Shown one piece after another: positions 1-64,000 of a stretch of DNA of 64,000 nt. Location: positions 897,866-961,865 of the forward strand of contig JBDRYS010000001.1 in assembly GCA_039803545.1 (NCBI GenBank). The letters are read 5' to 3'. Under the pieces are notes generated by a model. The model had not been told where the DNA came from. It worked only from the letters and a program-made list of their open reading frames with translations, and did no database searches. The stretch comes from a candidate division WOR-3 bacterium (GTDB lineage: Bacteria > Hydrothermota > Hydrothermia > UBA1063). Position numbers and translations under genes: made by a program. How positions within the stretch are numbered: the stretch's first letter is position 1; every line of letters starts with the position of its first letter.

Positions 1-1
1 T

Positions 2-1204
2 GTCGTTTTTGATGAAGCCCATATGTACAGAGATGAGTTTACTTTCTCAATCATGAGAGCCATAATGGAAATTCTCTACGAAAGCAAAATTCCATTTGTT
101 ATTATGACCGCCACAATGCCTGAAAGTCTTGAAAAGAGCCTTTTTGAAAATATTAAAGACTACTCTAAGATAATTGGAGAAGATGTTGTAAGTTCGAAAT
201 TACAGATCAAAATTTGTGATGAACCTTTATATGCAAATAATGAGGTTAATATAGATGATGAGCTCTTAGGAATAATGAAGAAAAAGAAGACCCTTATAGT
301 TCTTAATCAGGTTAAAAGGGCACAGAAGATATATGAAGAAATAAAAAAGAGGTTAGGATTAAATGAGAACCAGATCGTTCTTCTTCATTCAAGATTTACG
401 AAGAAAGATAGAGAAAGACACGAAAATACTGCTTTATCTTTAATCCCTCACAAAGAAAATGGGGAAGTTAAAATTCCTGAAGGGGTAGGAATTGTTGTCT
501 CAACACAAGTTCTCGAGGCAGGGATTGATTTTTCAGCAGAACTTTTATTGACTGAGATTGCACCTGCAGACTGTCTTGTTCAAAGAGCAGGAAGGTGTGC
601 AAGATATGAAGGGGAAGAAGGGGAGATGATAATTTTCCCGGTTGAAGACAAAGAGGGATATAGACCTTATGAAAAAGAACACTTAGATAAGACAATTAAT
701 TGGCTGAGAGAAAGGTTGGATGAAAATCCAAAGTTTAACATTAAAAATTTCAATGAAGTTTTGTCTTTTGTTGATATTCTCGATTATCATGCTAACGATT
801 TTGAAGCAAAGGACACACTGATAGATTTATATGAGTGTGTGCTGTATGCAGATACAAAGCCGCAAAATATTCAAGTAAGAAACGGAAAACCAGTAACACT
901 GGTAGTAATCGATCTTTCTAAGGGGGATGGCAAAAAGAAAGAAGACATTATTAGAAACAGCATCCGTAAAATCGCAGCAAATTTAAGAGAAAATTCGATA
1001 GATATTGATATTGGTGTTGCACAGCAACTTCAAGATAATAAAGATAATAAAGTTTTAAAATACAAATTAAAATACGATCACAGCTCCAAAAATTGGGATT
1101 TTGAAGAAATAAGAGAAATTCAGCCTTTCAACATTTATATCATTGAAAAAAGCCATTATGATGAGAATTTGGGGGTAAAAAATGACACATCCTACTTTAT
1201 ATAG
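2..1204 (+). CDS. cas3: Cas3' helicase, 5'-truncated by window edge
   Basis: This is the C-terminal part of a CRISPR Cas3 DEAH-box helicase, which unwinds DNA recruited by a type I Cascade complex. The reading frame is open from base 2, so the first in-frame Met at 23 is internal. The visible residues begin with VVFDEAH (Walker B), then motif III TATMP, the second RecA-like domain with STQVLEAGIDF, and motif VI QRAGRCAR. There is no HD nuclease domain in this ORF; a separate HD gene follows and overlaps it by 23 nt. A split Cas3'/Cas3'' is usual in type I-A. The N-terminal Walker A lies outside the window. Identity as Cas3' is firm; the subtype assignment rests on the neighbours. Confidence 0.9.
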   Translation, partial: VVFDEAHMYRDEFTFSIMRAIMEILYESKIPFVIMTATMPESLEKSLFENIKDYSKIIGEDVVSSKLQIKICDEPLYANNEVNIDDELLGIMKKKKTLIVLNQVKRAQKIYEEIKKRLGLNENQIVLLHSRFTKKDRERHENTALSLIPHKENGEVKIPEGVGIVVSTQVLEAGIDFSAELLLTEIAPADCLVQRAGRCARYEGEEGEMIIFPVEDKEGYRPYEKEHLDKTINWLRERLDENPKFNIKNFNEVLSFVDILDYHANDFEAKDTLIDLYECVLYADTKPQNIQVRNGKPVTLVVIDLSKGDGKKKEDIIRNSIRKIAANLRENSIDIDIGVAQQLQDNKDNKVLKYKLKYDHSSKNWDFEEIREIQPFNIYIIEKSHYDENLGVKNDTSYFI

Positions 1205-1979
1205 TGCACCAGAAGAAGAATACACAAAGCACGTTGAAGAGTGTTTAGAAAAGTTTGATTTTATCTTTCCTATCTGGGAGCATACCATTAAAAGAATTTT
1301 CTACTTGTATACCCACAATGAGATAAAGTTTTTATTAAGCCAAATGTTAATTTTCCATGATATTGGAAAATTAACTGCAAAATGGCAAGAAACTATTAAC
1401 CGGGAAAGAAAAGAAAATAAAAAAATACATAAACCCTTTCATGCTCCAATCGGTGCAGCATATCTATATAAAAAGTTTACAAAAGAAAACGAAATGGATG
1501 ATTTAAAAAATGCAATTGTCTTTGCCGTTGCCATTCATCATACTGACAGTGGGCTTCTTGGAGACAACATTGAAAGGCCGGATGTTCAGGCAATCCTTGA
1601 GGGAATTGTTGATTCTGACGGTAGAGTTAAATGGGCTGATGAGACGGAGACCTTGGATGAAGAATTCTTCCCAAAAGAGTTAAAGGAACTTACTATTGAA
1701 GATCTAAAAAACATGGCAAGGGGCTTAAGGATATGGGCGAGAAGCGGAGGAATTTTAGAACAGCACAAGAAAAGAATACAGGCAGCACTTATTCATCATA
1801 TTTTAAAACTTTGCGACATCTCGGCTGCATCTGAAAGAAAAGAATATCAAAAAGAAGACGATGAAAATTATTTTGGGGGGTGGTTGATGGTGGAGGAGAT
1901 AAACGGATATGTAAACAATATTCAAAGGAGAAGTTATGAAAATCAAAATCATAACACCCATTTGGACAGGAGATATTGA
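1182..1979 (+). CDS. cas3'': Cas3'' HD-domain nuclease
   Basis: Stand-alone HD nuclease subunit of Cas3 (265 aa), the metal-dependent nuclease that degrades target-strand DNA together with the helicase. HD-fold ligands are visible: H17, the dyad H59-D60 in FHDIGK, a His in KPFHAPIG near residue 85 and the pair in AIHHTD near residue 115. A GGGGG ribosome-binding stretch lies just before the ATG at 1182. The gene overlaps the helicase upstream and cmr1 downstream (44 nt), so the three are co-transcribed. The C-terminal tail (last ~15 residues) is read in the zone shared with cmr1 and may carry no fold. Confidence 0.88.
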   Translation: MTHPTLYSAPEEEYTKHVEECLEKFDFIFPIWEHTIKRIFYLYTHNEIKFLLSQMLIFHDIGKLTAKWQETINRERKENKKIHKPFHAPIGAAYLYKKFTKENEMDDLKNAIVFAVAIHHTDSGLLGDNIERPDVQAILEGIVDSDGRVKWADETETLDEEFFPKELKELTIEDLKNMARGLRIWARSGGILEQHKKRIQAALIHHILKLCDISAASERKEYQKEDDENYFGGWLMVEEINGYVNNIQRRSYENQNHNTHLDRRY

Positions 1980-3186
1980 TTTAAAAAGTGATTGGCTTCA
2001 CTCCACTGGAATTATAGGTTCTTTAAGATGGTGGACTGAAGCCATTTTAAGGGGTATGCGTAAATTTGCCTGCGACCCTGCTGGAGATGAACGTTGCCCA
2101 AAAAAGATAAAAGATGAAATGCAATATTGTCCTGCATGTCTTATTTTTGGAGCAACTGGAATAAGGAGACTTTTCAGGCTGGAAATAAGTGGTGGAGAAA
2201 AGATATTTGATGGTGGAGCAATTAACATAAAACCTCAACAAAGAAACAGAGGATGGTATCTGGGAAGTGGTCTTAAAGGAGAAATTGATTTGAACATAAT
2301 TCCACTGGATAGGGATTTTGATGAAAACCTTGTGCTCGTTCCTTTAGCTATTGCTGCAAAGTGGGGTGGCATAGGAGCCAAAACACAACATGGATATGGA
2401 GTTGTGGAACTGATAGATAAAATCGAATTAAGGTTTGAAAACTTCCAAGGTGCATTGGACAAAATCCTTAAAAGTGAACGACTTCGCAAACTAAACATTA
2501 AAGAAAGGAACGATACAAACGATGCACTGCCAAATATAAAGGAAATGTTTTTTGCGAAGGTTCAATTTGAGGTTCAAAATAATGACTGGTGGAAAGAGGT
2601 TGACGGGATAAAACCCGTTAGCAACGACCAAAGATTAGAGAAGTGGATAGAGACAGGTTCAGTTCCTATTTCTCCTGCGATAAAGAATTGGCTGAGATAT
2701 GATGATGGTAAAAATTTGTGGCAAGATATGGACACAAATAAAAAGGAAAGAAAAGAAAATTGGTTGTTTGGAACCACGGATAGGGTTTGTTCATCCTGTT
2801 ATGAAAAAGTAAATCAAGATAGAAATAATCGGCGAAACTTTTGGTGCTCTAATTGCAGAAAATCTCTTAAAAAGGAAGAAACTTTTGAGAGAGTTGCTTC
2901 AAAAATCAATGTTTCATGCGCCTACAGAATTAACAACACAACATGGGAATTTAGAATCTGGGGCTGGATTCCTGAAGGTTTTCAGGGATTTAATAGAAAC
3001 AATTTTTTGAATAATTTAAAACAAGCATTAGATGGGAATGGCACGAGAACCATCCCGTGGACAAGTCTTTTAGGAAAATTTACAAAAAATCATAAACTTA
3101 AAGTCTGGCGAGAATTTAACCCTCCAAATGAAAGCGTTATTAACAATTATCTGCAGAGTCTTTTAGAAGACAAAGGAGGCAGTTGA
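1936..3186 (+). CDS. cmr1: Type III RAMP protein Cmr1
   Basis: Cas7-group RAMP that caps the 3' end of type III-B/III-C effector complexes (416 aa). The N-terminus TPIWTGDID followed by GSLRWWTEAILRG is the Cmr1 signature, and the glycine-rich RAMP loop is GAKTQHGYGVVEL near residue 155. Two Cys-rich inserts are visible: CDPAGDERCPKK...CPAC near residues 46-62, and a CxxC...CxxC zinc-ribbon-like segment near residues 290-315. The start ATG at 1936 follows AAGGAGA. The gene lies inside the cas3'' 3' end and its stop overlaps the next start (TGATG), showing tight translational coupling. Confidence 0.88.
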   Translation: MKIKIITPIWTGDIDLKSDWLHSTGIIGSLRWWTEAILRGMRKFACDPAGDERCPKKIKDEMQYCPACLIFGATGIRRLFRLEISGGEKIFDGGAINIKPQQRNRGWYLGSGLKGEIDLNIIPLDRDFDENLVLVPLAIAAKWGGIGAKTQHGYGVVELIDKIELRFENFQGALDKILKSERLRKLNIKERNDTNDALPNIKEMFFAKVQFEVQNNDWWKEVDGIKPVSNDQRLEKWIETGSVPISPAIKNWLRYDDGKNLWQDMDTNKKERKENWLFGTTDRVCSSCYEKVNQDRNNRRNFWCSNCRKSLKKEETFERVASKINVSCAYRINNTTWEFRIWGWIPEGFQGFNRNNFLNNLKQALDGNGTRTIPWTSLLGKFTKNHKLKVWREFNPPNESVINNYLQSLLEDKGGS

Positions 3187-4280
3187 TGAGCCACGATTTT
3201 TATGTGGATTTTCGAATTCAAAGAAAAGAGGATATAGATCAACTTACTTCAGGTTCCGAAAAATATAAAGAATTAACTGATGTTTTATCAAGAATAATGG
3301 CTTTATTGTCAGCTTTTGAGAAAGAGGAATTTAGAAATTATGCCAAGGCTGGGGATAGAAAAAAGCCATCAGGCTTAAAAAGCCTCATTCATTCAAACGG
3401 TAATTATAATGACCAGCTAAGATACAAGTTATCTGAGGTTAAACTTCTCGGTATAGATTTGTCAATAGACATTTCAGAACTTCCACACGGAAGCTGGATT
3501 ATTGAATTTCCCATCATCTTGAAAAAACCATTTATATCTAAGGATGATGTGCCTCTTTATATCATTGAAAACCCAGTCAGAAAAGATAAGGTATTTGGCG
3601 TGCCGTTTACATCTTCAATGGCTTGGAAAGGGAACTTGAGATGGACAATGATGAAGTCTCATCTGGAGCCAGTAGTAAATGATCCATCAAAGTTCGCTGA
3701 GATACGCTATCAGCATACCCTTTTATTTGGAACAGAGAAAGGAATGGAAGAAATGGCAAAGGGCTGGACAAAATATCTTGATGATTTGTGCCCCAATGCA
3801 AAAGAGGCTTACAGAAGCAAATTAAAAGAACGGTTTGGTAAAGATGAAGCTCCTTCTCTTACTGGAATGCTCTATTTCTATCCTACATTCTGGGACAGAA
3901 TAGATTTGGAAGTTATTAATCCACACGACAGAAAGACAAAAACAGGCAAAAATCCTATCTATTATGAAGTTGTGCCCGAAGGTGCAAAGGGATTTTTCAG
4001 ACTCGTATACTTGCCATTTTACTATTTGGGAGAACCCCTTCCTGAACTGAAAAACAAGGTACTCAAAGACCTTAAAGATGTCATAAAGGGCTTGGAAGAG
4101 ATGATGTTAAAATATGGTTTTTCAGCGAAGAAATCCTCTGGATATGGGGTAATTGAAAATAACTGGGATAAAACAGAAAGCAGATTGATTATAAAAGAAA
4201 TATCGGACGCCCACAAGTTTGGGAATTTTGATGAATTGAAAAAAGTTGTTGACAAAATAGAGGGGGGGACAAATGAGTAG
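3186..4280 (+). CDS. Type III RAMP protein, Cmr6-like (Cas7 group)
   Basis: RAMP-superfamily subunit of the type III complex (364 aa). ATG 3186 is chosen over the TTG three bases upstream because it sits 9 nt after AAAGGAGG and overlaps the cmr1 stop. It has an extended N-terminal helical segment, then a RAMP core with VFGVPFTSSMAWKGNLRW, a structural parallel to the P-x-S-S-x-K-G-x-LR element of Cmr6/Csm3 proteins, and a C-terminal glycine loop AKKSSGYGVIE near residue 325. Position after cmr1 and before cas10 is where the Cmr6-type Cas7 is expected in subtype III-C. The family name is inferred from motif and order, not from a search. Confidence 0.7.
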   Translation: MSHDFYVDFRIQRKEDIDQLTSGSEKYKELTDVLSRIMALLSAFEKEEFRNYAKAGDRKKPSGLKSLIHSNGNYNDQLRYKLSEVKLLGIDLSIDISELPHGSWIIEFPIILKKPFISKDDVPLYIIENPVRKDKVFGVPFTSSMAWKGNLRWTMMKSHLEPVVNDPSKFAEIRYQHTLLFGTEKGMEEMAKGWTKYLDDLCPNAKEAYRSKLKERFGKDEAPSLTGMLYFYPTFWDRIDLEVINPHDRKTKTGKNPIYYEVVPEGAKGFFRLVYLPFYYLGEPLPELKNKVLKDLKDVIKGLEEMMLKYGFSAKKSSGYGVIENNWDKTESRLIIKEISDAHKFGNFDELKKVVDKIEGGTNE

Positions 4281-7080
4281 TCTTCTTAAGAAATTAGAGG
4301 ATAACAGGACTGCAATCCTTCTTGCGGAGATTGGAGCATACTTGCATTTACTTGGAAAGCTTTCAGAAGAGTTTATTCAGGCTCAAAGCCAAGCGGGCGG
4401 GGATTTTGGATATAGGCGAGTATGCGATAATAATCCACTGAGATTAAATTCCAATTTTTACAACTTTCTAACTGATAATTGGGTTAGAAGTATTTTTGAT
4501 TCGATTAACAATGTTATTAACAATATCCCTCAATCAAATGTTTCTCCTGAGAATTTCTGTGAATTTGCAAAGTACCATCTAAAAAGGGATCTTTGTAAAT
4601 TCAAAAATAAAGCTCTTCTCAAGATACTAGCTGCTGCTCATGATGTATCAGGCGCTGAAGAAAAAGACCTCCCATGGCAGCATGGTGATCCTAAACAAAA
4701 GAAAAAACAAGCAGATAAAAACAATACTTTCTCTGCCTCTGCCTTTGGATTAGAAGAAATCCCTATCGTATCTAAAAATGATATTACCAATATCAGAAAC
4801 TCCTTAATAGCTGACATAACCCCTATTTTAGAACACATTAGATATAATTATTTTTCAATTGATGAAAATTGGTGGATTGAAAATTATCCTAAAATTATTT
4901 CCTATTTTAACAAGGCATACAAATGTACAGTAGGTGATACCCAGCGTCCAGTTAATGATGTTACTTTGTGGGATGCTGTCTCTCTTGCCGCTGCATTTCT
5001 AAAATCTGCACTTTCTAAAATGATTTTAGAAGGATGGTTTGAACCAATTGACTTCAATGATCATAACAAAACAACAGTAATTAAGTGGAAAATTCTAAGA
5101 ATAAATGTGGATTATTATGCTCTTTTGGCAAAGGGTATAAAAATAGGGGATGTAATTGGTTATATGAATGCTATAACTGATTCATTTAATGAGCTTAAAA
5201 AAATTATTGAAATTAAATACCCTCTTGGAAACGAAATTTATAGGGATGGAACAGGAATCTATTTTAGTTTTCCTGATGTTGACATTTCAACTCTTGATTT
5301 TTGGAATGATTTGATTAATGAACTAACCCAAACAATGCAAAATTTTGAACCTGAAATCTCACCTTGTATAGAAGTAAGCAGAAGTATTCAAGACTTTAAG
5401 GATTTAACATCACAGAGATTTTCCGCTTTAAAAAATACCGCTTTTCCATATAGAAATAACCTTGTCCCCCAAAAATTTTCTAATTTACGGCCCAATACAT
5501 CACCAAACTTTGAAGTCTGTCCGATATGTCGGTTGCGACTCATGGAAGAAAATTCGGATGGATGTGAACATTGTCTTGAAAGAAGAAAAAGACGGGCAAA
5601 AAATTGGATTGAACAACATCCACGGCAGACTATCTGGCTCGATGAGGTCTCTGATCACAATGATAGGGTTGCTCTTTTAATCTGTTCATTTGAGTTAACC
5701 GACTGGCTAAATGGTAATCTGATATCTACTCTATCAAAAAAGACATCTTCTTCTGGAAGAATCAGGCGATGCTGGGAAACAACACAGGAATTTATTCAAA
5801 CTACCATTTTTAAAAGTATCCTTGATAAATATCCTTTTGGCGCCAATACCCCTTTTAATGAGTTAAGAAGAAAACGGATACAGATTACCATTGACCCTAA
5901 CCCTGGTATCTCTGTCGGTGCAACACTGGATATAGACATTGATGGGGTAAGGCTCAGCCCTGTTTGTGTTGATAAAGAGAATGGGCTTTTTATAACCGAG
6001 ACTAACCTCCAAATCCTGTCCAATAAGGGGAAAACACTAAATGAGATTGCTCTATGGATGCAGGGAAAAAATATAAAAATAAAAAGAGAGAACGATAATA
6101 AATGGCAAGAAGGATATAAAATATCAATGGCTAAGCCGGCAGACGACAGTTTTCAGGATTATAAACCTTATATAAAAATCTATGAATATCCTGATCAGTT
6201 TATGGCTCTTGTTCCTGCTTATGATGCGTTTGGTATTGCAAAACAGATTCTTGAGGAATATGAGATTCAATTTTCAAAGGTAAGAGATAGATTACCGTTT
6301 CATATAGGTATCATCGGCTTTCATCGAAGAACTCCTTTATATGTGGCAATGGATGCTGGCAAAAGGCTTATTGAAGCATTTAAGAATAAAACAAAAACAA
6401 TAAATGCTAAAATTGACCCAATCGATGATGTATCTATCAATGAATTAGGTAAATATGTCCGACGATTAAAACTAAATCCTGACCCGTGTTATTCTTCTGT
6501 TCCGATTATCTGGCATATTTCTTATTCTACAGGTGACCCAAATCAACAGGATGAGTGGCATCCCTACATTAGATTTAATGGTAATAACCCCAATAGAGGA
6601 AATTATTCCTTTGACTATACTGGAAATGGCGATTATGTAGTCCATGTGAAAGAACTTAAAGTAAATGATTGCATAAAGATTGAAACATCTTATTTTAATC
6701 TGTCCTTTCTGGAAAACGCTTCTGACAGATTTAGAATTGGTGACGATTTGAGGCCTCTTGATGAGATCAAGCGGTTGGAGGATATATGGAATGAAATACA
6801 GAATATTGTTAAGTCAAAAAAACTCGGGATCTCTCAACTTTATGCTTACTGGGAAGAGGTAAAGAAAAGGTATGAGGATTACGGAGTGAATTCGGTTTGG
6901 GAGAATTTTGTAAAATCATCTCTTATCAATATTCTAAAATTATCCCCAGAAGAGGATAAAGAAGTATTTAATAAACTATTCCATGCAACCAAGGATGGGT
7001 TGCTGGACATTTGCTTATACTGGAACCTTCAGGTAAGGAAAATAAAACCTGCAAAAACACAGGAGGTTGAAAATGAGTGA
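4273..7080 (+). CDS. cas10: Cas10 (Cmr2/Csx11-like) with degenerate HD and cyclase motifs
   Basis: Large subunit of the type III complex (935 aa). Normally Cas10 has an N-terminal HD DNase and a palm domain whose GGDD motif makes cyclic oligoadenylate. Here the N-terminal HD position reads AYLHLLGK (H25-L26), so the Asp is lost. The palm motif aligns as YPDQFMALVPA (residues 639-649, bases 6187-6219), so GGDD has become YPDQ. The zinc finger CPICRLR...CEHC near residues 416-435 is intact, as is overall length, so the protein is maintained rather than decaying. The start overlaps the upstream RAMP gene and follows AGGGGGG. Loss of cyclase activity with retention of structure matches what I recall of subtype III-C / Csx11-type Cas10. 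Confidence 0.85.
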   Translation: MSSLLKKLEDNRTAILLAEIGAYLHLLGKLSEEFIQAQSQAGGDFGYRRVCDNNPLRLNSNFYNFLTDNWVRSIFDSINNVINNIPQSNVSPENFCEFAKYHLKRDLCKFKNKALLKILAAAHDVSGAEEKDLPWQHGDPKQKKKQADKNNTFSASAFGLEEIPIVSKNDITNIRNSLIADITPILEHIRYNYFSIDENWWIENYPKIISYFNKAYKCTVGDTQRPVNDVTLWDAVSLAAAFLKSALSKMILEGWFEPIDFNDHNKTTVIKWKILRINVDYYALLAKGIKIGDVIGYMNAITDSFNELKKIIEIKYPLGNEIYRDGTGIYFSFPDVDISTLDFWNDLINELTQTMQNFEPEISPCIEVSRSIQDFKDLTSQRFSALKNTAFPYRNNLVPQKFSNLRPNTSPNFEVCPICRLRLMEENSDGCEHCLERRKRRAKNWIEQHPRQTIWLDEVSDHNDRVALLICSFELTDWLNGNLISTLSKKTSSSGRIRRCWETTQEFIQTTIFKSILDKYPFGANTPFNELRRKRIQITIDPNPGISVGATLDIDIDGVRLSPVCVDKENGLFITETNLQILSNKGKTLNEIALWMQGKNIKIKRENDNKWQEGYKISMAKPADDSFQDYKPYIKIYEYPDQFMALVPAYDAFGIAKQILEEYEIQFSKVRDRLPFHIGIIGFHRRTPLYVAMDAGKRLIEAFKNKTKTINAKIDPIDDVSINELGKYVRRLKLNPDPCYSSVPIIWHISYSTGDPNQQDEWHPYIRFNGNNPNRGNYSFDYTGNGDYVVHVKELKVNDCIKIETSYFNLSFLENASDRFRIGDDLRPLDEIKRLEDIWNEIQNIVKSKKLGISQLYAYWEEVKKRYEDYGVNSVWENFVKSSLINILKLSPEEDKEVFNKLFHATKDGLLDICLYWNLQVRKIKPAKTQEVENE

Positions 7081-8026
7081 GAATATGTATGAGATTAAAA
7101 AATATTACGCAATAACCCTTGATCCAATCCATATTGGCACGGGTGGGTCAAGGCTGGGAAGAGTGGATTTACCCATAATAAGAGAGCCAGGAACAAATCT
7201 TCCAAAGATACCTGGGACGAGTCTCAGTGGAACTGCAAGAGCATACACAGCAATAGCAACTAATAGATATTTGTGGAAAGATGGGGATACTGAATATTCC
7301 TGTGCTGGCCGTGGAGGTGGTGAAAAACACTGTGGAAAAGTAAATCCTGCCTGTCCAGTCTGTATACCTTACGGTTTCTCCAAGGGAACAGGCTATAGTA
7401 TGCAAGGACTTGCCCAGTTCTTTGATGCTCATATCCTCTTTTTCCCGGTTGCATCAATGGCTGGTCCGGTATGGGTGACTTCACCTATGGCTCTGGAAGG
7501 ATTAGGCTTACAACAGGAATTCCAAGCTCCTGCTGTTGGATTTTATCCATTGGGAGAACTGCTTAAAAATAAGTTAAACTTTGGCTGGCTTATGTTGAAT
7601 AAAGGCACTGGTAAAGGAAATCTTAATGAATTAGACCAAAAAGGGATACCCAAGGTGGTTACACAGAGAGCAGTCCTTGTTTCAGATAATTTGTTTTCTT
7701 TGATAGTTAATAGCAATCTTGAAGTAAGAACTTCCGTTAGTATTGACCCACAGACGGGAACAGCGGAAGAAGGTGCTCTATTTACTTATGAAGCTATTCC
7801 AAGGGGAACTATCTTAAAATTTGAGATAGTCTACAATTCTGGAAAGACATTTAGAATTGCAGAGAAGGAATTAAAAACCGAAGGCAATGGAGATGTAGGT
7901 ATTTCCTGGGTTAAGACTCAAGTAGAGAAAGGATTGAAACTTTTTGAGACCCTTGGCATTGGAGGAATGGGGACAAGGGGAATGGGACGATTAAAAGTTC
8001 TCAATCTTGAAAAGGAGGATTGCTAA
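7073..8026 (+). CDS. cmr4: Type III RAMP protein Cmr4 (Cas7 backbone)
   Basis: Backbone subunit that lies along crRNA and cuts target RNA every 6 nt (317 aa). ATG 7073 is preferred: AGGAGG ends 6 nt before it, whereas an in-frame TTG at 7067 abuts the Shine-Dalgarno sequence. The N-terminal HIGTGGSRLGRVDLPIIRE contains D32, the position of the catalytic Asp of Cmr4, so target RNA cleavage should be intact. KIPGTSLSGTARAY is the RAMP P-G-S-S-x-x-G element. A Cys-rich insert with C-x11-C and CPVC is near residues 75-100, and IGGMGTRGMGRL is the C-terminal glycine loop. It overlaps the cas10 stop by 8 nt. Confidence 0.9.
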   Translation: MSENMYEIKKYYAITLDPIHIGTGGSRLGRVDLPIIREPGTNLPKIPGTSLSGTARAYTAIATNRYLWKDGDTEYSCAGRGGGEKHCGKVNPACPVCIPYGFSKGTGYSMQGLAQFFDAHILFFPVASMAGPVWVTSPMALEGLGLQQEFQAPAVGFYPLGELLKNKLNFGWLMLNKGTGKGNLNELDQKGIPKVVTQRAVLVSDNLFSLIVNSNLEVRTSVSIDPQTGTAEEGALFTYEAIPRGTILKFEIVYNSGKTFRIAEKELKTEGNGDVGISWVKTQVEKGLKLFETLGIGGMGTRGMGRLKVLNLEKEDC

Positions 8027-8027
8027 A

Positions 8028-8456
8028 ATGGAGAATTTGGATAGACTTTGTGCAGAATATGGATATAAATTTGCTGAAGAAATTAAAGAAACCTTCAATT
8101 CAGATGCAAAAAAAGCAGAATCATTGATAACAAAAGCTCTGGGAGTGTTACAAGAACAAGGTCTTTACGCCTTTGCGCTTTTCTGTAAATCAAGAGGGAG
8201 CAATGAAGAAAAAGGTGCTGAAAAGATGGAAGAGATAACCACAGGGTTATTAAAAGAACTTAGTCTTATAAGCAATGGCGATTTACTTGAAGAAATCAGA
8301 AAAGACGACGGGCTTGCCTCAAGGCTTGACGATCTTTTGCTTGCTATTCAGGTGCTGGAGAAATCTCTTATTTATGCCAAGTACCACGCAAAGGCTTTTG
8401 CAAATTCACAAGAAAAAGCTAATAACCAGAATTCCAAAGATAGCGAGGAGCAATAA
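8028..8456 (+). CDS. cmr5: Type III small subunit Cmr5 (Cas11)
   Basis: Small alpha-helical subunit (142 aa) forming the inner filament of the type III complex. The ATG at 8028 follows AAAGGAGG at 8011; the longer frame opening with TTG at 8007 lies upstream of that ribosome-binding site and is rejected. The sequence is almost wholly helical, with SLITKALGVLQEQGLYAF matching the Cmr5 pattern in which the complex crosses strands, followed by a polar, disordered C-terminus rich in Asn, Lys and Glu. The stop TAA overlaps the next gene as TAATG. Confidence 0.82.
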   Translation: MENLDRLCAEYGYKFAEEIKETFNSDAKKAESLITKALGVLQEQGLYAFALFCKSRGSNEEKGAEKMEEITTGLLKELSLISNGDLLEEIRKDDGLASRLDDLLLAIQVLEKSLIYAKYHAKAFANSQEKANNQNSKDSEEQ

Positions 8457-9364
8457 TGGGCTGGAGGCTCTTTAAATGGACATTTCGCTTGAAATCTCCA
8501 CTTTATATCGGGTTCCACAAGGTAATGCACTTCTACAGGACAAGACCATATGTCCCTGGTAAACCTCTCTGGGGTGCTTTGACAGCAAAACTCACGCCAC
8601 TTCTTGGATTAGATGACTATCAAAAAGTTGGAGAGTTTCTGAAAAAGGTGATTCGGCCGGGTTATCTCTATCCATATATAGAGAGTAACGAAAAAAGCGA
8701 ACTGTATTATCCAAAATATACTGAAAAAGGTTTGATGTTTGGCCTCCTCTCTAAATATGAGTTTGAGAAAAGATTCATAAGTTCAATGGCATCTACTGCT
8801 ATTGAGGCTCAATCCCTTACCGCTGAGGATGGGATGCTTCACGAAGTTGAATTCATCAGCCATTATACCATTGATGATGGAAAGCCAGTTTTTATGTCTG
8901 GGTTTATCTGGGTAAGAGAATTTTCAGAAAATGATATTTCACTTTCAATAAAGGATGAAGTAATAATAACCTGTTTAGAAAAAAAGGTTAAATTTAAAGA
9001 CCAGTTAGCCAATCGATTGCAGCTCGGAGGAGAAAGAAAGTATGGGTTTGGACTGGTAGAATTACACAAAATTGTTGAAATCAAAGATCCAAAATTTAAT
9101 GAATTACCTGGAGAATGGAAAGAGGAAAATGGCGAAGTGTGCATATCTTTGAAGAGAGACGACCCCATTTGGGCTCATGTAAAGCACTTTGAAAACTTAA
9201 AAATAAAGGGAGATATTGAATTATTAGTAGGTAGAGAATGGGACCCTGGCGAAGGTGCGGGGAAAAAATTGGAACCACTCGGTTTATGCTGGTCTCCCGG
9301 TTCAATTTTGCTTGAAGATAGAAAATTTATAGTTGATGGATTAGGCATATGGAGAGAAATATGA
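8456..9364 (+). CDS. Type III RAMP protein, Cas5-group (Cmr3-like)
   Basis: RAMP protein of 302 aa that closes the type III cassette. Near the N-terminus, YRTRPYVPGKPLWGALTAKL is the first RAMP element, and RLQLGGERKYGFGLVEL near residues 183-199 is the glycine-rich loop of the Cas5-like RAMP group (Cmr3, Csm4, Csx10). It lacks the usual Cmr3 N-terminal RDGRPF-type motif, so it is a divergent member. As the only Cas5-like protein in the type III half it should bind the 5' handle of crRNA. Start and stop are coupled to both neighbours (TAATG and ATGA). Confidence 0.68.
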   Translation: MGWRLFKWTFRLKSPLYIGFHKVMHFYRTRPYVPGKPLWGALTAKLTPLLGLDDYQKVGEFLKKVIRPGYLYPYIESNEKSELYYPKYTEKGLMFGLLSKYEFEKRFISSMASTAIEAQSLTAEDGMLHEVEFISHYTIDDGKPVFMSGFIWVREFSENDISLSIKDEVIITCLEKKVKFKDQLANRLQLGGERKYGFGLVELHKIVEIKDPKFNELPGEWKEENGEVCISLKRDDPIWAHVKHFENLKIKGDIELLVGREWDPGEGAGKKLEPLGLCWSPGSILLEDRKFIVDGLGIWREI

Positions 9365-10788
9365 CCTTAACCCTTTACACCCCTGCAACGGGTTTTCCTG
9401 ATTTGGAAGTCAAGATTGCTTATGGATTGGCAAGGGTAGCGATTGAGGCGGTTGGAATAGAAAAGGTCTCTATACATAATAATGGTGGTTTTTATTCAGT
9501 AATAATTAATATTAGTGAAAGTGAATGTGGCAAACTTGATAAAACTTTTAATTTGGTTTGCAAACGATTGCTATCCTCTGAATATATTCCTCTAAATACT
9601 CCCGGGATTAAAAAGTCAGGAAAAGGTGGAGGTTTTGTTGGAAACATAACTTTTAAAGTTGATGATAATTTTTCTCTAAATGTGTATGGTCATCCTTTTC
9701 TAATGAAGAAAAATGAAAAAGACGAACCTGTTTGTGGACATGAATTAGAGAAGGTTGGAACTGTTTTAGGACTTGCGGCAGAATCTGGTTATCATCATTC
9801 AAGAGATAAACTTGACTCTGAGCCCAAAAAAGACAGGGGAAGATATTACATTGGGAGACCATCCAGTCCGAAGAGGCTCTGCAAAACCTGTGCACTTCTT
9901 GCACTTCTTGGAATGTGGTATGCCTCTTTTATCTTCTCTGTAGCTGATAAAGAGGTAATAGTGATTCCTATTCCAAATCAAGAACTCACTGGTTCCAAAC
10001 TGCAAGAGATATTTGCTTTGCAACACCTGGTGAGAAAAGAATGGTTTAGTCAAAACATTCCTCAAATTCTTATTCCTCTTGTGTTTTTATCCAAAATTCC
10101 TTCTTCTGCAGATATTTTAGAAGGATTTGGTTTATTTGTTGCAGTTTTGAGCCGTCAGCAAGGATATCATGTTGACGGTATTTTCTTGATAGAGGTTGAG
10201 TATTATTTAGATTATATTAGGCAAACATCTTTTAACGTAGCAACAATAGATAAATTGCTCATGAATGGGGCATATAAAGCATTAAACGAATTAAACAATT
10301 CAATTTATTATCGCCGAGCTGATTCTTTACTCAAATTTGCTCGTTTATATGTTCAAGAAACATCTACAAACAATTGGACAAATCTTTTATATTTAGAGAC
10401 AACAAATTACCTTTTAAGGGAGGTTGGTATGATACCATCAAATATAATTGAGAATCCAGCATTGCAAAGTCTTGCAAAAACACTAAGATATTTTATCAGG
10501 GAAAGAAAATATGGGTATGCGGATGACATTAGGAATGCGAGAAAGAACTCAAGGGACTTTGAAGAAACTATCGCAAAGATGTTACGGGAAGGAGAATTGA
10601 GAAGGGTGCAACAAGAACAAGATAGACAGGCAGGGAAAGAAGTTAAAAACTGGATTTATTTGCCAAACGAAGAAGAAATTAAAGAAGTATTCCGACTTGC
10701 CAATGAAGATTTTGAATCTACAAAGCTTGCACTTGTTATGCTTGCTTTTTCATTCCCTCCAAAGGGAACAGAGGAAGATATAAAATGA
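9361..10788 (+). CDS. cas8a: Type I-A large subunit Cas8a2/Csx9-like
   Basis: Probable large subunit of a type I Cascade (475 aa), which recognises the PAM and recruits Cas3. ATG 9361 overlaps the preceding stop (ATGA); a Met four codons upstream is less likely. The N-terminus MTLTLYTPATGFPDLEVKIA with a conserved Ala/Gly-rich helix is typical of Csa4/Cas8a2 proteins as I remember them. A possible metal site is formed by CGHELEK near residue 121 and CKTC near residues 177-180, followed by a hydrophobic helix. The C-terminal half is helical and charged. Neighbouring cas7 and cas5 support a Cascade role; Cas8b/Cst1 is the main alternative. Confidence 0.68.
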   Translation: MTLTLYTPATGFPDLEVKIAYGLARVAIEAVGIEKVSIHNNGGFYSVIINISESECGKLDKTFNLVCKRLLSSEYIPLNTPGIKKSGKGGGFVGNITFKVDDNFSLNVYGHPFLMKKNEKDEPVCGHELEKVGTVLGLAAESGYHHSRDKLDSEPKKDRGRYYIGRPSSPKRLCKTCALLALLGMWYASFIFSVADKEVIVIPIPNQELTGSKLQEIFALQHLVRKEWFSQNIPQILIPLVFLSKIPSSADILEGFGLFVAVLSRQQGYHVDGIFLIEVEYYLDYIRQTSFNVATIDKLLMNGAYKALNELNNSIYYRRADSLLKFARLYVQETSTNNWTNLLYLETTNYLLREVGMIPSNIIENPALQSLAKTLRYFIRERKYGYADDIRNARKNSRDFEETIAKMLREGELRRVQQEQDRQAGKEVKNWIYLPNEEEIKEVFRLANEDFESTKLALVMLAFSFPPKGTEEDIK

Positions 10789-11000
10789 GGTATACAGACA
10801 GGATAGAAATTAATCCCGAAATCCTTGTTGGGAAACCTATTATAAAAGGAACTCCTATTTCTGTTGAGTTTATCCTTGCTAACGGCTGGGACACAGTGGA
10901 GACTCTTAAAAATTATCCTCAACTCACAAAGGAAGATGCCCTTGCTGCCATAGAATACTCCCTTGAGATTTTAAAAGAAGAAAAGGTTTTTAGTAAATGA
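10785..11000 (+). CDS. DUF433 family antitoxin
   Basis: Small protein (71 aa) of the DUF433 family, usually the DNA-binding antitoxin partner of a PIN-like DUF5615 toxin. Typical features are DRIEINPEILVGKPIIKGTPI at the N-terminus and a winged-helix segment ending in LTKEDALAAIEYSLE. It overlaps the cas8a stop by 4 nt and the toxin start by 4 nt, so the pair is read from the cas operon rather than from its own promoter. Placement between cas8a and cas7 splits the Cascade genes. Confidence 0.82.
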   Translation: MRYTDRIEINPEILVGKPIIKGTPISVEFILANGWDTVETLKNYPQLTKEDALAAIEYSLEILKEEKVFSK

Positions 11001-11304
11001 AATTCCTTGCTAATGAAAACATATCTTTGGATCTGGTGAAAGAGCTCAAAAACTCAAACTATGATGTATGGAGAATGTATAAATTTAAAAAGGGGATAGT
11101 AGACCGCGATGTTCGTGATCTTTCCTTTAAAGAAGATAGAATTTTAGATACCTTTGACAAGGATTTGGGGAAACTGACAGTAAAAGAGAAGAAGGGAACA
11201 TTGGTTATAATTTGGCTAAGAATACACCAAAATCTATTCAATATATTAAAGATAGACTCTTTTTGCTCCTTGAGAAAATTGAAGAATTAAAAAGGGGGTT
11301 ATAA
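10997..11304 (+). pseudogene. DUF5615 PIN-like toxin, frameshifted near its C-terminus
   Basis: PIN-like RNase toxin partner of the DUF433 antitoxin. MKFLANENIS and ILDTFDKDLGKL are the family's two acidic motifs and both are present. As read the frame ends at 11290 (97 aa) with a tail (HQNLFNILKI...) unlike the family. In the overlapping frame the sequence continues TPKSIQYIKDRLFLLLEKIE and stops at 11304, two bases before cas7. One lost base near 11222-11230 (LRI-TPKSI) explains both. So the ancestral gene is 10997-11304 and the current copy has a foreign tail. It may be inactive, or the base may be missing only from the assembly. Confidence 0.75.
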
Positions 11305-11305
11305 A

Positions 11306-12319
11306 ATGTTAAAATTTGTAACCTTTGCAGTAAAAATCCAGTTAAATGTCCACGACCTCAACAATGAGGCTGTGGCAGGGAATGTTACAGATATTAGGGT
11401 AATGGAGTTTCTCGATGAAGATGGAAATCGGATCGAAGCCCCAGCAGTTTCAGGAAGGATGCTTAAACACTGGCACTATGAAGGGATGAGGCATTTAATA
11501 TTAAATGGACAGTATTCTTCAAAGAAACTATGTGCTGGCTGCAAAGTAGGAGAACCTATAAGACCAGCTTCATTATCAGAAGATAAACTACAACAAATTA
11601 AACCTAAAAAACTTCAAGATGAAGAACAATTTGTGAAGAATTGTGTTATTTGTGATATTCATGGATACTTAATAGCCCAAGAGGCAAAAGGAAAAGGTGA
11701 GGAGGAAGAAGAATCAGAAACTTCAAGAGAAAAAGGGAAGCAAAAGGTTCCGCCATTAAGAAGATCTTCACGAGTCATGTTTTCCTGGTTAATGCCAGTT
11801 TTAGGTTACGACACTACGCAGAAGCAGGTAATCCATACCCGCGTTTCTCAGCAGGAATCGGTAGCTGAAGGTGAAGGGGCAGCACAAATGATTTTTAACA
11901 AGTCCTATGCTTCTGGGATATACGCCTTTGTTTCAGCCTTTGACGTCGAAAGAGTTGGACTTGTAGAACAAAACTTAAGCGGAACGAATCCTTATGCAAT
12001 TGATGACAATGAACGAAAAGAGAGAATTAAAGTTGCAATTGAGGCCTATAGATTGATGATATCTGGCCAAATTGGGGCTTCTCTCTCACATGCCCTCCCA
12101 CACCAAAACCCTATCGAACTCTTGGTTGCATACTCTGAGAATGGGCCACTACCTTTCCCCGTTTCACCTATCTATTCCGATTACAAGGCTAAAACCATAG
12201 GCCTTATGCCTGAAGGTACTAAATTTTTATACTGGGGAAATGAGCCACCTGCTGGCGTAGAGACAAAAAATACGATCGACGAAATTTTTAAAACGCTTAT
12301 AAACCTCATTGAAAAATGA
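11306..12319 (+). CDS. cas7: Type I Cas7 (Csa2/DevR family)
   Basis: Cascade backbone protein (337 aa) that coats the crRNA spacer. The N-terminus has LNVHDLNNEAVAGNVTDIR, and SGRMLKHWHYEGM matches the DevR/Csa2 P-x-x-S-G-R-x-x-K-H pattern. A CAGC...CVIC cysteine set near residues 73-116 may bind zinc, and a charged loop rich in Glu/Lys near 130-150 is probably the disordered thumb. ATG 11306 follows AAAAGGGGG. Its stop overlaps cas5 by 4 nt. DevR-type Cas7 occurs in both I-A and I-B; the Cas8 gene decides. Confidence 0.88.
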   Translation: MLKFVTFAVKIQLNVHDLNNEAVAGNVTDIRVMEFLDEDGNRIEAPAVSGRMLKHWHYEGMRHLILNGQYSSKKLCAGCKVGEPIRPASLSEDKLQQIKPKKLQDEEQFVKNCVICDIHGYLIAQEAKGKGEEEEESETSREKGKQKVPPLRRSSRVMFSWLMPVLGYDTTQKQVIHTRVSQQESVAEGEGAAQMIFNKSYASGIYAFVSAFDVERVGLVEQNLSGTNPYAIDDNERKERIKVAIEAYRLMISGQIGASLSHALPHQNPIELLVAYSENGPLPFPVSPIYSDYKAKTIGLMPEGTKFLYWGNEPPAGVETKNTIDEIFKTLINLIEK

Positions 12320-13101
12320 AAGGCCTCATATTTGAAATAAGGTTAAACTCACTTTACTCTATCCGCATACCCTTTACCTGGCAATCAGCCTTATCTTACC
12401 CCCTTTTACCTTCTTCTGCTGTAATAGGACTCCTCGCAAATGCTATACAAAGATCGAAAAATGACAAACGCCCCATTGAGTATTTGGAAAAATTAGAGGA
12501 TGAAATATTGTGGGCAGGTTCGCGCCTTAAAAAACCCTGTGTTGTGAAAAGCTATACCACATCCGCCATCACCAAGTGGGAAGATTTTATCGGCGGAAAA
12601 TTCACAAACGCCTTAACAAGACAATTCTGCTATTCAAAAAATTTGGAAATAGCTATAATATTTAAAGACAACAAAAGCATCCCCTTTGAGGATTACAAAG
12701 AAGCCTTAAAAACCTCTCCCCTAACCTGTGGTGACAGTGAGTCGCCTCTTTCCCTTGAATCAGACCCAGAAATTGTCGAAGTTGAAGAAGAAGATGCAAA
12801 CACGCACAAGGAAATTGTTACACCATTCCCAGTACCTTTTCTAAAAGAAGCAGAAATTGTAGAGGGTAAAGGTCACCTTTATCTAATGCATGAAAGGTGT
12901 TTAAAAAGGGAAGACAACTTACCATTGGTTAGCTACCTATTCCCTATTGAAGAGAAGAGAGGCATCTTATATCCTACCACTTTGAAAATAAAGAGCGATA
13001 AACTGAAAATTTACAAAATCAAAGAAAGAGGCATTTATATCGCCTACTCCCCTATTCCCTCAACGGACCGAACAGAGAGGAGAAAAGGTGGGAAGAAATA
13101 A
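12316..13101 (+). CDS. cas5: Type I Cas5
   Basis: Cas5 RAMP subunit of Cascade (261 aa), which caps the 5' handle of crRNA. The N-terminal FEIRLNSLYSIRIPFTWQSALSYPLLPSSAVIGLLANA carries the Cas5 pattern of an aromatic strand followed by P-L-x-P-S-x-x-x-G-L. The middle segment is Glu/Asp-rich (VEVEEEDAN) and probably a loop. The C-terminus is Lys/Arg-rich. ATG overlaps the cas7 stop. A 28-nt gap then precedes cas4, the first real break in the chain of overlapping cas genes. Confidence 0.82.
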   Translation: MKGLIFEIRLNSLYSIRIPFTWQSALSYPLLPSSAVIGLLANAIQRSKNDKRPIEYLEKLEDEILWAGSRLKKPCVVKSYTTSAITKWEDFIGGKFTNALTRQFCYSKNLEIAIIFKDNKSIPFEDYKEALKTSPLTCGDSESPLSLESDPEIVEVEEEDANTHKEIVTPFPVPFLKEAEIVEGKGHLYLMHERCLKREDNLPLVSYLFPIEEKRGILYPTTLKIKSDKLKIYKIKERGIYIAYSPIPSTDRTERRKGGKK

Positions 13102-13129
13102 AAACCGCAAAACGCCAATAAGTTTTTAG

Positions 13130-13618
13130 ATGATCACCGGAACACTAATCTGGTACTATTACATCTGTCCAAGAGAGGTGTGGCTTATGTCGAGACAGTT
13201 GACACCCTGGGAAGAAAATCCATTCATCGAGCTCGGACGTCTTATCTCTCAAGAATCTTATGAAAGGGACACAAAGGAAGTTCAAATAGAAAATATCGTA
13301 ATTGACATTGTTAAAACGCAAGATGAAGAAGTTATTATTGGCGAAGTGAAGAAGAGTTCTCGATTTATTAAAAGTGCAACAATGCAATTAGCTTTTTACT
13401 TGCTCAAATTAAAAGAATATGGCATAAATGCAAAAGGCATCCTACTCTTTCCAAAGGAAAAAAGAAGAATTCCCCTATCTCTAACGAAAGAAATGGAAGA
13501 GAAGTTAAATCTGGCCATAGATAGAATAAACCAAATCATCAAAAGTGAAACACCTCCACCTGCAACAAAAAACAGATTCTGTGCAAAATGCGGTTATAGA
13601 GAATTCTGCTGGGCATGA
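13130..13618 (+). CDS. cas4: Cas4 nuclease, adaptation
   Basis: Cas4 Fe-S nuclease (162 aa) that trims prespacers and helps choose PAM and orientation. One cysteine (YYYICPREVWL, C13) lies near the N-terminus, and three more are in CAKCGYREFCW at the C-terminus, giving the four-Cys cluster. The RecB-type PD-(D/E)XK core is seen as VIDIVK...IIGEVKKSS with QLAFYLL as the Q-motif. It overlaps cas1 by 4 nt. There is no clear Shine-Dalgarno sequence upstream of the ATG at 13130. Confidence 0.9.
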   Translation: MITGTLIWYYYICPREVWLMSRQLTPWEENPFIELGRLISQESYERDTKEVQIENIVIDIVKTQDEEVIIGEVKKSSRFIKSATMQLAFYLLKLKEYGINAKGILLFPKEKRRIPLSLTKEMEEKLNLAIDRINQIIKSETPPPATKNRFCAKCGYREFCWA

Positions 13619-14607
13619 AACGTACACTTTACATTTTTTCAGACGGTGAAATAAAGAGAAAGGGAAACACCATATACTTCGAATCTTCAGAAGGTAAGAA
13701 ATATGTTCCGATAGAAAACACGCAGGAAATCTTAATCTTTGGGGAAGTCTCCTTAAATAAACGCCTTTTAGAATTTCTAAATGAAAACGAAATAGTCGTG
13801 CACTTCTTCAACTATTATGGATTTTACATCGGTTCCTTTTACCCGAGAGAACACCTAAATTCAGGCTATATGATTTTAAAACAAGCTGAGCATTATCTTG
13901 ATACTACCAAAAGGCTCAGGCTCGCAAAAAAATTCGTTTGGGGCGCTGTTAAGAACATAATTAAAGTTCTTGAGTATTATATTGCCCGCGGAAAACCGCT
14001 ACATGAGATCGTTGAAAGAATAGCCAACCTGGAACCAAGCATTAGTATAGCTAATTCCGTAGAAAACCTAATGGCAATAGAAGGAAACATCCGTGATCAC
14101 TATTATGATTCCTTCAACATAATAATTGAAAACGAAAACTTCACTTTTGAGGGGAGAACCAGGAAGCCGCCAAAAAATATGATCAATGCTCTCATCAGTT
14201 TTTCCAATTCGCTTGTTTATGTAGTCTGTTTAAGCGAAATCTATCACACCCATCTTGATCCCCGCATCGGTTTTCTCCATTCAACCAACATGAGGAGATT
14301 CACCCTCAATCTTGATGTTGCAGAAATTTTCAAACCCATAATTGGAGACAGGCTCATATTCAGCGTTATAAACAAAGGAATCATTAAACCATCTCATTTC
14401 GAGGAAAAATTAAACGGAATTGTATTAAATGAAAAAGGCAAACAACTTTTCGTTCAAGAATTCGATGAACGACTCAAAACGACTATCAAACACAGGAAGT
14501 TAGGAAGGCATGTAAGTTACAGAGAACTCATTCGACTCGAGTTATACAAACTACAAAAACACCTTATTGGAGAAGAAGAATACACACCTTTTGTCGCCTG
14601 GTGGTGA
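13615..14607 (+). CDS. cas1: Cas1 integrase
   Basis: CRISPR integrase (330 aa) that inserts new spacers as a Cas1-Cas2 complex. Metal-binding residues appear as E in MAIEGNIRDHYY near 155, H in GFLHSTN near 222 and D in GDRLIF near 245. The N-terminal beta domain starts with LYIFSDGEIKRKGNTIYF, as in Cas1 of type I-A/I-B loci. The gene overlaps cas4 and ends one base before the cas2 start, and the array lies immediately downstream, the usual adaptation layout. Confidence 0.95.
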   Translation: MKRTLYIFSDGEIKRKGNTIYFESSEGKKYVPIENTQEILIFGEVSLNKRLLEFLNENEIVVHFFNYYGFYIGSFYPREHLNSGYMILKQAEHYLDTTKRLRLAKKFVWGAVKNIIKVLEYYIARGKPLHEIVERIANLEPSISIANSVENLMAIEGNIRDHYYDSFNIIIENENFTFEGRTRKPPKNMINALISFSNSLVYVVCLSEIYHTHLDPRIGFLHSTNMRRFTLNLDVAEIFKPIIGDRLIFSVINKGIIKPSHFEEKLNGIVLNEKGKQLFVQEFDERLKTTIKHRKLGRHVSYRELIRLELYKLQKHLIGEEEYTPFVAWW

Positions 14608-14608
14608 T

Positions 14609-14872
14609 ATGAATGTGATATTAGTTTACGACGTAAACGTTAAAAGGGTTGCTAAGGTACTCAAAACCTGCCGTAAATACCTCTACTGGGTTCAAAATTC
14701 TGTTTTTGAAGGAGAAATATCTCCAGCTAAACTCGAAAAATTAAAAATGGAATTATCAAAGATTATTGAACCAGAAGAGGACTCAGTCATCATTTATACC
14801 TTTAGGAGCTCATGGTATACCAATCGAGAAATAATTGGACTAAAGAAAGGCGGTGATGAGGTCTTTCTATAG
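14609..14872 (+). CDS. cas2: Cas2
   Basis: Structural partner of Cas1 in spacer integration (87 aa). MNVILVYDVN is the Cas2 ferredoxin-like first strand with the conserved Asp. The central segment KTCRKYLYWVQNSVFEGE is characteristic, and SVIIYTFRS is the last strand. ATG 14609 is right after the cas1 stop; the longer in-frame opening at 14567 would run inside cas1 and is rejected. It is the last gene before the CRISPR leader. Confidence 0.95.
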   Translation: MNVILVYDVNVKRVAKVLKTCRKYLYWVQNSVFEGEISPAKLEKLKMELSKIIEPEEDSVIIYTFRSSWYTNREIIGLKKGGDEVFL

Positions 14873-15034
14873 CCCTTTTAAAACCGTAAAGTCGTCAACC
14901 TTTAATAGTGCAAAAAACACAGGGGTACGACGACACCAAAAGCACTTGACAAAACAAACAAAGCCTAAAATAATAAGTTATTAGTAAAAGTTCTTTGAAA
15001 ATTCAGTTTAGTTAGTAGATAATAAATATAACGG
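14873..15034 (+). promoter_or_regulatory. CRISPR leader with promoter
   Basis: AT-rich 162-nt leader between cas2 and the first repeat. A sigma-70-type promoter is visible: TTGACA at 14946-14951, 17 nt, AATAAT at 14969-14974, which would start transcription about 50 nt before repeat 1. A GTCGTC (14891-14896) / GACGAC (14929-14934) inverted pair lies upstream of the promoter. Orientation is also supported by the repeat, which ends with the common ATTGAAAC 5'-handle. Confidence 0.7.
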
Positions 15035-17156
15035 GTTGCGAGCCTTCCTATGAGGAATTGAAACACAGTATAGATGATCTTCTCAGGGCAAACGGTAAGA
15101 TGTTGCGAGCCTTCCTATGAGGAATTGAAACCAACACTGGAAAAAGCAAGAAGTTCTGGCGTGGGAAGTTGCGAGCCTTCCTATGAGGAATTGAAACTCG
15201 TCAGTTTCAAACTCCTCGCCTACCAGCACTGTCGTTGCGAGCCTTCCTATGAGGAATTGAAACTGAAATTCACGGTTCTCTTCACCTCGAAGAAGTTCTC
15301 TATGTTGCGAGCCTTCCTATGAGGAATTGAAACTTTTCTTACTTGTTTACGATGTTCTTGAGTTCTTGAGAGTTGCGAGCCTTCCTATGAGGAATTGAAA
15401 CATTGCATTATGATTTTCGTGGATGTGTTGGATTCTATGAGTTGCGAGCCTTCCTATGAGGAATTGAAACTTACTATCCCTGCAAAAGGATGGATTGTAT
15501 CTGCAAAGGTTGCGAGCCTTCCTATGAGGAATTGAAACTATTTTCGCTACAGGGAATTTGTAGGTACTTTTAGCGTTGCGAGCCTTCCTATGAGGAATTG
15601 AAACTGATGTCAGTAGAAGAAACAGAGTTGCCCCACGTTACATGTTGCGAGCCTTCCTATGAGGAATTGAAACCAGGGTCTCCTGTACCTCTCTCGTCCA
15701 GTGAAACACGGGTTGCGAGCCTTCCTATGAGGAATTGAAACGATTCTGGGATGATATACTCTCTCTCTTTCTCGCCCGCGTTGCGAGCCTTCCTATGAGG
15801 AATTGAAACACTCTTACATGGGATAATATTGATTTCGCCAGTAAAAGTTGCGAGCCTTCCTATGAGGAATTGAAACTTCCAAATACGGTGCTCGCAGACA
15901 AAAACCTCTCTCGTTGCGAGCCTTCCTATGAGGAATTGAAACCTTGTTTCAGAGCGTTTCTGTAGAACGGTGTCCATATGAGTTGCGAGCCTTCCTATGA
16001 GGAATTGAAACTGTCTCCGGGTTCCTACGTCGGAAATTTCTGAACGAGGGTTGCGAGCCTTCCTATGAGGAATTGAAACGTAGACACTCTGATGCGCATG
16101 CGTGAGCAATATCGTGCGTTGCGAGCCTTCCTATGAGGAATTGAAACTACCTGATTTTAGGTGTTTTCATTACTCTAATCTTTTGTTGCGAGCCTTCCTA
16201 TGAGGAATTGAAACTCGGATACCTCCTCCTAAATCTAAGTCAATCCGCTCCAGGTTGCGAGCCTTCCTATGAGGAATTGAAACGCGTGCATAAAATACAC
16301 CCCTGAGAGATTCCCAGATTTGTTGCGAGCCTTCCTATGAGGAATTGAAACATCATCACTTGGTATCCTATGCCAAAGTTCGTATTCGAGTTGCGAGCCT
16401 TCCTATGAGGAATTGAAACATTGTCAATTCAATCTTACTCATTTTTTGTTTAGTGGTTGCGAGCCTTCCTATGAGGAATTGAAACCCCTTTGTCTTTTCA
16501 TTATGCGTTTATATGCGTTCTTGGTTGCGAGCCTTCCTATGAGGAATTGAAACTCGTAAAAATCTTGATTAACCTTAAACCGCCAAATATGTTGCGAGCC
16601 TTCCTATGAGGAATTGAAACTGCAAAAAGAATTGCTTCAAAAAACAAAGTAATTAGTTGTTGCGAGCCTTCCTATGAGGAATTGAAACACTGCCCAAAAA
16701 ATACCGCTTGAGGTTTTCTCAGCATTGTTGCGAGCCTTCCTATGAGGAATTGAAACTGCCTTCCCACACCGACAGTGATGTCGGCGGGGATAGTTGCGAG
16801 CCTTCCTATGAGGAATTGAAACTTCTGTTCACGTGGGGTTAGTCCTGTCTCATCCTCAATGTTGCGAGCCTTCCTATGAGGAATTGAAACTGCTAAACGG
16901 AACCAGATAATCGAAGTCTTGCCCCCGTTGCGAGCCTTCCTATGAGGAATTGAAACAAATAAGCAACACAAAGGAGGGTCAACAAAATGGCTGAGTTGCG
17001 AGCCTTCCTATGAGGAATTGAAACAAAGCGGATCATCGTGGTAAGCCTCAATAACTTTTGGTTGCGAGCCTTCCTATGAGGAATTGAAACCGGATGTAAG
17101 TAATGAATATGGCTGGTAACTTGAGTGTTGCGAGCCTTCCTATGAGGAATTGAAAC
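15035..17156 (+). CRISPR. CRISPR array, 32 repeats of 30 nt
   Basis: Thirty-two copies of a 30-nt repeat beginning GTTGCGAGCC and ending GGAATTGAAAC, separated by 31 unique spacers of 36-40 nt (repeat starts at 15035, 15102, 15168 ... 17061, 17127). All copies look identical, including the last. The repeat holds a TTCCT-ATG-AGGAA hairpin 7 nt before its 3' end, so cleavage at the stem base would give the usual 8-nt ATTGAAAC tag. Transcription from the leader on + is expected. ORFs crossing the array in either strand are repeat artefacts. Confidence 0.98.
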
Positions 17157-17332
17157 CATTCCTAAATTTTAAAGCTGGTAAAAGAAAAAGGGGCAAGTCT
17201 TCTCTTAAAAAATTGACCTCAAGATTTCTAATTTTCTCGCCTTAAGCCCAACCATCAAACATAGACTTTCAAATTACCAAGTAGCCTCCGGCCTGTTGAA
17301 CATACCTTCCCATTATATCAAAATTTATCTAT

Positions 17333-17734
17333 ATGTCCAAAGATTTCCTTCTCCAACGGCTTAAAGAGGAAGAGGCACAATTAGAAGACTACCTTTTGGC
17401 GGGAAATGCCCGTTGGGCGTGTGAAAAGATTTATGTTATCGTTTCCACGGCCATCAAAATTCTTGCAGAGATTAAAGGCTTACCTGAATATGAAGAGGCC
17501 AAAAAGGTTAAATTCTGGAGTGTTTATCACTTAAACGCCTCCGCCTATAGGCTCTCTCACGATCCACTTTACAAAATCGACGAATCAATAGAAGATATAT
17601 GGGCAAAAGCCTGGAAACTTCATAGTGAGGGTTTCGAGCAAAATTATATAACAATCAAAGAAGCAAGGGATCTTAGTTCCATTGCAAGAAAAATGCTGGA
17701 AATTCTGGAAAGAGAAATAAAGGCACAGGAATAA
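17333..17734 (+). CDS. PaREP1/HEPN-like small helical protein
   Basis: Protein of 133 aa, entirely alpha-helical, resembling the PaREP1/HEPN-like families common in archaea and thermophilic bacteria: a first helix LLAGNARWACEKIYVIVSTAIKILAEIKGL, then a Tyr/His-rich helix and a C-terminal helix with AREI/ARDLSSIARKMLEILE. The R-x4-6-H catalytic motif of HEPN RNases is not obvious. There is no Shine-Dalgarno sequence before ATG 17333; a weak TTGAAC-N17-CAAAAT lies 9 nt upstream of it, so the transcript may be nearly leaderless. Function is unknown. The gene follows the array and may be an accessory or unrelated. Confidence 0.6.
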   Translation: MSKDFLLQRLKEEEAQLEDYLLAGNARWACEKIYVIVSTAIKILAEIKGLPEYEEAKKVKFWSVYHLNASAYRLSHDPLYKIDESIEDIWAKAWKLHSEGFEQNYITIKEARDLSSIARKMLEILEREIKAQE

Positions 17735-18289
17735 AAAACTCTGCAAATCTAAGTAAAATTCCCCGACATTGCTCGATAAAAAATGCTTATGGCACCTTTT
17801 ATGCCAGGAGTTTGAACTCCCTTATGCAGAATAATACTTAAAAAGCTGATCCACCTATTACACTTTTTAAGTGATTCTCTCGTAGTACCCGGTACTCTAC
17901 TTTCTCGCAGGAGCAGACTTTGAATCACGACTTAAAAAGGGCTTAACAAATAGCATAATCTTTCAATCAAGCCCGCAAACCCGAAAAACCTAAGAGTCTG
18001 ATATTTGACATCAGAAATACTTTCACCCTTTATTCTCCTCCAATATCGCCGTAATTTTGACAATACCAGTCGCCCTAATTATAATCTTGAAGTTCGCAAT
18101 GCAAGTTGAATTTTATTCTTTAATGTTATTTTCCGATTCTGAATTTCAAAGAAGGGCAGACCTTAGCTGGGTCAAAGTCCCAAATAAAAAATCTAAAGCC
18201 CTTGAGGCAATGTTCGCCAGCCAAAAACTTACATATTCACAAAAGCTTTCAATGAAAAAATTTCTAAACTTTTAAGGAGAGAAATTAAA
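17735..18289 (+). promoter_or_regulatory. Gene-free region: strong promoter and long leader of the P-type ATPase
   Basis: No credible gene. A perfect consensus promoter is at 18057-18085 (TTGACA, 17 nt, TATAAT). It implies a ~200-nt 5' leader before the ATPase ATG at 18290. In the leader, AAGGGC (18152-18157) can pair with GCCCTT (18198-18203), and AAGGAGAG precedes the start. An ORF that appears to start with TTG at 18057 is only the -35 box. Further upstream, 17790-17804 resembles a sigma-54 site (TGGCAC...ATGC with GG/GC spacing of 10). Confidence 0.6.
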
Positions 18290-20812
18290 ATGGCAAATGA
18301 AAATCTCGAGAATTTCTGGAGTTTAAAGGTCGAAGACGTAATAAGAATTTTAAAAACCTCAGATAATGGGTTAACAAGCAAGGAGGCCCAGAGCAGACTA
18401 CGTATATATGGACCCAATGCCCTCAAAGCAAAGAAACAATTAAACGCTTATAAACTCTTTCTATCACAATTTAAAAGCCCTATTATCCTCCTTTTAATAA
18501 TCGCAACTTTGCTTTCCCTCTTCTTGGGAGATTGGGTTGATGCAGTCATTATTTTCTCGATAATCCTGATAAGTGGAGTACTTGGATTCTGGCAAGAATA
18601 CAGCGCATCAAATGCCATTAACAAACTCCTTTCCATCGTGCAAATCAAAGCAGAAGTTTTAAGAGACGGCGTAAAAATTGAAATTCCAGTGGAAGAAATA
18701 GTTCCTGGAGACATCGTAATCCTCAATGCAGGTGACATCGTGCCCGCTGATGGAATAGTTATTGAATCAAAAGACCTCTTTGTGAATGAAGCAGTGCTCA
18801 CGGGAGAAACTTTTCCAGTAGAAAAAGAAAAAGGAATTTCACCAGAAGAAGCCCCAATCAATCAAAGAAAAAACGCGCTGTGGATGGGCACAAGCGTTGT
18901 TAGTGGAACAGGAAAAGAACTGGTTGTAAGGACAGGGAAAAACACGGAATTCGGCAAAATTTCAGAGCATTTGCAGTTCAGAGCACCTGAGACAGAATTT
19001 GAACGGGGAGTTCGACACTTTGGCTACTTCTTGATGGAGGTAACTCTAATCCTCGTAATTATAATTTTCTTCGTAAATGTCGTTTTAAAGAAACCTATTC
19101 TGGATTCCTTTCTCTTTTCGTTAGCCCTCGCCGTTGGACTTACACCTCAATTGTTGCCAGCAATTATAAGCGTAAATCTCTCTCATGGTGCAAGAAGAAT
19201 GGCACAACTGAAAACCATAGTTAAAAGGCTTTCTTCTTTAGAAAACTTTGGAAGCATGAATATTCTCTGCTCTGACAAAACCGGAACCCTAACTCAAGGG
19301 GTAGTTAGCCTGCAGTCAGCCCTTGACCTAAGCGAAGAATTTAATGAAAAAGTTTTGCTTTATGCTTATCTCAACTCGTACTTCGAAACAGGATACTCTA
19401 ACCCTATTGATGAGGCAATCCGCAGGGACCACAAATACGATGTGTCAGGCTACACAAAATTAGATGAAATTCCCTACGATTTTGTGAGAAAACGATTGAG
19501 TATCGTTGTTAAGTGGAGGGTAGAAAATTTAATGATAACCAAAGGCGCCTTGAGTAATGTTTTAGAAATCTGCACCTTCGTAGAGCTTGGAGATAGCAAA
19601 ATTGTAAAATTAGATTCTGTAAAAGAAAAAATTGAAGAAATTTACGAAAAACATAGCAAAAAAGGCTTCCACGTTTTGGGAATCGCTTACAAGAATGTAG
19701 AAAGAGTCCCCGTTGACAAAGAGGATGAAAACGAAATGATATTTTTGGGTTTCCTCGTATTTGATGATCCTCCTAAACCCGGAATCTCCGAAACAATCCA
19801 AAATCTGAATAACTTAGGGATAAAACTCAAAATCCTCACCGGTGATAGTAAGATTGTTGCTGCTTCCCTTGCTGAACGAATAGGACTCCTCCAGAGGAAT
19901 ATTCTTACAGGCCCGGAATTAAAAAAGCTGAGTGATGAAGCCCTTCTTAAAAGCGTTATGGATACTGACATCTTTGCAGAAATTGAGCCCAACCAAAAGG
20001 AACGCATAATCCTCGCACTTCGTAAAAGAGGCAATGTAGTAGGATACATAGGAGATGGAATAAATGATGCCCCAGCACTTCACGCCGCCGATGTGGGAAT
20101 ATCCGTTGATAATGCCACGGACATCGCCAAAGATGCTGCAGACATCGTATTAATGGAAAAAGACCTGGATGTTCTTATTGAAGCCGTGAAAGAAGGAAGA
20201 AAGACCTTTGTAAACACGCTCAAATACGTTTTTATGGCAACCAGTGCAAACTTCGGAAATATGTTCAGTATGGCCGGCATATCCCTCCTCATTCCATTCC
20301 TTCCCCTTCTGCCAAAACAAATATTACTTACGAACCTTCTAACAGACCTGCCTGAAATGACAATAGCTACAGATAATGTTGATGATGAACTTGTAAAGTA
20401 TCCTCACCGTTGGGACATTAAATTGATACGCAAATTTATGGTAATTTTTGGACCACTAAGCTCTGTTTTCGACTATCTGACCTTTGGACTTCTATTATTA
20501 ATTTACCATGCAAATGAAGTCCTGTTCAGGACTGGATGGTTTATTGAGTCCGTTGCTTCAGCCTCAATGGTGGTTCTGGTGGTAAGGAGCAGGCGATCCT
20601 TATTCAAAAGTGAACCTGGAAAATACCTATTACTGGCAACTCTTTCCGTAGGGGCCTTCACTTTCCTGTTTCCTTTTACTCCCCTTGCAAAAATCTTTGG
20701 ATTTGCACCCCTGCCCATTCACTTATTTTTAGCTATTTTGCTCGTTGTAATCCTCTACATCGTAACCGCCGAAATTGCGAAAAAAGTCTTCTACAAAAAG
20801 GCAAATTTCTGA
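18290..20812 (+). CDS. mgtA: P-type cation ATPase, MgtA-like (P3B)
   Basis: Membrane P-type ATPase (840 aa), most like the Mg2+-importing MgtA/P3B group. Actuator motif LTGETFPVEK near residue 170, phosphorylation motif SDKTGTLTQG near residue 329, hinge GDGINDAPALHAADVGISVD near residue 588, and about ten membrane spans (pairs near 60-110, 245-300 and six at the C-terminus). The segment LLPAIISVNLSHGARRMAQLKTIVKRLSSLENFGSMNILC is close to that of MgtA. The length is slightly short of typical MgtA. It stands alone behind its own promoter and leader. Mg2+ specificity is inferred; a P2-type Ca2+ pump is less likely. Confidence 0.85.
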   Translation: MANENLENFWSLKVEDVIRILKTSDNGLTSKEAQSRLRIYGPNALKAKKQLNAYKLFLSQFKSPIILLLIIATLLSLFLGDWVDAVIIFSIILISGVLGFWQEYSASNAINKLLSIVQIKAEVLRDGVKIEIPVEEIVPGDIVILNAGDIVPADGIVIESKDLFVNEAVLTGETFPVEKEKGISPEEAPINQRKNALWMGTSVVSGTGKELVVRTGKNTEFGKISEHLQFRAPETEFERGVRHFGYFLMEVTLILVIIIFFVNVVLKKPILDSFLFSLALAVGLTPQLLPAIISVNLSHGARRMAQLKTIVKRLSSLENFGSMNILCSDKTGTLTQGVVSLQSALDLSEEFNEKVLLYAYLNSYFETGYSNPIDEAIRRDHKYDVSGYTKLDEIPYDFVRKRLSIVVKWRVENLMITKGALSNVLEICTFVELGDSKIVKLDSVKEKIEEIYEKHSKKGFHVLGIAYKNVERVPVDKEDENEMIFLGFLVFDDPPKPGISETIQNLNNLGIKLKILTGDSKIVAASLAERIGLLQRNILTGPELKKLSDEALLKSVMDTDIFAEIEPNQKERIILALRKRGNVVGYIGDGINDAPALHAADVGISVDNATDIAKDAADIVLMEKDLDVLIEAVKEGRKTFVNTLKYVFMATSANFGNMFSMAGISLLIPFLPLLPKQILLTNLLTDLPEMTIATDNVDDELVKYPHRWDIKLIRKFMVIFGPLSSVFDYLTFGLLLLIYHANEVLFRTGWFIESVASASMVVLVVRSRRSLFKSEPGKYLLLATLSVGAFTFLFPFTPLAKIFGFAPLPIHLFLAILLVVILYIVTAEIAKKVFYKKANF

Positions 20813-21014
20813 GGGCTGACCAATTTTAACCTTTTCCACTGGAAATGCATAAGGTAAAAGGAGATTTTCTCAAATTTAAAGAACAACTTCGATAATACAC
20901 GAACCTAATCATTCTCACCATTAATCCAAATCGCCAGTACCTTTCTTCAATCCCTCTTTTAATGGCCAATTTTACCGATTTTTCACGAAAATAATCCATC
21001 CACCTTAAACATAC

Positions 21015-21043
21015 TTGACAATTCACCTATATGAATATATAAT
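21015..21043 (+). promoter_or_regulatory. Consensus promoter, near-leaderless, of the PadR operon
   Basis: TTGACA (21015-21020), 17 nt, TATAAT (21038-21043), both perfect. The PadR start codon lies only 9 nt after the -10 box, so the mRNA should begin within a few bases of ATG 21053, and no Shine-Dalgarno sequence exists. The spacer and -10 hold alternating TATAT/ATATA inverted repeats that could be the PadR operator. Confidence 0.75.
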
Positions 21044-21052
21044 ATATCTGCA

Positions 21053-21436
21053 ATGAAAAGACGCTGTTGCATAACGAAATTCGAGGTAGGATATGCCGGT
21101 TTACAACCCAGCTATATCTTGCAGGGGCTTATTTTGAAACTCTTATCCCAAAAACCGCTCCACGGTTACGAAATTTTAACAAAGATAGAAGAACGTTTCC
21201 CCAATATACCCGCCTTTAGAGAGCTCGTAGAAAACGGCCTCGGTTACAGAATTCTTAGAAGCTTAGAAGCAATAGGATTTATTACCTCGGAGTGGGAAGT
21301 CTCTGAAGGTCCCGCAAGAAGAGTATACAAAATAACTGAAAAAGGTCTTGAAGCGCTTAACACTTTCGCAAAAGAGCTGGATGCCTTGAAAAATGCAATT
21401 GATTCATTTAAAAATTTTTTAAGCGAGGAGGTGTAA
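21053..21436 (+). CDS. PadR-family transcriptional regulator
   Basis: Winged-helix regulator (127 aa) of the PadR family. LILKLLSQKPLHGYEILTKI near residues 25-44 is the family signature; RILRSLEAIGFITSEWEVSEGPARRVYKITEKG is the wing. A Cys pair (CC, residues 5-6) at the N-terminus could bind metal. It heads an operon for a Cys/His-rich protein, a NifX-like protein and membrane transporters, so it probably controls that operon and itself in response to a metal or metalloid (inference). Confidence 0.85.
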   Translation: MKRRCCITKFEVGYAGLQPSYILQGLILKLLSQKPLHGYEILTKIEERFPNIPAFRELVENGLGYRILRSLEAIGFITSEWEVSEGPARRVYKITEKGLEALNTFAKELDALKNAIDSFKNFLSEEV

Positions 21437-21438
21437 AT

Positions 21439-21708
21439 ATGTGCAGAAGAGGCAGATGTCACAATAGTATGGAATTTGGCCCTGGATGGGCCATGAGAGT
21501 TGGATATCCTGAACCTTGCCCGCCTTACAGACCTTGTTGGGGGGAAGAAGGAAGGCACCCAAAATTCCGGCATCCTCACGGCTGGTGCTGGGACAACTTT
21601 AAGAATGAGAAAGAATTTCTCTTGCAAGAGAAAGAGGCAATAGAAAAATATCTTGAAGCACTCAAAAAGAGGCTTGAAGAGTTAGAAAATGAAGAAAGCC
21701 ATGATTAA
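21439..21708 (+). CDS. DUF5320-like Cys/Pro/His-rich small protein
   Basis: Protein of 89 aa with two parts: an N-terminal segment rich in Cys, Pro, Gly, Trp and His (MCRRGRCHNSMEFGPGWAMR, PCPPYRPCWGEE, HPHGWCW) and a C-terminal coiled coil (EKEAIEKYLEALKKRLEELE). This is the DUF5320 pattern, often found next to NifX/NifB-type proteins in anaerobes. It follows the PadR gene with AGGAGG upstream. Function unknown; a metal-binding role is an inference from the cysteines. Confidence 0.75.
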   Translation: MCRRGRCHNSMEFGPGWAMRVGYPEPCPPYRPCWGEEGRHPKFRHPHGWCWDNFKNEKEFLLQEKEAIEKYLEALKKRLEELENEESHD

Positions 21709-21739
21709 TCTATGGCTTCAAAATAAAAGGAGGTAAAAA

Positions 21740-22234
21740 ATGAAAATATGTTTCACAAGCGATGAAAATAGGGGACTTGAAAGTACAATGAGTTATCACT
21801 TCGGACATTGCCCGTACTTCGTGATCGTTGATGTTGAAGGTAATGTCGTAAAGAACGTAGAAACTATCCCCAATCCTTATGCAGAATCACACAATCCAGG
21901 TGACTTACCACGGTTTATAAAAGAAAAGGGGGTAAATGTAATTATCACGGGCGGTATGGGACCGAGAGCTCAGGCATTTTTCGAAGACTATGGAATCACT
22001 CCCGTCATCGGTGCATATGGAAGGGTAAAGGATGTATTGGAAGAATATCTTCATGGAGAGGTTAGATTTGCAGCCATTGAAGAAGAACACACCCACCATG
22101 AGCATAATTTCGAGAGCGAAACGGGAGACTTAGCAGAAGAAGTTGAAAGGATGAAAAAGGACATAGCAGCATTGCGAAAGGAAATTGCTGACTTGAAATC
22201 CTTATTGATAGAGATAAAAAAGATGATAAGTTAA
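21740..22234 (+). CDS. NifX/dinitrogenase Fe-Mo cofactor family protein
   Basis: Protein of 164 aa with an N-terminal NifB/NifX domain (about residues 1-105): MKICFTSDENRGLES, SYHFGHCPYFVIVD, VNVIITGGMGPRAQAFFEDYGI are family motifs. A His-rich patch EEEHTHHEHNF near residues 113-124 may bind metal, followed by a coiled coil to the end. Such proteins in non-nitrogen-fixing anaerobes are probably metal-cluster carriers. GGAGG precedes the ATG. The coiled coil may pair with that of the DUF5320 protein. Confidence 0.85.
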   Translation: MKICFTSDENRGLESTMSYHFGHCPYFVIVDVEGNVVKNVETIPNPYAESHNPGDLPRFIKEKGVNVIITGGMGPRAQAFFEDYGITPVIGAYGRVKDVLEEYLHGEVRFAAIEEEHTHHEHNFESETGDLAEEVERMKKDIAALRKEIADLKSLLIEIKKMIS

Positions 22235-22243
22235 GGGGCCCCA

Positions 22244-22738
22244 ATGAGTCCAAACCTTCTCGAAGGGATAATCCTCTTAGCGATCGTTATTGCCCTCTAT
22301 GTTTATTACTTCTTCAGGGGAGACAGAAAAAAAGCCGTTGAAGCTTTGAAGAAAAGCGGAAGGGTGTTTTTTCAAAATTCCTTGAGACTTTTTGCCATAT
22401 TCGTTATCATTGGTATTCTTGATAAATTTTTGTCCCCAAAGGCTGTATCGCAATTCTTACTGAAATTCAAGGGATTTAAAGGTATAATCGTCGGTGCTCT
22501 TACCGGTTCCATAATGATGGGAACTGCAGCCTCCAGTTATCCAATAGCCCAGTATCTATTATCTCACAATGCCGGATACTCCCTCGTTGCAGCGTTCCTT
22601 TTCACCTGGGTTGCAATAGGTGTCGTTGCCCTTCCTCTCGAGTTTAAATTTCTTGGTAAAAAGTTCGCACTTTTGAGAAACTCATTCGCATTAATCTCGG
22701 CGATCCTTGTGGCAATTCTAATAGAGGTAATGCTATGA
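22244..22738 (+). CDS. ArsP/UPF0718-type permease, N-terminal half
   Basis: Membrane protein of 164 aa with about four helices. It matches one half of the DUF318 (ArsP, UPF0718) permease fold: FIIGILDKFLSPKAV, then GIIVGALTGSIMMGTAASSYP, the glycine-rich element that occurs twice in full-length permeases. Its stop overlaps the next gene, which encodes the matching half. The family is implicated in organoarsenical or metal export. Confidence 0.75.
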   Translation: MSPNLLEGIILLAIVIALYVYYFFRGDRKKAVEALKKSGRVFFQNSLRLFAIFVIIGILDKFLSPKAVSQFLLKFKGFKGIIVGALTGSIMMGTAASSYPIAQYLLSHNAGYSLVAAFLFTWVAIGVVALPLEFKFLGKKFALLRNSFALISAILVAILIEVML

Positions 22739-23226
22739 AAACTATAATAAAAGATTGGGTATTGGAAATAATAATTCTTCTTATAGCAGTTGTTCTTGCA
22801 ATATTCAACCCCTCAAAAGTTAGCAGTGCATTACTTTTCGCGGCAAAAACTTATCTTAACCTCTTTGTTGTTTTTGGCGCCCTGGCTTTGCTCAGTGCTC
22901 TCATTAGTGTTACAATTCCAAAACAGACCATAGGGAAGATAATCGGTAAACAGAGTGGAATCAAAGGAATTTTAATCGGTGCGGTCTTCGGATCCCTAAT
23001 GGTGGGTCCTCCGTATATTTTCTACCAACTCTTTAAGGAACTTAGAGACAAAGGCGCAGGTGCAAACATCATTGCAACAACGATCAGTGCCTGGGCAATA
23101 AAAGCACCATGGATTCCCTTTGCTATTGCAGTACTTGGATGGAAGTTTACGTTAATTTTTAATATACTGATTTTTGTCTACGCAATCCTCTCAGGTATGT
23201 TTGTAGGAGCATTTTTAAAGGAGTAG
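22735..23226 (+). CDS. ArsP/UPF0718-type permease, second half
   Basis: Membrane protein of 163 aa, four to five helices, with GIKGILIGAVFGSLMVGPPY aligning to the GIIVGALTGSIMMGT element of the preceding protein. The two genes overlap by 4 nt and together have the length and pseudo-symmetry of one ArsP-type permease, so they probably form a heterodimer rather than being a broken gene, since both have intact starts and stops. Confidence 0.72.
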   Translation: MKTIIKDWVLEIIILLIAVVLAIFNPSKVSSALLFAAKTYLNLFVVFGALALLSALISVTIPKQTIGKIIGKQSGIKGILIGAVFGSLMVGPPYIFYQLFKELRDKGAGANIIATTISAWAIKAPWIPFAIAVLGWKFTLIFNILIFVYAILSGMFVGAFLKE

Positions 23227-23231
23227 GTAAA

Positions 23232-24333
23232 ATGATGAAAAAACTCCAAGAACATCTCAATAAGTGGTTACTTGGGTATGTAACCCTGGCCATTATTTTA
23301 GGCCTTTTGATCGGGAAACAAAGTGCCTCCTGGATCAAGGCACATCGAGTCGCGATATCCAATCTCACAACTTTCATTGTCTTTCTCATTATCTACCCGA
23401 TGATGATAAACCTTAAACTGGAATCACTCGTTAAGGCTACTAAGAATCTCAAGGCAATTTTGCTTTCCATCCTTTTCAATTTCTTATGGGCTCCACTCTT
23501 TGGATGGATACTCGTAAAATTATTCTTGACCGACCCCACGCTTTCCTTGGGATTCATGCTGGTTATGGTAGTCCTTGCTCAAGTATGGCTATAGGATACA
23601 CGGGGCTCTCAGAGGGAAACATTGAACTTGCCACCGTGATCGTTGCCTTAAGCTTTATCCTTGCAATATTTGCCATTCCCTTCTGGATGACAATTTTTGC
23701 ACATAACTTTCGTATTCCATTACCAATGGCAGAAATGTTAAAATCAATCCTGCTCGTGCTCATTGCCCCTATGATCTTGGGATACCTAACCCGCATTCTG
23801 CTAACGAAATGGCTTGGTGAAAAAGGATTCAAAAGAATCCAGCCTTTATTCCCTTCCTTGTCTCTGATTTCAATGTTCGCAATTGTTTTCATCATCTTCT
23901 TCAGCAAGGCAACTATGATTATTGCACAGTGGAAGGTCGTACTTTTATTGTTTATTCCTAACATCGCTTTCATCTTTGTTTCACTCCTTTTATTCACCTT
24001 GATAAACAAAAAGTTGAATTTAACATACGAGGATAATATGGCCGTTGTTTTCACCAGCACTGGGAAAAACAACGGGACGGCTATTGCTATTGCAACTACA
24101 GCCTTTTCACCTATGATGGCAATTCCTGCGGCTACATTACCGATTTTCAGATCCTTTTCCTCGTGAGTTATTTAAAAATGGCTGACAAAGTTAAGTGCTT
24201 CTTCTCCGAGAAGAGTCGCGCAGTACAAAAAGTGCTACAGGGAGAAAGAGTCCCGATTTTGCAAAGACTTTTATGTTGTTTCAGCAAGAACAGTGAAGAA
24301 GAGAATATAGAGCCAACTCCAAAATCTTTATAA
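23232..24333 (+). pseudogene. ACR3/bile-acid-symporter-type transporter, two frameshifts
   Basis: Arsenite efflux (ACR3)/BASS-type transporter broken into pieces. The first frame (23232-23594) gives helices up to LGFMLVMVVLAQVWL; the continuation PCSSMAIGYTG, a strong family motif, is in another frame (to 24166). One base lost in the C-run at 23573-23574 would restore it. At 24148 a second lost C ends the frame early; restoring it gives IFQILFLVSYL and continues to a stop at 24331-24333. The repaired protein would be about 367 aa with ten helices. Either true decay or two assembly errors. It closes the PadR-led operon. Confidence 0.75.
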
Positions 24334-24380
24334 AAACACCAAAGAAGCTTATTGATAATATTTAAACTCCATTGAAAATC

Positions 24381-24415
24381 CTTCGGGGCGGGCCGAAGGC
24401 CCGCCCCGAAGTTTT
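24381..24415 (+). terminator. Rho-independent terminator of the PadR operon
   Basis: Perfect 14-bp GC-rich stem (CTTCGGGGCGGGCC / GGCCCGCCCCGAAG) with a GAA loop, followed by TTTT. It lies 48 nt after the repaired transporter stop. Confidence 0.9.
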
Positions 24416-24709
24416 AGAATTCCCAACCTTCAAATCCACCCCAAACAAAGCCAATATGTCAAATCACAGGATTTATTAATTTCAAAAAACCTCCTAGCCC
24501 CTTGTTGGTGTTTTTAAACCCAGTCCACTAGCAATTTCAATAAAAACTCTCTTCCTCCTCTCGCCTTCTAAAGTTAGCCTCTTCTACACAAGACTTTAGT
24601 TTTTTTTAAGCCCACCTTGAGGAATTTACTCTTAATTTTATAAAACTAAAAGCATACTTGACAAAACTTAAAAATTAATTTATATTTTTAAAACTATCGG
24701 AGGTGAAAA
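24416..24709 (+). promoter_or_regulatory. Intergenic region with promoter of the SHOCT-motif operon
   Basis: No gene seen between the terminator and 24710. A promoter TTGACA (24658-24663), 17 nt, TATATT (24681-24686) precedes CGGAGGTG (24698-24705) and the ATG at 24710, giving a short leader of about 17 nt. Confidence 0.75.
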
Positions 24710-25477
24710 ATGGAAGAAGCCATCAAAAAGGTGCTGGACCTCTTAGAACAAGGGAAGATCAGCCCAGAAGAGGCCGAAAGGCTGATTAGGGCAATAAAAG
24801 AAGCTGAAGCGACAAGGGAACAATCGAAAAAGGAAACAGAGAAGAGCGAAAGAAAGCCGCAAGGATTAGGAATCGTCTCCGAGGTGCTCGATGAGGTCTT
24901 TACAGGCGTTGGCGAAACGGTCAGAACCTCCATTGGATCAGCTCTGGAAATTGCTCTTACCAACGAAAAATTCCATTCAGAAACCTTTGAAAACATCAAA
25001 GAGCTCAATATAAAGATTTTAGGCGGTGATCTGGAAATTGAGCCTTCAGAAGATGAGAAAATAACTGCCTCCTTTGAGGGTCGGCACAGAATTGATGAAG
25101 ACCTATTAGATCTGAGCATTGTAAAGGAAGGCACATTGAAAGTTCCACAGAATGTGAAAATAAACCTCTCGGTCCTGGGCGGGGATGTTATTATTAAAGG
25201 CTTTTATTCTGAAGTCAACATAGATGTAAAAGGCGGAGATGTTAGCGGCAAAATCGATTTTGAGAGATTGACCTGCAAGGTAATGGGGGGAGATGTTGAA
25301 ATTAAGACTAAAAAGAAACCCCTTAAAATGCAGGTTAAAGCCCTTGGAGGCGATGTGGAACTACCTTCGGAAATGAAAAAATCTGGAGAATACTACATTT
25401 TTGGGGAAGAAAATTTCAGAGAGGCAGAAGTAAAAGTAATGGGGGGAGATTTCACCCTCGAATTTGAGGAGAAGTAA
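24710..25477 (+). CDS. SHOCT-like / DUF4097-type beta-repeat protein
   Basis: Protein of 255 aa. Residues 1-30 form a short helical motif (LLEQGKISPEEAERLIRAIK) like the SHOCT-type motif. After a charged linker, residues 95-255 form a beta-helix-like domain with a recurring L/M-GGD-hydrophobic unit (ILGGDLEIE, LGGDVIIKG, KGGDVSGKI, MGGDVEIK, LGGDVELPS, MGGDFTLEF), the pattern of DUF4097 proteins. No signal peptide is seen, so it is cytoplasmic or membrane-associated. It heads a five-gene operon with LiaF-like membrane proteins, suggesting an envelope-stress role (inference). Confidence 0.78.
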   Translation: MEEAIKKVLDLLEQGKISPEEAERLIRAIKEAEATREQSKKETEKSERKPQGLGIVSEVLDEVFTGVGETVRTSIGSALEIALTNEKFHSETFENIKELNIKILGGDLEIEPSEDEKITASFEGRHRIDEDLLDLSIVKEGTLKVPQNVKINLSVLGGDVIIKGFYSEVNIDVKGGDVSGKIDFERLTCKVMGGDVEIKTKKKPLKMQVKALGGDVELPSEMKKSGEYYIFGEENFREAEVKVMGGDFTLEFEEK

Positions 25478-25479
25478 AA

Positions 25480-25830
25480 ATGAAAGAAGAAGTTTACAGG
25501 GTGCTAAAAATGGTAGAAGAAGGGAAAATAAACGCCGAACAGGCAGCGAAACTCCTCGATGCGATGGGAGAAGTTCTAACAACACCTAAAACGGGAAAGT
25601 TTATCAGAATATATGTCCAGAGTTCTGATGGCAACAAAATAAACATAGTTGTACCCTTAGGTCTAATTAAAATCCTCTCCAGTTTTATTCCAAAGGATGC
25701 AAAGGCCGTTTTGGACGAGAACGAAATAGATCTTAATCAACTTATAACAGCAGTCCAGGAAGGTGCAAATGGCACCATCGTTGACATTATAAGTGAAGAT
25801 GGGGATGTTGTTAAAATAACCGTTGAGTAA
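25480..25830 (+). CDS. SHOCT-like motif protein
   Basis: Protein of 116 aa. Residues 1-30 repeat the operon's motif (MVEEGKINAEQAAKLLDAMG). The rest is a compact alpha/beta domain with IRIYVQSSDGNKINIVVPLGL and a C-terminal VDIISEDGDVVKITVE, as found in many small Bacillota and thermophile proteins next to DUF4097 proteins. Two bases after the previous stop. No catalytic motif; function unknown. Confidence 0.7.
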   Translation: MKEEVYRVLKMVEEGKINAEQAAKLLDAMGEVLTTPKTGKFIRIYVQSSDGNKINIVVPLGLIKILSSFIPKDAKAVLDENEIDLNQLITAVQEGANGTIVDIISEDGDVVKITVE

Positions 25831-25870
25831 AACAATGGGGTATTAAACTTAAATGCTTTAGGAGGTAAAA

Positions 25871-26083
25871 ATGGTGAGTGGTGGCATTCTACTTATAATC
25901 ATTGGGCTACTTATATGGCTCAATAAAATGGGCATATATCACTGGGTGTGGCGGAGGGACTGGCCCCTTATCCTCGTAATCCTTGGAATTTTATCTTTAG
26001 TATCGTATTTAGAGGGAAAAGACAGATTTCACATACGATACAGGAGAGAAAGTCGTAAACTGGACGAGAAGGAGGAAGAATAA
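25871..26083 (+). CDS. Small membrane protein, LiaF-TM-like
   Basis: Protein of 70 aa with two membrane helices (GGILLIIIGLLIWLNKMGI and PLILVILGILSLVSYL) joined by a short WRRDWP loop and a charged tail. The helix pair with a Trp-Arg-Asp-Trp-Pro loop is the LiaI/LiaF N-terminal membrane module. TTTAGGAGG precedes the ATG. It overlaps the next gene (ATAATGG). Confidence 0.68.
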   Translation: MVSGGILLIIIGLLIWLNKMGIYHWVWRRDWPLILVILGILSLVSYLEGKDRFHIRYRRESRKLDEKEEE

Positions 26084-26421
26084 TGGAACTTATCAGCATT
26101 CTTTTGATTTTAGTGATTGTGGCCTTTTTTGTTCTAATAATGGCTTCAACAAAGATCCGTGGTGGACTTAAATGGGGAATCTTCTTTATCGCGTTGGGGC
26201 TATTGATCTGGCTCGAGAATATGAACCTCCTACCTTTTATAAACTGGAGCAGGGATTGGCCCTGGATTCTCGTTTTTCTCGGACTCCTCTTTCTCCTTCG
26301 CCCTTTCTTCAGGAAGTCTCGCAGGGACATAAGGAAGAAGGTCGAGAACGTGCTTAAAGACCTCGAGGCTGGAAAAATAACTCCTGAAGAAGCAGAAAAG
26401 AAAATAAAGAGACTGAAATAA
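26083..26421 (+). CDS. LiaF-TM-like membrane protein with SHOCT-like tail
   Basis: Protein of 112 aa: one N-terminal helix, then the same pair of helices as the preceding protein with SRDWPWILVFLG matching RRDWPLILVILG, and a C-terminal cytoplasmic motif DLEAGKITPEEAEKKIKRLK that repeats the operon's motif. Likely arose by duplication of the upstream membrane module plus the motif. Role unknown; a membrane anchor for the motif-binding partner is a guess. Confidence 0.7.
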   Translation: MELISILLILVIVAFFVLIMASTKIRGGLKWGIFFIALGLLIWLENMNLLPFINWSRDWPWILVFLGLLFLLRPFFRKSRRDIRKKVENVLKDLEAGKITPEEAEKKIKRLK

Positions 26422-26423
26422 CC

Positions 26424-26786
26424 ATGGCAAAACTACCAACAAGATGTCCCGGATGCGGGGCAAAACTGGTAATAAAGACCCTTGAATGTCCTTCCTGCAA
26501 AGCTAAAGTTGAAGGAAACTTCGAAATCCCGATGTTCTGCGACCTTGAGGACAGGGACCTCGAAATGCTCTATCTGTTCTTGAAAACCCGTGGTAACCTT
26601 TCAGAAGTTGCAAAGATTCTTAAAATCTCCTATCCAACAGCGCGGCAGAGGTTTGAAGAATTTTTGAGAAAAATTGGAATAGAACCTGCCTTCCCCAAGG
26701 ACAAAATAACAGAAATCTTAGAGCAACTCGAGCGTGGAGAGATCACACCAGAAGAAGCCGAGAAAAGAATTAGGTCTCTGAAATAA
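26424..26786 (+). CDS. DUF2089-type zinc-ribbon regulator with SHOCT-like tail
   Basis: Protein of 120 aa with three parts: a zinc ribbon (CPGCGAKL...CPSCKAKV, residues 8-33), a helix-turn-helix of the DUF2089 type (LSEVAKILKISYPTARQRFEEFLRKIGI) and a C-terminal QLERGEITPEEAEKRIRSLK motif. It probably binds DNA and regulates this operon, as DUF2089 genes often sit with DUF4097 and LiaF-like genes. Start ATG 26424 two bases after the previous stop. Confidence 0.8.
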   Translation: MAKLPTRCPGCGAKLVIKTLECPSCKAKVEGNFEIPMFCDLEDRDLEMLYLFLKTRGNLSEVAKILKISYPTARQRFEEFLRKIGIEPAFPKDKITEILEQLERGEITPEEAEKRIRSLK

Positions 26787-27035
26787 CTGCCAACAGGTAA
26801 ATAGATTAAGGATGGCGTAAGATAGCCTCCGCCGATAGGAACCGAAAACAAGAATAGTTGAACAATTAGAATTGCTCAATGGAGTTATAGAGAAATTATA
26901 TCAAAATGGGCGTTCCAACGCTTGTAAAAACAAACCCTTAAAGAATCTGATTAAAACAACTGGATTGAAATTCCAAGCGACATTGCAAACCTCTCTCAGA
27001 TGGGCTGAAAAGTAGATACTCAACTACGCGAATTT

Positions 27036-30000
27036 CTACGCCCTTCTATTTCTTATTTCCCTGTACAGATCAAACAAAATCTCCTGGTAATCCTTTTCTC
27101 CTACTTCCACTTTATCCATAAGCTCTTCCAGAACCTTTGTGAACTCTTCAGAAAGGAACTTTTTTACCCTCTCCAAGTTATTCAGGTAGTGATAAACCTT
27201 TTTGCCCATGGGCGTCGGGAAGAGGTATCCCCTCCTTTCCACCACATACTGCCTTTCAATAAGTTTTGCAACGATCGTTGCGTAGGTCGATGGCCTTCCT
27301 ATACCCCGCTCTTTCATCCTGAAGACCAGTTCTCCGTGGGTAAAAGGATAAGCCTTAGGCAAACTTTTCCTCTTTTTAACATTTCTTACATCGATTCTAC
27401 CTTCGAGATCAGGATGAAGTTCCAGAGGCACAACCATATTCCAACCGTTCTCAATTACATCGGTAATAAGCACTTTCTCAAAACTCTTGTTTATAGCCTT
27501 TACCTCAACCACTTTCACCTTTACCTTAACGGGTTTCATTTGGGAAGCGATAAACCGGTCAAAAATGAGCTCATAAAGTTTCAAATGATCCCAACTAAGC
27601 GTCTCATATTGCCCACTGAGAATTAAAGACCTCAAATCCTCCACTTCAATTGCCTTTGTAGGTCTTATACATTCATGGGCACCACCCTCTCCCCAGCTCC
27701 TGGGGTGGAAAAACTCCTTTCCAAAAGTCTCTTCGATAAACTCCCTTGCAACTCCCATTCCCACATCAGAGACCCTCGTAGAATCTGTCCTGTGATAGGT
27801 GATGTAGCCAAGCTCAAAGAGGTCCTGAGCGAGGTCCATTGTCTTAGGTAAAGAAAACCTAAATCTGTCACTGGCATCCTTAAGCATCGTGTCAGTCCTA
27901 TAGGGCGGTAATGGATTTCTAATCTCCTCCTTTACTTCTTTCACCTTCACCTCAATGACATCGAGTTTCTGGAAAAATTCCCTTGCCTCTACCTCGTTAT
28001 CAAAATCGACATCTAAGGAGAATTTCCTATCGCCTCTCTGTAATTCTACGCTTACGCGATAAATCTTTTGTTTAGTCAGTTCTTCCCTTTCAATAATCCA
28101 GCCAAGGACTGGAGTCTGAACCCTACCCGCCGAAAGGTTGCTCTTCCCAAAGGCTTTTTGTAAAAGTTGTGAATACTCAAAACCTACCCACCTATCAGCG
28201 ACTCGACGCACAATCTGAGCCTTGACTAAGTTCTCATCAAAATCCCTCGGATTTCTTATTGCATTTACAATGGCCTTTTTTGTAACTTCATGGAATTCCA
28301 TCCTTTTTATATTTTTAACATAAGGTTCCAAGAGTAATTTTAAGTCCCATCCGATCTTCTCACCTTCAGTATCGGGATCCGTTGCCACATAGATTTCGAA
28401 GCTTTCAAGAGAAGCAGACCTTATACTATTTATGATCTCCTCTTTACCTTCGATTGGCTCGTAAACAGGCTTTATTTCCCGATCTACATAAACCCCATAG
28501 TAGCCTTCCTGCTCGTTTAAATCCAGAATATGTCCAAGGGACGCAGTTATCATAAGATATTTATCATCGAGAGAAGTCTCTAATATATCGTGATTGAAAA
28601 TTTTTCTCCGTATGGGTTTTCCGAAGAAATTTGCTATGGTACGTGCCTTATTAGGTGACTCAACAATAACCAGGACGGGCTTCAAGATATCCTCGTTCTC
28701 TTTCAATACCAGTTTGCCTTTCATGAACTGTTTTACCTTTTCTCTATCTGCATCAATCTCCTCAAGGACCTTCTCCAAATCCACATTCTCAAAGGGAACA
28801 AAACTAATATCTTCACTGAACCACCTTACCCTCTTTTGAAGATGGTTAAAAGCCCTAAGATCATCAACTAACAATACACAAAGACCCTTTGTAAGACCAC
28901 CGCCGTACATACGAGAAGTACGACCGCTGGCTTGCAAATATCCAGTAACATCAGAAATCACCATCTTGTAGCCCTCTTCATCCTTTATAAGGGTGACTTC
29001 CGTCGATCCTTTTAAGAGATTTACAACCTCCTCCGAGTTAAGAAAGCCTCCGATCTCCGCCCTCAGTTTATCAATTTTCTCTTTAATCGCAGGATTGGAA
29101 TTCAAAACATCTTCCGTTACAAACTGATACTTTTTAAGTTGAACTATCCAGCCATCTATCTTTGCCGTGTAGGCAGGGAACTTCTTTATAATGAAGGTTC
29201 TTAAAGAGCTAAGGGCCCATATCAAGTGGCTCAAATTTTCTTCAAATTTAAGGGAAAGAACGATTTTGGGAACTCCGTAAAAAATGGCATAACGAATAGC
29301 GTGGGGCAAGTCAACTCCACGAGCCAGGACATTTCTGTAAGAAGAAATACCAATCAAGACTTCTATCTCTCCTCTTTCAAACTTCCCCAGCACCTCTTCG
29401 TCGATCTCCTCGTAGGTAGCACTTAGAATTCCCCTTTCTTCTAAATAAAATTTAACTTCGTCAACATACTCCTTTTTCCTATCCGAGGGAACAAAAACAA
29501 GGCCACCCTTTCCCAGCTTTCTAATCAACTCTGACAGTTCAATTTTATCAAAATCGGCGTAGGCATCAATCACATTTCTGAGATAAAAGGTGGGAGTGCC
29601 CACTTCAAACCCAAGAAGTTCCCTAAAAAGCTTGATTCTATTAGACTTAGGATTGGAGGTCGCGGAAGAAACAATGAGAACTCCCTTCCGCCTCTTCCCT
29701 TCAATTTCCCTCAATTTCTCAGTTAAAGCATTTATCCTCTCCCAATCTTCCTGAGTTTTATACAATTTCGATTGCAACCTTATAACTTCCATCGCAAGTT
29801 CGATGTCGCTTTCAAGAAATCCAAGGAGTAGCAAAGCCTTATCTATATTTTTGGCAGTCTTCAGGAAGGAATCTACGTCATCTACAAAGAGAAAGGCAAA
29901 GTTTCTCGGAATTTCCTGATAATGTTTATAAAGAAACATAGAAGTCGTTACAAGAATCAAAAACTCCCCATCTCTTAAGCGGTTTAACTTTGCCTCCCTT

Positions 30001-30470
30001 TCCTCCTTTTTATCCTCTTCACCGAAAAAGAGCATCTTATCCTCTTCAACTCCAAAACCCTCAAGCTTCTTCACCGTCTGATAAACCAGAAGGCGCGTTG
30101 GGAGGATGATGTAAGATTTTTTACCCTTCCGCGCAAGATAAGCAGCTAAGGAAAGCCCGAAGGATGTCTTACCCACACCCGTTGGAGCCAATAGTGCAAA
30201 GGACCTGTCTAAGAAAAACCTCATTGCCCATGTAGTTTGCAGACTCCACGGTTCGGAACCGATACATTCTTTAAAAAACCTCTTCCAATTTTCGACTTCC
30301 TCTCTGATATCGCAAAGGACTTTTATTTTACCAAACTTAAGGGCTCCACATAGATCCCCTTCGATTTCTATGGGCAGACATTTTTCACAAACAAGACCCT
30401 TATAAAGCCTTTCTGCAGATATATCTCCGCCACAATTGGGACACAGATTCTTAAATAAACTTTTAATCAA
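27036..30470 (-). CDS. rgy: Reverse gyrase
   Basis: Reverse gyrase (1144 aa), which adds positive supercoils and marks (hyper)thermophiles. N-terminal zinc finger CPNCGG...CEKC; helicase-like half with Walker A APTGVGKTS near residue 100 and FLFVDDVD as Walker B; topoisomerase IA half with Toprim VIVESPNKA near residue 610, ATDPDTEGEK, and the catalytic Tyr in ITYHRTDSTRVS near residue 905. TTG 30470 is preferred over TTG 30476 because AAGGAGG directly abuts the latter. No second complete zinc finger is evident before the Toprim domain. No intein is seen. Monocistronic, with the operons on both sides on the + strand. Confidence 0.95.
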   Translation of the reverse strand: MIKSLFKNLCPNCGGDISAERLYKGLVCEKCLPIEIEGDLCGALKFGKIKVLCDIREEVENWKRFFKECIGSEPWSLQTTWAMRFFLDRSFALLAPTGVGKTSFGLSLAAYLARKGKKSYIILPTRLLVYQTVKKLEGFGVEEDKMLFFGEEDKKEEREAKLNRLRDGEFLILVTTSMFLYKHYQEIPRNFAFLFVDDVDSFLKTAKNIDKALLLLGFLESDIELAMEVIRLQSKLYKTQEDWERINALTEKLREIEGKRRKGVLIVSSATSNPKSNRIKLFRELLGFEVGTPTFYLRNVIDAYADFDKIELSELIRKLGKGGLVFVPSDRKKEYVDEVKFYLEERGILSATYEEIDEEVLGKFERGEIEVLIGISSYRNVLARGVDLPHAIRYAIFYGVPKIVLSLKFEENLSHLIWALSSLRTFIIKKFPAYTAKIDGWIVQLKKYQFVTEDVLNSNPAIKEKIDKLRAEIGGFLNSEEVVNLLKGSTEVTLIKDEEGYKMVISDVTGYLQASGRTSRMYGGGLTKGLCVLLVDDLRAFNHLQKRVRWFSEDISFVPFENVDLEKVLEEIDADREKVKQFMKGKLVLKENEDILKPVLVIVESPNKARTIANFFGKPIRRKIFNHDILETSLDDKYLMITASLGHILDLNEQEGYYGVYVDREIKPVYEPIEGKEEIINSIRSASLESFEIYVATDPDTEGEKIGWDLKLLLEPYVKNIKRMEFHEVTKKAIVNAIRNPRDFDENLVKAQIVRRVADRWVGFEYSQLLQKAFGKSNLSAGRVQTPVLGWIIEREELTKQKIYRVSVELQRGDRKFSLDVDFDNEVEAREFFQKLDVIEVKVKEVKEEIRNPLPPYRTDTMLKDASDRFRFSLPKTMDLAQDLFELGYITYHRTDSTRVSDVGMGVAREFIEETFGKEFFHPRSWGEGGAHECIRPTKAIEVEDLRSLILSGQYETLSWDHLKLYELIFDRFIASQMKPVKVKVKVVEVKAINKSFEKVLITDVIENGWNMVVPLELHPDLEGRIDVRNVKKRKSLPKAYPFTHGELVFRMKERGIGRPSTYATIVAKLIERQYVVERRGYLFPTPMGKKVYHYLNNLERVKKFLSEEFTKVLEELMDKVEVGEKDYQEILFDLYREIRNRRA

Positions 30471-30692
30471 GCTCAACCTCCTTGCATTAGTCTTTCAAAA
30501 TTTATTATAACATCAATTCTGCGTCCAATGGGAAAGAAAAGGCCCAAATACTTCAACATCTCAGCAGTTAAGGAAATTACCACCAAAAAGGTAATCTTCG
30601 AGCCAACTGGATAGAATCTATAGGGATCCAGTATCAAATTTTCCCACCTGATTAACTATTTGTTTCCACATCTAACCGTTTATAATAATCAC

Positions 30693-31928
30693 ATGACCGA
30701 GAAAAAAGGGAAAAAGTTAAGTAAAAATGTTGTTGCGATGGGGCTTACAAGCCTGTTTACTGATATTTCCAGCGAAATGATCTATCCCTTGCTTCCACTT
30801 TTCCTTTCTCAGGTTATAGGCGCCGGTGCCACTGCCCTTGGAACCATAGAGGGAATTGCAGAAGCCACAGCAAGTTTGCTTAAGTCTGTTTCAGGATACA
30901 TTTCAGACAAAATAAAGAAAAGAAAACCCCTCGTATTAATTGGTTATGGCCTTTCTGCTATAGCAAAACCCACCATAGGTCTTGCTTCTAAATGGTTTCA
31001 TGTACTTTTTGCAAGGTTTGCCGACCGGGTAGGGAAGGGTATCAGAACCTCACCGAGGGATGCCCTCATTGCTGACTCATCCACCCCTGAAGATAGAGGC
31101 AGGAGTTTCGGGTTCCACAGATCAATGGATACCCTCGGTGCAGTCCTGGGCCCCCTTCTAGCATCGGGACTTTTATTCCTATTCACCAAACACTTAAAAT
31201 GGGACAACGCTCAAAGCCTGCGAATGATTTTCCTCCTTTCCCTAATTCCAGGCATTATAGCAATAATCGTTCTAATAGCAATGGTGCAGGAGGTCAGACC
31301 ATCATCGGATGGTCAAACAAAGGCAAACTTCTCCCTTAGCCTAAAAGGTCTTTCAAAGGAATTCAAAATACTTCTTCTAATTATGACGGTCTTTTCCCTT
31401 GGCAACTCTTCTGATACCTTCCTGCTTTTAAGGAGTGCCAACATTGGATTTCCTCAAGAAAGGATTCCCCTTTTATACACCCTTTTCAACATACTTTACG
31501 CAGGTCTATCAACACCCTTTGGAACCCTCTCTGACAAGATAGGAAGGGTAAAGACCATAATGGCTGGGTTCCTCCTTTATTCCTTAGTTTACTTAGGATT
31601 TGCACTCATATCCAAACCTCAGATGAATCTCCTGTGGGTTCTCTTCGGAGCTTATGGCATATACTATGCCCTTACCGAAGGTGTTTTAAGGGCCTTTGTT
31701 GCAGACCTTTCCAAGAGGGAAGTGAGGGGCTTTGCCTATGGGGTTTATCACACTTTAGTAGGCCTTAGTCTTTTCCCTGCAAGTTTGATTGCAGGACTCT
31801 TATGGGACAAAATTTCTCCACGAGCACCTTTTTACATTGGAAGTTTTATGGCCCTAACATCCTTTATACTTTTTGCAATCTTTTTTGGAAAATTAAACCA
31901 TGAAAAAGCGAATACTGTCAGGCAATAG
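30693..31928 (+). CDS. MFS transporter
   Basis: Major facilitator permease (411 aa) with about twelve helices. MGLTSLFTDISSEMIYPLLP at the N-terminus and the loop FADRVGKGIRTSPRDALIADSS between helices 4 and 5 are typical of a bacterial MFS subgroup; substrate unknown. ATG 30693 is chosen; a TATAAT at 30681-30686 lies only 6 nt upstream, so the mRNA may be leaderless and no Shine-Dalgarno sequence is seen. Its 3' end overlaps trpS by 29 nt, making it the first gene of the trpS-ribE-ispE run. Confidence 0.85.
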   Translation: MTEKKGKKLSKNVVAMGLTSLFTDISSEMIYPLLPLFLSQVIGAGATALGTIEGIAEATASLLKSVSGYISDKIKKRKPLVLIGYGLSAIAKPTIGLASKWFHVLFARFADRVGKGIRTSPRDALIADSSTPEDRGRSFGFHRSMDTLGAVLGPLLASGLLFLFTKHLKWDNAQSLRMIFLLSLIPGIIAIIVLIAMVQEVRPSSDGQTKANFSLSLKGLSKEFKILLLIMTVFSLGNSSDTFLLLRSANIGFPQERIPLLYTLFNILYAGLSTPFGTLSDKIGRVKTIMAGFLLYSLVYLGFALISKPQMNLLWVLFGAYGIYYALTEGVLRAFVADLSKREVRGFAYGVYHTLVGLSLFPASLIAGLLWDKISPRAPFYIGSFMALTSFILFAIFFGKLNHEKANTVRQ

Positions 31929-33078
31929 GCCAACAGGTAAACTTCACATTGGACACCTTTTTGGTGTCCTTGAAAATTGGAAGAGGCTGCAGGACGAGTA
32001 TGAATGTTTTTACGAAATTGCCGATTGGCATGTATTGACCACAAAAACCGACACCTCGGACCTTCAGGACAACATCATCGATATGGCCATCGACTGGCTC
32101 ACCGTCGGCATTGATCCCAAGAAATCGGTAATCTTCGTTCAATCCGCCGTTAAGGAACATGCTGAACTTCACCTCTTACTCTCGATGCTCATAACCATAT
32201 CGAGGCTTCTAAGAAATCCAACCCTGAAAGAATACCTTCAAAACATAGAGGCCTCCCAGATCGCCTCAAAGAAAAGGGCCTTCGATGACTTTGCAGAGGC
32301 AGTCGTAAGTAAGTTCCTGCAGGAAAGTCAAAATATCGCCACTAAGAGCGAAGAAGATAGAATTGCTCTGCTAAAAAGCAAACTCAAGGACAGTTTCCTT
32401 GACGAACTAACTCACCATGGAATCGTAGATTCTGAAGAAGAATTAACTTATGGAAACCTAATATCTTACGGGCATCTTGGCTATCCCGTACTTCAGGCAG
32501 CGGACATACTCATCTACAGGGCCCATTTAGTACCCATCGGACAGGATCAACTGCCTCATCTTGAAATAACAAGAGAACTGGCAAGAAAGTTTAACTCCAC
32601 CTATGGGGAGGTATTCCCGATTCCCGAGCCTCTCCTTGCAGAGTTTCCTAAAATCCTTGGAACCGACGGAAGGAAAATGTCCAAATCTTACAACAACACA
32701 ATCCTAATCTCCGAAGATCCTGAGACTTTGAAAAAGAAAATAATGTCCTCCTATACGGACCCCGCAAAGATAAGGAAAAACGACCCCGGCCATCCTGAAA
32801 ATTGCCCTATTTTCTTGATGCAAAAGGCCTTCAACAGGGAAGAAGTTCCTGAAATTGAAACAAATTGCAAGAGTGGAGCCCTTGGCTGTGTTGATTGTAA
32901 AAAGAGACTCTATGAAAAAGCCAATCAATACTTGGAGCCTTTAAGGGAAAAGAGAAAAGAATTTGAGAAAGATAAAAGCAGCGTAATTGACATCTTAAGG
33001 GAAGGCTCGATAAAGGCCCGAGAAGAGGTTCAGAAGACAATGGAATTGGTTAGGGAGAAGATGAAACTCTGGCGGTAA
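31900..33078 (+). CDS. trpS: Tryptophan--tRNA ligase
   Basis: Class I tryptophanyl-tRNA synthetase (392 aa). GNRPTGKLHIGHLFG holds the HIGH motif and GTDGRKMSKSYNNTI the KMSKS motif. SYGHLGYPVLQAADILIY is the dimer/substrate segment. Relative to usual bacterial enzymes of ~330 aa it has an extra ~70 residues between NPTLKE (near 108) and SYGHLGYPV (near 187), rich in helices and charged residues. A C-terminal CKSGALGCVDCK may hold a metal. It starts inside the MFS gene, so it lacks its own promoter. Confidence 0.93.
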   Translation: MKKRILSGNRPTGKLHIGHLFGVLENWKRLQDEYECFYEIADWHVLTTKTDTSDLQDNIIDMAIDWLTVGIDPKKSVIFVQSAVKEHAELHLLLSMLITISRLLRNPTLKEYLQNIEASQIASKKRAFDDFAEAVVSKFLQESQNIATKSEEDRIALLKSKLKDSFLDELTHHGIVDSEEELTYGNLISYGHLGYPVLQAADILIYRAHLVPIGQDQLPHLEITRELARKFNSTYGEVFPIPEPLLAEFPKILGTDGRKMSKSYNNTILISEDPETLKKKIMSSYTDPAKIRKNDPGHPENCPIFLMQKAFNREEVPEIETNCKSGALGCVDCKKRLYEKANQYLEPLREKRKEFEKDKSSVIDILREGSIKAREEVQKTMELVREKMKLWR

Positions 33079-33080
33079 TC

Positions 33081-33677
33081 ATGTTTACAGGCATCATTGA
33101 AGAGGTAGGCGAAATAAAGAGAGTTCAGAGGGTCACAGGTGGAACAAGGGTTCAAATAATCTCTTCCCTCAAAATTCAAAACGGTGATTCCATCTCCGTT
33201 GATGGCGTTTGCCTGACTGCCGAGGAGGTGGGAAACGGCCTATTTACCGTTTTTATGAGCTCCGAAACCTTAGCCAGGTCCCACTTCGGCAGAACCTTAA
33301 GAGAGGGATTAAAGGTAAACTTAGAAAGGGCCCTTACCCCCTCTTCCTTTATGGGTGGTCACATTGTGCTGGGGCATGTGGACTGCACAGGGGAAATCTA
33401 TTCAAAAGAGGTAAGCTCAGAAAGTGGAATCTTCATCTTCAGGGTTCACGACCCCTCTTATATGAAGTACCTCGTAGAAAAGGGATCCGTTGCGGTAAAT
33501 GGAATATCCTTGACCTGCTTTGACATCAAAGAAAAAACCTTCAAAGTTGCGGTAATCCCTTATACCCTTAATCACACAACCCTCGGCATTTTGAGAGAAG
33601 GCGACCTGGTGAACTTAGAGTTTGACATAATTGCCAAATATACTGAAAAATTATTAACAGGCAGAGGCAAATGGTAG
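33081..33677 (+). CDS. ribE: Riboflavin synthase alpha subunit
   Basis: Riboflavin synthase (198 aa), converting two 6,7-dimethyl-8-ribityllumazine molecules to riboflavin. MFTGIIEEVGEI opens the first lumazine-binding barrel, and the repeat SVDGVCLTAEEV / AVNGISLTCFDI marks the two pseudo-repeated halves; GGHIVLGHVD lies at the junction. Start is 2 nt after the trpS stop. No other riboflavin gene and no FMN riboswitch is present here. Confidence 0.95.
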   Translation: MFTGIIEEVGEIKRVQRVTGGTRVQIISSLKIQNGDSISVDGVCLTAEEVGNGLFTVFMSSETLARSHFGRTLREGLKVNLERALTPSSFMGGHIVLGHVDCTGEIYSKEVSSESGIFIFRVHDPSYMKYLVEKGSVAVNGISLTCFDIKEKTFKVAVIPYTLNHTTLGILREGDLVNLEFDIIAKYTEKLLTGRGKW

Positions 33678-34522
33678 AAGTTGAGATTGTAAAATCCTAT
33701 GCAAAAATTAACTTAGGGCTTTGGATTACCGAAAAAAGGAGCGATAATTATCACAACATTGTAACCGTTTTTCACAAAATTGGGCTCTATGATACCCTCA
33801 CAATCTACCCTTCTGAACAATTTGAAATTGTGTGCATTGGAAGGGCCTCCATCACAAAGGACAACATACTTTACAGGGTAAAGGAACTCGTTGAAAAAAA
33901 GTTTAGAATCCCAGTAAATTACAAGATTGAAATAAGGAAAAACATCCCTGTGGGCTCTGGACTTGGGGGTGCCAGCTCAAACGCCGCCTACTTCCTTAAA
34001 TTTTTAAGCGAAAAAAAGGGTCTTAATCTTTCCCAGGAGGAACTCATAAAGATAGGGGAACAAATTGGATCCGATGTTCCGTTTTTCCTTTTAAAAGAAA
34101 ACGCCGCTATTGCAACGGGAAAAGGGGAAATCCTCGAACCTTTCCACTCTTCATTCCAATATCCACTCATCCTCGGATTTCCAGACTGCCAAATTTTAAC
34201 CCAATGGGCTTACCAGGAGTTTGACCGGGTGGGAACCATATACAAATTTTCGGAGGCTTATAGAAAGGCCTCGAAAATTGCCGATGCACTCCAGAATAAC
34301 AAACTGGAGGGACTTTCTGAGATAGAAAATAGTTTTGAGCCCGTTGTTATAAAAAAATGCCCCCAAATCCAGGAAGTCAAAGATATATTGAGTTCCCTCG
34401 GAGCTCGAATCCTTTCAATGAGTGGATCAGGTAGCGCGGTTTACGGGATTTTTGAAAGGATGATCTTACTTGAAAATTTCGGTGAGGTGTTAAAACCCAC
34501 TGCCTTCCTCAAGATGGAGTAA
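33671..34522 (+). CDS. ispE: 4-diphosphocytidyl-2-C-methyl-D-erythritol kinase
   Basis: GHMP-family kinase of the non-mevalonate isoprenoid pathway (283 aa). N-terminal KSYAKINLGLWITEKRSDNYH, ATP loop IPVGSGLGGASSNAA near residues 93-107, and C-terminal MSGSGSAVYGIF motif. It overlaps ribE by 7 nt and its 3' end overlaps the convergent waaA gene by 33 nt, so the two are read into each other. Confidence 0.93.
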   Translation: MVEVEIVKSYAKINLGLWITEKRSDNYHNIVTVFHKIGLYDTLTIYPSEQFEIVCIGRASITKDNILYRVKELVEKKFRIPVNYKIEIRKNIPVGSGLGGASSNAAYFLKFLSEKKGLNLSQEELIKIGEQIGSDVPFFLLKENAAIATGKGEILEPFHSSFQYPLILGFPDCQILTQWAYQEFDRVGTIYKFSEAYRKASKIADALQNNKLEGLSEIENSFEPVVIKKCPQIQEVKDILSSLGARILSMSGSGSAVYGIFERMILLENFGEVLKPTAFLKME

Positions 34523-35698
34523 AATTTCCTCACAAATTTGTTTTGAAATTCCCTGCTTGGAAAGGAGCCACTCTCTTGCTTTCTCACCCAATTGTTTTAG
34601 TGAGTCTCTTTTCCCCACAAGTTCATCAATCTTTTTTACAAGTTCATCGTTGTTATTTACAACGAAAATGGCCCCTTGTTCTCTAAGTTCTTTAACCTCG
34701 TTTTTAATGTTGCTGTAAAAGGGGCCAACAACGACAACCCTCGAAGCAGAGACAGGTTCAAGAATGTTGTGCCCTCCATAGGGTGCAAAGGTTCCTCCCA
34801 TAACTACAAGTTCAGTAACATAATAGAAATTCCTTAATTTTCCAAGAACGTCTATAATCAAAACCCCCTCTCCTCCCAATCTACCCTCGCTCCACCTCAC
34901 AAAACCAACTCTCATCCGGGTAAGTTCAGAAGCAATGGGTTCAACTCTGTTTAAATGCCTTGGAGCAACGAAGATTTTCAAATTTTTAAATCTGCTTAGA
35001 AGTTCCTTAATAATGGGAAGAATTTGCCTCTCTTCCTTTTCCCTCAAACTGGCAAAAAGGATGACAAAGTCTTCACTCCGAATCCCCAGCTCTTCCCGAT
35101 TGAAACCCTTCAAATCAGCATCAATAGAATCGATCTTAATGTTCCCAGTGACTACCACCTGCTCCTTCCTCGCCCCCAATTTAATAAATCTCTCTTTATC
35201 TTCTTCACTTTGTGCATAAATCTTTTCAAAAGGTTCTAAAAGCCTTTTAAACGTCCCCCTTATCAAGCGGGACCTCTTAAAATTACGCTCCGAAAGTCGA
35301 CCATTCACGAGAAAAGCGGTGATTTTATTTTTTCCTATCAAGGTTAGCAGATTGGGCCACAACTCTGTTTCTAAGTTCACAAAGATTTTAGGCTTCGTCT
35401 TTTCTATAATTTTCCTCAAGTGGAAATAGGAATCCAAGGGAAACCTTAAAACCTTTACCTTTTCCTTCCACAATTCCGATGCTTTGTTGAAACCCGCAGG
35501 AGTAAACACAGTCATTAAAATTCTGAGCTTTTTACTTAGAAAGCAATCCACCAGCGGTTTTGCCGCCATCACCTCCCCAAGGGAAGAACAGTGCACCCAT
35601 ATATCCACCCTATCCTCAGGAATTTCTCTAACTTTAAGGGGCGAAAAAAGGCGTTGGGGCAAATAAAAAAATAAGCGATAAAAGGATGAAAGGTCCAT
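34490..35698 (-). CDS. waaA: 3-deoxy-D-manno-octulosonic acid transferase
   Basis: Kdo transferase (402 aa) that adds Kdo to lipid A, evidence for LPS and an outer membrane. VHCSSLGEVMAAKPLVD is the N-terminal acceptor motif with the catalytic Glu; ETELWPNLL and VTGNIKIDS follow; MGGTFAPYGGHNILEP near residues 300-315 is the C-terminal signature. An N-terminal hydrophobic stretch (FYRLFFYLPQRLF) is the membrane contact. It follows rpoN with an ATG/TAA overlap. Confidence 0.93.
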   Translation of the reverse strand: MDLSSFYRLFFYLPQRLFSPLKVREIPEDRVDIWVHCSSLGEVMAAKPLVDCFLSKKLRILMTVFTPAGFNKASELWKEKVKVLRFPLDSYFHLRKIIEKTKPKIFVNLETELWPNLLTLIGKNKITAFLVNGRLSERNFKRSRLIRGTFKRLLEPFEKIYAQSEEDKERFIKLGARKEQVVVTGNIKIDSIDADLKGFNREELGIRSEDFVILFASLREKEERQILPIIKELLSRFKNLKIFVAPRHLNRVEPIASELTRMRVGFVRWSEGRLGGEGVLIIDVLGKLRNFYYVTELVVMGGTFAPYGGHNILEPVSASRVVVVGPFYSNIKNEVKELREQGAIFVVNNNDELVKKIDELVGKRDSLKQLGEKAREWLLSKQGISKQICEEILLHLEEGSGF

Positions 35699-36990
35699 TA
35701 AATTCTCCTTTCTCTTGAGTCTGGTATCCCCAGTTTGTTTCTCAATTTAGTTACCATTCTCCTCGAAATCTTAATCCCTGTTGATCTCAGGAGATTGGCA
35801 ATCTCCTCATCGGTATAAGGTTTCTCTTTATTCTCCGACTCTATAATCTTCTTTAATTTTTCCTCTAAGTCCTCCGTAGAGACCGTGGAGACAGCACCCT
35901 TCCCGTAAGGCCTGTGGAAGAAAAACTTAAGGGAATAGATGCCCCTTGGAGTATCTGCATATTTATTCTTCAGGATCCTGTTCAAAGTAGATATCGGTAT
36001 TTCCAGTTTTTTGCTTGCCTCAACCTGTGTAATAGGCTTGAGCCGGTTAGTCTTACCCGTTAAAAAGTCTTCCTGATACTCAAGAATGAGCTCACCAACT
36101 TTCCTTAAATAACTCTTCCGTTTCAAAAGGTTCTCCATTAGCCTTTCAACCCTCTTGTACTTCTCTTCAAGGTATTTCTTTGTCTTTTCATCCTGAGACG
36201 CCCCTTGAAGGAGGACAAGATAATCCTTTGAAACGTGAATCTGGGGATAAAAACTCTCATTGACAAATAGAGTTAGTTCGCCTTCAACATATTTATAAAT
36301 CAGTTCCGGTATCACATACCTTGTATGCTCCACCTCTTCCTGAAAGAAGGGGTAGGGTATGAGTTTTCTTCTAAAATCCTCGTTTTTTTTCAAAAAATCC
36401 TGAACCTCCTCTGGGGAGATGAAGTACCCTTTGTCATGTGCCTGTAACAACACAAACTCATTAAAATCCTTAGTGCCACAGCCAAAAGGCTCAAACTCAA
36501 TCACAGCCCTTCTTACCCTTTCTAAATCCTCAAGGTCCACTCCCAGCTCTTTTGCCAGATTTTCCGGTTCCTTATCAAGATACCCGAAACTATCGAGATG
36601 CTCCAGGATTGCATAGGCAATCTTCTTATCCTTTTCACTATCAAAATAGGATTCAATCTGAATTTCGAGCTTCTCCCAAATACTGGGTTCCTGGGCTGGT
36701 ATCAATTCATCTCTGCGGACCTTCAGATCCTCATCTTCTTCCTCGCCCTGCCATTCAACATTCTCCTCCATTATTTCAGCCAGTTTTGAGAGATCTTCAT
36801 ATTTTGCCGCAAGGATTTTGAAATCGTTGTACTTATCTATATCAATAAGAGGATTGGAGCTCATCTCTGTTAATACTGCCTCCCTTAGCTCTAAAAGGTC
36901 CATCTCGAGAAGGGTTGCCTCCTGAATAATGAGAGGGAGTGGAATTAGCTCCTGCCTTAAATGAAGATCAAGTCTTGGTTTGCGGATCAT
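35698..36990 (-). CDS. rpoN: RNA polymerase sigma-54 factor
   Basis: Alternative sigma factor (430 aa). Region I is present (RQELIPLPLIIQEATLLEMDL...), followed by an acidic region II, a core-binding segment and the C-terminal DNA-binding region with the RpoN-box equivalent ISRRMVTKLRNKLGIP. Lies between waaA and lptB in one overlapping - strand operon, an arrangement common near lpt genes. A sigma-54 activator is not encoded in this window, so its regulon is not visible here. Confidence 0.92.
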   Translation of the reverse strand: MIRKPRLDLHLRQELIPLPLIIQEATLLEMDLLELREAVLTEMSSNPLIDIDKYNDFKILAAKYEDLSKLAEIMEENVEWQGEEEDEDLKVRRDELIPAQEPSIWEKLEIQIESYFDSEKDKKIAYAILEHLDSFGYLDKEPENLAKELGVDLEDLERVRRAVIEFEPFGCGTKDFNEFVLLQAHDKGYFISPEEVQDFLKKNEDFRRKLIPYPFFQEEVEHTRYVIPELIYKYVEGELTLFVNESFYPQIHVSKDYLVLLQGASQDEKTKKYLEEKYKRVERLMENLLKRKSYLRKVGELILEYQEDFLTGKTNRLKPITQVEASKKLEIPISTLNRILKNKYADTPRGIYSLKFFFHRPYGKGAVSTVSTEDLEEKLKKIIESENKEKPYTDEEIANLLRSTGIKISRRMVTKLRNKLGIPDSRERRI

Positions 36991-37709
36991 AATTTAAACC
37001 TCTCACCAAGATAGATCTTTCTTGCCTCCTCGTTATTTATAAGTTCCTGGCTATTACCCTCGATAAGGATTTCGCCCTTATAAATTATGTAAGCCCTGTC
37101 CGTAATTTCAAGGGTTTCTCTCACATTGTGGTCCGTTATTAATATTCCAATGTTCATATTTTTCAGGCTTATAACGATGTCCTGAATCTCCTGCCGGGTC
37201 TTGGGATCAACACCGGTAAAGGGTTCATCAAGAAGCAGTATCTTAGGATTCAGAGAAAGAGCCCTTGCCACTTCTAACCTTCTTCTCTCACCGCCCGAAA
37301 GGGTGTAAGCAGGCTGATCCTTAAGGTGGTAAATCTCCATCATCTTTAAATACTTTTCTGCAATATCAATCGCTTCTCCCTTCGATACTCCTCGATACTC
37401 AAGAATGGCAAAGATATTATCAAACACCGTTAATTTTTGAAAAACTGAGGGCTCCTGCGGAAGGTATGAGATCCCAAGGCGAGCCCTTTGATACATTGGT
37501 TTATCCGTAATCTCAATGTCATCAAGGAAAATTTGCCCCTTATCCGGTTTAACTTCACCCATTATCATGTAAAAAGTCGTCGTTTTCCCTGCTCCGTTTG
37601 GACCCAAAAGGCCAACAATTTCTCCACTTTTAACTTCAACGGTAACACCATTAACCACCTTCTTGTTTCCATAGGACTTTTGCAGGTTAATCGCCTTTAG
37701 AATTGACAT
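36987..37709 (-). CDS. lptB: LPS export ABC transporter ATPase
   Basis: ABC ATPase (240 aa) powering LPS extraction from the inner membrane. Walker A GPNGAGKTT near residue 38, Q-loop, signature LSGGERRRLEVARAL near residue 138 and Walker B ILLLDEPFTGVDP. TFYMIMGEVKPDKGQIFLDD and the C-terminal YLGERFKL are LptB-like. It overlaps the OstA-like gene upstream and rpoN downstream; LptF/LptG are not in the window. Confidence 0.93.
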   Translation of the reverse strand: MSILKAINLQKSYGNKKVVNGVTVEVKSGEIVGLLGPNGAGKTTTFYMIMGEVKPDKGQIFLDDIEITDKPMYQRARLGISYLPQEPSVFQKLTVFDNIFAILEYRGVSKGEAIDIAEKYLKMMEIYHLKDQPAYTLSGGERRRLEVARALSLNPKILLLDEPFTGVDPKTRQEIQDIVISLKNMNIGILITDHNVRETLEITDRAYIIYKGEILIEGNSQELINNEEARKIYLGERFKL

Positions 37710-38571
37710 TTTCTACCCCTTCTTTGTAATAACCTTTTGCCCTTGAGGCCCTAAACCACTTCAAACTATCGGTGCCCTCGCTGTAAAAATAAAGGGAATC
37801 CCCTTCAAGGTAAATTTCTTTATCCCTTTCATTGTTCAAAAGGGAAGGTGAATCAAAAGCCACTAAGTGGTCCACCTTATTGTCCTGGTTCAAATAAAGA
37901 TATATGACGTTCCCCTTCACTACACTGGTGTTATTCCTTACCCATGCATTTTTCAAAAGCTCAGCATGTCTTAAATTCCTCATATAAACTAAGGAATCAC
38001 CTTCACCTTCGAAGTCTTTACCCTTTATTTTGACTTTATTTGACGCGTAAAGCACCGTATCCCTGTAAAGGTAAAACTCAGACCTCAGAACCACTGTGTC
38101 TTTGCCTCCAAAGTAGGTGATGGAGGCATTCTTCTGTGCCTTTATTAAATCCTTCTTCAGTAAAACCTCCTCTGCTGTTGATTCTATAGAATCTTTAACG
38201 CTCCGTAAAAACACCTTTCCGAAAGCAAGGACTTCGTTTTCCTTCAAAATTACTGAATCACACTTCAAATATTCACCAATGCCCGTAATTTCACAGTTCC
38301 CATAACCTTTAAAAATCCTCTCCTTCTCATAAATTTTCGCAAAATTGCAGCGCAAACTTCTTTCACCCTGCACGCCTTGAACGGGACCAGAAAGCTCCAT
38401 CAAACCTTCTTCCTGATGATACAAAGCAGCGGGTGAAGTTATTAGTGTATTTGTATCTCTAACAACAACACCGCCATAAAAATTAATTAACTCTTTTCCA
38501 CCCTGCCTCAAGATCTGCATCTCACCGCTTTCAATCTTGTATAGAAAGAGCAGCATAAGCAGAAAGTGCAT
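37687..38571 (-). CDS. LptA/OstA-like periplasmic LPS-transport protein
   Basis: Protein of 294 aa with an N-terminal hydrophobic segment (FLLMLLFLYKI) and then repeated beta-strands of the OstA type: NFYGGVVVRDTNTLITSPAAL, and KGYGNCEITGIGEYLKCDSVIL. It is longer than a single LptA domain (~180 aa) and seems to have two OstA-like stretches. Overlap with lptB supports a role in the LPS bridge. The signal peptide is short; an earlier start was not seen. Confidence 0.75.
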   Translation of the reverse strand: MHFLLMLLFLYKIESGEMQILRQGGKELINFYGGVVVRDTNTLITSPAALYHQEEGLMELSGPVQGVQGERSLRCNFAKIYEKERIFKGYGNCEITGIGEYLKCDSVILKENEVLAFGKVFLRSVKDSIESTAEEVLLKKDLIKAQKNASITYFGGKDTVVLRSEFYLYRDTVLYASNKVKIKGKDFEGEGDSLVYMRNLRHAELLKNAWVRNNTSVVKGNVIYLYLNQDNKVDHLVAFDSPSLLNNERDKEIYLEGDSLYFYSEGTDSLKWFRASRAKGYYKEGVENVNSKGD

Positions 38572-38661
38572 AGGATAATTTTATTGTATCTTCTTTAAAG
38601 TTCAAAGGATTAAGCCGACTTTAAAAATTTTAAAAACTTTGAAGAGGTCTCCAACAAAAAG

Positions 38662-38707
38662 AAAGGGCAGGAAAGACCGTCAAATAATGAAAGCCTTCCC
38701 CGCCCTT
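38662..38707 (-). terminator. Terminator of the secreted BNR-repeat gene
   Basis: On the - strand AAGGGCGGGGAAGG (38707-38694) pairs with CTTTCCTGCCCTT (38674-38662) with a few mismatches, followed by TCTTTTTG. It starts just past the stop at 38716. Confidence 0.65.
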
Positions 38708-38715
38708 AAATTGTT

Positions 38716-40354
38716 TTAATCTGCTACAACAATCTTTATAGTTTTATTATCGATGTTTATGAAGTAAATACCTTTCGAGGGCAGCTCAATCTCCACAGTG
38801 TTAAGGCCACTCTGGAAATGTTTTTCGAAGGACGTGACTTTCCTTCCAGAAGCATTGAAAACATTAAGTTCAAGGGTCTTCTCTGAAGATAAGGTGAATT
38901 CAATGCTTACCAATCTCGACTTCGAAAATATTGAATTTTTAAGGGAATTATTATTTTCCGCAACGCCTGTATTAAACCAGTAGTCAAACCATACGTTTCC
39001 GCTTCCATACTCTCTATAGGTAACAGTCGTTCCACCCCTCGAATAATTTAAGTCTACCCGGCTTCCAAATTCACCGGTCGCATTATGGTCATTGACAACT
39101 GCTCTACCACGCCAGTTTGTTGGATCACTTGCATATGCCCAAACCGTAACTATAGAATCATAACCTGAATAGGAAGTCCCAAGGGCAGCGCAAATGTCCA
39201 CGGGATAGTCTATAGAGGTTTCTACCCAGGGATATTGAATATCGCCGTAATTGTAATTCATAGGTGGCCAAACACTGTAAGTCCAGGAATTTCCCCCATC
39301 TGTGGTGTAGGCATAATGGACATCGTAAGCGGAAGGATGGCGGTGCCTGTAAAGTACCCATGCGGTTTGGTTTGGAGGAGTTTGCAACCGTGATGCAGCT
39401 ATACTTGGTGTATACTCTAATTCACTATCAGTTTGGACATCTATGAAAGCCCATGTACCCGACAAACCATTGGTATTCCTACCTATTCTTAAAATCGAAT
39501 CATTGACTACATAAGCAATATAAAAATAGTTACCTTTTCCAATAGCAATCTCAGGGTCTCTCCTATTTCCTGAAGAGATACTCACCGGTGAGCTCCAGGT
39601 AAGTCCTGAATCTATTGAATTCATCGCATAAATTTGAATATTCCCAGATGGGAGTATCCTTTCATAAGCAAGATAGAGAACCTCATTTTCGTCCATATCA
39701 ACGGCAAACCGTCTTATAGAATCTCCTGGTTGAGCTATGTATATCCAGTTCCAGGTACTCGCGTCAGCCTTCATCCTTCTTAATATAAGTGCACCACTGT
39801 TTGCCGACCCCTGAATGGTAGACCTCATAAAGGTATAAATCCACGGGTTTGTTCCCCTCCCAACAAGAACTTCCGTCTGCCAGATCTCATCGCCCGCAGG
39901 GTAATAAATGTGATACCATTCAGACCAATTAAGTCCGTCATCGGAATAATAATGAAGAACTGTGTCATCAACGTCACTTATGCGTCTGAGAATTGTGACA
40001 TAAGTTCTTTTGTTCGGCATATCAGCCGCGTGGGATGTGGAAAGCCATCTCAAGTTATAATTTCCGGACCTAATCAAAGCATCTGTGCCCCATAGTATTT
40101 GGGAGTTCCCCCCCTTCAGGCATCTCAATACCTTTCTGGAAAATTGAAGATTTTGTTGCTTCCTGGGTAAGATCTCTAACCGACTCATCAGAAATTCCAG
40201 GAGAGGGTGTGTATAACTCTTCCACTGGAACCTGTGACTTATCCACATGTAACCAGGCAGCATCTTTTGTCGTTCTTATCTCCGACGGGTTTTCCGCGCT
40301 GGCAAAACCAAGGACGATCGACATTATTACTACAACAATCTTAAATACTTTCAT
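38716..40354 (-). CDS. Secreted BNR-repeat protein with sorting domain, frameshifted at a G7 tract
   Basis: Secreted protein of about 545 aa after repair. The frame from ATG 40354 (after GGGAGGG) encodes a signal peptide MKVFKIVVVIMSIVLGFASA and a ~70-aa linker, then stops soon after a run of seven G (bases 40108-40114 on +). With six G the frame joins PEGG to NSQILWGTDALI, the main ORF (38716-40263 as read). The body has Asp-box (BNR) repeats, e.g. DDGLNWSEW, DSGLTWSSP, DGGNSWTYS, typical of sialidase-like propellers. The last ~75 residues (FNASGRKVTS...GIYFINIDNK) are a C-terminal sorting/FlgD-like domain. Catalytic residues of sialidases were not identified. Confidence 0.75.
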
Positions 40355-40380
40355 TTTACCCTCCCTTAGGGTTAGTGTAA

Positions 40381-40409
40381 TTATGCATCCGTTTGAACTC
40401 TCTGTCAAG
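40381..40409 (-). promoter_or_regulatory. Promoter of the BNR-repeat gene
   Basis: On the - strand TTGACA (40409-40404), 17 nt, CATAAT (40386-40381), leading to a leader of ~20 nt with GGGAGGG before ATG 40354. Confidence 0.75.
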
Positions 40410-40643
40410 TAGTTTGAATTTTAGCGGTAGGAAAGGAACAATTTTGAAAAAAGTTTAGGATTGAAAGTCTATACAAATTCAAACTACATCGTAAGACTCT
40501 TCTGTGAGACAATTCCCCCTATTTATCCAGTCAATTCTTTATGTTTGCACGAGAATCGACTTCTTTAATTAAAAAGCCACTTTATCACTTTAACAATAAT
40601 ACTATTACCGATGATTTCGCGGGGCCCGAATTAAATTTTTAAT

Positions 40644-42902
40644 CTAATCCACTAACACAATTTTACCCTTAGTTACAGTCCTGTTATCTTGCAACAGACG
40701 ATAGAAATAAACCCCCTTACTGAGGTTTAAGTAAGTTCTCTTTTCAAACTTTCCATTAATTTCAACTCTCTCCACTTCCCTACCCATCACATCATGAACA
40801 ATTAAAGTCAAGTTCTCGGCAGGCCTATCTGTTTTTACAATTAGTTCCTTACCACGGATGTAAATTTGTACATCCGAGGCGAGCAAGTGTCTGCCCTCAT
40901 CAACAGAAGGAATTCTTACAACCAAGGTAGGATCAGCGTAGGTCGAGACATAAGTGTAACGTTGAGACCATCCACCACCAGGAGGCACGAGGGCCGAGAG
41001 GAAGTGAATGAGCGTATCGGTGAGACTTGCATAGTTAACAGTATCGACAAACTCAATTCTGTAAGACCCAGCACTCAAATTTGAGTACCTTTTTGACCTT
41101 AGAGTAATCCCACTGCTATGCTCCTTAACCTCAACAATGAGGTCAGCAGGCGCCTGGAAAGAAGCAACATATACTGTATCAACTACACTAAAAACAGAAT
41201 CAAAGTAAACAGTATCGGGGTAAGAAAGGCAGGAAATACGGGAATTAGCAAGCAATGTGGAAGGATTTGTATAAGTTGACCCGTAAGTGTATCTGTTCGA
41301 CCAATCACCACCGGGTGGGGTGAGTATACCAAGGAAGTAGATAGTTTTGTCAACACCTTGATCTGGTATGGTATCGCTAATAGAAAGATTCACATACCCA
41401 GCCGATATGCTCACTATCCTCTTGCTACTTAATATTTCCCCTGTATTTCTATCCTTTACTTCAAAGACAAGATCTGCAGGTGCTTGAGAGGATGCAGCAT
41501 ATAAACTGCAGACAACGGTGAAGGCGGAATCTCCAATGACAGTGCTGGGGTAAGACTTAAACACAACATAACTGGTATCTACCTGTGGATTAGTTCTGAC
41601 CGTTGTAGGGTCTGAATAGGTAGATTTGTAAGTATATCTATTGGACCAACCACCTCCAGGAGGGGTTAAAACAGAGAGGAAATAGACCTGGTAATCGTAA
41701 CCACTATCAGGAAGAGAAATCGTTGGATTTAATCCAAAAGTCTTTACCCAGTACCCAGAGGAGAGATTAGAGACACGCTCGCTATAAAGCACATTGCCAC
41801 TCTGCCAGTGTTTTATCTCAAAAATAAGGTCTGCCGGTGCCTGAGAAGGTGCGATATAGAAACTATCCTGCACCGTGAAAGTTGAACAGGCGTAAACTTG
41901 AGTAGGATAACTCTTGTAAACTATGTAACTCGTGTCCTGTACACCTCCCGTACTTTTAACCTTAGTGGGAAGTAGCCTGGTTGATACATAAGTATATTTG
42001 TTGTCCCAGTTTCCACCTGCTGGCACCACGTAGGTCACGAAATAAACAAGGTAATCTCTGCCACTGTCAGGAAGGGAGATCGGTGGATTAAGCCCAAAGG
42101 TCTTGATCCAGGTACCAGCTGAAAGATTGGATACCCGCTCCTGGTACAAAACCGTACCCGAAACATAAGACTTGATCTCAAAAACCACATCGGCAGGTGC
42201 CTGATGAGGGGCGACATAAAAACTATCCCTTACGGTAAAATTAGTATTTGCGTTGACACTATCAGGGTAATTAGTATGGCAAACGAAAGAGGGATAGTAT
42301 AAACCTAAGTGCTTTGCCAGACCCTTGGCGTAGGCATAGGCTTGCCTCTCCACATGGGCATACCAGTTGTAACAGAACCTCCAGGATTCGTTGTAAGTTC
42401 CATTATAATCAATAAAGGATGCCTCACCCAGGATGGCAGGCATATTTGTATAAACCAATACATAGTAATTCGCCGTCCTCGCTCCCCTATCATTATACCC
42501 ATACGCCGCCACCAATTGTCTATGAGTGGAATCCCTGAGATTGAAACTATAAGAACTACCAGAGGTATAGCAGTATGTCTCAGTACCTTGCACTGTTCCA
42601 TCGTAGGCGTTTTGGTGAATTGAGATAAACCTATCAAAATCGTTGGAATTAGCATAATTTACCCTTGCTTCTAAGGATACATCTACATCGGTAGACCTTG
42701 TCATTCCTACACTTGTTACATTTGGTATTTGAAGAATAAATTCCTGCGCCTTTAGCCCAACATCCAAATTTGCTGCCTTCTCTGTATAGTAGCTTCCCGT
42801 TGCACCCGGGTCACTTCCGCCATGACCTGGGTCTAAGCAGATAGTCCATGCATAAAGTGAAGAATATAGGAAAAGGATAGAGACTAAAACTAACCGTCTC
42901 AT
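40644..42902 (-). CDS. Secreted N-acetylmuramoyl-L-alanine amidase with four Ig-like repeats
   Basis: Exported protein of 752 aa. Signal peptide (RRLVLVSILFLYSSLYA), amidase_3 domain (about 18-200) with Zn ligands in LDPGHGG, EKAANLD and FISIHQNA and the catalytic Glu in LGEASFID. Then four repeats of ~110 aa (about 205-312, 320-425, 430-545, 550-655), each with SYPxxV, QAPADLxFEVK and PPGGGWSxRYTYxSTY, and a C-terminal sorting/FlgD-like domain (MGREVERVEIN...KGVYFYRL). Probably cell-wall hydrolase displayed at the surface by a type IX-like route (inference). The gene is alone but close to the next - strand gene. Confidence 0.88.
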   Translation of the reverse strand: MRRLVLVSILFLYSSLYAWTICLDPGHGGSDPGATGSYYTEKAANLDVGLKAQEFILQIPNVTSVGMTRSTDVDVSLEARVNYANSNDFDRFISIHQNAYDGTVQGTETYCYTSGSSYSFNLRDSTHRQLVAAYGYNDRGARTANYYVLVYTNMPAILGEASFIDYNGTYNESWRFCYNWYAHVERQAYAYAKGLAKHLGLYYPSFVCHTNYPDSVNANTNFTVRDSFYVAPHQAPADVVFEIKSYVSGTVLYQERVSNLSAGTWIKTFGLNPPISLPDSGRDYLVYFVTYVVPAGGNWDNKYTYVSTRLLPTKVKSTGGVQDTSYIVYKSYPTQVYACSTFTVQDSFYIAPSQAPADLIFEIKHWQSGNVLYSERVSNLSSGYWVKTFGLNPTISLPDSGYDYQVYFLSVLTPPGGGWSNRYTYKSTYSDPTTVRTNPQVDTSYVVFKSYPSTVIGDSAFTVVCSLYAASSQAPADLVFEVKDRNTGEILSSKRIVSISAGYVNLSISDTIPDQGVDKTIYFLGILTPPGGDWSNRYTYGSTYTNPSTLLANSRISCLSYPDTVYFDSVFSVVDTVYVASFQAPADLIVEVKEHSSGITLRSKRYSNLSAGSYRIEFVDTVNYASLTDTLIHFLSALVPPGGGWSQRYTYVSTYADPTLVVRIPSVDEGRHLLASDVQIYIRGKELIVKTDRPAENLTLIVHDVMGREVERVEINGKFEKRTYLNLSKGVYFYRLLQDNRTVTKGKIVLVD

Positions 42903-42910
42903 ATTACCCC

Positions 42911-43786
42911 CTACCTTAGAAATTTACTGGAGTTTAAATAGCCAACCTGCCCCTCAGGGCTGCAGAAATAAATTCTCTTTCCGTCTGGTGAAAACATTGG
43001 CCTTATTTCAGAAATCTCCTTAGTATTGGTAATTTTATTTGTTATCTTTCCTGACACTGAATATACATAAATTTCAGAGGCCGTAATGTTGTGTCCATCA
43101 TCCTGTGAGATATTGAAAGCAATTAAACTCCCATCGGATGAAAAGCAAGGATTGGAACCCTTAGATACATAAAAGTTTTCGTTCAAGTTCAAATTATACA
43201 AATATATTCCCTTGCTCATTTCATTGTAGGCAACATAAAAACCGTCTGGTGAAAAAATGGGAGCAAAGCAAGTGCCTTCAACGCTGACCTTCTTTTTATT
43301 GCCACTCCAATCGATCAAATATATCTGATCATCTTCCTGAAAAGCAAACATCTTTGCTTTCGGAGAATAGTCAATATAATAGCTTCTCACACCGCTTATA
43401 GAATGTTTCAGGTTCCCGAGGGTGTCAACAATGAGAATTTCACCATTATATGTGTAAGCAATTAAAGTATCATCGACCCAAACAGGGAAGCCTACCTTTT
43501 CTGGCTGCTCCGCCACAACCCTTTCTGTACCATCAAAATGGAGAAGTTTCACCTTATTGTAATCTCTGTAGACAATCCTATCTCTCGCCGGCGATAGTGC
43601 CAGTTTATATGCATTGCCTTCAGAGAGCTTCTTGACACTATTTGCCTTTACATAAAAAAGGTAAATCCCCTCGTACTTTGGGCCACTTAGTATGAGTTCA
43701 CTTTGCGATTTAACATCCACAAGGATGTAAAAGTTTGAAAGCTTTAAAAGGTAAGATAACAAAAGCAGGTTAAAAACCATAAACAC
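42911..43786 (-). CDS. Exported TolB-like beta-propeller protein
   Basis: Protein of 291 aa with an N-terminal signal-like helix (VFNLLLLSYLLKLSNFYIL) and about five repeats of the TolB/WD40-like pattern, e.g. LSPARDRIVYRDY, FSPDGFYVAYNE, FSSDGSLIAFN, FSPDGKRIYFC. Likely periplasmic. GGAGG precedes the ATG on the - strand. It ends 8 nt before the amidase gene, so the two are probably co-transcribed. No enzyme motif; binding role assumed. Confidence 0.75.
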   Translation of the reverse strand: MFMVFNLLLLSYLLKLSNFYILVDVKSQSELILSGPKYEGIYLFYVKANSVKKLSEGNAYKLALSPARDRIVYRDYNKVKLLHFDGTERVVAEQPEKVGFPVWVDDTLIAYTYNGEILIVDTLGNLKHSISGVRSYYIDYSPKAKMFAFQEDDQIYLIDWSGNKKKVSVEGTCFAPIFSPDGFYVAYNEMSKGIYLYNLNLNENFYVSKGSNPCFSSDGSLIAFNISQDDGHNITASEIYVYSVSGKITNKITNTKEISEIRPMFSPDGKRIYFCSPEGQVGYLNSSKFLR

Positions 43787-43926
43787 CTCCTTTCTTTAAT
43801 TTTAGAATATCCCCATGTCTGCGAAATGTCAAGTTGTATTTTTAGCCTGTGCGAAGTAAAAATTTTTGCACATTCAAAAAGTTTAAACAACTAACCTACA
43901 TAATATCACCGTCACTTAGTCAAATT

Positions 43927-43978
43927 TCCTTACAAATCCAGGACGATATCCTCAAGCCGTCTCTTTGGAACATGTTGA
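43927..43978. repeat. 52-bp near-copy of the nitroreductase 3' end
   Basis: Bases 43927-43978 match 48975-49026 with two mismatches over 52 bp (same orientation). The other copy contains the stop and last ~15 codons of the nitroreductase gene. Here no gene precedes it, so it looks like a leftover of duplication or recombination. Confidence 0.85.
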
Positions 43979-44031
43979 GAGAATTGACTTTCAGATTGGT
44001 TAAGCACTTTTTAAATCAGCTCCAAATAACT

Positions 44032-44517
44032 TCAGTCAATGTAAAGCTTCCACTCAACTTTCCTTAAATTACCGCGTTCAAAGTAAAAATTTATCTCGCT
44101 GCCTGCTGAAGTCACGTAAACTAAGAGCGAATCAGAATCAACCTTGGGAGATCCAAAAGTTCTTCGAACCTTATCGAGTTTGTCACCGATTTTCACATAT
44201 TCCAATTTAACTTTTCTGTCCTCAACAAGGCAATAAAAAACCACGGATTTCCCAAAGGTTGGACTTTCATACCTTTTCACCACGACACCTTTGTAATATT
44301 CAGTGATCACATAATCTCTGATTCCTTCGTAATGAGGGTTATTGACTGTCAAAGTCTCAGCCTTCACAGGATTACCCAAAATGGAGAAAGTATGATAATG
44401 GTTAAAATCTACTCCCACTACCCCTTTCTCTGAAAATCTTTCCAACCTCTCGGAAACGGTTTCACGCCTCCCACAGCTAAAAAGCAAAATTATCACAAAA
44501 ACAAAAAAGTACCGCAT
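44032..44517 (-). CDS. Putative lipoprotein, BamE-like C-terminal half
   Basis: Protein of 161 aa with a lipoprotein signal (MRYFFVFVIILLFSCG, lipobox LLFSC) . The C-terminal half KIGDKLDKVRRTFGSPKVDSDSLLVYV followed by strands has the helix-strand pattern of BamE/SmpA-like lipoproteins (G-x-x-x-x-x-V-x-x-x-F-G-x-P). Eleven bases after the MacB-like gene, so part of that export operon. Function not established. Confidence 0.68.
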   Translation of the reverse strand: MRYFFVFVIILLFSCGRRETVSERLERFSEKGVVGVDFNHYHTFSILGNPVKAETLTVNNPHYEGIRDYVITEYYKGVVVKRYESPTFGKSVVFYCLVEDRKVKLEYVKIGDKLDKVRRTFGSPKVDSDSLLVYVTSAGSEINFYFERGNLRKVEWKLYID

Positions 44518-44528
44518 TAAACACCTCC

Positions 44529-45728
44529 TTACTCATATCTTAAGGCCTCAGAAGGATTTAATCTACTTGCCCTAAAGGCTGGAAAAACTCCCGCCATCAA
44601 ACCAACCATTATTGAAAAGAGGGTGCCGACAAACATCCCAAGAAACTCAAAACGGGGTTCAAATTTAAAAATTGGCCCTATAACTCCAGTGGCGAATATC
44701 CCAAGCGCCACTCCGAGAAAACCACCCACTAAGCAAACTATTGTACTCTCAATTAAAAATTGAAAAAAGATGTCCCTTCTCCTTGCACCCACTGCCATCC
44801 TTATCCCGATCTCCGAAGTCCTCTCTGTAACCGAAATTAACATAACATTCATAATTCCAATGCATCCTACAAGTAGCGAAAGAATTGAAATAACCAAAAG
44901 AATAGTGGAAAAGAAATTTACTGTTTTAAGGCTCTCTTTAAGTAGAATTGAATGAGAGAAGCTTTTGTATTCTTGTTTGCCATTGAACAAAACTTTAAGA
45001 GCTTTATTGACCTCCTCCATCGCCAAATTGACTACTGCGGAATTTAATGCTGAAACATAAATCTCACCATACACTTGCCCATATTTTGACAAAACTGTTG
45101 AATAGGGTATAAAAATCTCGATTACGTTCTCTCTTTCTGGATAAACTAACTTGTTTCGCTTCACAATCCCCACAACTTCATAGAAATTGCCTTCCAGATT
45201 AATAAACTCCCCAATGGAGGGCATTCTCCCAAACAAATTATAAACAGCCGGGCTCTCTTCAATTACACAGACCTCTCTTTTTAATCTCATATCTAATTCG
45301 TTTATAAACCTCCCTTTCAAAACCCTGACATCGGCCATGGATTCGTAATTGGGCGATACCCCCATTCCATTTATGATAAAAGGATCCCTCTGGGTTCGAA
45401 AAATCAAAAACAAGACCTCACAAATTTCTTTTACATGGGGACAACTTTTTCTTATAAATTGAAGGTCCTCAGGAGTCAACCGGCGAGGCAACTCTCGGGT
45501 CGCAGTCTCGAAGGTAACATTACCAAAAAAATAATAGTCGATGCGAAAAGTTTCAATACCCATCTTCGAAACGAAATCATGAACTTTCCCCTTCGCTAAT
45601 TGGGATAGATTTGTAACTACCACAAGAACTGTTATGCCAATGAAAACTCCAAGTAACGAGAGAAACGTTCTTAATTTATGCGCCTTAAAGGTTTGCCAGG
45701 ATATGTAAAATAGGTCCCTCAGGTACAT
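44529..45728 (-). CDS. MacB-type ABC transporter permease, no ATPase domain
   Basis: Membrane permease of 399 aa with the MacB/LolC topology: one N-terminal helix (TFLSLLGVFIGITVLVVV), a ~220-residue periplasmic domain, then three C-terminal helices with SVTERTSEIGIRMAVGARRRDI and the terminal PAFRASRLNPSEALRYE signature. The ATPase domain of MacB is not fused and no ATPase gene lies in this operon. It is preceded by a MacA-like adaptor and a TolC-like gene, so a tripartite exporter is likely. Confidence 0.85.
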   Translation of the reverse strand: MYLRDLFYISWQTFKAHKLRTFLSLLGVFIGITVLVVVTNLSQLAKGKVHDFVSKMGIETFRIDYYFFGNVTFETATRELPRRLTPEDLQFIRKSCPHVKEICEVLFLIFRTQRDPFIINGMGVSPNYESMADVRVLKGRFINELDMRLKREVCVIEESPAVYNLFGRMPSIGEFINLEGNFYEVVGIVKRNKLVYPERENVIEIFIPYSTVLSKYGQVYGEIYVSALNSAVVNLAMEEVNKALKVLFNGKQEYKSFSHSILLKESLKTVNFFSTILLVISILSLLVGCIGIMNVMLISVTERTSEIGIRMAVGARRRDIFFQFLIESTIVCLVGGFLGVALGIFATGVIGPIFKFEPRFEFLGMFVGTLFSIMVGLMAGVFPAFRASRLNPSEALRYE

Positions 45729-46801
45729 TATTTCTCAACCTTAACCCACTCGCCGTCCTTCACGTAGTAACTTCCATAGGTTATTACCTTTTCCCCTTCC
45801 TTCAATCCTCCCTTAATTTCGATTAGGACCCCGTCTGTCTCCCCCACCGAGACATACCTTCTCTTCGCTCTACCATTCTTATAGACATACACAAAAGTCC
45901 TAGAAAGGCTCCCCGCTTCATAATTAATTGCCTCCAAAGGTAAGACCATTACATTCCTTATCGTTCTGTAAACCAGTTCACCTACAACAGTCTCACCAAG
46001 CCTCAGAACTGCCGTAGGATCAACCTTTTCAGTGATATTAACATAAACTTTATAAGTTGGCGTGGTGCCTGAGGAAGCTTCTTCCCGCATCAGACTTATG
46101 TTTTCCACCTCTCCGGTAAATTTAACTTCGCCATCGATAATGATATTGCCCTTCATACCTGGATAAACTCTATTAATGTCTGACTCGAAAACACTTAAAA
46201 CCGCTACAAGGGAATTTAGATCTGCAACCACGAACAAATCCTTTCCTCCATTGACAATTTGACCATTCTTCACCTCTATCTTTACCAGTATCCCATCTAT
46301 GGGTGAATAAACAGGCCTCGGTTCAAGCTTTGCCCGGAGCTTGTCAAGATTAGACTTCTCTCTTAAAAATGAAATCTCCTTAGCTCTATATTCCTGATAG
46401 GAAATCGCCTTCATTTCATAGAGCCTTTTCGCCACCTCCAAATCCTTTTCCGCCAGCTCAAAGTTCATCTCTGCAAACTTCAAATCTTCGAGCAAATTCT
46501 TTTCTTCTTCCGCAGTTGGAACAATATAGCACAACACTTCATTCTTCTTGACTCCGGATCCTGCCACCAGCTGTTCGCTTACACCCTTTATTTCACCAGC
46601 AATTGGAGCTGTTACAGTAAAGATTCTCCTCGAAGTTATGAAACCTGGAGCCTTAACCTTTAGAACCAAATCCCCTCTGGTGACTTCTGCTATCTTTACC
46701 ACCTTAGCATTCAATCTCGCACCTAATACTCTATAGACCAATACCAAGGAAGTCAATGCAACAACCAGTGAGAAAAACAGGATTATAGCTTTTTTCATCA
46801 T
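45728..46801 (-). CDS. MacA/HlyD-family periplasmic adaptor
   Basis: Adaptor protein of 357 aa with an N-terminal membrane anchor (KAIILFFSLVVALTSLVLVY), barrel-sandwich half-motifs (APIAGEIKGVSEQLVAGSGV and SPIDGILVKIEVKNGQIV), a coiled-coil hairpin (about 95-155: EEEKNLLEDLKFAEMNFELAEKDLEVAKRLYE) and a C-terminal beta domain. It joins the MacB-like permease to the TolC-like channel. Stop and start overlap with both neighbours by one to four nt. Confidence 0.88.
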   Translation of the reverse strand: MMKKAIILFFSLVVALTSLVLVYRVLGARLNAKVVKIAEVTRGDLVLKVKAPGFITSRRIFTVTAPIAGEIKGVSEQLVAGSGVKKNEVLCYIVPTAEEEKNLLEDLKFAEMNFELAEKDLEVAKRLYEMKAISYQEYRAKEISFLREKSNLDKLRAKLEPRPVYSPIDGILVKIEVKNGQIVNGGKDLFVVADLNSLVAVLSVFESDINRVYPGMKGNIIIDGEVKFTGEVENISLMREEASSGTTPTYKVYVNITEKVDPTAVLRLGETVVGELVYRTIRNVMVLPLEAINYEAGSLSRTFVYVYKNGRAKRRYVSVGETDGVLIEIKGGLKEGEKVITYGSYYVKDGEWVKVEK

Positions 46802-48141
46802 TGCTGAATCCTCTCTAAGTTGAGCTCACCCATTAATCTTAAAAGTCTCGTGTAAAGGATAAACACCTCCGTTTTTAGATTAAAATAGTTTTCCTCGGTC
46901 TCCTCATACCTCTGAAGGTTAAAATAATATTCCTGGTAAGACAAAGTGCCAGAACGATACTTTAATTCAGCAACCTTAAGGGCTTCCGCGGCCAGTTCGC
47001 GGGAAGCTTCATAGAGTTTGAGCTTCTTTTTTGCAACCTCTATTTGGAACAGCAAATTTTCAATTTCCTTCCTTAGCCTATATTTCAATTCCTCGTAGTT
47101 AAAAAGCGCTAACTTATATTGCTCTTCTGCCAACTTTTTCCTACTTTTCAGAATTCCGGCAGTGAACAAGGGCCACTGCAAAGAAAGTTCCATTTGTGGG
47201 GAGAAAATCCCTGAAAAAACTTCAAAAGGCCTCGTATAATTAAAAGAGAAATTTACATCCGGGAAAAAATATAACTTCTGAGCCTTTAAATTGCCTTTAA
47301 TCTGATTTAATTGGATCTTGAAAATCATTAACTCTGGATTTTTTTGAAGGGCCCTTTTCCAGCAAGTTTCAAGATCAAAATCACCAACATTCAGAGGTAT
47401 ATCCTCCTGCAAAACCAAAGAATCCTCAATTTCAATTCCCAGGAGCCTCAAAAATTCTTCCTTCGCGATTCTGAAACTTTGCAACAGCTCTTCATAGCTT
47501 GCAATCTCTAAATTTCTCTGCAAGTAAAAGTTGGACAGTTCCGATGGCGCTGCAAGACCACCTTCTACTTTTACTTTAATTACCTCGATTAAAGATTCGG
47601 TGCTTTTAATGGACTGTTCAACCCTCTTGATACTGTTTAAAATCCTCACAAGCCCAAAGTAGCTGTTTACCACCTCTAAAATTAAATTTTGCTTCGCAAT
47701 ATCCTTCTGAATCTCTGCTATATTCAGGTTATCCCGTGTGCTTTTCTCACTAAGAAAACTTTCAAGAATTCTTTGTGGGCTTAGGGGCTGAATCAAACTA
47801 ACCCTTAATTCTCCATCCCTGGTATTAAAGGGGTTTACAAACAAATTAGCCTCAAGATCAGTACCTAAATACGGAATAACCTTATCACTTAAAATAAGTG
47901 TGCTCCTAAAGCGCTTTAAGTTATTTCCCGACAATGAAAAAAAGCGCAGCTGAGGATAATATTGGGCATTATGTATTTTATACTCCAGTTTTGCACTCTG
48001 ATATTGCTGATTTGATGGGAACAAGATGCTTTGATTGTTTATTAAAGCAATTTTAACCGCATCCTGGAGCGTTAAGGTTGCACTCAACAAAATTGATACA
48101 AAAAGGAGCATACTGAATACTTCAAAAAATTTTAGAGCCAT
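46798..48141 (-). CDS. TolC-family outer membrane channel
   Basis: Outer membrane efflux protein of 447 aa with signal peptide (MLLFVSILLSATL near residues 11-23) and two helical repeats typical of OEP, e.g. LQDAVKIALINNQSILFPSNQ and CWKRALQKNPELMIFKIQLNQ, plus LKVAELKYRSGTLSYQEY. The ATG at 48141 lies inside a perfect hairpin (see below); the Met at 48111 would start right at the signal helix, so the true start is open. First gene of a tolC-macA-macB-lipoprotein operon, evidence for an outer membrane. Confidence 0.87.
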   Translation of the reverse strand: MALKFFEVFSMLLFVSILLSATLTLQDAVKIALINNQSILFPSNQQYQSAKLEYKIHNAQYYPQLRFFSLSGNNLKRFRSTLILSDKVIPYLGTDLEANLFVNPFNTRDGELRVSLIQPLSPQRILESFLSEKSTRDNLNIAEIQKDIAKQNLILEVVNSYFGLVRILNSIKRVEQSIKSTESLIEVIKVKVEGGLAAPSELSNFYLQRNLEIASYEELLQSFRIAKEEFLRLLGIEIEDSLVLQEDIPLNVGDFDLETCWKRALQKNPELMIFKIQLNQIKGNLKAQKLYFFPDVNFSFNYTRPFEVFSGIFSPQMELSLQWPLFTAGILKSRKKLAEEQYKLALFNYEELKYRLRKEIENLLFQIEVAKKKLKLYEASRELAAEALKVAELKYRSGTLSYQEYYFNLQRYEETEENYFNLKTEVFILYTRLLRLMGELNLERIQQ

Positions 48142-48171
48142 TAGCCTGGATAAAAAAGGCTAATGGCTCTA
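48133..48171 (-). terminator. Perfect hairpin over the tolC-like start; terminator or attenuator
   Basis: TAGAGCCATTAGCC and GGCTAATGGCTCTA form a 14-bp perfect stem around an 11-nt loop; on the - strand it is followed by AAAATTTTTTG. It lies just after the M23 gene stop, where a terminator is expected, but its 3' arm includes ATGGCTCTA, the annotated start of the TolC-like gene. Confidence 0.72.
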
Positions 48172-48186
48172 AATCAAAAATAAAGA

Positions 48187-48675
48187 TTATATTCCGCAGA
48201 ACGTTCCTCTGGTTACATACTGTCCAACACTTCCATTAGGCTTTTGCGCAACTCCATACTTTCTCAATTCCCAATGGAGATGTGGACCCGTTGATACACC
48301 GGTATTCCCAACAGCACCTATCGTTAAATCGAAAGAAGTTAAGGACTGCCCAACCCTAACGTAGATAGCGCTCAAATGAGCGTACCTCGTCTCCCAACCA
48401 GCGGAGTAGGCACTATGGTCAATATAAATTGCATTCCCGTAACCACTAACCCAACCAGCAACCGTTACTCTGCCTCTACCAGCGTTGCCGACACCTCTTC
48501 CCGTTGGAGCAGCTATATCCGTTCCATAATGATACTTCCACTCACCAGTTACAGGATGGACTCTCCACCCTACAACAGACGTTATTGTTCCACTGGTGGG
48601 CCATACAAAGGCATTGGCCAAGCCAACTAATGTAAGTGTTATTACTATTGAGCCTACTATTTTTAGGACTTTCAT
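48187..48675 (-). CDS. Secreted M23-family (LytM) metallopeptidase
   Basis: Exported zinc endopeptidase of peptidoglycan (162 aa). Signal peptide KVLKIVGSIVITLTLVGLANA, then a minimal LytM domain: VGWRVHPVTGEWKYHYGTDIAAP holds the H...D ligands, YAHLSAIYVRVGQ, and GPHLHWELR the HxH motif. The four ligands appear complete, so it should be active. It is short, with no SH3 or LysM domain. Upstream is a region with two palindromes. Confidence 0.88.
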   Translation of the reverse strand: MKVLKIVGSIVITLTLVGLANAFVWPTSGTITSVVGWRVHPVTGEWKYHYGTDIAAPTGRGVGNAGRGRVTVAGWVSGYGNAIYIDHSAYSAGWETRYAHLSAIYVRVGQSLTSFDLTIGAVGNTGVSTGPHLHWELRKYGVAQKPNGSVGQYVTRGTFCGI

Positions 48676-48974
48676 AGCTCACCCCCTTTGTATCAAAAGC
48701 ATAGCAAATCTTGTACCATTATAAGCCTTTTCAGAAATATCCAATCAACATACACTTAAAAGTTCAAAGCCCTGTTGGGGTGTCAAAATTCTGACACCCC
48801 AAGGGCGCCAGAAATTATAAATTTTTAAAATCCAATATCTTATGTGTGTCAAAATTTTGACACCCCCTATCAAGAAAGAACAACTAACTTCAAAGAAGAA
48901 CTTATATGAAATACACTTTTAAAGAGATCTTCGTGCACCCAAGAAAAATTAAAGAAATTAAACCCTTCCTAAAA
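48676..48974. promoter_or_regulatory. Gene-free region with two palindromic operators
   Basis: No gene. The 18-bp palindrome GTGTCAAAATTTTGACAC at 48846-48863 is perfect. A near-copy GTGTCAAAATTCTGACAC at 48780-48797 is extended to an 11-bp stem (TTGGGGTGTCA / TGACACCCCAA, 48775-48802). Centres are 66 bp apart, upstream of the M23 gene. Candidate binding sites of a dimeric repressor; the first may also act as a terminator for the nitroreductase gene. Confidence 0.65.
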
Positions 48975-49026
48975 TCCTTACAAATCCAGGACGATATCCT
49001 CAAGCCGCCTCTTTGGAACATGGTGA
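48975..49026. repeat. 52-bp repeat, parent copy within nitroreductase 3' end
   Basis: Direct-repeat partner of 43927-43978 (two mismatches). Covers the last codons and stop of the nitroreductase gene. Confidence 0.85.
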
Positions 49027-49550
49027 ATGTACTTTTCGTCTCTCCAGTATCTTATATCTCCATCAGGCCCCACTTCTTCAATTACAACAGTCTCCTTTGG
49101 TTTCCCGATGGCAATCGCATAAATAATTTCATACTTATCAGGAATATTAAAGAGTTTCCTTACATTATCTCGATTCAAGGAACCCATTATGCAACCGCCA
49201 AGTCCTTTTTCTACAGCGCCAAGGAGTATCGACTGGGTTGCAAGACCTGCGTCAATCAAATAATTCTTTGAAAGATCTTTTTCTGCGAGAACTATAATAT
49301 ACGCCGATGGCCTTTCGCCTTCCTTCGGGCCACCCCAATCTTTAAGGTAGGCCGCCCAGGTGACGTTTTGAAAAATCAACGCGCACCTCTCGGGGGTATT
49401 GACAATAATGTACCTTAAGGGCTGCAAATTCATACTGGATGGGGAAAGCCTTGCAAGGTCAATAAGTTCAAGCAAAGTTTCACGACTTACTTGATGATCC
49501 TCGTAATATCTTCTGTAACTACGATTTTTAATGATAAGGTCTCTTAACAT
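48978..49550 (-). CDS. Nitroreductase-family flavoprotein
   Basis: FMN-dependent oxidoreductase of the nitroreductase family (190 aa). N-terminal KNRSYRRYYEDHQVSRETLLELIDLARLSPSSMNLQPLRYI has the FMN-phosphate pocket (RSxRxF/Y ... SPSSMNLQPxR), and LLGAVEKGLGGCIMGSLNRDNVRKLFNIPDKYE is the conserved middle. Physiological substrate unknown. Its last 15 codons are duplicated at 43927-43978. Confidence 0.9.
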   Translation of the reverse strand: MLRDLIIKNRSYRRYYEDHQVSRETLLELIDLARLSPSSMNLQPLRYIIVNTPERCALIFQNVTWAAYLKDWGGPKEGERPSAYIIVLAEKDLSKNYLIDAGLATQSILLGAVEKGLGGCIMGSLNRDNVRKLFNIPDKYEIIYAIAIGKPKETVVIEEVGPDGDIRYWRDEKYIHHVPKRRLEDIVLDL

Positions 49551-49561
49551 TTTATCCCCCC

Positions 49562-50155
49562 TTATAAAAGCTTAACCATCCTTGTAAAAGAAAGAACTCC
49601 GCCCTTGTTTATAGAAATATCAAACCTCTCTTTTTCCTCAAACCCGAGACTTTTATAAAAAGCAATGGCTTTAACGTTTTCCCTTTCCACATCTAAAACA
49701 ACTCTCATACAACCACTTCTTTTAGCTTCCTTTTCAGCTATACTCATAAGCGCCTTACCAACCCCTTTGCCTCTGAACTTTTCATAGGTAGCAATATTAC
49801 TTATGTAATATTCAAACTTGTCGAGCCTTCCTACGGTATTGTTGAACTTTAAATAGGTATCAAGCATCAAAAACATTTTTAAACCACTAAGCTTCAAAAG
49901 CAAAAATCCTGTCTTAAGATTCTCCTTACTTTTGACCCTCCAATCATATCCGAGAAGCATTCCTGCTATCTCACCGCTTACTTCTGCAAAGTAAGTATGC
50001 TCGTAACTCAAAAGATTGCCCGGCTCTTGAAATGATTTCTTAAGGACATCCACAATTACCTCACCAAAAACCTTTGGAAAATAAGGAGCCGAGATAAGGA
50101 AAAGATTGACAAAATCCTGCACCTCCTGAGAAAGTCCACGCCTAACATACAGCAT
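49562..50155 (-). CDS. GNAT-family N-acetyltransferase (paralogue A)
   Basis: GCN5-related acetyltransferase (197 aa). ATG 50155 begins MLYVRRGLSQEV; the longer frame to 50221 begins with an unsupported Leu/Asn-rich stretch. The acetyl-CoA loop is YEKFRGKGVGKALM near residue 135, followed by CMRVVLDVERENVKAIAFYKSLGFEE. A close paralogue lies at 50977-51597. Shared features include AGMLLGYDW and YYISNIATYEKF, so they derive from one duplication. Substrate unknown. Confidence 0.85.
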   Translation of the reverse strand: MLYVRRGLSQEVQDFVNLFLISAPYFPKVFGEVIVDVLKKSFQEPGNLLSYEHTYFAEVSGEIAGMLLGYDWRVKSKENLKTGFLLLKLSGLKMFLMLDTYLKFNNTVGRLDKFEYYISNIATYEKFRGKGVGKALMSIAEKEAKRSGCMRVVLDVERENVKAIAFYKSLGFEEKERFDISINKGGVLSFTRMVKLL

Positions 50156-50283
50156 AAATTCAAAATTCAGCTTAATTATAAGGTTTTTGAGAAGCTGAAC
50201 AAAAAGAATAGTTCCCAGCAAATGGAATCAGAAAATAAGCTGCCTTATGCAAGGAAAAATTGGCTTGATATCCTTAAATCAGT

Positions 50284-50805
50284 CTACCATGTTGATGGTT
50301 TAGAAATTATTTCGCCTGTTTTAAGTCTATAAGGATTAGGGAGTAAGTGTTCGACATAATTTTCGGCTCTTATACTGTAACTGAAGTGAGCTACTGTTTT
50401 CAACTGTGTACTGCGGTTGCCATATGGTATGACAACCACTATTAATTTCTCAGGAAAAACCTTCTTTGAGGTTTCAAGGGCATTTTACTTGTTTTTGGTT
50501 AAACTTCCCCTTTAAAAATGTAATCCCTTGATCAGATAATATTTTCAAATATTGCACTTGGTTTGTTCTATGCTGTTGAAATGCACTTTCGCTCATTGAT
50601 GAAGTCTTAACAATTAGTGAGGTAAAATAAAAAATGCCATTAATTGAAAGATGCTCAGAAAGTCTCTTAGATAATTCAAGTTTATAGAAATCGCAAAATG
50701 AAATATAATCAAACCATTTTGCGTTTAAATTGGTTTTAGCCTTTAAACGCTTAACAGAATAGTAAAAATTTAGCCTGTCAATTAGAAAAGCTATTTTTTG
50801 TTCAT
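50284..50805 (-). pseudogene. NYN-domain (LabA-like) nuclease pseudogene with internal deletion
   Basis: Remains of a NYN/PIN-like RNase gene. From ATG 50805, one A missing from the A6 run at 50794-50799 (+ T-run) breaks the start; the repaired sequence reads MNKKIAFLIDRLNFYYSVK, a NYN opening. The frame goes on through IFYFTSL and ILSDQGITFLKGKFNQKQVKCP and stops at 50474. The next frame then gives FPEKLIVVVIPYGNRSTQLK and EIISKPSTW with stop at 50284-50286, the usual C-terminus. The segment between, which should hold HEEKETDV and the SGDSD motif, is missing (roughly 50-60 codons). So the gene is dead. Confidence 0.75.
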
Positions 50806-50808
50806 AAT

Positions 50809-50832
50809 AAAAAACCCCTGGCGGACCAGGGG
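50809..50832 (-). terminator. Terminator/attenuator before the NYN pseudogene
   Basis: CCCCTGG-TCCG-CCAGGGG stem (50832-50815 on -) followed by TTTTTT. A second perfect hairpin (CTGGAGCA/TGCTCCAG, 50837-50853) lies just upstream. The two sit between the promoter at 50868-50896 and the NYN start. Confidence 0.78.
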
Positions 50833-50867
50833 GGTCCTGGAGCACTGCTCCAGTGAAATACATTATA

Positions 50868-50896
50868 ATTATGTATGATGCATCGTGAAATGTCAA
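50868..50896 (-). promoter_or_regulatory. Promoter of a short terminated transcript
   Basis: On the - strand TTGACA (50896-50891), 17 nt, CATAAT (50873-50868), with an overlapping TATAAT six bases on. The predicted transcript would be ~50 nt to the terminator. Confidence 0.72.
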
Positions 50897-50976
50897 GATT
50901 AAAGTTTCATATTTAACAATTTCATTTAATAAAACAAAAAAACCTTCCAAACATCATTTTCAAAAAACAACAACTT

Positions 50977-51597
50977 CTAAATTTCTTTTTCCATCCTCTC
51001 AAACTTAAAGATCGAACCAATACCGGTAGATATCTTGTACTCTTCTCTTATCTTAAATCCCAGCTTGCTGTAAAAGAAAAGGGCACTCAGGTTTTCGCTT
51101 CCCACATCAAGAACCATCTTCCTTGCACCGAGTTTCCTTGCTTCCTCCTCAGCCATTTCCATTAAGGCATTGCCGATACCCAATCCGCGGAACTTCTCAT
51201 AAACAGCGAGATTGCTGACATAATATTCGTCCTTTTCAAACCTTTCAAGGAAATTATTAAATTCATTGTAAACTTTCAATTTATCGGCATCCTCAATGCC
51301 AACCAAGTTCAACAGCATAAGATCGGTTCGGCTTCCCTCTCTTTCATTCGTCTCCCAGTCATACCCCAGTAACATACCGGCAACTTCAGAACGGAGATCA
51401 GCCACTAAAACGTGTTTGTAACTAAAAAGGTTATTCTCGCTCTCAAACAATTTCTTGACTGCGCTTGCGATTCGGTCTCCGAATATCAGTTGATAAAAGG
51501 GTTCTGAAAGGAGGAACAGTGAAACAAAATCCTCCGAATCAGAACGAAGTGCCCATCGTAGGTGTACATCTACTTCTTCCTTTGTACTTTGTTGCAT
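50977..51597 (-). CDS. GNAT-family N-acetyltransferase (paralogue B)
   Basis: GCN5-related acetyltransferase (206 aa) with the acetyl-CoA loop YEKFRGLGIGNALM and MVLDVGSENLSALFFYSKLGFKI. It shares AGMLLGYDW, KDEYYVSNLAVYEKFRG and the general plan with 49562-50155; the two flank the NYN pseudogene, so a tandem duplication with an inserted or pre-existing NYN gene is likely. Substrate unknown. Confidence 0.86.
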   Translation of the reverse strand: MQQSTKEEVDVHLRWALRSDSEDFVSLFLLSEPFYQLIFGDRIASAVKKLFESENNLFSYKHVLVADLRSEVAGMLLGYDWETNEREGSRTDLMLLNLVGIEDADKLKVYNEFNNFLERFEKDEYYVSNLAVYEKFRGLGIGNALMEMAEEEARKLGARKMVLDVGSENLSALFFYSKLGFKIREEYKISTGIGSIFKFERMEKEI

Positions 51598-51743
51598 AAA
51601 AATCTCTCACTTTAATTTAACTATTCTCTGAGAATAGCGTGTTTTAAATTATAGTCCTTTTTTGCCAACTAAACAATTCCAAGAGGTCAAGCTTTAGGCC
51701 GATCGGGAAAAATGTTAGGCTCAGTAGTTTACCTCACACTTTT

Positions 51744-52262
51744 TTACTTCACTTCTATCTTTTCCAACCCGTAAGTAATCACCAAGGTACCGAGCCTTGA
51801 ATTGAGACCCATAACGGGGGCAACAGCCCGAAGGTTCACCGAATCAGAGATAATAACAACATCATTTGCCTGCAAAAATTCAACAGGATAGTAATCTCCA
51901 AACTTTTGGCCCTGCATCTTCTTATCGGTAGATAGCACGATCGTTCCCGTTGTATCAACAAGCAATATCTCTTTAAAACCCTTTTCTTGAACAAGCCTCT
52001 CCATATACTCGTTGATCTCGTCGAAATTCCCTCTCATCATATCCTTCCTCACAGCCCAAACCAAAGGCAAAGCAGTAATCTTGAGAAAGTCCTTGGTCTT
52101 CTCATCCACAATAATCTGCGTTTTCTGAAGTATCTCCGTTTCCCTCTCTTTCATCCGCCTCTCAAAGCTCTTAACCCTGATATACCCCCACAGATAGATC
52201 CCCGCGGAGACGATTATGAGAATAAAAACCAGATACCAACAAAACACAAGCTTCTTGGCCAT
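51744..52262 (-). CDS. Single-pass membrane protein with sensor-like extracytoplasmic domain
   Basis: Protein of 172 aa. ATG 52262 (MAKKLVF) follows AAAGGAGGG; the longer opening is rejected. One membrane helix (FCWYLVFILIIVSAGIYLWGYI), a coiled-coil stretch (RRMKERETEILQKTQIIVDEKTKDF) and a domain with FKEILLVDTTGTIVLSTDKKMQGQKF that resembles single-Cache/PAS-like ligand sensors. No output domain such as a kinase follows, so it may interact with another protein. Gene lies 36 nt from the mrr stop. Confidence 0.6.
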   Translation of the reverse strand: MAKKLVFCWYLVFILIIVSAGIYLWGYIRVKSFERRMKERETEILQKTQIIVDEKTKDFLKITALPLVWAVRKDMMRGNFDEINEYMERLVQEKGFKEILLVDTTGTIVLSTDKKMQGQKFGDYYPVEFLQANDVVIISDSVNLRAVAPVMGLNSRLGTLVITYGLEKIEVK

Positions 52263-52297
52263 AAACCCTCCTTTAAACTTCAAAAACTCAGGCTAAA

Positions 52298-53212
52298 CTA
52301 AACTTCCTCAAAGTAATCCAAATCAATTTTCTTAATTTCAATAACCCTGTCAACCCGCACACCTAAGTTGTATTTGATCATGTAATCAATCAACTTGTCG
52401 CCGTCTATAAGAATCACTTTAATGTCTTTAAGACTCTCAGCATAATCCTTCGCTTCCTTTGTGAAACTCGCAGTTGTTATAAAAATTCCCTTTCTGGAAC
52501 CTTTCCCGTGAAGTGCCCCGACAAAGCTTTGTATCTCTTTCCTCCCGATAGTCTGGTCGGGTTTATATCTTTTCGCCTGAAGATAAATGTTATCAAGACC
52601 CAATAAGTCTTCCTTTATAACGCCATCAACGCCTTCATCACCACTTTTCCCAAGCACTTTACTGGCCTCTTCAAAAGTACCACCATACCCCATTTTAACA
52701 ATAAGTTCCAAAACCAGCTTTTCAAAAAAGCGGGGTGGGCGTTCCAGAATCTTTTTCATAAGCTCATCTTTTAAAGCCTCATTTAGTTTTCCCATTTCCC
52801 TTTCGATCACCTCTAAGGGTGTCAACTCTTCACTTTCTGATGATTCTTCAGCCTGTTTGACCACTGAACGCTTGCCATAAAAGAAATTTCTGAACTCTTC
52901 GAATTTCAACAAATATGCATGATCTATAACCGGTGGATTTTCTTTCAAAGCTTGCAAGCCACGTTCAGTAATCCTGACATAACCCCTTCGAGGCGTTTCA
53001 ATTAAACCCGCCTTTGCCAAATATAGTCTCGCCCATACGACTCTATTCACAAACTTGGTCTGCGTCCCGCTGGGCAAGAGTTCGGAGAGTTCCTCTTCGC
53101 TGAGATTAAAGTATTTAGCCACATAATCGAGTATCTCGGGAAACTTCCGCTCCTTACCGTCTCCCAAATATTCCAGCATAACTTTCCTGATCTCATCATA
53201 ACTAGGCAGCAT
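52298..53212 (-). CDS. mrr: Mrr-family restriction endonuclease
   Basis: Type IV-like endonuclease for modified DNA (304 aa). ATG 53212 is favoured over TTG 53215, with GGGAGG 8 nt upstream. N-terminal winged-helix domain (about 1-90, LSELLPSGTQTKFVNRVVWARLYLAKAGLIE) is Mrr_N. The C-terminal PD-(D/E)XK domain has KMGYGGTFEEASKVLGKSGDEGVDGVI and IYLQAKRYK (D...Q-x-K). GSRKGIFITTASFTKEA is the family motif. A start of the defence island. Confidence 0.9.
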   Translation of the reverse strand: MLPSYDEIRKVMLEYLGDGKERKFPEILDYVAKYFNLSEEELSELLPSGTQTKFVNRVVWARLYLAKAGLIETPRRGYVRITERGLQALKENPPVIDHAYLLKFEEFRNFFYGKRSVVKQAEESSESEELTPLEVIEREMGKLNEALKDELMKKILERPPRFFEKLVLELIVKMGYGGTFEEASKVLGKSGDEGVDGVIKEDLLGLDNIYLQAKRYKPDQTIGRKEIQSFVGALHGKGSRKGIFITTASFTKEAKDYAESLKDIKVILIDGDKLIDYMIKYNLGVRVDRVIEIKKIDLDYFEEV

Positions 53213-53391
53213 CAAAAACCTCCCGCATCAGTAAAAAGATTATAAACCCGTTATGTTAAATCAAAAAAACTTCGGAAATTCTAAGATTTCTTCTACAAAA
53301 GCAATCGATTAAAACTCGCCTCTCAAATCTTTCTAAACACCTCTTACAAAAATCCTTTCAGGAATTTAATAGAAAACTTTATGAACACTTT

Positions 53392-53937
53392 TTAAACTCT
53401 ACTTCCCGCCTTATCCAGTTTAATCCTGTAGCAGGTTAAGAGCTTCTCCTTTTCCCTGAAATCCCTGTCCAATTTTTCTACCAACTGCCAAAATCTTTTA
53501 CTGTGGTTACCTTCAACTAAGTGGCACATCTCATGGATCACAACATATCTCACCAAATCATCTGGCAAGTAAATTAAATCCTTATTAAAGATGATGTGCC
53601 CCTTTTTAGAGTTACAACTTCCCCAATACTTCCTCATCTTTCTAAAAAAGACCTTCCTTGGCGAAACTCCCAAAAATTCGACGCACTCTCCAATATAAAA
53701 ATCGACCACACCCTTTAGGTCATCCCTCGGGTGAGAGCTCAAGTTATCTGCGATATTTTCCAGTTCCCTAAAATAATCTATTTTCCTTTTAATCCAATCT
53801 AAATGGCCCTTTACAAACTCGTCAACCTGCATCGAGCTATTTCTCGGTACAATCACTTTCACCGCGTCTCTATAAACCTCAATCCGTGGATGTTTTACTT
53901 TCCTGTAAATCAAAATGTAATTAATTTCCCCTTCCAT
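53392..53937 (-). CDS. YgjP-like (DUF45) metallopeptidase
   Basis: Zinc peptidase of the YgjP/WLM type (181 aa). HEMCHLVEGNHSKRFW carries HExxH plus the third His; YWGSCNSKKGHIIFNKDLI is the preceding YgjP motif. It overlaps the hsdR 3' end by 17 nt, so it belongs to the type I restriction operon. YgjP-like genes often follow hsdR; their role there is unknown. Confidence 0.88.
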   Translation of the reverse strand: MEGEINYILIYRKVKHPRIEVYRDAVKVIVPRNSSMQVDEFVKGHLDWIKRKIDYFRELENIADNLSSHPRDDLKGVVDFYIGECVEFLGVSPRKVFFRKMRKYWGSCNSKKGHIIFNKDLIYLPDDLVRYVVIHEMCHLVEGNHSKRFWQLVEKLDRDFREKEKLLTCYRIKLDKAGSRV

Positions 53938-56896
53938 AGTAGGTTAACACCTCAAAAATCCTATTGTAAAGTTTTTCAAAACCTTCATAAGGAATCTTAT
54001 ATTTTGGTCTCAATTCGGCAAGATACATCCTCAAGTCTCTCTCAACATTTTTTGAAACTGCTGGATTTTGATCCCAACCTGGATAAAGCCTACCTCTAAC
54101 CCTTGCATAGATTTGCCTGGCAAGCTCTTCAGCTTCATTACTCTCAACAACCCCTTCATTCTCTAAAACCAACTTCATTCCAAATTCCACATCACTGAGT
54201 TTCGATTCCCCCCTCTCCCTTTCTTTATCCTCAATGAACTTCAGTACACCATCAATATCTTTACGGAGCTGGGATATATCCACACCTGCTTGCCACCTTT
54301 CTACCAATTCTTTTACTCTTTCCGCAATGCTCTTATAAATGGGATTCCGAGATTTTATAACCACCATGTATTTCAAATTGTTCAAAATTCCAACATACTT
54401 CTGGGTTTCCGCTAAATTCGAAGACTTAAGTGCTTTGATAGTTTCAAAATCGATAACCGCCGGCTTTTCCCTCCGAAGACCAGAGGGTTCAATCAAATCG
54501 TGGATTAAACTAATAGTCCTGTTAAAATACTTCTCCAAATTTCCCTCGTTGATATCCGGCCTCAAAAGCTTCTTGTAAAACTCGTATAGGAAAGAAAACC
54601 ACTTGTACCCATCAAGAAAATTCACCATTCTTCTATCGGTACTTAGAAATTCAAACTTCCTTCTCAATTCCCTATACAATAAGCTAAACTCATCCCCTCT
54701 TGTCCTTAAAATCTCGATGGCCCTGTCAAAACTCTCCCTACTAAAATCTCCGACCAAACCCCAAAACATTCCTTTTAACCGCTCAAATATTGAGAGAAAT
54801 TGTTCCCAGGCTACATCTGTATCAATGACCTTTTGTCTTATGATATTTATGTCTTCAACGGCGTAAGCACTTAGAGCCTCCTCAATATACTTAAAAATTC
54901 CAACATAATCAACTAAAAGCCCTGCGGCCTTCTCCTCGTGAGGTCTATTCACCCTGGCAATGGTTTGCAGTAGCCTGTGATTCTTCAAAATCTTGTAAAG
55001 GTATAGAACAGCAAGCTTCGGCTCGTCGAAACCCGTTATCAGCATATCCGTTACAATAAGAAGCTTGGGGTACTCCTCCTTTTTGAATTTCTCAGTAATT
55101 TGATTTGCGATTTCAACATCATCTGAAGTGCCAAATCGCTCGGTTTGTACACGAACAAACTCCTTTATCTCCTCATCCTCTCCTCCAAAGGTCATCACAA
55201 CTTCACTGTATTTGGGGTCTAAATATTCATCCAAAATCCTCTTAAATCTTACACAGGCCTTCCGACTTCCCGTAACAATCAATCCCTTGAACTTCCCATC
55301 AAAATGTTCTTTATAGTGCTGTGCAATGTCTTCGCAAATTTGCCGGATATTTTTAGGATTTTCCAGGAATACGGTGATCTCATTAATTCTTTTTCTTACC
55401 GCTGTTTCCAGATCCCTAAGCTCGCTTTCCTCCGCAATATCATCTACATCCACCCTTTTCAAGTACCAATCCAGGTCTTGCTCTTTTAAGTTAACCTCTT
55501 CCTTTCTCAACTCGTAAACGATGGGGACAACAAAACCATCCCTTTCGGCCTCATCAATGAAATACCTGTCTAAATAAAGTTCCGGATCGTCATCCCTTAA
55601 AAAGCCAAATTCTTTGTAGGTATTCCTGTCCTTGAGAGCAATTGGTGTTCCAGTAAATCCAAAGAAGAAGGCGTTTGCCAAAATAGTTCTCAATTTCCCT
55701 GCCAAGATTCCATACTGAGTCCTGTGCACCTCATCCAGGAAACAAATGATGTCCTTCCTCTGATTAACCTCTCCAATTTGGTCCAGTAAAAATTCCTCTT
55801 TTAGGTTGAATTTATGAATAAGCGTTAAGAAAGCACCTCGTTCCCCACGGTTGTTGTCATGCGTCAAAACATCCTTTAAGGCGCTAATACTCTCTATCTT
55901 TTTAAAACCGAAATGCAAATCCAAAGCGCTTAACTCATCACTAAATTGCCTTTCCAATTCCCGCCTATCCACAATGAAAAATATAGTAGGTTTACCAAGC
56001 TCAAAGTAGAGTTTATGGGCAGCGAAAATCATCGTTAAAGTCTTTCCAGACCCTTGCCAATGCCAGATTAATCCCCTGTTTTTGTCGGTCTTCCCCGCCA
56101 AATTATCCATTACCCTTTGGTAAATCTTATTAACCGCTCGATATTGCATATACCTCCCGATAACCTTAGTCATTTCGCCCCTGAATTCCCGAACAAAAAG
56201 GAAGTTTTTGACAATATCCAAAAGCAAATTGGGACTCAGCATTTCAAAGATAGCCTCATCATCGCTCTTGAACTCCGACCTCCAGACTTCCTGTTTCACA
56301 TCCTCAAGCCATGGGACAATGGGAAAATATTTAACCTTTTCAGCAAGACCTATTCCGATTTGGACATATTTGTAAAGTTCTGGAACGGTCTGTTCGTATC
56401 TCTTGATTTGCTTGTATGCAGAATAGTAATCCGACTTTGCCGTATAGGGATTTTTGCATTCGATGTTCACAAGAGGAATACCGTTCACGAAAAGCAGAAG
56501 GTCCACGCGGATTTTGTCTCTCCCCCAAAATTGAACCTGGTTTGAAAAGACAAATTCATTGTTGTGAATGTTTTTAAAGTCAAAAAGTTGAACATACTTT
56601 ACAACCTTATCCTTTTCCAACTTTATTGGGACTCCATACTTAAAGAAGCTTAGAATTTCTTTGTGCCCGTTTTGATCGGTGTGGGCAAATTTGAGTTTAT
56701 TGATGACGGTCTTTAAGTCCTCTTCCGTAAACTCCACATCTTTGTTGATCTCCAAAATTTTCCTCTTCAAGTTCTCAACGAGGAGAGGCTCCTCAATGCT
56801 TTCTCGTGGGAGATTTTGAGGTTCAATATAGTTCCATCCATGCTCCTTAAGTTTCTCAATCGCCCAATCTTCCACAAGTTTCTTCTCTAAATACAT
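53921..56896 (-). CDS. hsdR: Type I restriction enzyme, R subunit
   Basis: Translocase/nuclease of the type I restriction complex (991 aa). N-terminal nuclease with RVDLLLFVNGIPLVNIECKNP (D...E-x-K) near residues 130-150, Walker A WQGSGKTLTM near 282, DEVHRTQYG near 390 and GFTGTP, with motif VI-like QTIARVNRPHEEKAAG near 645. The C-terminal ~300 residues are helical. Codes for the restriction part; specificity comes from HsdS. Length is normal for the family. Confidence 0.94.
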   Translation of the reverse strand: MYLEKKLVEDWAIEKLKEHGWNYIEPQNLPRESIEEPLLVENLKRKILEINKDVEFTEEDLKTVINKLKFAHTDQNGHKEILSFFKYGVPIKLEKDKVVKYVQLFDFKNIHNNEFVFSNQVQFWGRDKIRVDLLLFVNGIPLVNIECKNPYTAKSDYYSAYKQIKRYEQTVPELYKYVQIGIGLAEKVKYFPIVPWLEDVKQEVWRSEFKSDDEAIFEMLSPNLLLDIVKNFLFVREFRGEMTKVIGRYMQYRAVNKIYQRVMDNLAGKTDKNRGLIWHWQGSGKTLTMIFAAHKLYFELGKPTIFFIVDRRELERQFSDELSALDLHFGFKKIESISALKDVLTHDNNRGERGAFLTLIHKFNLKEEFLLDQIGEVNQRKDIICFLDEVHRTQYGILAGKLRTILANAFFFGFTGTPIALKDRNTYKEFGFLRDDDPELYLDRYFIDEAERDGFVVPIVYELRKEEVNLKEQDLDWYLKRVDVDDIAEESELRDLETAVRKRINEITVFLENPKNIRQICEDIAQHYKEHFDGKFKGLIVTGSRKACVRFKRILDEYLDPKYSEVVMTFGGEDEEIKEFVRVQTERFGTSDDVEIANQITEKFKKEEYPKLLIVTDMLITGFDEPKLAVLYLYKILKNHRLLQTIARVNRPHEEKAAGLLVDYVGIFKYIEEALSAYAVEDINIIRQKVIDTDVAWEQFLSIFERLKGMFWGLVGDFSRESFDRAIEILRTRGDEFSLLYRELRRKFEFLSTDRRMVNFLDGYKWFSFLYEFYKKLLRPDINEGNLEKYFNRTISLIHDLIEPSGLRREKPAVIDFETIKALKSSNLAETQKYVGILNNLKYMVVIKSRNPIYKSIAERVKELVERWQAGVDISQLRKDIDGVLKFIEDKERERGESKLSDVEFGMKLVLENEGVVESNEAEELARQIYARVRGRLYPGWDQNPAVSKNVERDLRMYLAELRPKYKIPYEGFEKLYNRIFEVLTYYGRGN

Positions 56897-56988
56897 AATC
56901 TTTTATTTCCCCCTATGCCAATTTAAAAATTTAACATACAGCAGGCGTTTTTTCATTTTTCTGTAGCCGCGCCACCGCAAGCCCATCA

Positions 56989-58116
56989 TTAATTTTCCAA
57001 CTCACTAAGGTCTAACGAATCAACATCTATTTCCTGATTCATAATCTTATTCAGAAGAGTCTTAAACAACTCTTCATAAAGTTCTTTCTTCTTTTGTTCA
57101 ATCTCGATCTTTTGGTCGATGGTTTGAAGAATCTCCGCAATCTCCTGCTGTTCAGGGAGAGTGGGAAGAGGGATTTTGAAAGGAGAGAGAGACCTTATAG
57201 TAATTTGCGGTTGTCCACTTCCTGAGATTACTTCGGATAAATCCAAGTTGAGTAGCAGATAATATAAAAACATTTTAAAGAGATCTTTAGAAATCGGATG
57301 GACAACCATTGCATTACCTGTAATCCAAGACTTAGGCTCTGATAGATTTATAGTTCCGCAAGTTGATCCTCTACAAGTTACTAAAACTTCCGATTCTTCG
57401 TGATTATATTTTGTGAAATATCCAATTACCCCATTTGCTCCATATACTTTATAAGGACCCGATTCTGAGATCTCTTTCAAGGTGATTGTTTTAGGTTGAT
57501 AAATTTTACAAACCTCCCCCAGCCTCACCACTTCCCAATCCTCTGGAATCTCTCCGATTTCAGTTTCCTTTAATTTTCTTCCTTTTCTAAAGGATGGGCC
57601 GCCATACTTAAAAAGTTCTGCCATCAGGCTCTTTTTAAGTTCTTTCGTCTTTTCAATAATCTTATCGTGAATCTCCACAGCAGATTGAACAGTATCAAGA
57701 ATCTTCACGATTTTTTGTTGGATGGGAAGAGGAGGAAGGGGTACTATTAAATTTTTAACAAAAGAGGGAGAAATAAATGGTTGTCCAGTCCCTGTTTTAG
57801 GCCATTTATTCTCATCATTAAGGTAATAATACATAAATTTAGCAGTTACTGGATTTTCAAATTTTATAATTTGCGTATTAGCCAGAGCTGTCCATTCTCC
57901 TTCAGCATAAAAACATTTTCCACATCTTGATCCTATAGAAGAAAGAATTACAGCAAAACCAGAATCGTACGCTTCTTTAGTGAAACCATCTTGCCCCGCA
58001 GCACTAAAAGCTGGAAATCCTCTTTCTACATAATCTTTTTTGGTAATTCCGCTTCTCCCCCCTGAATAAATTTCTGCAATCTCTCCTAATTTTTTTGTTG
58101 GCCAAGTTGATTTCAT
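56989..58116 (-). CDS. hsdS: Type I restriction enzyme, specificity subunit
   Basis: DNA-recognition subunit (375 aa) with two target-recognition domains: 1 near residues 1-115 (KLGEIAEIYSGGRSG...LIVPLPPLPIQQKIVKILD) and 2 near 190-325 (VRLGEVCKIYQPKTI...FKIPLPTLPEQQEIAEILQTIDQKIE), each ended by the P-L-P-x-x-x-Q-Q-x-I helix. 4-nt overlap with the upstream ATPase gene. Target sequence unknown. No inverted repeats or second hsdS copy were seen for switching. Confidence 0.94.
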   Translation of the reverse strand: MKSTWPTKKLGEIAEIYSGGRSGITKKDYVERGFPAFSAAGQDGFTKEAYDSGFAVILSSIGSRCGKCFYAEGEWTALANTQIIKFENPVTAKFMYYYLNDENKWPKTGTGQPFISPSFVKNLIVPLPPLPIQQKIVKILDTVQSAVEIHDKIIEKTKELKKSLMAELFKYGGPSFRKGRKLKETEIGEIPEDWEVVRLGEVCKIYQPKTITLKEISESGPYKVYGANGVIGYFTKYNHEESEVLVTCRGSTCGTINLSEPKSWITGNAMVVHPISKDLFKMFLYYLLLNLDLSEVISGSGQPQITIRSLSPFKIPLPTLPEQQEIAEILQTIDQKIEIEQKKKELYEELFKTLLNKIMNQEIDVDSLDLSELEN

Positions 58117-59825
58117 AACTTTGAAACTTTTTTAATTATTTCAATATAAGCATCAGGTATTTCATCAGGTTCAAGTTCTTGAGCGATAGCTTTTCCAATT
58201 CTCCATCTTTTATTATTTTTCAGCAATTCAAAAACCTTTTCTTTTAAATTATCGTTTTCTGTTTTTAAATCCTTGTCATTAACCTCATATCCCCAATGCT
58301 TTTTTACAAAATTAATAGCATTTATTATTTTACGTAATGTGTCATTATTAGAATTTACAGCAATCATTTTCTCGAAGGGTTGATGTATAAAAATATTGTA
58401 ATTTCTTAATTTATTTTTTAAATCTTCACTATTGAGAGGTTCTAATTGAAATTTTTCTTCAGTTTCAATAAGATTATTTTCTTCTAATTTTTTAAGAAAT
58501 TGCTGTGTATCGTTAAGCTTGTCCTCATCTATAAGAACAATAAATGGAATATTAAGACTTTTCAAAAGCTTGATAAAAAACCAGATGGTATCACCTCTAC
58601 TATTAAGAACAGAAACAGAATTATAATCAAAAGAGTAATTTATCTCAACTTCTTTTTCACCCTCTTTTGTTTTCTCCAAAATCTTTTTAGAAACTTCACT
58701 AAAAAATCCTTCCTCGGTGTCTCCTTCCACAACTAAAACTCTTTTAGCAAAAAATATTTCCTCTAAATTACGGCCATGTATTTCTAAAATTTTCTTTTCT
58801 TGAGAAGAAAGGTTTATTTTATAATGTTTTGTTTTGCTATCTTCTTTACCAACTCTAATAATATTATCGATTTGAGTTATATCGATTAAATGATCGGAGT
58901 GTGTAGTTATAATGACTTGAGAGTACTCAGAAAGATTTTTAAGAGAAAATATCAATTGTCTCTGGCTATGGGGGTGTAAACCAATTTCTGGTTCATCAAT
59001 TCCATAAATTATAAATTTTTTCTCCTCATCTCTAAGGTATTTTGCCATTACTCTAAACAGCGAGATAATAATTAAATTCTGCGTACCTAATCCTTTCTTA
59101 ATGACCTCAGAAATATAACCGTCATCTATTAAAATTTTCATTTCACTTAAAAAATCGGAATATTTAGTTGAAGATGGCGAGAGTACAATCTTTTTAATAT
59201 CTGTTTGGTCTTTAGAAATTTTTTCTAAATCAGAAATTATTTTTTTAACTTCATCAATATCTGTTAATTTCTTCTTTGCTTCATCTATAATTGATATTAC
59301 CTCATCCAATTTTTCTTTCTGAGCTTTTTTAATAATTATTTCTTTAAAATATTTTAATGGAGACTTCCATCTTATTGGAGCAATTTCCATGATATTTCTT
59401 AAAGATTTCACCCTTAGAAAAAATAATTTCTTTTCAAAATCCCAATAATATCCAAAGGGTTTATTATATTTTTGCTTCCATTGTTCGCCAATTCTAACTT
59501 CAAATGAGCCGCCATTTTGCTTTGAAAATTTATATCTTACAGCAACTAATGAATTAAAATCAGGATTGATTGATGCAAGCTCATTACCCTCAAGGGAAGC
59601 TTCTATTATAATTTCTCGATTTTCTTCGCCATTAAAGAAATGGTCTGTAGATGGCTCAAAATTAGGCAGATACACGTCACCCAATAAAAGATCTATTGCT
59701 TCCATTATATTTGATTTACCTGCATTATTTGGGCCAACAAGAATATTTAATCCTTTATTAAACTCTATTTTTTCTTCCTCTATAGACCTAAAGTTTTTAA
59801 TATATAATTCTTTTATGTGAATCAT
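58113..59825 (-). CDS. OLD-family ATPase/TOPRIM nuclease in the hsd operon
   Basis: SMC-like ATPase with a TOPRIM nuclease domain (570 aa). Walker A VGPNNAGKSN near residue 32, signature-like LKNLSEYSQVIITTHSDHL and Walker B FIIYGIDEPEIGLHPHSQRQL near 275-310, then TOPRIM KRVLVVEGDTEEGFFSEVSK near 365 (catalytic Glu) and FIVLIDEDKLND (DxD) near 435. This is the OLD plan seen in anti-phage proteins such as GajA, but no UvrD-type GajB partner is present. Overlaps by 4 nt with hsdM and hsdS, so it is fixed in the operon. Exact OLD class unassigned. Confidence 0.85.
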   Translation of the reverse strand: MIHIKELYIKNFRSIEEEKIEFNKGLNILVGPNNAGKSNIMEAIDLLLGDVYLPNFEPSTDHFFNGEENREIIIEASLEGNELASINPDFNSLVAVRYKFSKQNGGSFEVRIGEQWKQKYNKPFGYYWDFEKKLFFLRVKSLRNIMEIAPIRWKSPLKYFKEIIIKKAQKEKLDEVISIIDEAKKKLTDIDEVKKIISDLEKISKDQTDIKKIVLSPSSTKYSDFLSEMKILIDDGYISEVIKKGLGTQNLIIISLFRVMAKYLRDEEKKFIIYGIDEPEIGLHPHSQRQLIFSLKNLSEYSQVIITTHSDHLIDITQIDNIIRVGKEDSKTKHYKINLSSQEKKILEIHGRNLEEIFFAKRVLVVEGDTEEGFFSEVSKKILEKTKEGEKEVEINYSFDYNSVSVLNSRGDTIWFFIKLLKSLNIPFIVLIDEDKLNDTQQFLKKLEENNLIETEEKFQLEPLNSEDLKNKLRNYNIFIHQPFEKMIAVNSNNDTLRKIINAINFVKKHWGYEVNDKDLKTENDNLKEKVFELLKNNKRWRIGKAIAQELEPDEIPDAYIEIIKKVSKL

Positions 59826-61345
59826 ATCCTCTCCAAAATTCCCTTCACCTTTTCCTCGACCCTTTTTCTTTCTTCTTCTAATTTTTCTAAATCTGATTTG
59901 ATTTCGCTTAATGGGCGATAATTCTCTTCCTCACTCACACTCACAAACCTCGAAGGACTTAAATTATAATCGGCCTCCTTTGCCTCCTCTTTCGTTATAA
60001 CTTTCGCAAACTTTTCTACATCTTTAAATTCCTTGTATGCATCTACAATTTTTCCTATATTCTCATCGGACAATGTGTTCTGCTTTTTCCCCGGCACAAA
60101 CTCCTTGCTGGCATTGATCAATAAAATCTTTCCCTTTCGCTCTTCCGGTTTTTGCTTGTTGAAAACAATAATTACTGCAGGTGCACCAGTGTTGTAAAAT
60201 AATTTCTCGGGTAGTAAGATTACCGCTTCAACCAGGTCTTCATCAACTATCCGTTGTCTTATCAACTTTTCCCTTCCACCCCTTGAAACAGCCCCTGTAT
60301 CTATAACTACAGCAACCTTTTCCTTTGCCGAAGCAAGCATATGTTGAATCCATACCCAATCGGCAGATTGCTTTGTGCCAAATCCAAATTTAAACCTATC
60401 TTGCCAATATTCTCCCTTCTTTAAGTTATCTTCATCGTAACCGTCCTGGTTCCACGGGGGATTTGCAATTACATAGTCAAACTGCTTAATGCTATTACCC
60501 TCTTTGAACTTGGGGTAAAGGAGGGTATCCCCCAGGTAAAAACGAAAATTGTTAATATCGTGGAGCAGCATGTTCATTTTTGCCAAAGCAAGGGTTTTGG
60601 AATTTACTTCTTGACCAAACAAAAACAAGGTATTTGCTATGTCCTTTCCAAACTTCTCCTCAACGTGCTTATATCCAACAATAAGCATTCCAGCAGAACC
60701 TAAAGCGGGGTCATAAATACTTTTCTTAGGCTCAGGGTCCAGAATTTCGATCATAAGTTTAATAACTTCTCTCGGGGTGTAAACTTCACCTTCCTTTGCC
60801 TTTTGAGGGGCAAAATACTTCAAAATCCACTCGTAGGCATCTCCCAAAATATCTCCAGAGATTTCCTTAAAGGAAAATTTGCTAAAAAGTTCAACAAGTT
60901 GGTTCAAAATGACCGCATTTTCTGGGTTGCTGGTAAACTGATGGAAATCGAACTGAGAAAAGATGTCCTGGTAATTGGGATTAAGATCTGCCAGCTTTTT
61001 AACAGCGATGGAAAACCTCTCGGAAATCTTCTGAGGTTCTCTCCGCATATTATCCCAGAGGTATTCCCTCGGAAAATTAAAAGTATGATAAGTATCAGCG
61101 GTTGCCTCTTTTACTGCCTCACCTTCATCCCACCCCTTCTTAATGAGTTCTGACTTTGTTTCCTCAAACTCCTTCTCCCACTTATCGGAGATGGACTTGT
61201 AGAAAAGCAAGAACAAAATAAAGGTATAATCCACTCGCGTTCTAATGAGATCCGCCGCCTGCTTCAGAAGGTTAATTAATTGGTCTTTCGTTGAAATAGA
61301 ATTGTTTTTAGAATTCCCATTAAACAAGCTTTTCTGCCCGTACAC
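59822..61345 (-). CDS. hsdM: Type I restriction enzyme, M subunit
   Basis: N6-adenine methylase (507 aa). N-terminal HsdM helical domain, SAM-binding motif I YDPALGSAGMLIVGY near residue 208 and catalytic NPPWNQDGYD (NPPW/Y) near residue 296. Ends with a basic, coiled C-terminus. AAAGGAGG precedes the ATG. It is the first gene of the hsdM-OLD-hsdS-hsdR-ygjP operon and follows the palindrome-containing promoter region. Confidence 0.94.
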   Translation of the reverse strand: MYGQKSLFNGNSKNNSISTKDQLINLLKQAADLIRTRVDYTFILFLLFYKSISDKWEKEFEETKSELIKKGWDEGEAVKEATADTYHTFNFPREYLWDNMRREPQKISERFSIAVKKLADLNPNYQDIFSQFDFHQFTSNPENAVILNQLVELFSKFSFKEISGDILGDAYEWILKYFAPQKAKEGEVYTPREVIKLMIEILDPEPKKSIYDPALGSAGMLIVGYKHVEEKFGKDIANTLFLFGQEVNSKTLALAKMNMLLHDINNFRFYLGDTLLYPKFKEGNSIKQFDYVIANPPWNQDGYDEDNLKKGEYWQDRFKFGFGTKQSADWVWIQHMLASAKEKVAVVIDTGAVSRGGREKLIRQRIVDEDLVEAVILLPEKLFYNTGAPAVIIVFNKQKPEERKGKILLINASKEFVPGKKQNTLSDENIGKIVDAYKEFKDVEKFAKVITKEEAKEADYNLSPSRFVSVSEEENYRPLSEIKSDLEKLEEERKRVEEKVKGILERI

Positions 61346-61390
61346 ATCCTCCTCCTTTACTAAAGGTGAAATCTATGACAAACTCCAACC

Positions 61391-61482
61391 GTGAAAATTT
61401 TTTCACACCCTCGAAAACCCAAACTCTCACAAATCCACCTTTAAATATACAAAAGTATATAACAAAACCCCTCTCCTTTCAA
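61391..61482 (-). promoter_or_regulatory. hsd operon promoter with two palindromes
   Basis: On the - strand a promoter TTGAAA (61482-61477), 17 nt, TATACT (61459-61454). Its -10 sits in the palindrome ATATAC-AAAA-GTATAT (61445-61460). Downstream, in the leader, GTGAAAA-TT-TTTTCAC (61391-61406) is a second palindrome. Both could be operators that delay restriction gene expression. Confidence 0.62.
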
Positions 61483-61932
61483 AAGGTTGGTGTTCCTCAA
61501 AATTAATATACTAAAAATGGGCTATTCCATCAAAAATAACAAAATAATAAACCAGCGACCAAACTGCATCCTTTTGTTCTTGAACAAGTAACAGTGCAGT
61601 ATGGTCGTTGTAAGAGGGTATGACATTTAGAAAAGATATTCAATTAGTGCCCTCAATGCACCTATATACAGGAAGGCAAAGAAAATAGATAAAACACAAA
61701 TCCTCAACAAACTTCAGAAATTCTTGGATAGGAACAGGAGTTGCATAGCCTATCTTTGGAGAAACACGGGCAAAAAGTTTATTTAAAGGGAGGTAAAGTA
61801 GTGGTGGTAGGAAATTCCACTGTTCTGACTGCCACATACCCGTCCATAGGTAGTTCTTTAATCTTGCAAACAACTGGGTGTTAATTACTTACGATGCAGA
61901 TATATTTCAAATTCTTAAAAGGGTGAAATATT
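61483..61932. other. Gene-free, decayed-looking region
   Basis: No supportable gene. Short translated stretches on + (e.g. RKFHCSDCHIPVHR) and a 77-aa open frame on - show no family I can name and have no ribosome-binding site. Likely remains of a mobile or accessory gene. Confidence 0.35.
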
Positions 61933-62397
61933 GTGCTTCTCATTTTTAACGAGAAAAATAAGCAGCTTTTGCCCAGCGAAGAAATAGACTTTAGGAGTCA
62001 TAAAATCTTTGAAAGACATTGAAAAATGGGTAATGGATTTTCCAGAAATAATTGGAGAAGAATTGCTCATTATCACAACGAATACGACAAGTTTGACAAA
62101 ACCAAGGAAAATATTGGATATCCTTGCCCTTGATAAAGCGGGAAACTTGCAAGAACAGAATTAAAACTGGATGAAAGTGGAAAAAGCGCTGAACTTCAGG
62201 CTATAAAAGATGCAGCATATTGTTCTACTCTAACTTTGAATGATGTAGTTTCCCTAAGGAAAAACTTCTTGACGAAGAGGGGTGAAGAAAAGACAGAAGA
62301 TGAAATTAAAGAAGAAATCCTTGAAGAATTTATGATAAATGCAGAGCGGAAAGACTTTGGAGAAAAACCTTTATCACGCACACAGAAAAAAAACTAA
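61933..62397 (+). pseudogene. DUF91-type PD-(D/E)XK nuclease pseudogene
   Basis: Broken gene for a PD-(D/E)XK protein of the DUF91/NucS-like group. GTG 61933 opens LLIFNEKNKQLLPSEEIDF...IFERH, then a frame change leads to IEKWVMDFPEIIGEELLIITT and KILDILALDKAGNL. A missing G gives a second shift to RTELKLDESGKSAELQAIKDAAYCSTLTLNDVV, which contains the E-L-K active-site element, and then an acidic tail to the stop at 62397. At least two frameshifts. It adds to the defence-type genes here. Confidence 0.7.
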
Positions 62398-62615
62398 TTG
62401 AAAACTACTTCGAGGAATCTATCCATATAACTGGCATTTAGCCCCCTAACTAATATTTTGCCTAAAGGTTTAAAGATAAGGGTAACTTATGGAGCCAAAG
62501 AGGAGTAAACTTTTACGTATATGAATGCTAATACATATAACATCCTGACAGAAGGCACAAAATTTGAACAACAAAATCGCAAAGAGCTCAGCACACCATT
62601 GATAGCTTCTCTCAA

Positions 62616-63695
62616 TTATAACCATTCTTCAAATCTACTTTTTACAAGTCCTAATTTGTTGATACTCTCCATGGCTTCTGACAAACGCTCATGCGTGCTA
62701 ATTACATCTTTAACTTCCCAAAATGCTAACGATTTTCTAAAATTTTCTGGAAGGCCCTGAATCTCATCTCGAATTTTTTCAATTCGTTTAGCGTCTGATA
62801 CTGCAATAATCTTTTGAACAGTAGGATTGTTAAGAGCCTTCTGCAAATTAAGTATAAGGCTATCTATTGAACCGCTCTTATGAACTTCAAAGACATAAGT
62901 CACCACACCAAGATTTGCTATTCTAGCCATCCATACACAATCAACACGTGCACCAGAAGCTATTTGTTTTTCTGTATCAACTTCAAATCCTAACCAATTA
63001 CCAATGTCTCTTATAAAATCCCGTATTTCATCATGGTCGAATTCTTTCTCTTCAAGAATTAGAGGGATTTCTTCTTTTTCTGTCTTCTCCTTTTCTGTAA
63101 ACCATACTTCATACAGAAAGTAATCTACCGCCAATAAGTCAGCATCTCTTAATCCTAACTCCTTAAGATACTGTGCAATCTCAAGAAAAACCTTATTTAT
63201 CTCTACATACTCTTTACCCGATATATTGTATTTTGCCAATGGTAAGGCATCAAACTGCAAAATTTTTAAAGCTTTTCGCGCTTTGTCATTCCAGAATCCA
63301 TACTTATTAGGGTCATAATAACACAATATTTCTGTAATTGTGGCTGGCCCCAACCCCTTTATTTCTCTTAAAAATCTATCAAATCTCCTATCAAATGACT
63401 CTGGTCCATATAATAAGTTTTCAAGTTCGTCAATGATTTTATCCATACCATTTTCGCCTACTATTTTTTGCACTAAGTATTCCTTGTTTCCCCATAATGC
63501 TGAAGCCCAAAGCTTAGAGATAAGCTCACCGAATTCAAGTTCGGTCATCGATCTTAACCTTTCCCTTGAAAGCAAAGGTACAATTAACTCACGCCGTTCC
63601 TCACGAGATTCCAACTCATCCATAAAGGCCTTTGATGACTTGAATTTAGTAAAGTAGTCTTTAATCTTTTGATGCTGCTCTTTATTTAACGCCAT
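62616..63695 (-). CDS. Two-domain HhH-like / PD-(D/E)XK nuclease
   Basis: Protein of 359 aa; ATG 63695 is 8 nt after GGAGG and is preferred to GTG 63704. Residues ~90-150 (FLREIKGLGPATITEILCYYDPNKYGFWNDKA) look like a helix-hairpin-helix. Residues ~230-320 look like a PD-(D/E)XK domain: GFEVDTEKQIASGARVDCVW, then VTYVFEVHKSGSIDSLILNL (D...E-x-x-K), then IIAVSDAKRIEKIRDEI. This layout is common in stand-alone restriction-like proteins. It is intact, near the type I system, but function is not proven. Confidence 0.72.
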   Translation of the reverse strand: MALNKEQHQKIKDYFTKFKSSKAFMDELESREERRELIVPLLSRERLRSMTELEFGELISKLWASALWGNKEYLVQKIVGENGMDKIIDELENLLYGPESFDRRFDRFLREIKGLGPATITEILCYYDPNKYGFWNDKARKALKILQFDALPLAKYNISGKEYVEINKVFLEIAQYLKELGLRDADLLAVDYFLYEVWFTEKEKTEKEEIPLILEEKEFDHDEIRDFIRDIGNWLGFEVDTEKQIASGARVDCVWMARIANLGVVTYVFEVHKSGSIDSLILNLQKALNNPTVQKIIAVSDAKRIEKIRDEIQGLPENFRKSLAFWEVKDVISTHERLSEAMESINKLGLVKSRFEEWL

Positions 63696-64000
63696 ATTTT
63701 CCACCTCCTATCGTGGTCTGGATCTTTTGTTAACTCATTTATGCTCAAGCTACTCGCACATACGCTGTCAAAATTAGGAAAGTATGGAAACCGTTTACCC
63801 ACAGATCTATTTTCGGCAAGTATCAACTTTTATTTTCCCTGTTACATAACAAGAGGCATATTATTCGAATTATCATCATTCCCCTTCCCAACTTTCTAAT
63901 TCCACTTCGGGGATTTTAACTACCTGCGATATTCTATAATAACGCATTTGCAATATTATTAACAATGCAATTCAGAAAGTCAAGCTTTCCGCATTCATCA
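63696..64000. other. Gene-free end of window
   Basis: AT-rich, no ORF with a ribosome-binding site seen. It holds the upstream region of the nuclease gene; no strong promoter was recognised. Nothing else supportable. Confidence 0.4.

What the first reader, a model, noticed from the sequence alone, without database searches (positions are those of the whole stretch)
53392..61345. OLD-family nuclease fixed inside a type I restriction operon
hsdM, OLD, hsdS overlap by 4 nt each, then hsdR and a YgjP-like protease. The OLD protein has intact Walker and TOPRIM motifs. Type I systems with such inserts may back up restriction with a second nuclease that senses phage or broken DNA.
Basis: partly seen in the sequence, partly recalled or inferred. 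Interest (0 to 1): 0.6.

Follow-up and report, generated by a model that had tools for sequence, protein, structure and literature searches.

The report
Swappable OLD nuclease inside restriction operon
A bacterium of the little-known WOR-3 group carries an OLD-family DNA-cutting enzyme gene wedged between the methylase and specificity genes of a type I restriction system; it is not a fixed part of that system but one of many interchangeable defence genes found in the same slot, a known kind of arrangement with a new example.

Summary
hsdM, an OLD-family ATPase-TOPRIM gene and hsdS follow each other with 4-nt ATGA overlaps, then hsdR and a YgjP metallopeptidase. The OLD protein has all its motifs, and its confident AlphaFold model (pLDDT 88) best matches Thermus OLD and GajA.

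'Fixed' is wrong. The gene is the most AT-rich in the window (27.6% GC, z = -3.5), and no full-length close relative was found in 147 genomes of the phylum. The hsdM-hsdS gap is a cargo slot: of 32 WOR-3 operons with both genes on one contig, 26 hold at least one ORF between them, mostly defence or toxin families. OLD is one recurrent cargo. A second, unrelated type I operon in this genome also has an OLD gene overlapping hsdS, and 14-15 of the 79 nearest OLD loci in GTDB touch hsd genes, by repeated recruitment. The closest relative (68% identity, another phylum's bin) keeps the same OLD-hsdS overlap.

Best reading: horizontally exchanged, translationally coupled defence cargo, probably an auxiliary DNA-end nuclease or a guardian of the restriction system. 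No activity is shown. Embedding of defence genes in type I operons is already published; OLD here is a new member.

The parts
59822..61345 (-). hsdM (507 aa, GTG start preceded by AAAGGAGGA), type I methyltransferase subunit with DPALGSAG and NPPW motifs
   Evidence: PF02384 360 bits, PF12161 46 bits; sequence; 61% identical HsdM in a same-order genome, 78% over a partial match in a same-class genome
58113..59825 (-). OLD-family ATPase-TOPRIM nuclease (570 aa), embedded cargo gene; GC 27.6%, GC3 20%
   Evidence: PF13175, PF20469; PADLOC GajA 6.5e-52 / Old 3.2e-40; phmmer and Foldseek best match 6p74 TsOLD; lowest GC of 36 ORFs and highest codon-usage distance
59822..59825 (-). hsdM stop / OLD start overlap ATGA, with GGAGAGG just upstream of the OLD start
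   Evidence: sequence
58113..58116 (-). OLD stop / hsdS start overlap ATGA, no clear Shine-Dalgarno for hsdS; the same overlap and the first ~30 nt of hsdS are conserved in L133
   Evidence: sequence
56989..58116 (-). hsdS (375 aa, two TRDs); 5' half GC3 23%, 3' half 35%
   Evidence: PF01420 two stretches
53921..56896 (-). hsdR (991 aa) with HSDR_N and SWI2/SNF2 helicase
   Evidence: TIGR00348 620 bits, cut-off 285; PF04313
53392..53937 (-). YgjP-like HExxH metallopeptidase (181 aa), overlaps hsdR by 17 nt; recurrent partner downstream of hsdR in WOR-3 operons
   Evidence: PF01863 E 9e-37; found after hsdR in 10 of the listed operons, counting the window
61454..61482 (-). promoter-like site TTGAAA-17-TATACT about 110 nt upstream of hsdM (weak evidence: the site count in the region is not above chance)

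Best explanation
The OLD gene is horizontally acquired, exchangeable defence cargo in the hsdM-hsdS slot of a type I restriction-modification operon. Shown: the core hsdM and hsdR genes have native base composition; OLD, and to a lesser degree hsdS, are AT-rich; the same slot in related operons holds different defence or toxin genes; and OLD genes have entered hsd operons repeatedly, most often right next to hsdS. Inferred: insertion kept ATGA overlaps on both sides, so OLD is made by translational coupling in step with HsdM and HsdS, and a nonsense mutation in OLD would also lower HsdS. Inferred from relatives: OLD works as a second, ATP-regulated DNA nuclease. It stays quiet while restriction and end-processing work, and cuts DNA or kills the infected cell when a phage blocks restriction or leaves DNA ends that host recombination enzymes cannot clear. 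It therefore covers phages that escape HsdR.
For: Operon and motifs. Fold: pLDDT 87.9, best PDB hits TsOLD (E 3e-24) and GajA. Foreign composition. Slot survey: 26 of 32 WOR-3 operons with both hsdM and hsdS hold at least one ORF of 60 aa or more between them, 22 with one of 150 aa or more; cargo GC below hsdM in 24 of 26 (Wilcoxon p 1.3e-6), hsdS likewise in 24 of 26, hsdR not. Cargo are Schlafen/AlbA, AbiJ, Fic, SIR2, NTase/HepT, RhuM, Piwi, KAP, DUF1016 families, and in the S-R slot DarT-macro, GmrSD, YhcG. Second OLD, 32% identical, with 4-nt overlap into hsdS2 of an unrelated operon. OLD in hsd operons elsewhere; at least 12 changes of linkage forced by supported branches. Precedent for embedded genes acting as separate complementary defences: TgvAB (PMC11411939), DarTG2 (PMC12255303). 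DNA-end logic of Gabija/OLD: PMC12407980.
Against: No activity, expression or phage data exist. L133 shares both OLD and the hsdS 5' end with the window, so OLD and hsdS may travel as a unit and the pair could be functionally specific. Recurrent adjacency to hsdS could mean a physical interaction with the specificity subunit rather than independent action. Most comparison genomes are fragmented MAGs. Low GC can reflect gene-class bias as well as recent transfer. The host's end-processing enzymes (RecBCD or AddAB) were not surveyed.
Confidence: 0.62

Rival explanations
1. OLD is a true guardian of this type I system, as PrrC is for EcoprrI: it binds HsdM/HsdS (or senses their DNA-mimic inhibitors, as PARIS senses Ocr) and is released to kill the cell when a phage anti-restriction protein disables the enzyme.
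For: Overlap with both M and S genes. In most hsd-linked OLDs seen here hsdS or an M-S fusion is the immediate neighbour. The ATPase half matches the PARIS AriA profile at 1.6e-38. PrrC and PARIS precedents: PMC12707154, PMC9122126, PMC3874168.
Against: OLD genes sit in M-S, S-M and post-S or post-M positions of unrelated type I systems and mostly outside hsd operons (about 65 of the 79 loci scored have no clear hsd gene nearby), so no single partner co-evolves with them. Other unrelated cargo uses the same slot.
Confidence: 0.22
2. One reading: OLD is a fixed fourth component of this type I system.
For: The same OLD-hsdS overlap occurs in L133, in another phylum's bin; M-fragment-OLD-S-x-R-YgjP in L166 and OLD-S-R-YgjP in L083.
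Against: Absent from the slot in nearly all related operons; no full-length close homologue in same-genus genomes; OLD1 and OLD2 of the same genome are only about 32% identical; the L166 and L083 OLD proteins fall far from OLD1 on the tree.
Confidence: 0.04
3. Neutral or selfish passenger: a gene carried in by recombination at the hypervariable hsdS end of the operon, with no selected role.
For: hsdS and cargo are both compositionally foreign while M and R are not. L133 shows a decayed copy, with a stop codon in OLD and stop plus frameshift in hsdS.
Against: The window's OLD is an intact 570-codon frame with every catalytic residue; cargo across the slot is rich in defence and toxin families; OLD is recruited repeatedly.
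Confidence: 0.1
4. Gabija remnant: a GajA that lost its GajB helicase partner and now works alone or with a UvrD-type helicase in trans.
For: PADLOC GajA is the best profile; OLD1 groups weakly with the GajA-like protein of L145, which has a UvrD helicase next to it inside an hsd operon.
Against: No UvrD gene in the operon; the three in this genome lie more than 450 kb away or on another contig. The best PDB match by sequence and by fold is class 1 TsOLD. L133, its closest relative, has no helicase beside it either.
Confidence: 0.07

Closest known systems
Defence genes embedded in other defence operons (Payne et al. 2024, bioRxiv 2024.01.29.577857, read here only as cited in PMC11411939, PMC12255303 and PMC12988326; PADLOC PDC and HEC families)
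   Same: A defence-type gene lies between core genes of a multi-gene system; PDC, pAgo and SoFic profiles match many of the WOR-3 cargo genes.
   Different: None of the papers read here describes an OLD nuclease between hsdM and hsdS; the phylum-wide slot survey in WOR-3 is new as far as these papers show.
TgvAB in the type I operon of Vibrio cholerae VPI-2 (PMC11411939) and RloF/RloA/RloB of Campylobacter jejuni (PMC4619093, PMC2928727)
   Same: Extra nuclease or unknown genes inside an hsd operon; TgvAB acts as a separate complementary defence.
   Different: GmrSD-type (TgvAB, RloF) or unassigned (RloA/B) genes; TgvAB and RloF lie between hsdS and hsdR rather than between M and S.
RRDM island of enteropathogenic E. 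coli: RptR, type I R-M, DarTG2, M48 metallopeptidase (PMC12255303)
   Same: Cargo inside an hsd operon and a zinc metallopeptidase gene after hsdR, as YgjP here; WOR-3 locus L064 even has DarT-macro between hsdS and hsdR plus YgjP.
   Different: Cargo is a toxin-antitoxin pair in the S-R slot; a repressor gene precedes hsdM there, none was recognised here.
PrrC in EcoprrI; PARIS (PMC9122126, PMC12707154, PMC3874168)
   Same: ABC-type ATPase effector coupled to restriction; sensing of anti-restriction proteins.
   Different: PrrC carries a HEPN tRNase, not a TOPRIM; PARIS splits ATPase and TOPRIM into two genes and was described from P4-like satellites.
OLD family classes 1-3 (TsOLD, P2 Old, GajA, retron Eco8 effector; PMC10568477)
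   Same: Domain order, motifs and fold.
   Different: Class 1 is defined as a lone gene not near defence genes, class 2 has GajB, class 3 a reverse transcriptase; this OLD sits inside an hsd operon.

Membership tests
OLD-family nuclease | N-terminal ABC-type ATPase with Walker A, signature-like, Walker B and H-loop motifs | tested here: met
   PF13175 125 bits; motifs at 31, 245, 277, 309; key residues conserved over 73 relatives
OLD-family nuclease | C-terminal TOPRIM with E and DxD metal ligands | tested here: met
   PF20469 47.5 bits (cut-off 23.2); E367, D433, D435 conserved in at least 90% of 73 relatives
OLD-family nuclease | OLD fold | tested here: met
   model pLDDT 87.9; Foldseek 6p74 E 3.2e-24, GajA 1.3e-23
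OLD-family nuclease | metal-dependent DNA cleavage | not testable with these tools
   needs purified protein
OLD class 1 | single gene not near other defence genes | tested here: not met
   lies between hsdM and hsdS with 4-nt overlaps
Gabija (OLD class 2) | adjacent UvrD-like GajB helicase | tested here: not met
   operon neighbours are hsdM and hsdS; UvrD genes more than 450 kb away or on another contig
Retron Eco8 type (OLD class 3) | matches the Eco8 effector family and has an adjacent reverse transcriptase | tested here: not met
   NF038234 65 bits, cut-off 250; no reverse transcriptase domain among the operon genes scanned
PARIS | separate or fused AriA ATPase and AriB TOPRIM effector | tested here: inconclusive
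   ATPase half matches AriA (1.6e-38), but it is a single chain with OLD-type TOPRIM and no AriB gene next to it
MADS (methylation-associated defence) | MAD2 methylase and MAD3 ATPase above curated cut-offs | tested here: not met
   MAD2 63.5 of 720 bits, MAD3 46 of 420 bits
Type I restriction-modification | HsdM, HsdS and HsdR on one strand as one gene cluster | tested here: met
   PF02384, PF12161, PF01420 x2, PF04313, TIGR00348 above cut-off; the TIGR00497 HsdM equivalog is below its cut-off (196 of 243 bits)
Type I-embedded defence cargo | gene between core hsd genes, replaced by other genes in related operons | tested here: met
   slot survey of 32 operons; cargo families
Type I-embedded defence cargo | antiphage activity of the embedded gene | not testable with these tools
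   needs phage challenge

The most novel reading that the evidence does not exclude
Type I-embedded OLD proteins form a functional class of their own: single-chain OLD nucleases translationally coupled to hsdS that bind or read the state of the HsdMS methylase and trigger DNA destruction or cell death when restriction is inhibited. That would combine PrrC and PARIS logic, re-invented several times by different OLD lineages and exchanged together with hsdS.
Probability: 0.18. Interest if true: 0.72.

Novelty: new member of a known kind. Interest (0 to 1): 0.42.

Why it matters
It turns one odd gene into a population-level statement: in WOR-3 bacteria the gap between hsdM and hsdS is a docking site where most type I operons carry exchangeable defence cargo, with OLD nucleases among the repeat visitors. 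A 2023 review notes that no cellular class 1 OLD has been shown to give broad phage defence on its own (PMC10568477); embedded single-gene OLDs with intact motifs, two in one genome, are direct candidates for that test. The slot is also a search handle for unknown defence genes (several cargo ORFs match no family).

Tried and rejected
Gabija, retron, PARIS and MADS membership were tested and mostly not met (see Membership tests). Flanking repeats or insertion-element ends around the OLD gene: only short chance-like repeats. Promoter and terminator scans are at chance level, so no internal promoter is claimed. A first structure prediction from 6 sequences was poor (pLDDT 48) and was replaced by a 73-sequence one. 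I first thought that only the OLD frame, not its surroundings, is shared with L133; nucleotide comparison showed that the OLD-hsdS junction and about 30 nt of hsdS are shared too, so the mobile unit may include the hsdS 5' end. Plasmid and phage searches gave only OLD relatives below 60% identity, mostly 20-30%; of four plasmid hits inspected, two were Gabija-type pairs, one of these downstream of a type I operon. Whether hsdS 5' halves are specially AT-rich compared with 3' halves across loci: no (p = 0.44).

Full report
What is there. On the minus strand lie hsdM (59822-61345), an OLD-family gene (58113-59825), hsdS (56989-58116), hsdR (53921-56896), a YgjP metallopeptidase (53392-53937) and, 176 nt further, an Mrr-type restriction gene (52298-53215). 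hsdM/OLD and OLD/hsdS overlap by ATGA. OLD has a GGAGAGG ahead of its start inside hsdM; hsdS has no clear ribosome site of its own. hsdS and hsdR are 92 nt apart.

The OLD protein. Pfam AAA_15 (125 bits) and OLD-like_TOPRIM (47.5 bits, cut-off 23.2) match. Walker A, signature-like GLGTQ, Walker B, H-loop, TOPRIM glutamate and DxD are present, and the key residues are conserved in at least 90% of 73 relatives. A model from 73 fetched relatives (pLDDT 87.9) finds Thermus scotoductus OLD first and GajA next in the PDB; sequence search gives the same order. There is no GajB-like helicase or reverse transcriptase among the operon genes. By context it is none of the published OLD classes: class 1 is described as lone genes away from defence genes, class 2 has GajB, class 3 has a retron (PMC10568477).

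It is not fixed. OLD is the lowest-GC gene of 36 ORFs of 200 aa or more in the window (27.6%, z = -3.5; GC3 20%) and has the highest codon-usage distance; hsdM, hsdR and YgjP are ordinary (39-40%), hsdS intermediate (36%). Among 60 relatives, three of the same genus included, no close full-length homologue exists. In 147 genomes of the phylum the best other matches are about 30% identical.

A cargo slot. I collected hsdM loci from the phylum and read the genes between hsdM and hsdS. Thirty-two loci have both genes on one contig and strand. Six are adjacent or overlapping; 26 hold one or more ORFs of at least 60 aa, 22 of them at least one of 150 aa or more. The closest HsdM relatives carry other genes at the same point: L056 (61% identical HsdM) a DUF6036 nucleotidyltransferase, a KAP NTPase and two unassigned ORFs; L060 Fic and AbiJ; L061 a pentapeptide ion channel; L064 a short Piwi, plus DarT-macro between hsdS and hsdR; L066 Schlafen/AlbA, plus GmrSD between hsdS and hsdR. 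Over 57 M-S slot proteins the commonest Pfam families are Schlafen/AlbA with HATPase (8), AbiJ (6), Fic (5), nucleotidyltransferases, HepT, SIR2; PADLOC adds pAgo, SoFic and several candidate families named PDC. Cargo is lower in GC than the hsdM of the same locus in 24 of 26 loci (Wilcoxon p 1.3e-6), hsdS likewise (p 5.7e-7), hsdR not (p 0.17). So hsdM and hsdR look like the stable frame, and the cargo-plus-hsdS segment like the exchanged part. These loci are related, so the p-values overstate the evidence; defence genes and hsdS may also be AT-rich for other reasons.

OLD as recurrent cargo. The same genome has a second type I operon (L053, G000:C1:205000-224500) whose HsdM is 33% identical to the first. 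Its slot holds an ImmA/IrrE-type gene, a DUF4411 gene and an OLD gene that overlaps hsdS2 by 4 nt. OLD1 and OLD2 are about 31% identical, so this is not a recent duplication of the operon. In other WOR-3 genomes: L078 hsdR-hsdS-OLD-hsdM; L145/L073 hsdR-RadC-DUF4062-hsdS-OLD-UvrD-hsdM, a Gabija-like pair inside a type I operon; L083 OLD-hsdS-hsdR-YgjP at a contig end; L166 hsdM fragment-OLD-hsdS-x-hsdR-YgjP. In a scan of GTDB genomes with an OLD alignment the best 80 loci were kept; 79 could be scored and 15 (14 without the weak L198) have an hsd gene within 2 kb on the same strand. On a tree of 89 OLD proteins the hsd-linked state needs 14 changes, at least 12 forced by supported branches (one of the 18 rows marked linked, L191_14869, is a mis-called SMC-like protein, and L193/L205 were scored unlinked there before their hsdS was recognised). 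OLD genes have thus entered, or left, type I operons many times.

The nearest relative. L133 (contig CALLVF010000068.1, binned as Patescibacteria; binning not checked) encodes an OLD 68% identical over the full length. DNA identity runs from the OLD start through the stop and about 30 nt into hsdS, with the same ATGA overlap. The locus is decayed: a stop at codon 57 of OLD, stop and frameshift in hsdS, and an hsdR fragment upstream in place of hsdM. So in this lineage OLD and at least the 5' end of hsdS share a history. This fits exchange by recombination at hsdS, but it also leaves room for a functional tie between OLD and HsdS.

How it probably works. Shown: co-directional, overlapping genes and an ATPase-TOPRIM protein with intact motifs. 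Inferred: one transcript and coupled translation, so OLD level follows HsdM and supports HsdS. Inferred from family knowledge: P2 Old kills recBC cells and its ATPase and TOPRIM residues are needed (PMC10568477); Gabija attacks linear DNA that RecBCD does not process (PMC12407980); PrrC and PARIS act when restriction is blocked (PMC12707154, PMC9122126). I judge independent auxiliary nuclease action most likely, because unrelated cargo uses the slot and most OLD genes lie outside hsd operons; a PrrC-like guardian is the main rival.

Novelty. Genes embedded in type I operons are known: prrC, rloA/rloB/rloF (PMC2928727, PMC4619093), tgvAB (PMC11411939), darTG2 with a metallopeptidase after hsdR (PMC12255303), HEPN genes (PMC3710099), and the guilt-by-embedding survey of Payne et al. 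(cited in PMC11411939 and PMC12988326; the preprint itself was not available here). I found no paper describing OLD in this position, but the library holds open-licence papers only. Verdict: a new member of a known kind, with a useful survey around it.

Noticed in passing
L053 (G000:C1:205000-224500), 7799-16866: Second type I operon of the same genome: hsdM2, ImmA/IrrE (M78) gene, DUF4411 gene, OLD2, hsdS2, hsdR2. The first two cargo genes look like a toxin-antitoxin pair and are as AT-rich (27-29% GC) as OLD.
   Followed up: partly
window 53392-53937; L060, L064, L066, L083, L166, L222, L223, L224, L225: A YgjP-type metallopeptidase gene follows hsdR (overlapping it in most) in many WOR-3 type I operons with different cargo, so it looks like a core partner of the restriction system; its role there is unknown. 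It resembles the M48 gene of the RRDM island.
   Followed up: partly
L073/L145 (JALVOT010000006.1), hsdS to hsdM: Complete Gabija-like pair (GajA-like OLD plus UvrD helicase) between hsdS and hsdM of an EcoEI-type operon that also carries RadC and DUF4062 genes.
   Followed up: partly
L064 1781-6796: Short Piwi (pAgo-like) protein with a 244-aa unassigned neighbour in the hsdM-hsdS slot and a DarT-macro fusion in the hsdS-hsdR slot of one operon.
   Followed up: no
window 52298-53215: Mrr-family type IV restriction gene 176 nt downstream of YgjP on the same strand, possibly a further layer of the same defence cluster.
   Followed up: no
window 62616-63704: 362-aa ORF upstream of hsdM with no Pfam, NCBIfam or PADLOC match; the 1.2 kb between it and hsdM contains no ORF of 80 aa or more.
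   Followed up: no
L056 12088-13410 and 15410-17170; L060 13251-14267; L061 1429-2625; L069 14009-16609; L229 3316-4380: Cargo ORFs of 338-866 aa in hsd slots that match no Pfam family: candidates for unknown defence genes.
   Followed up: no
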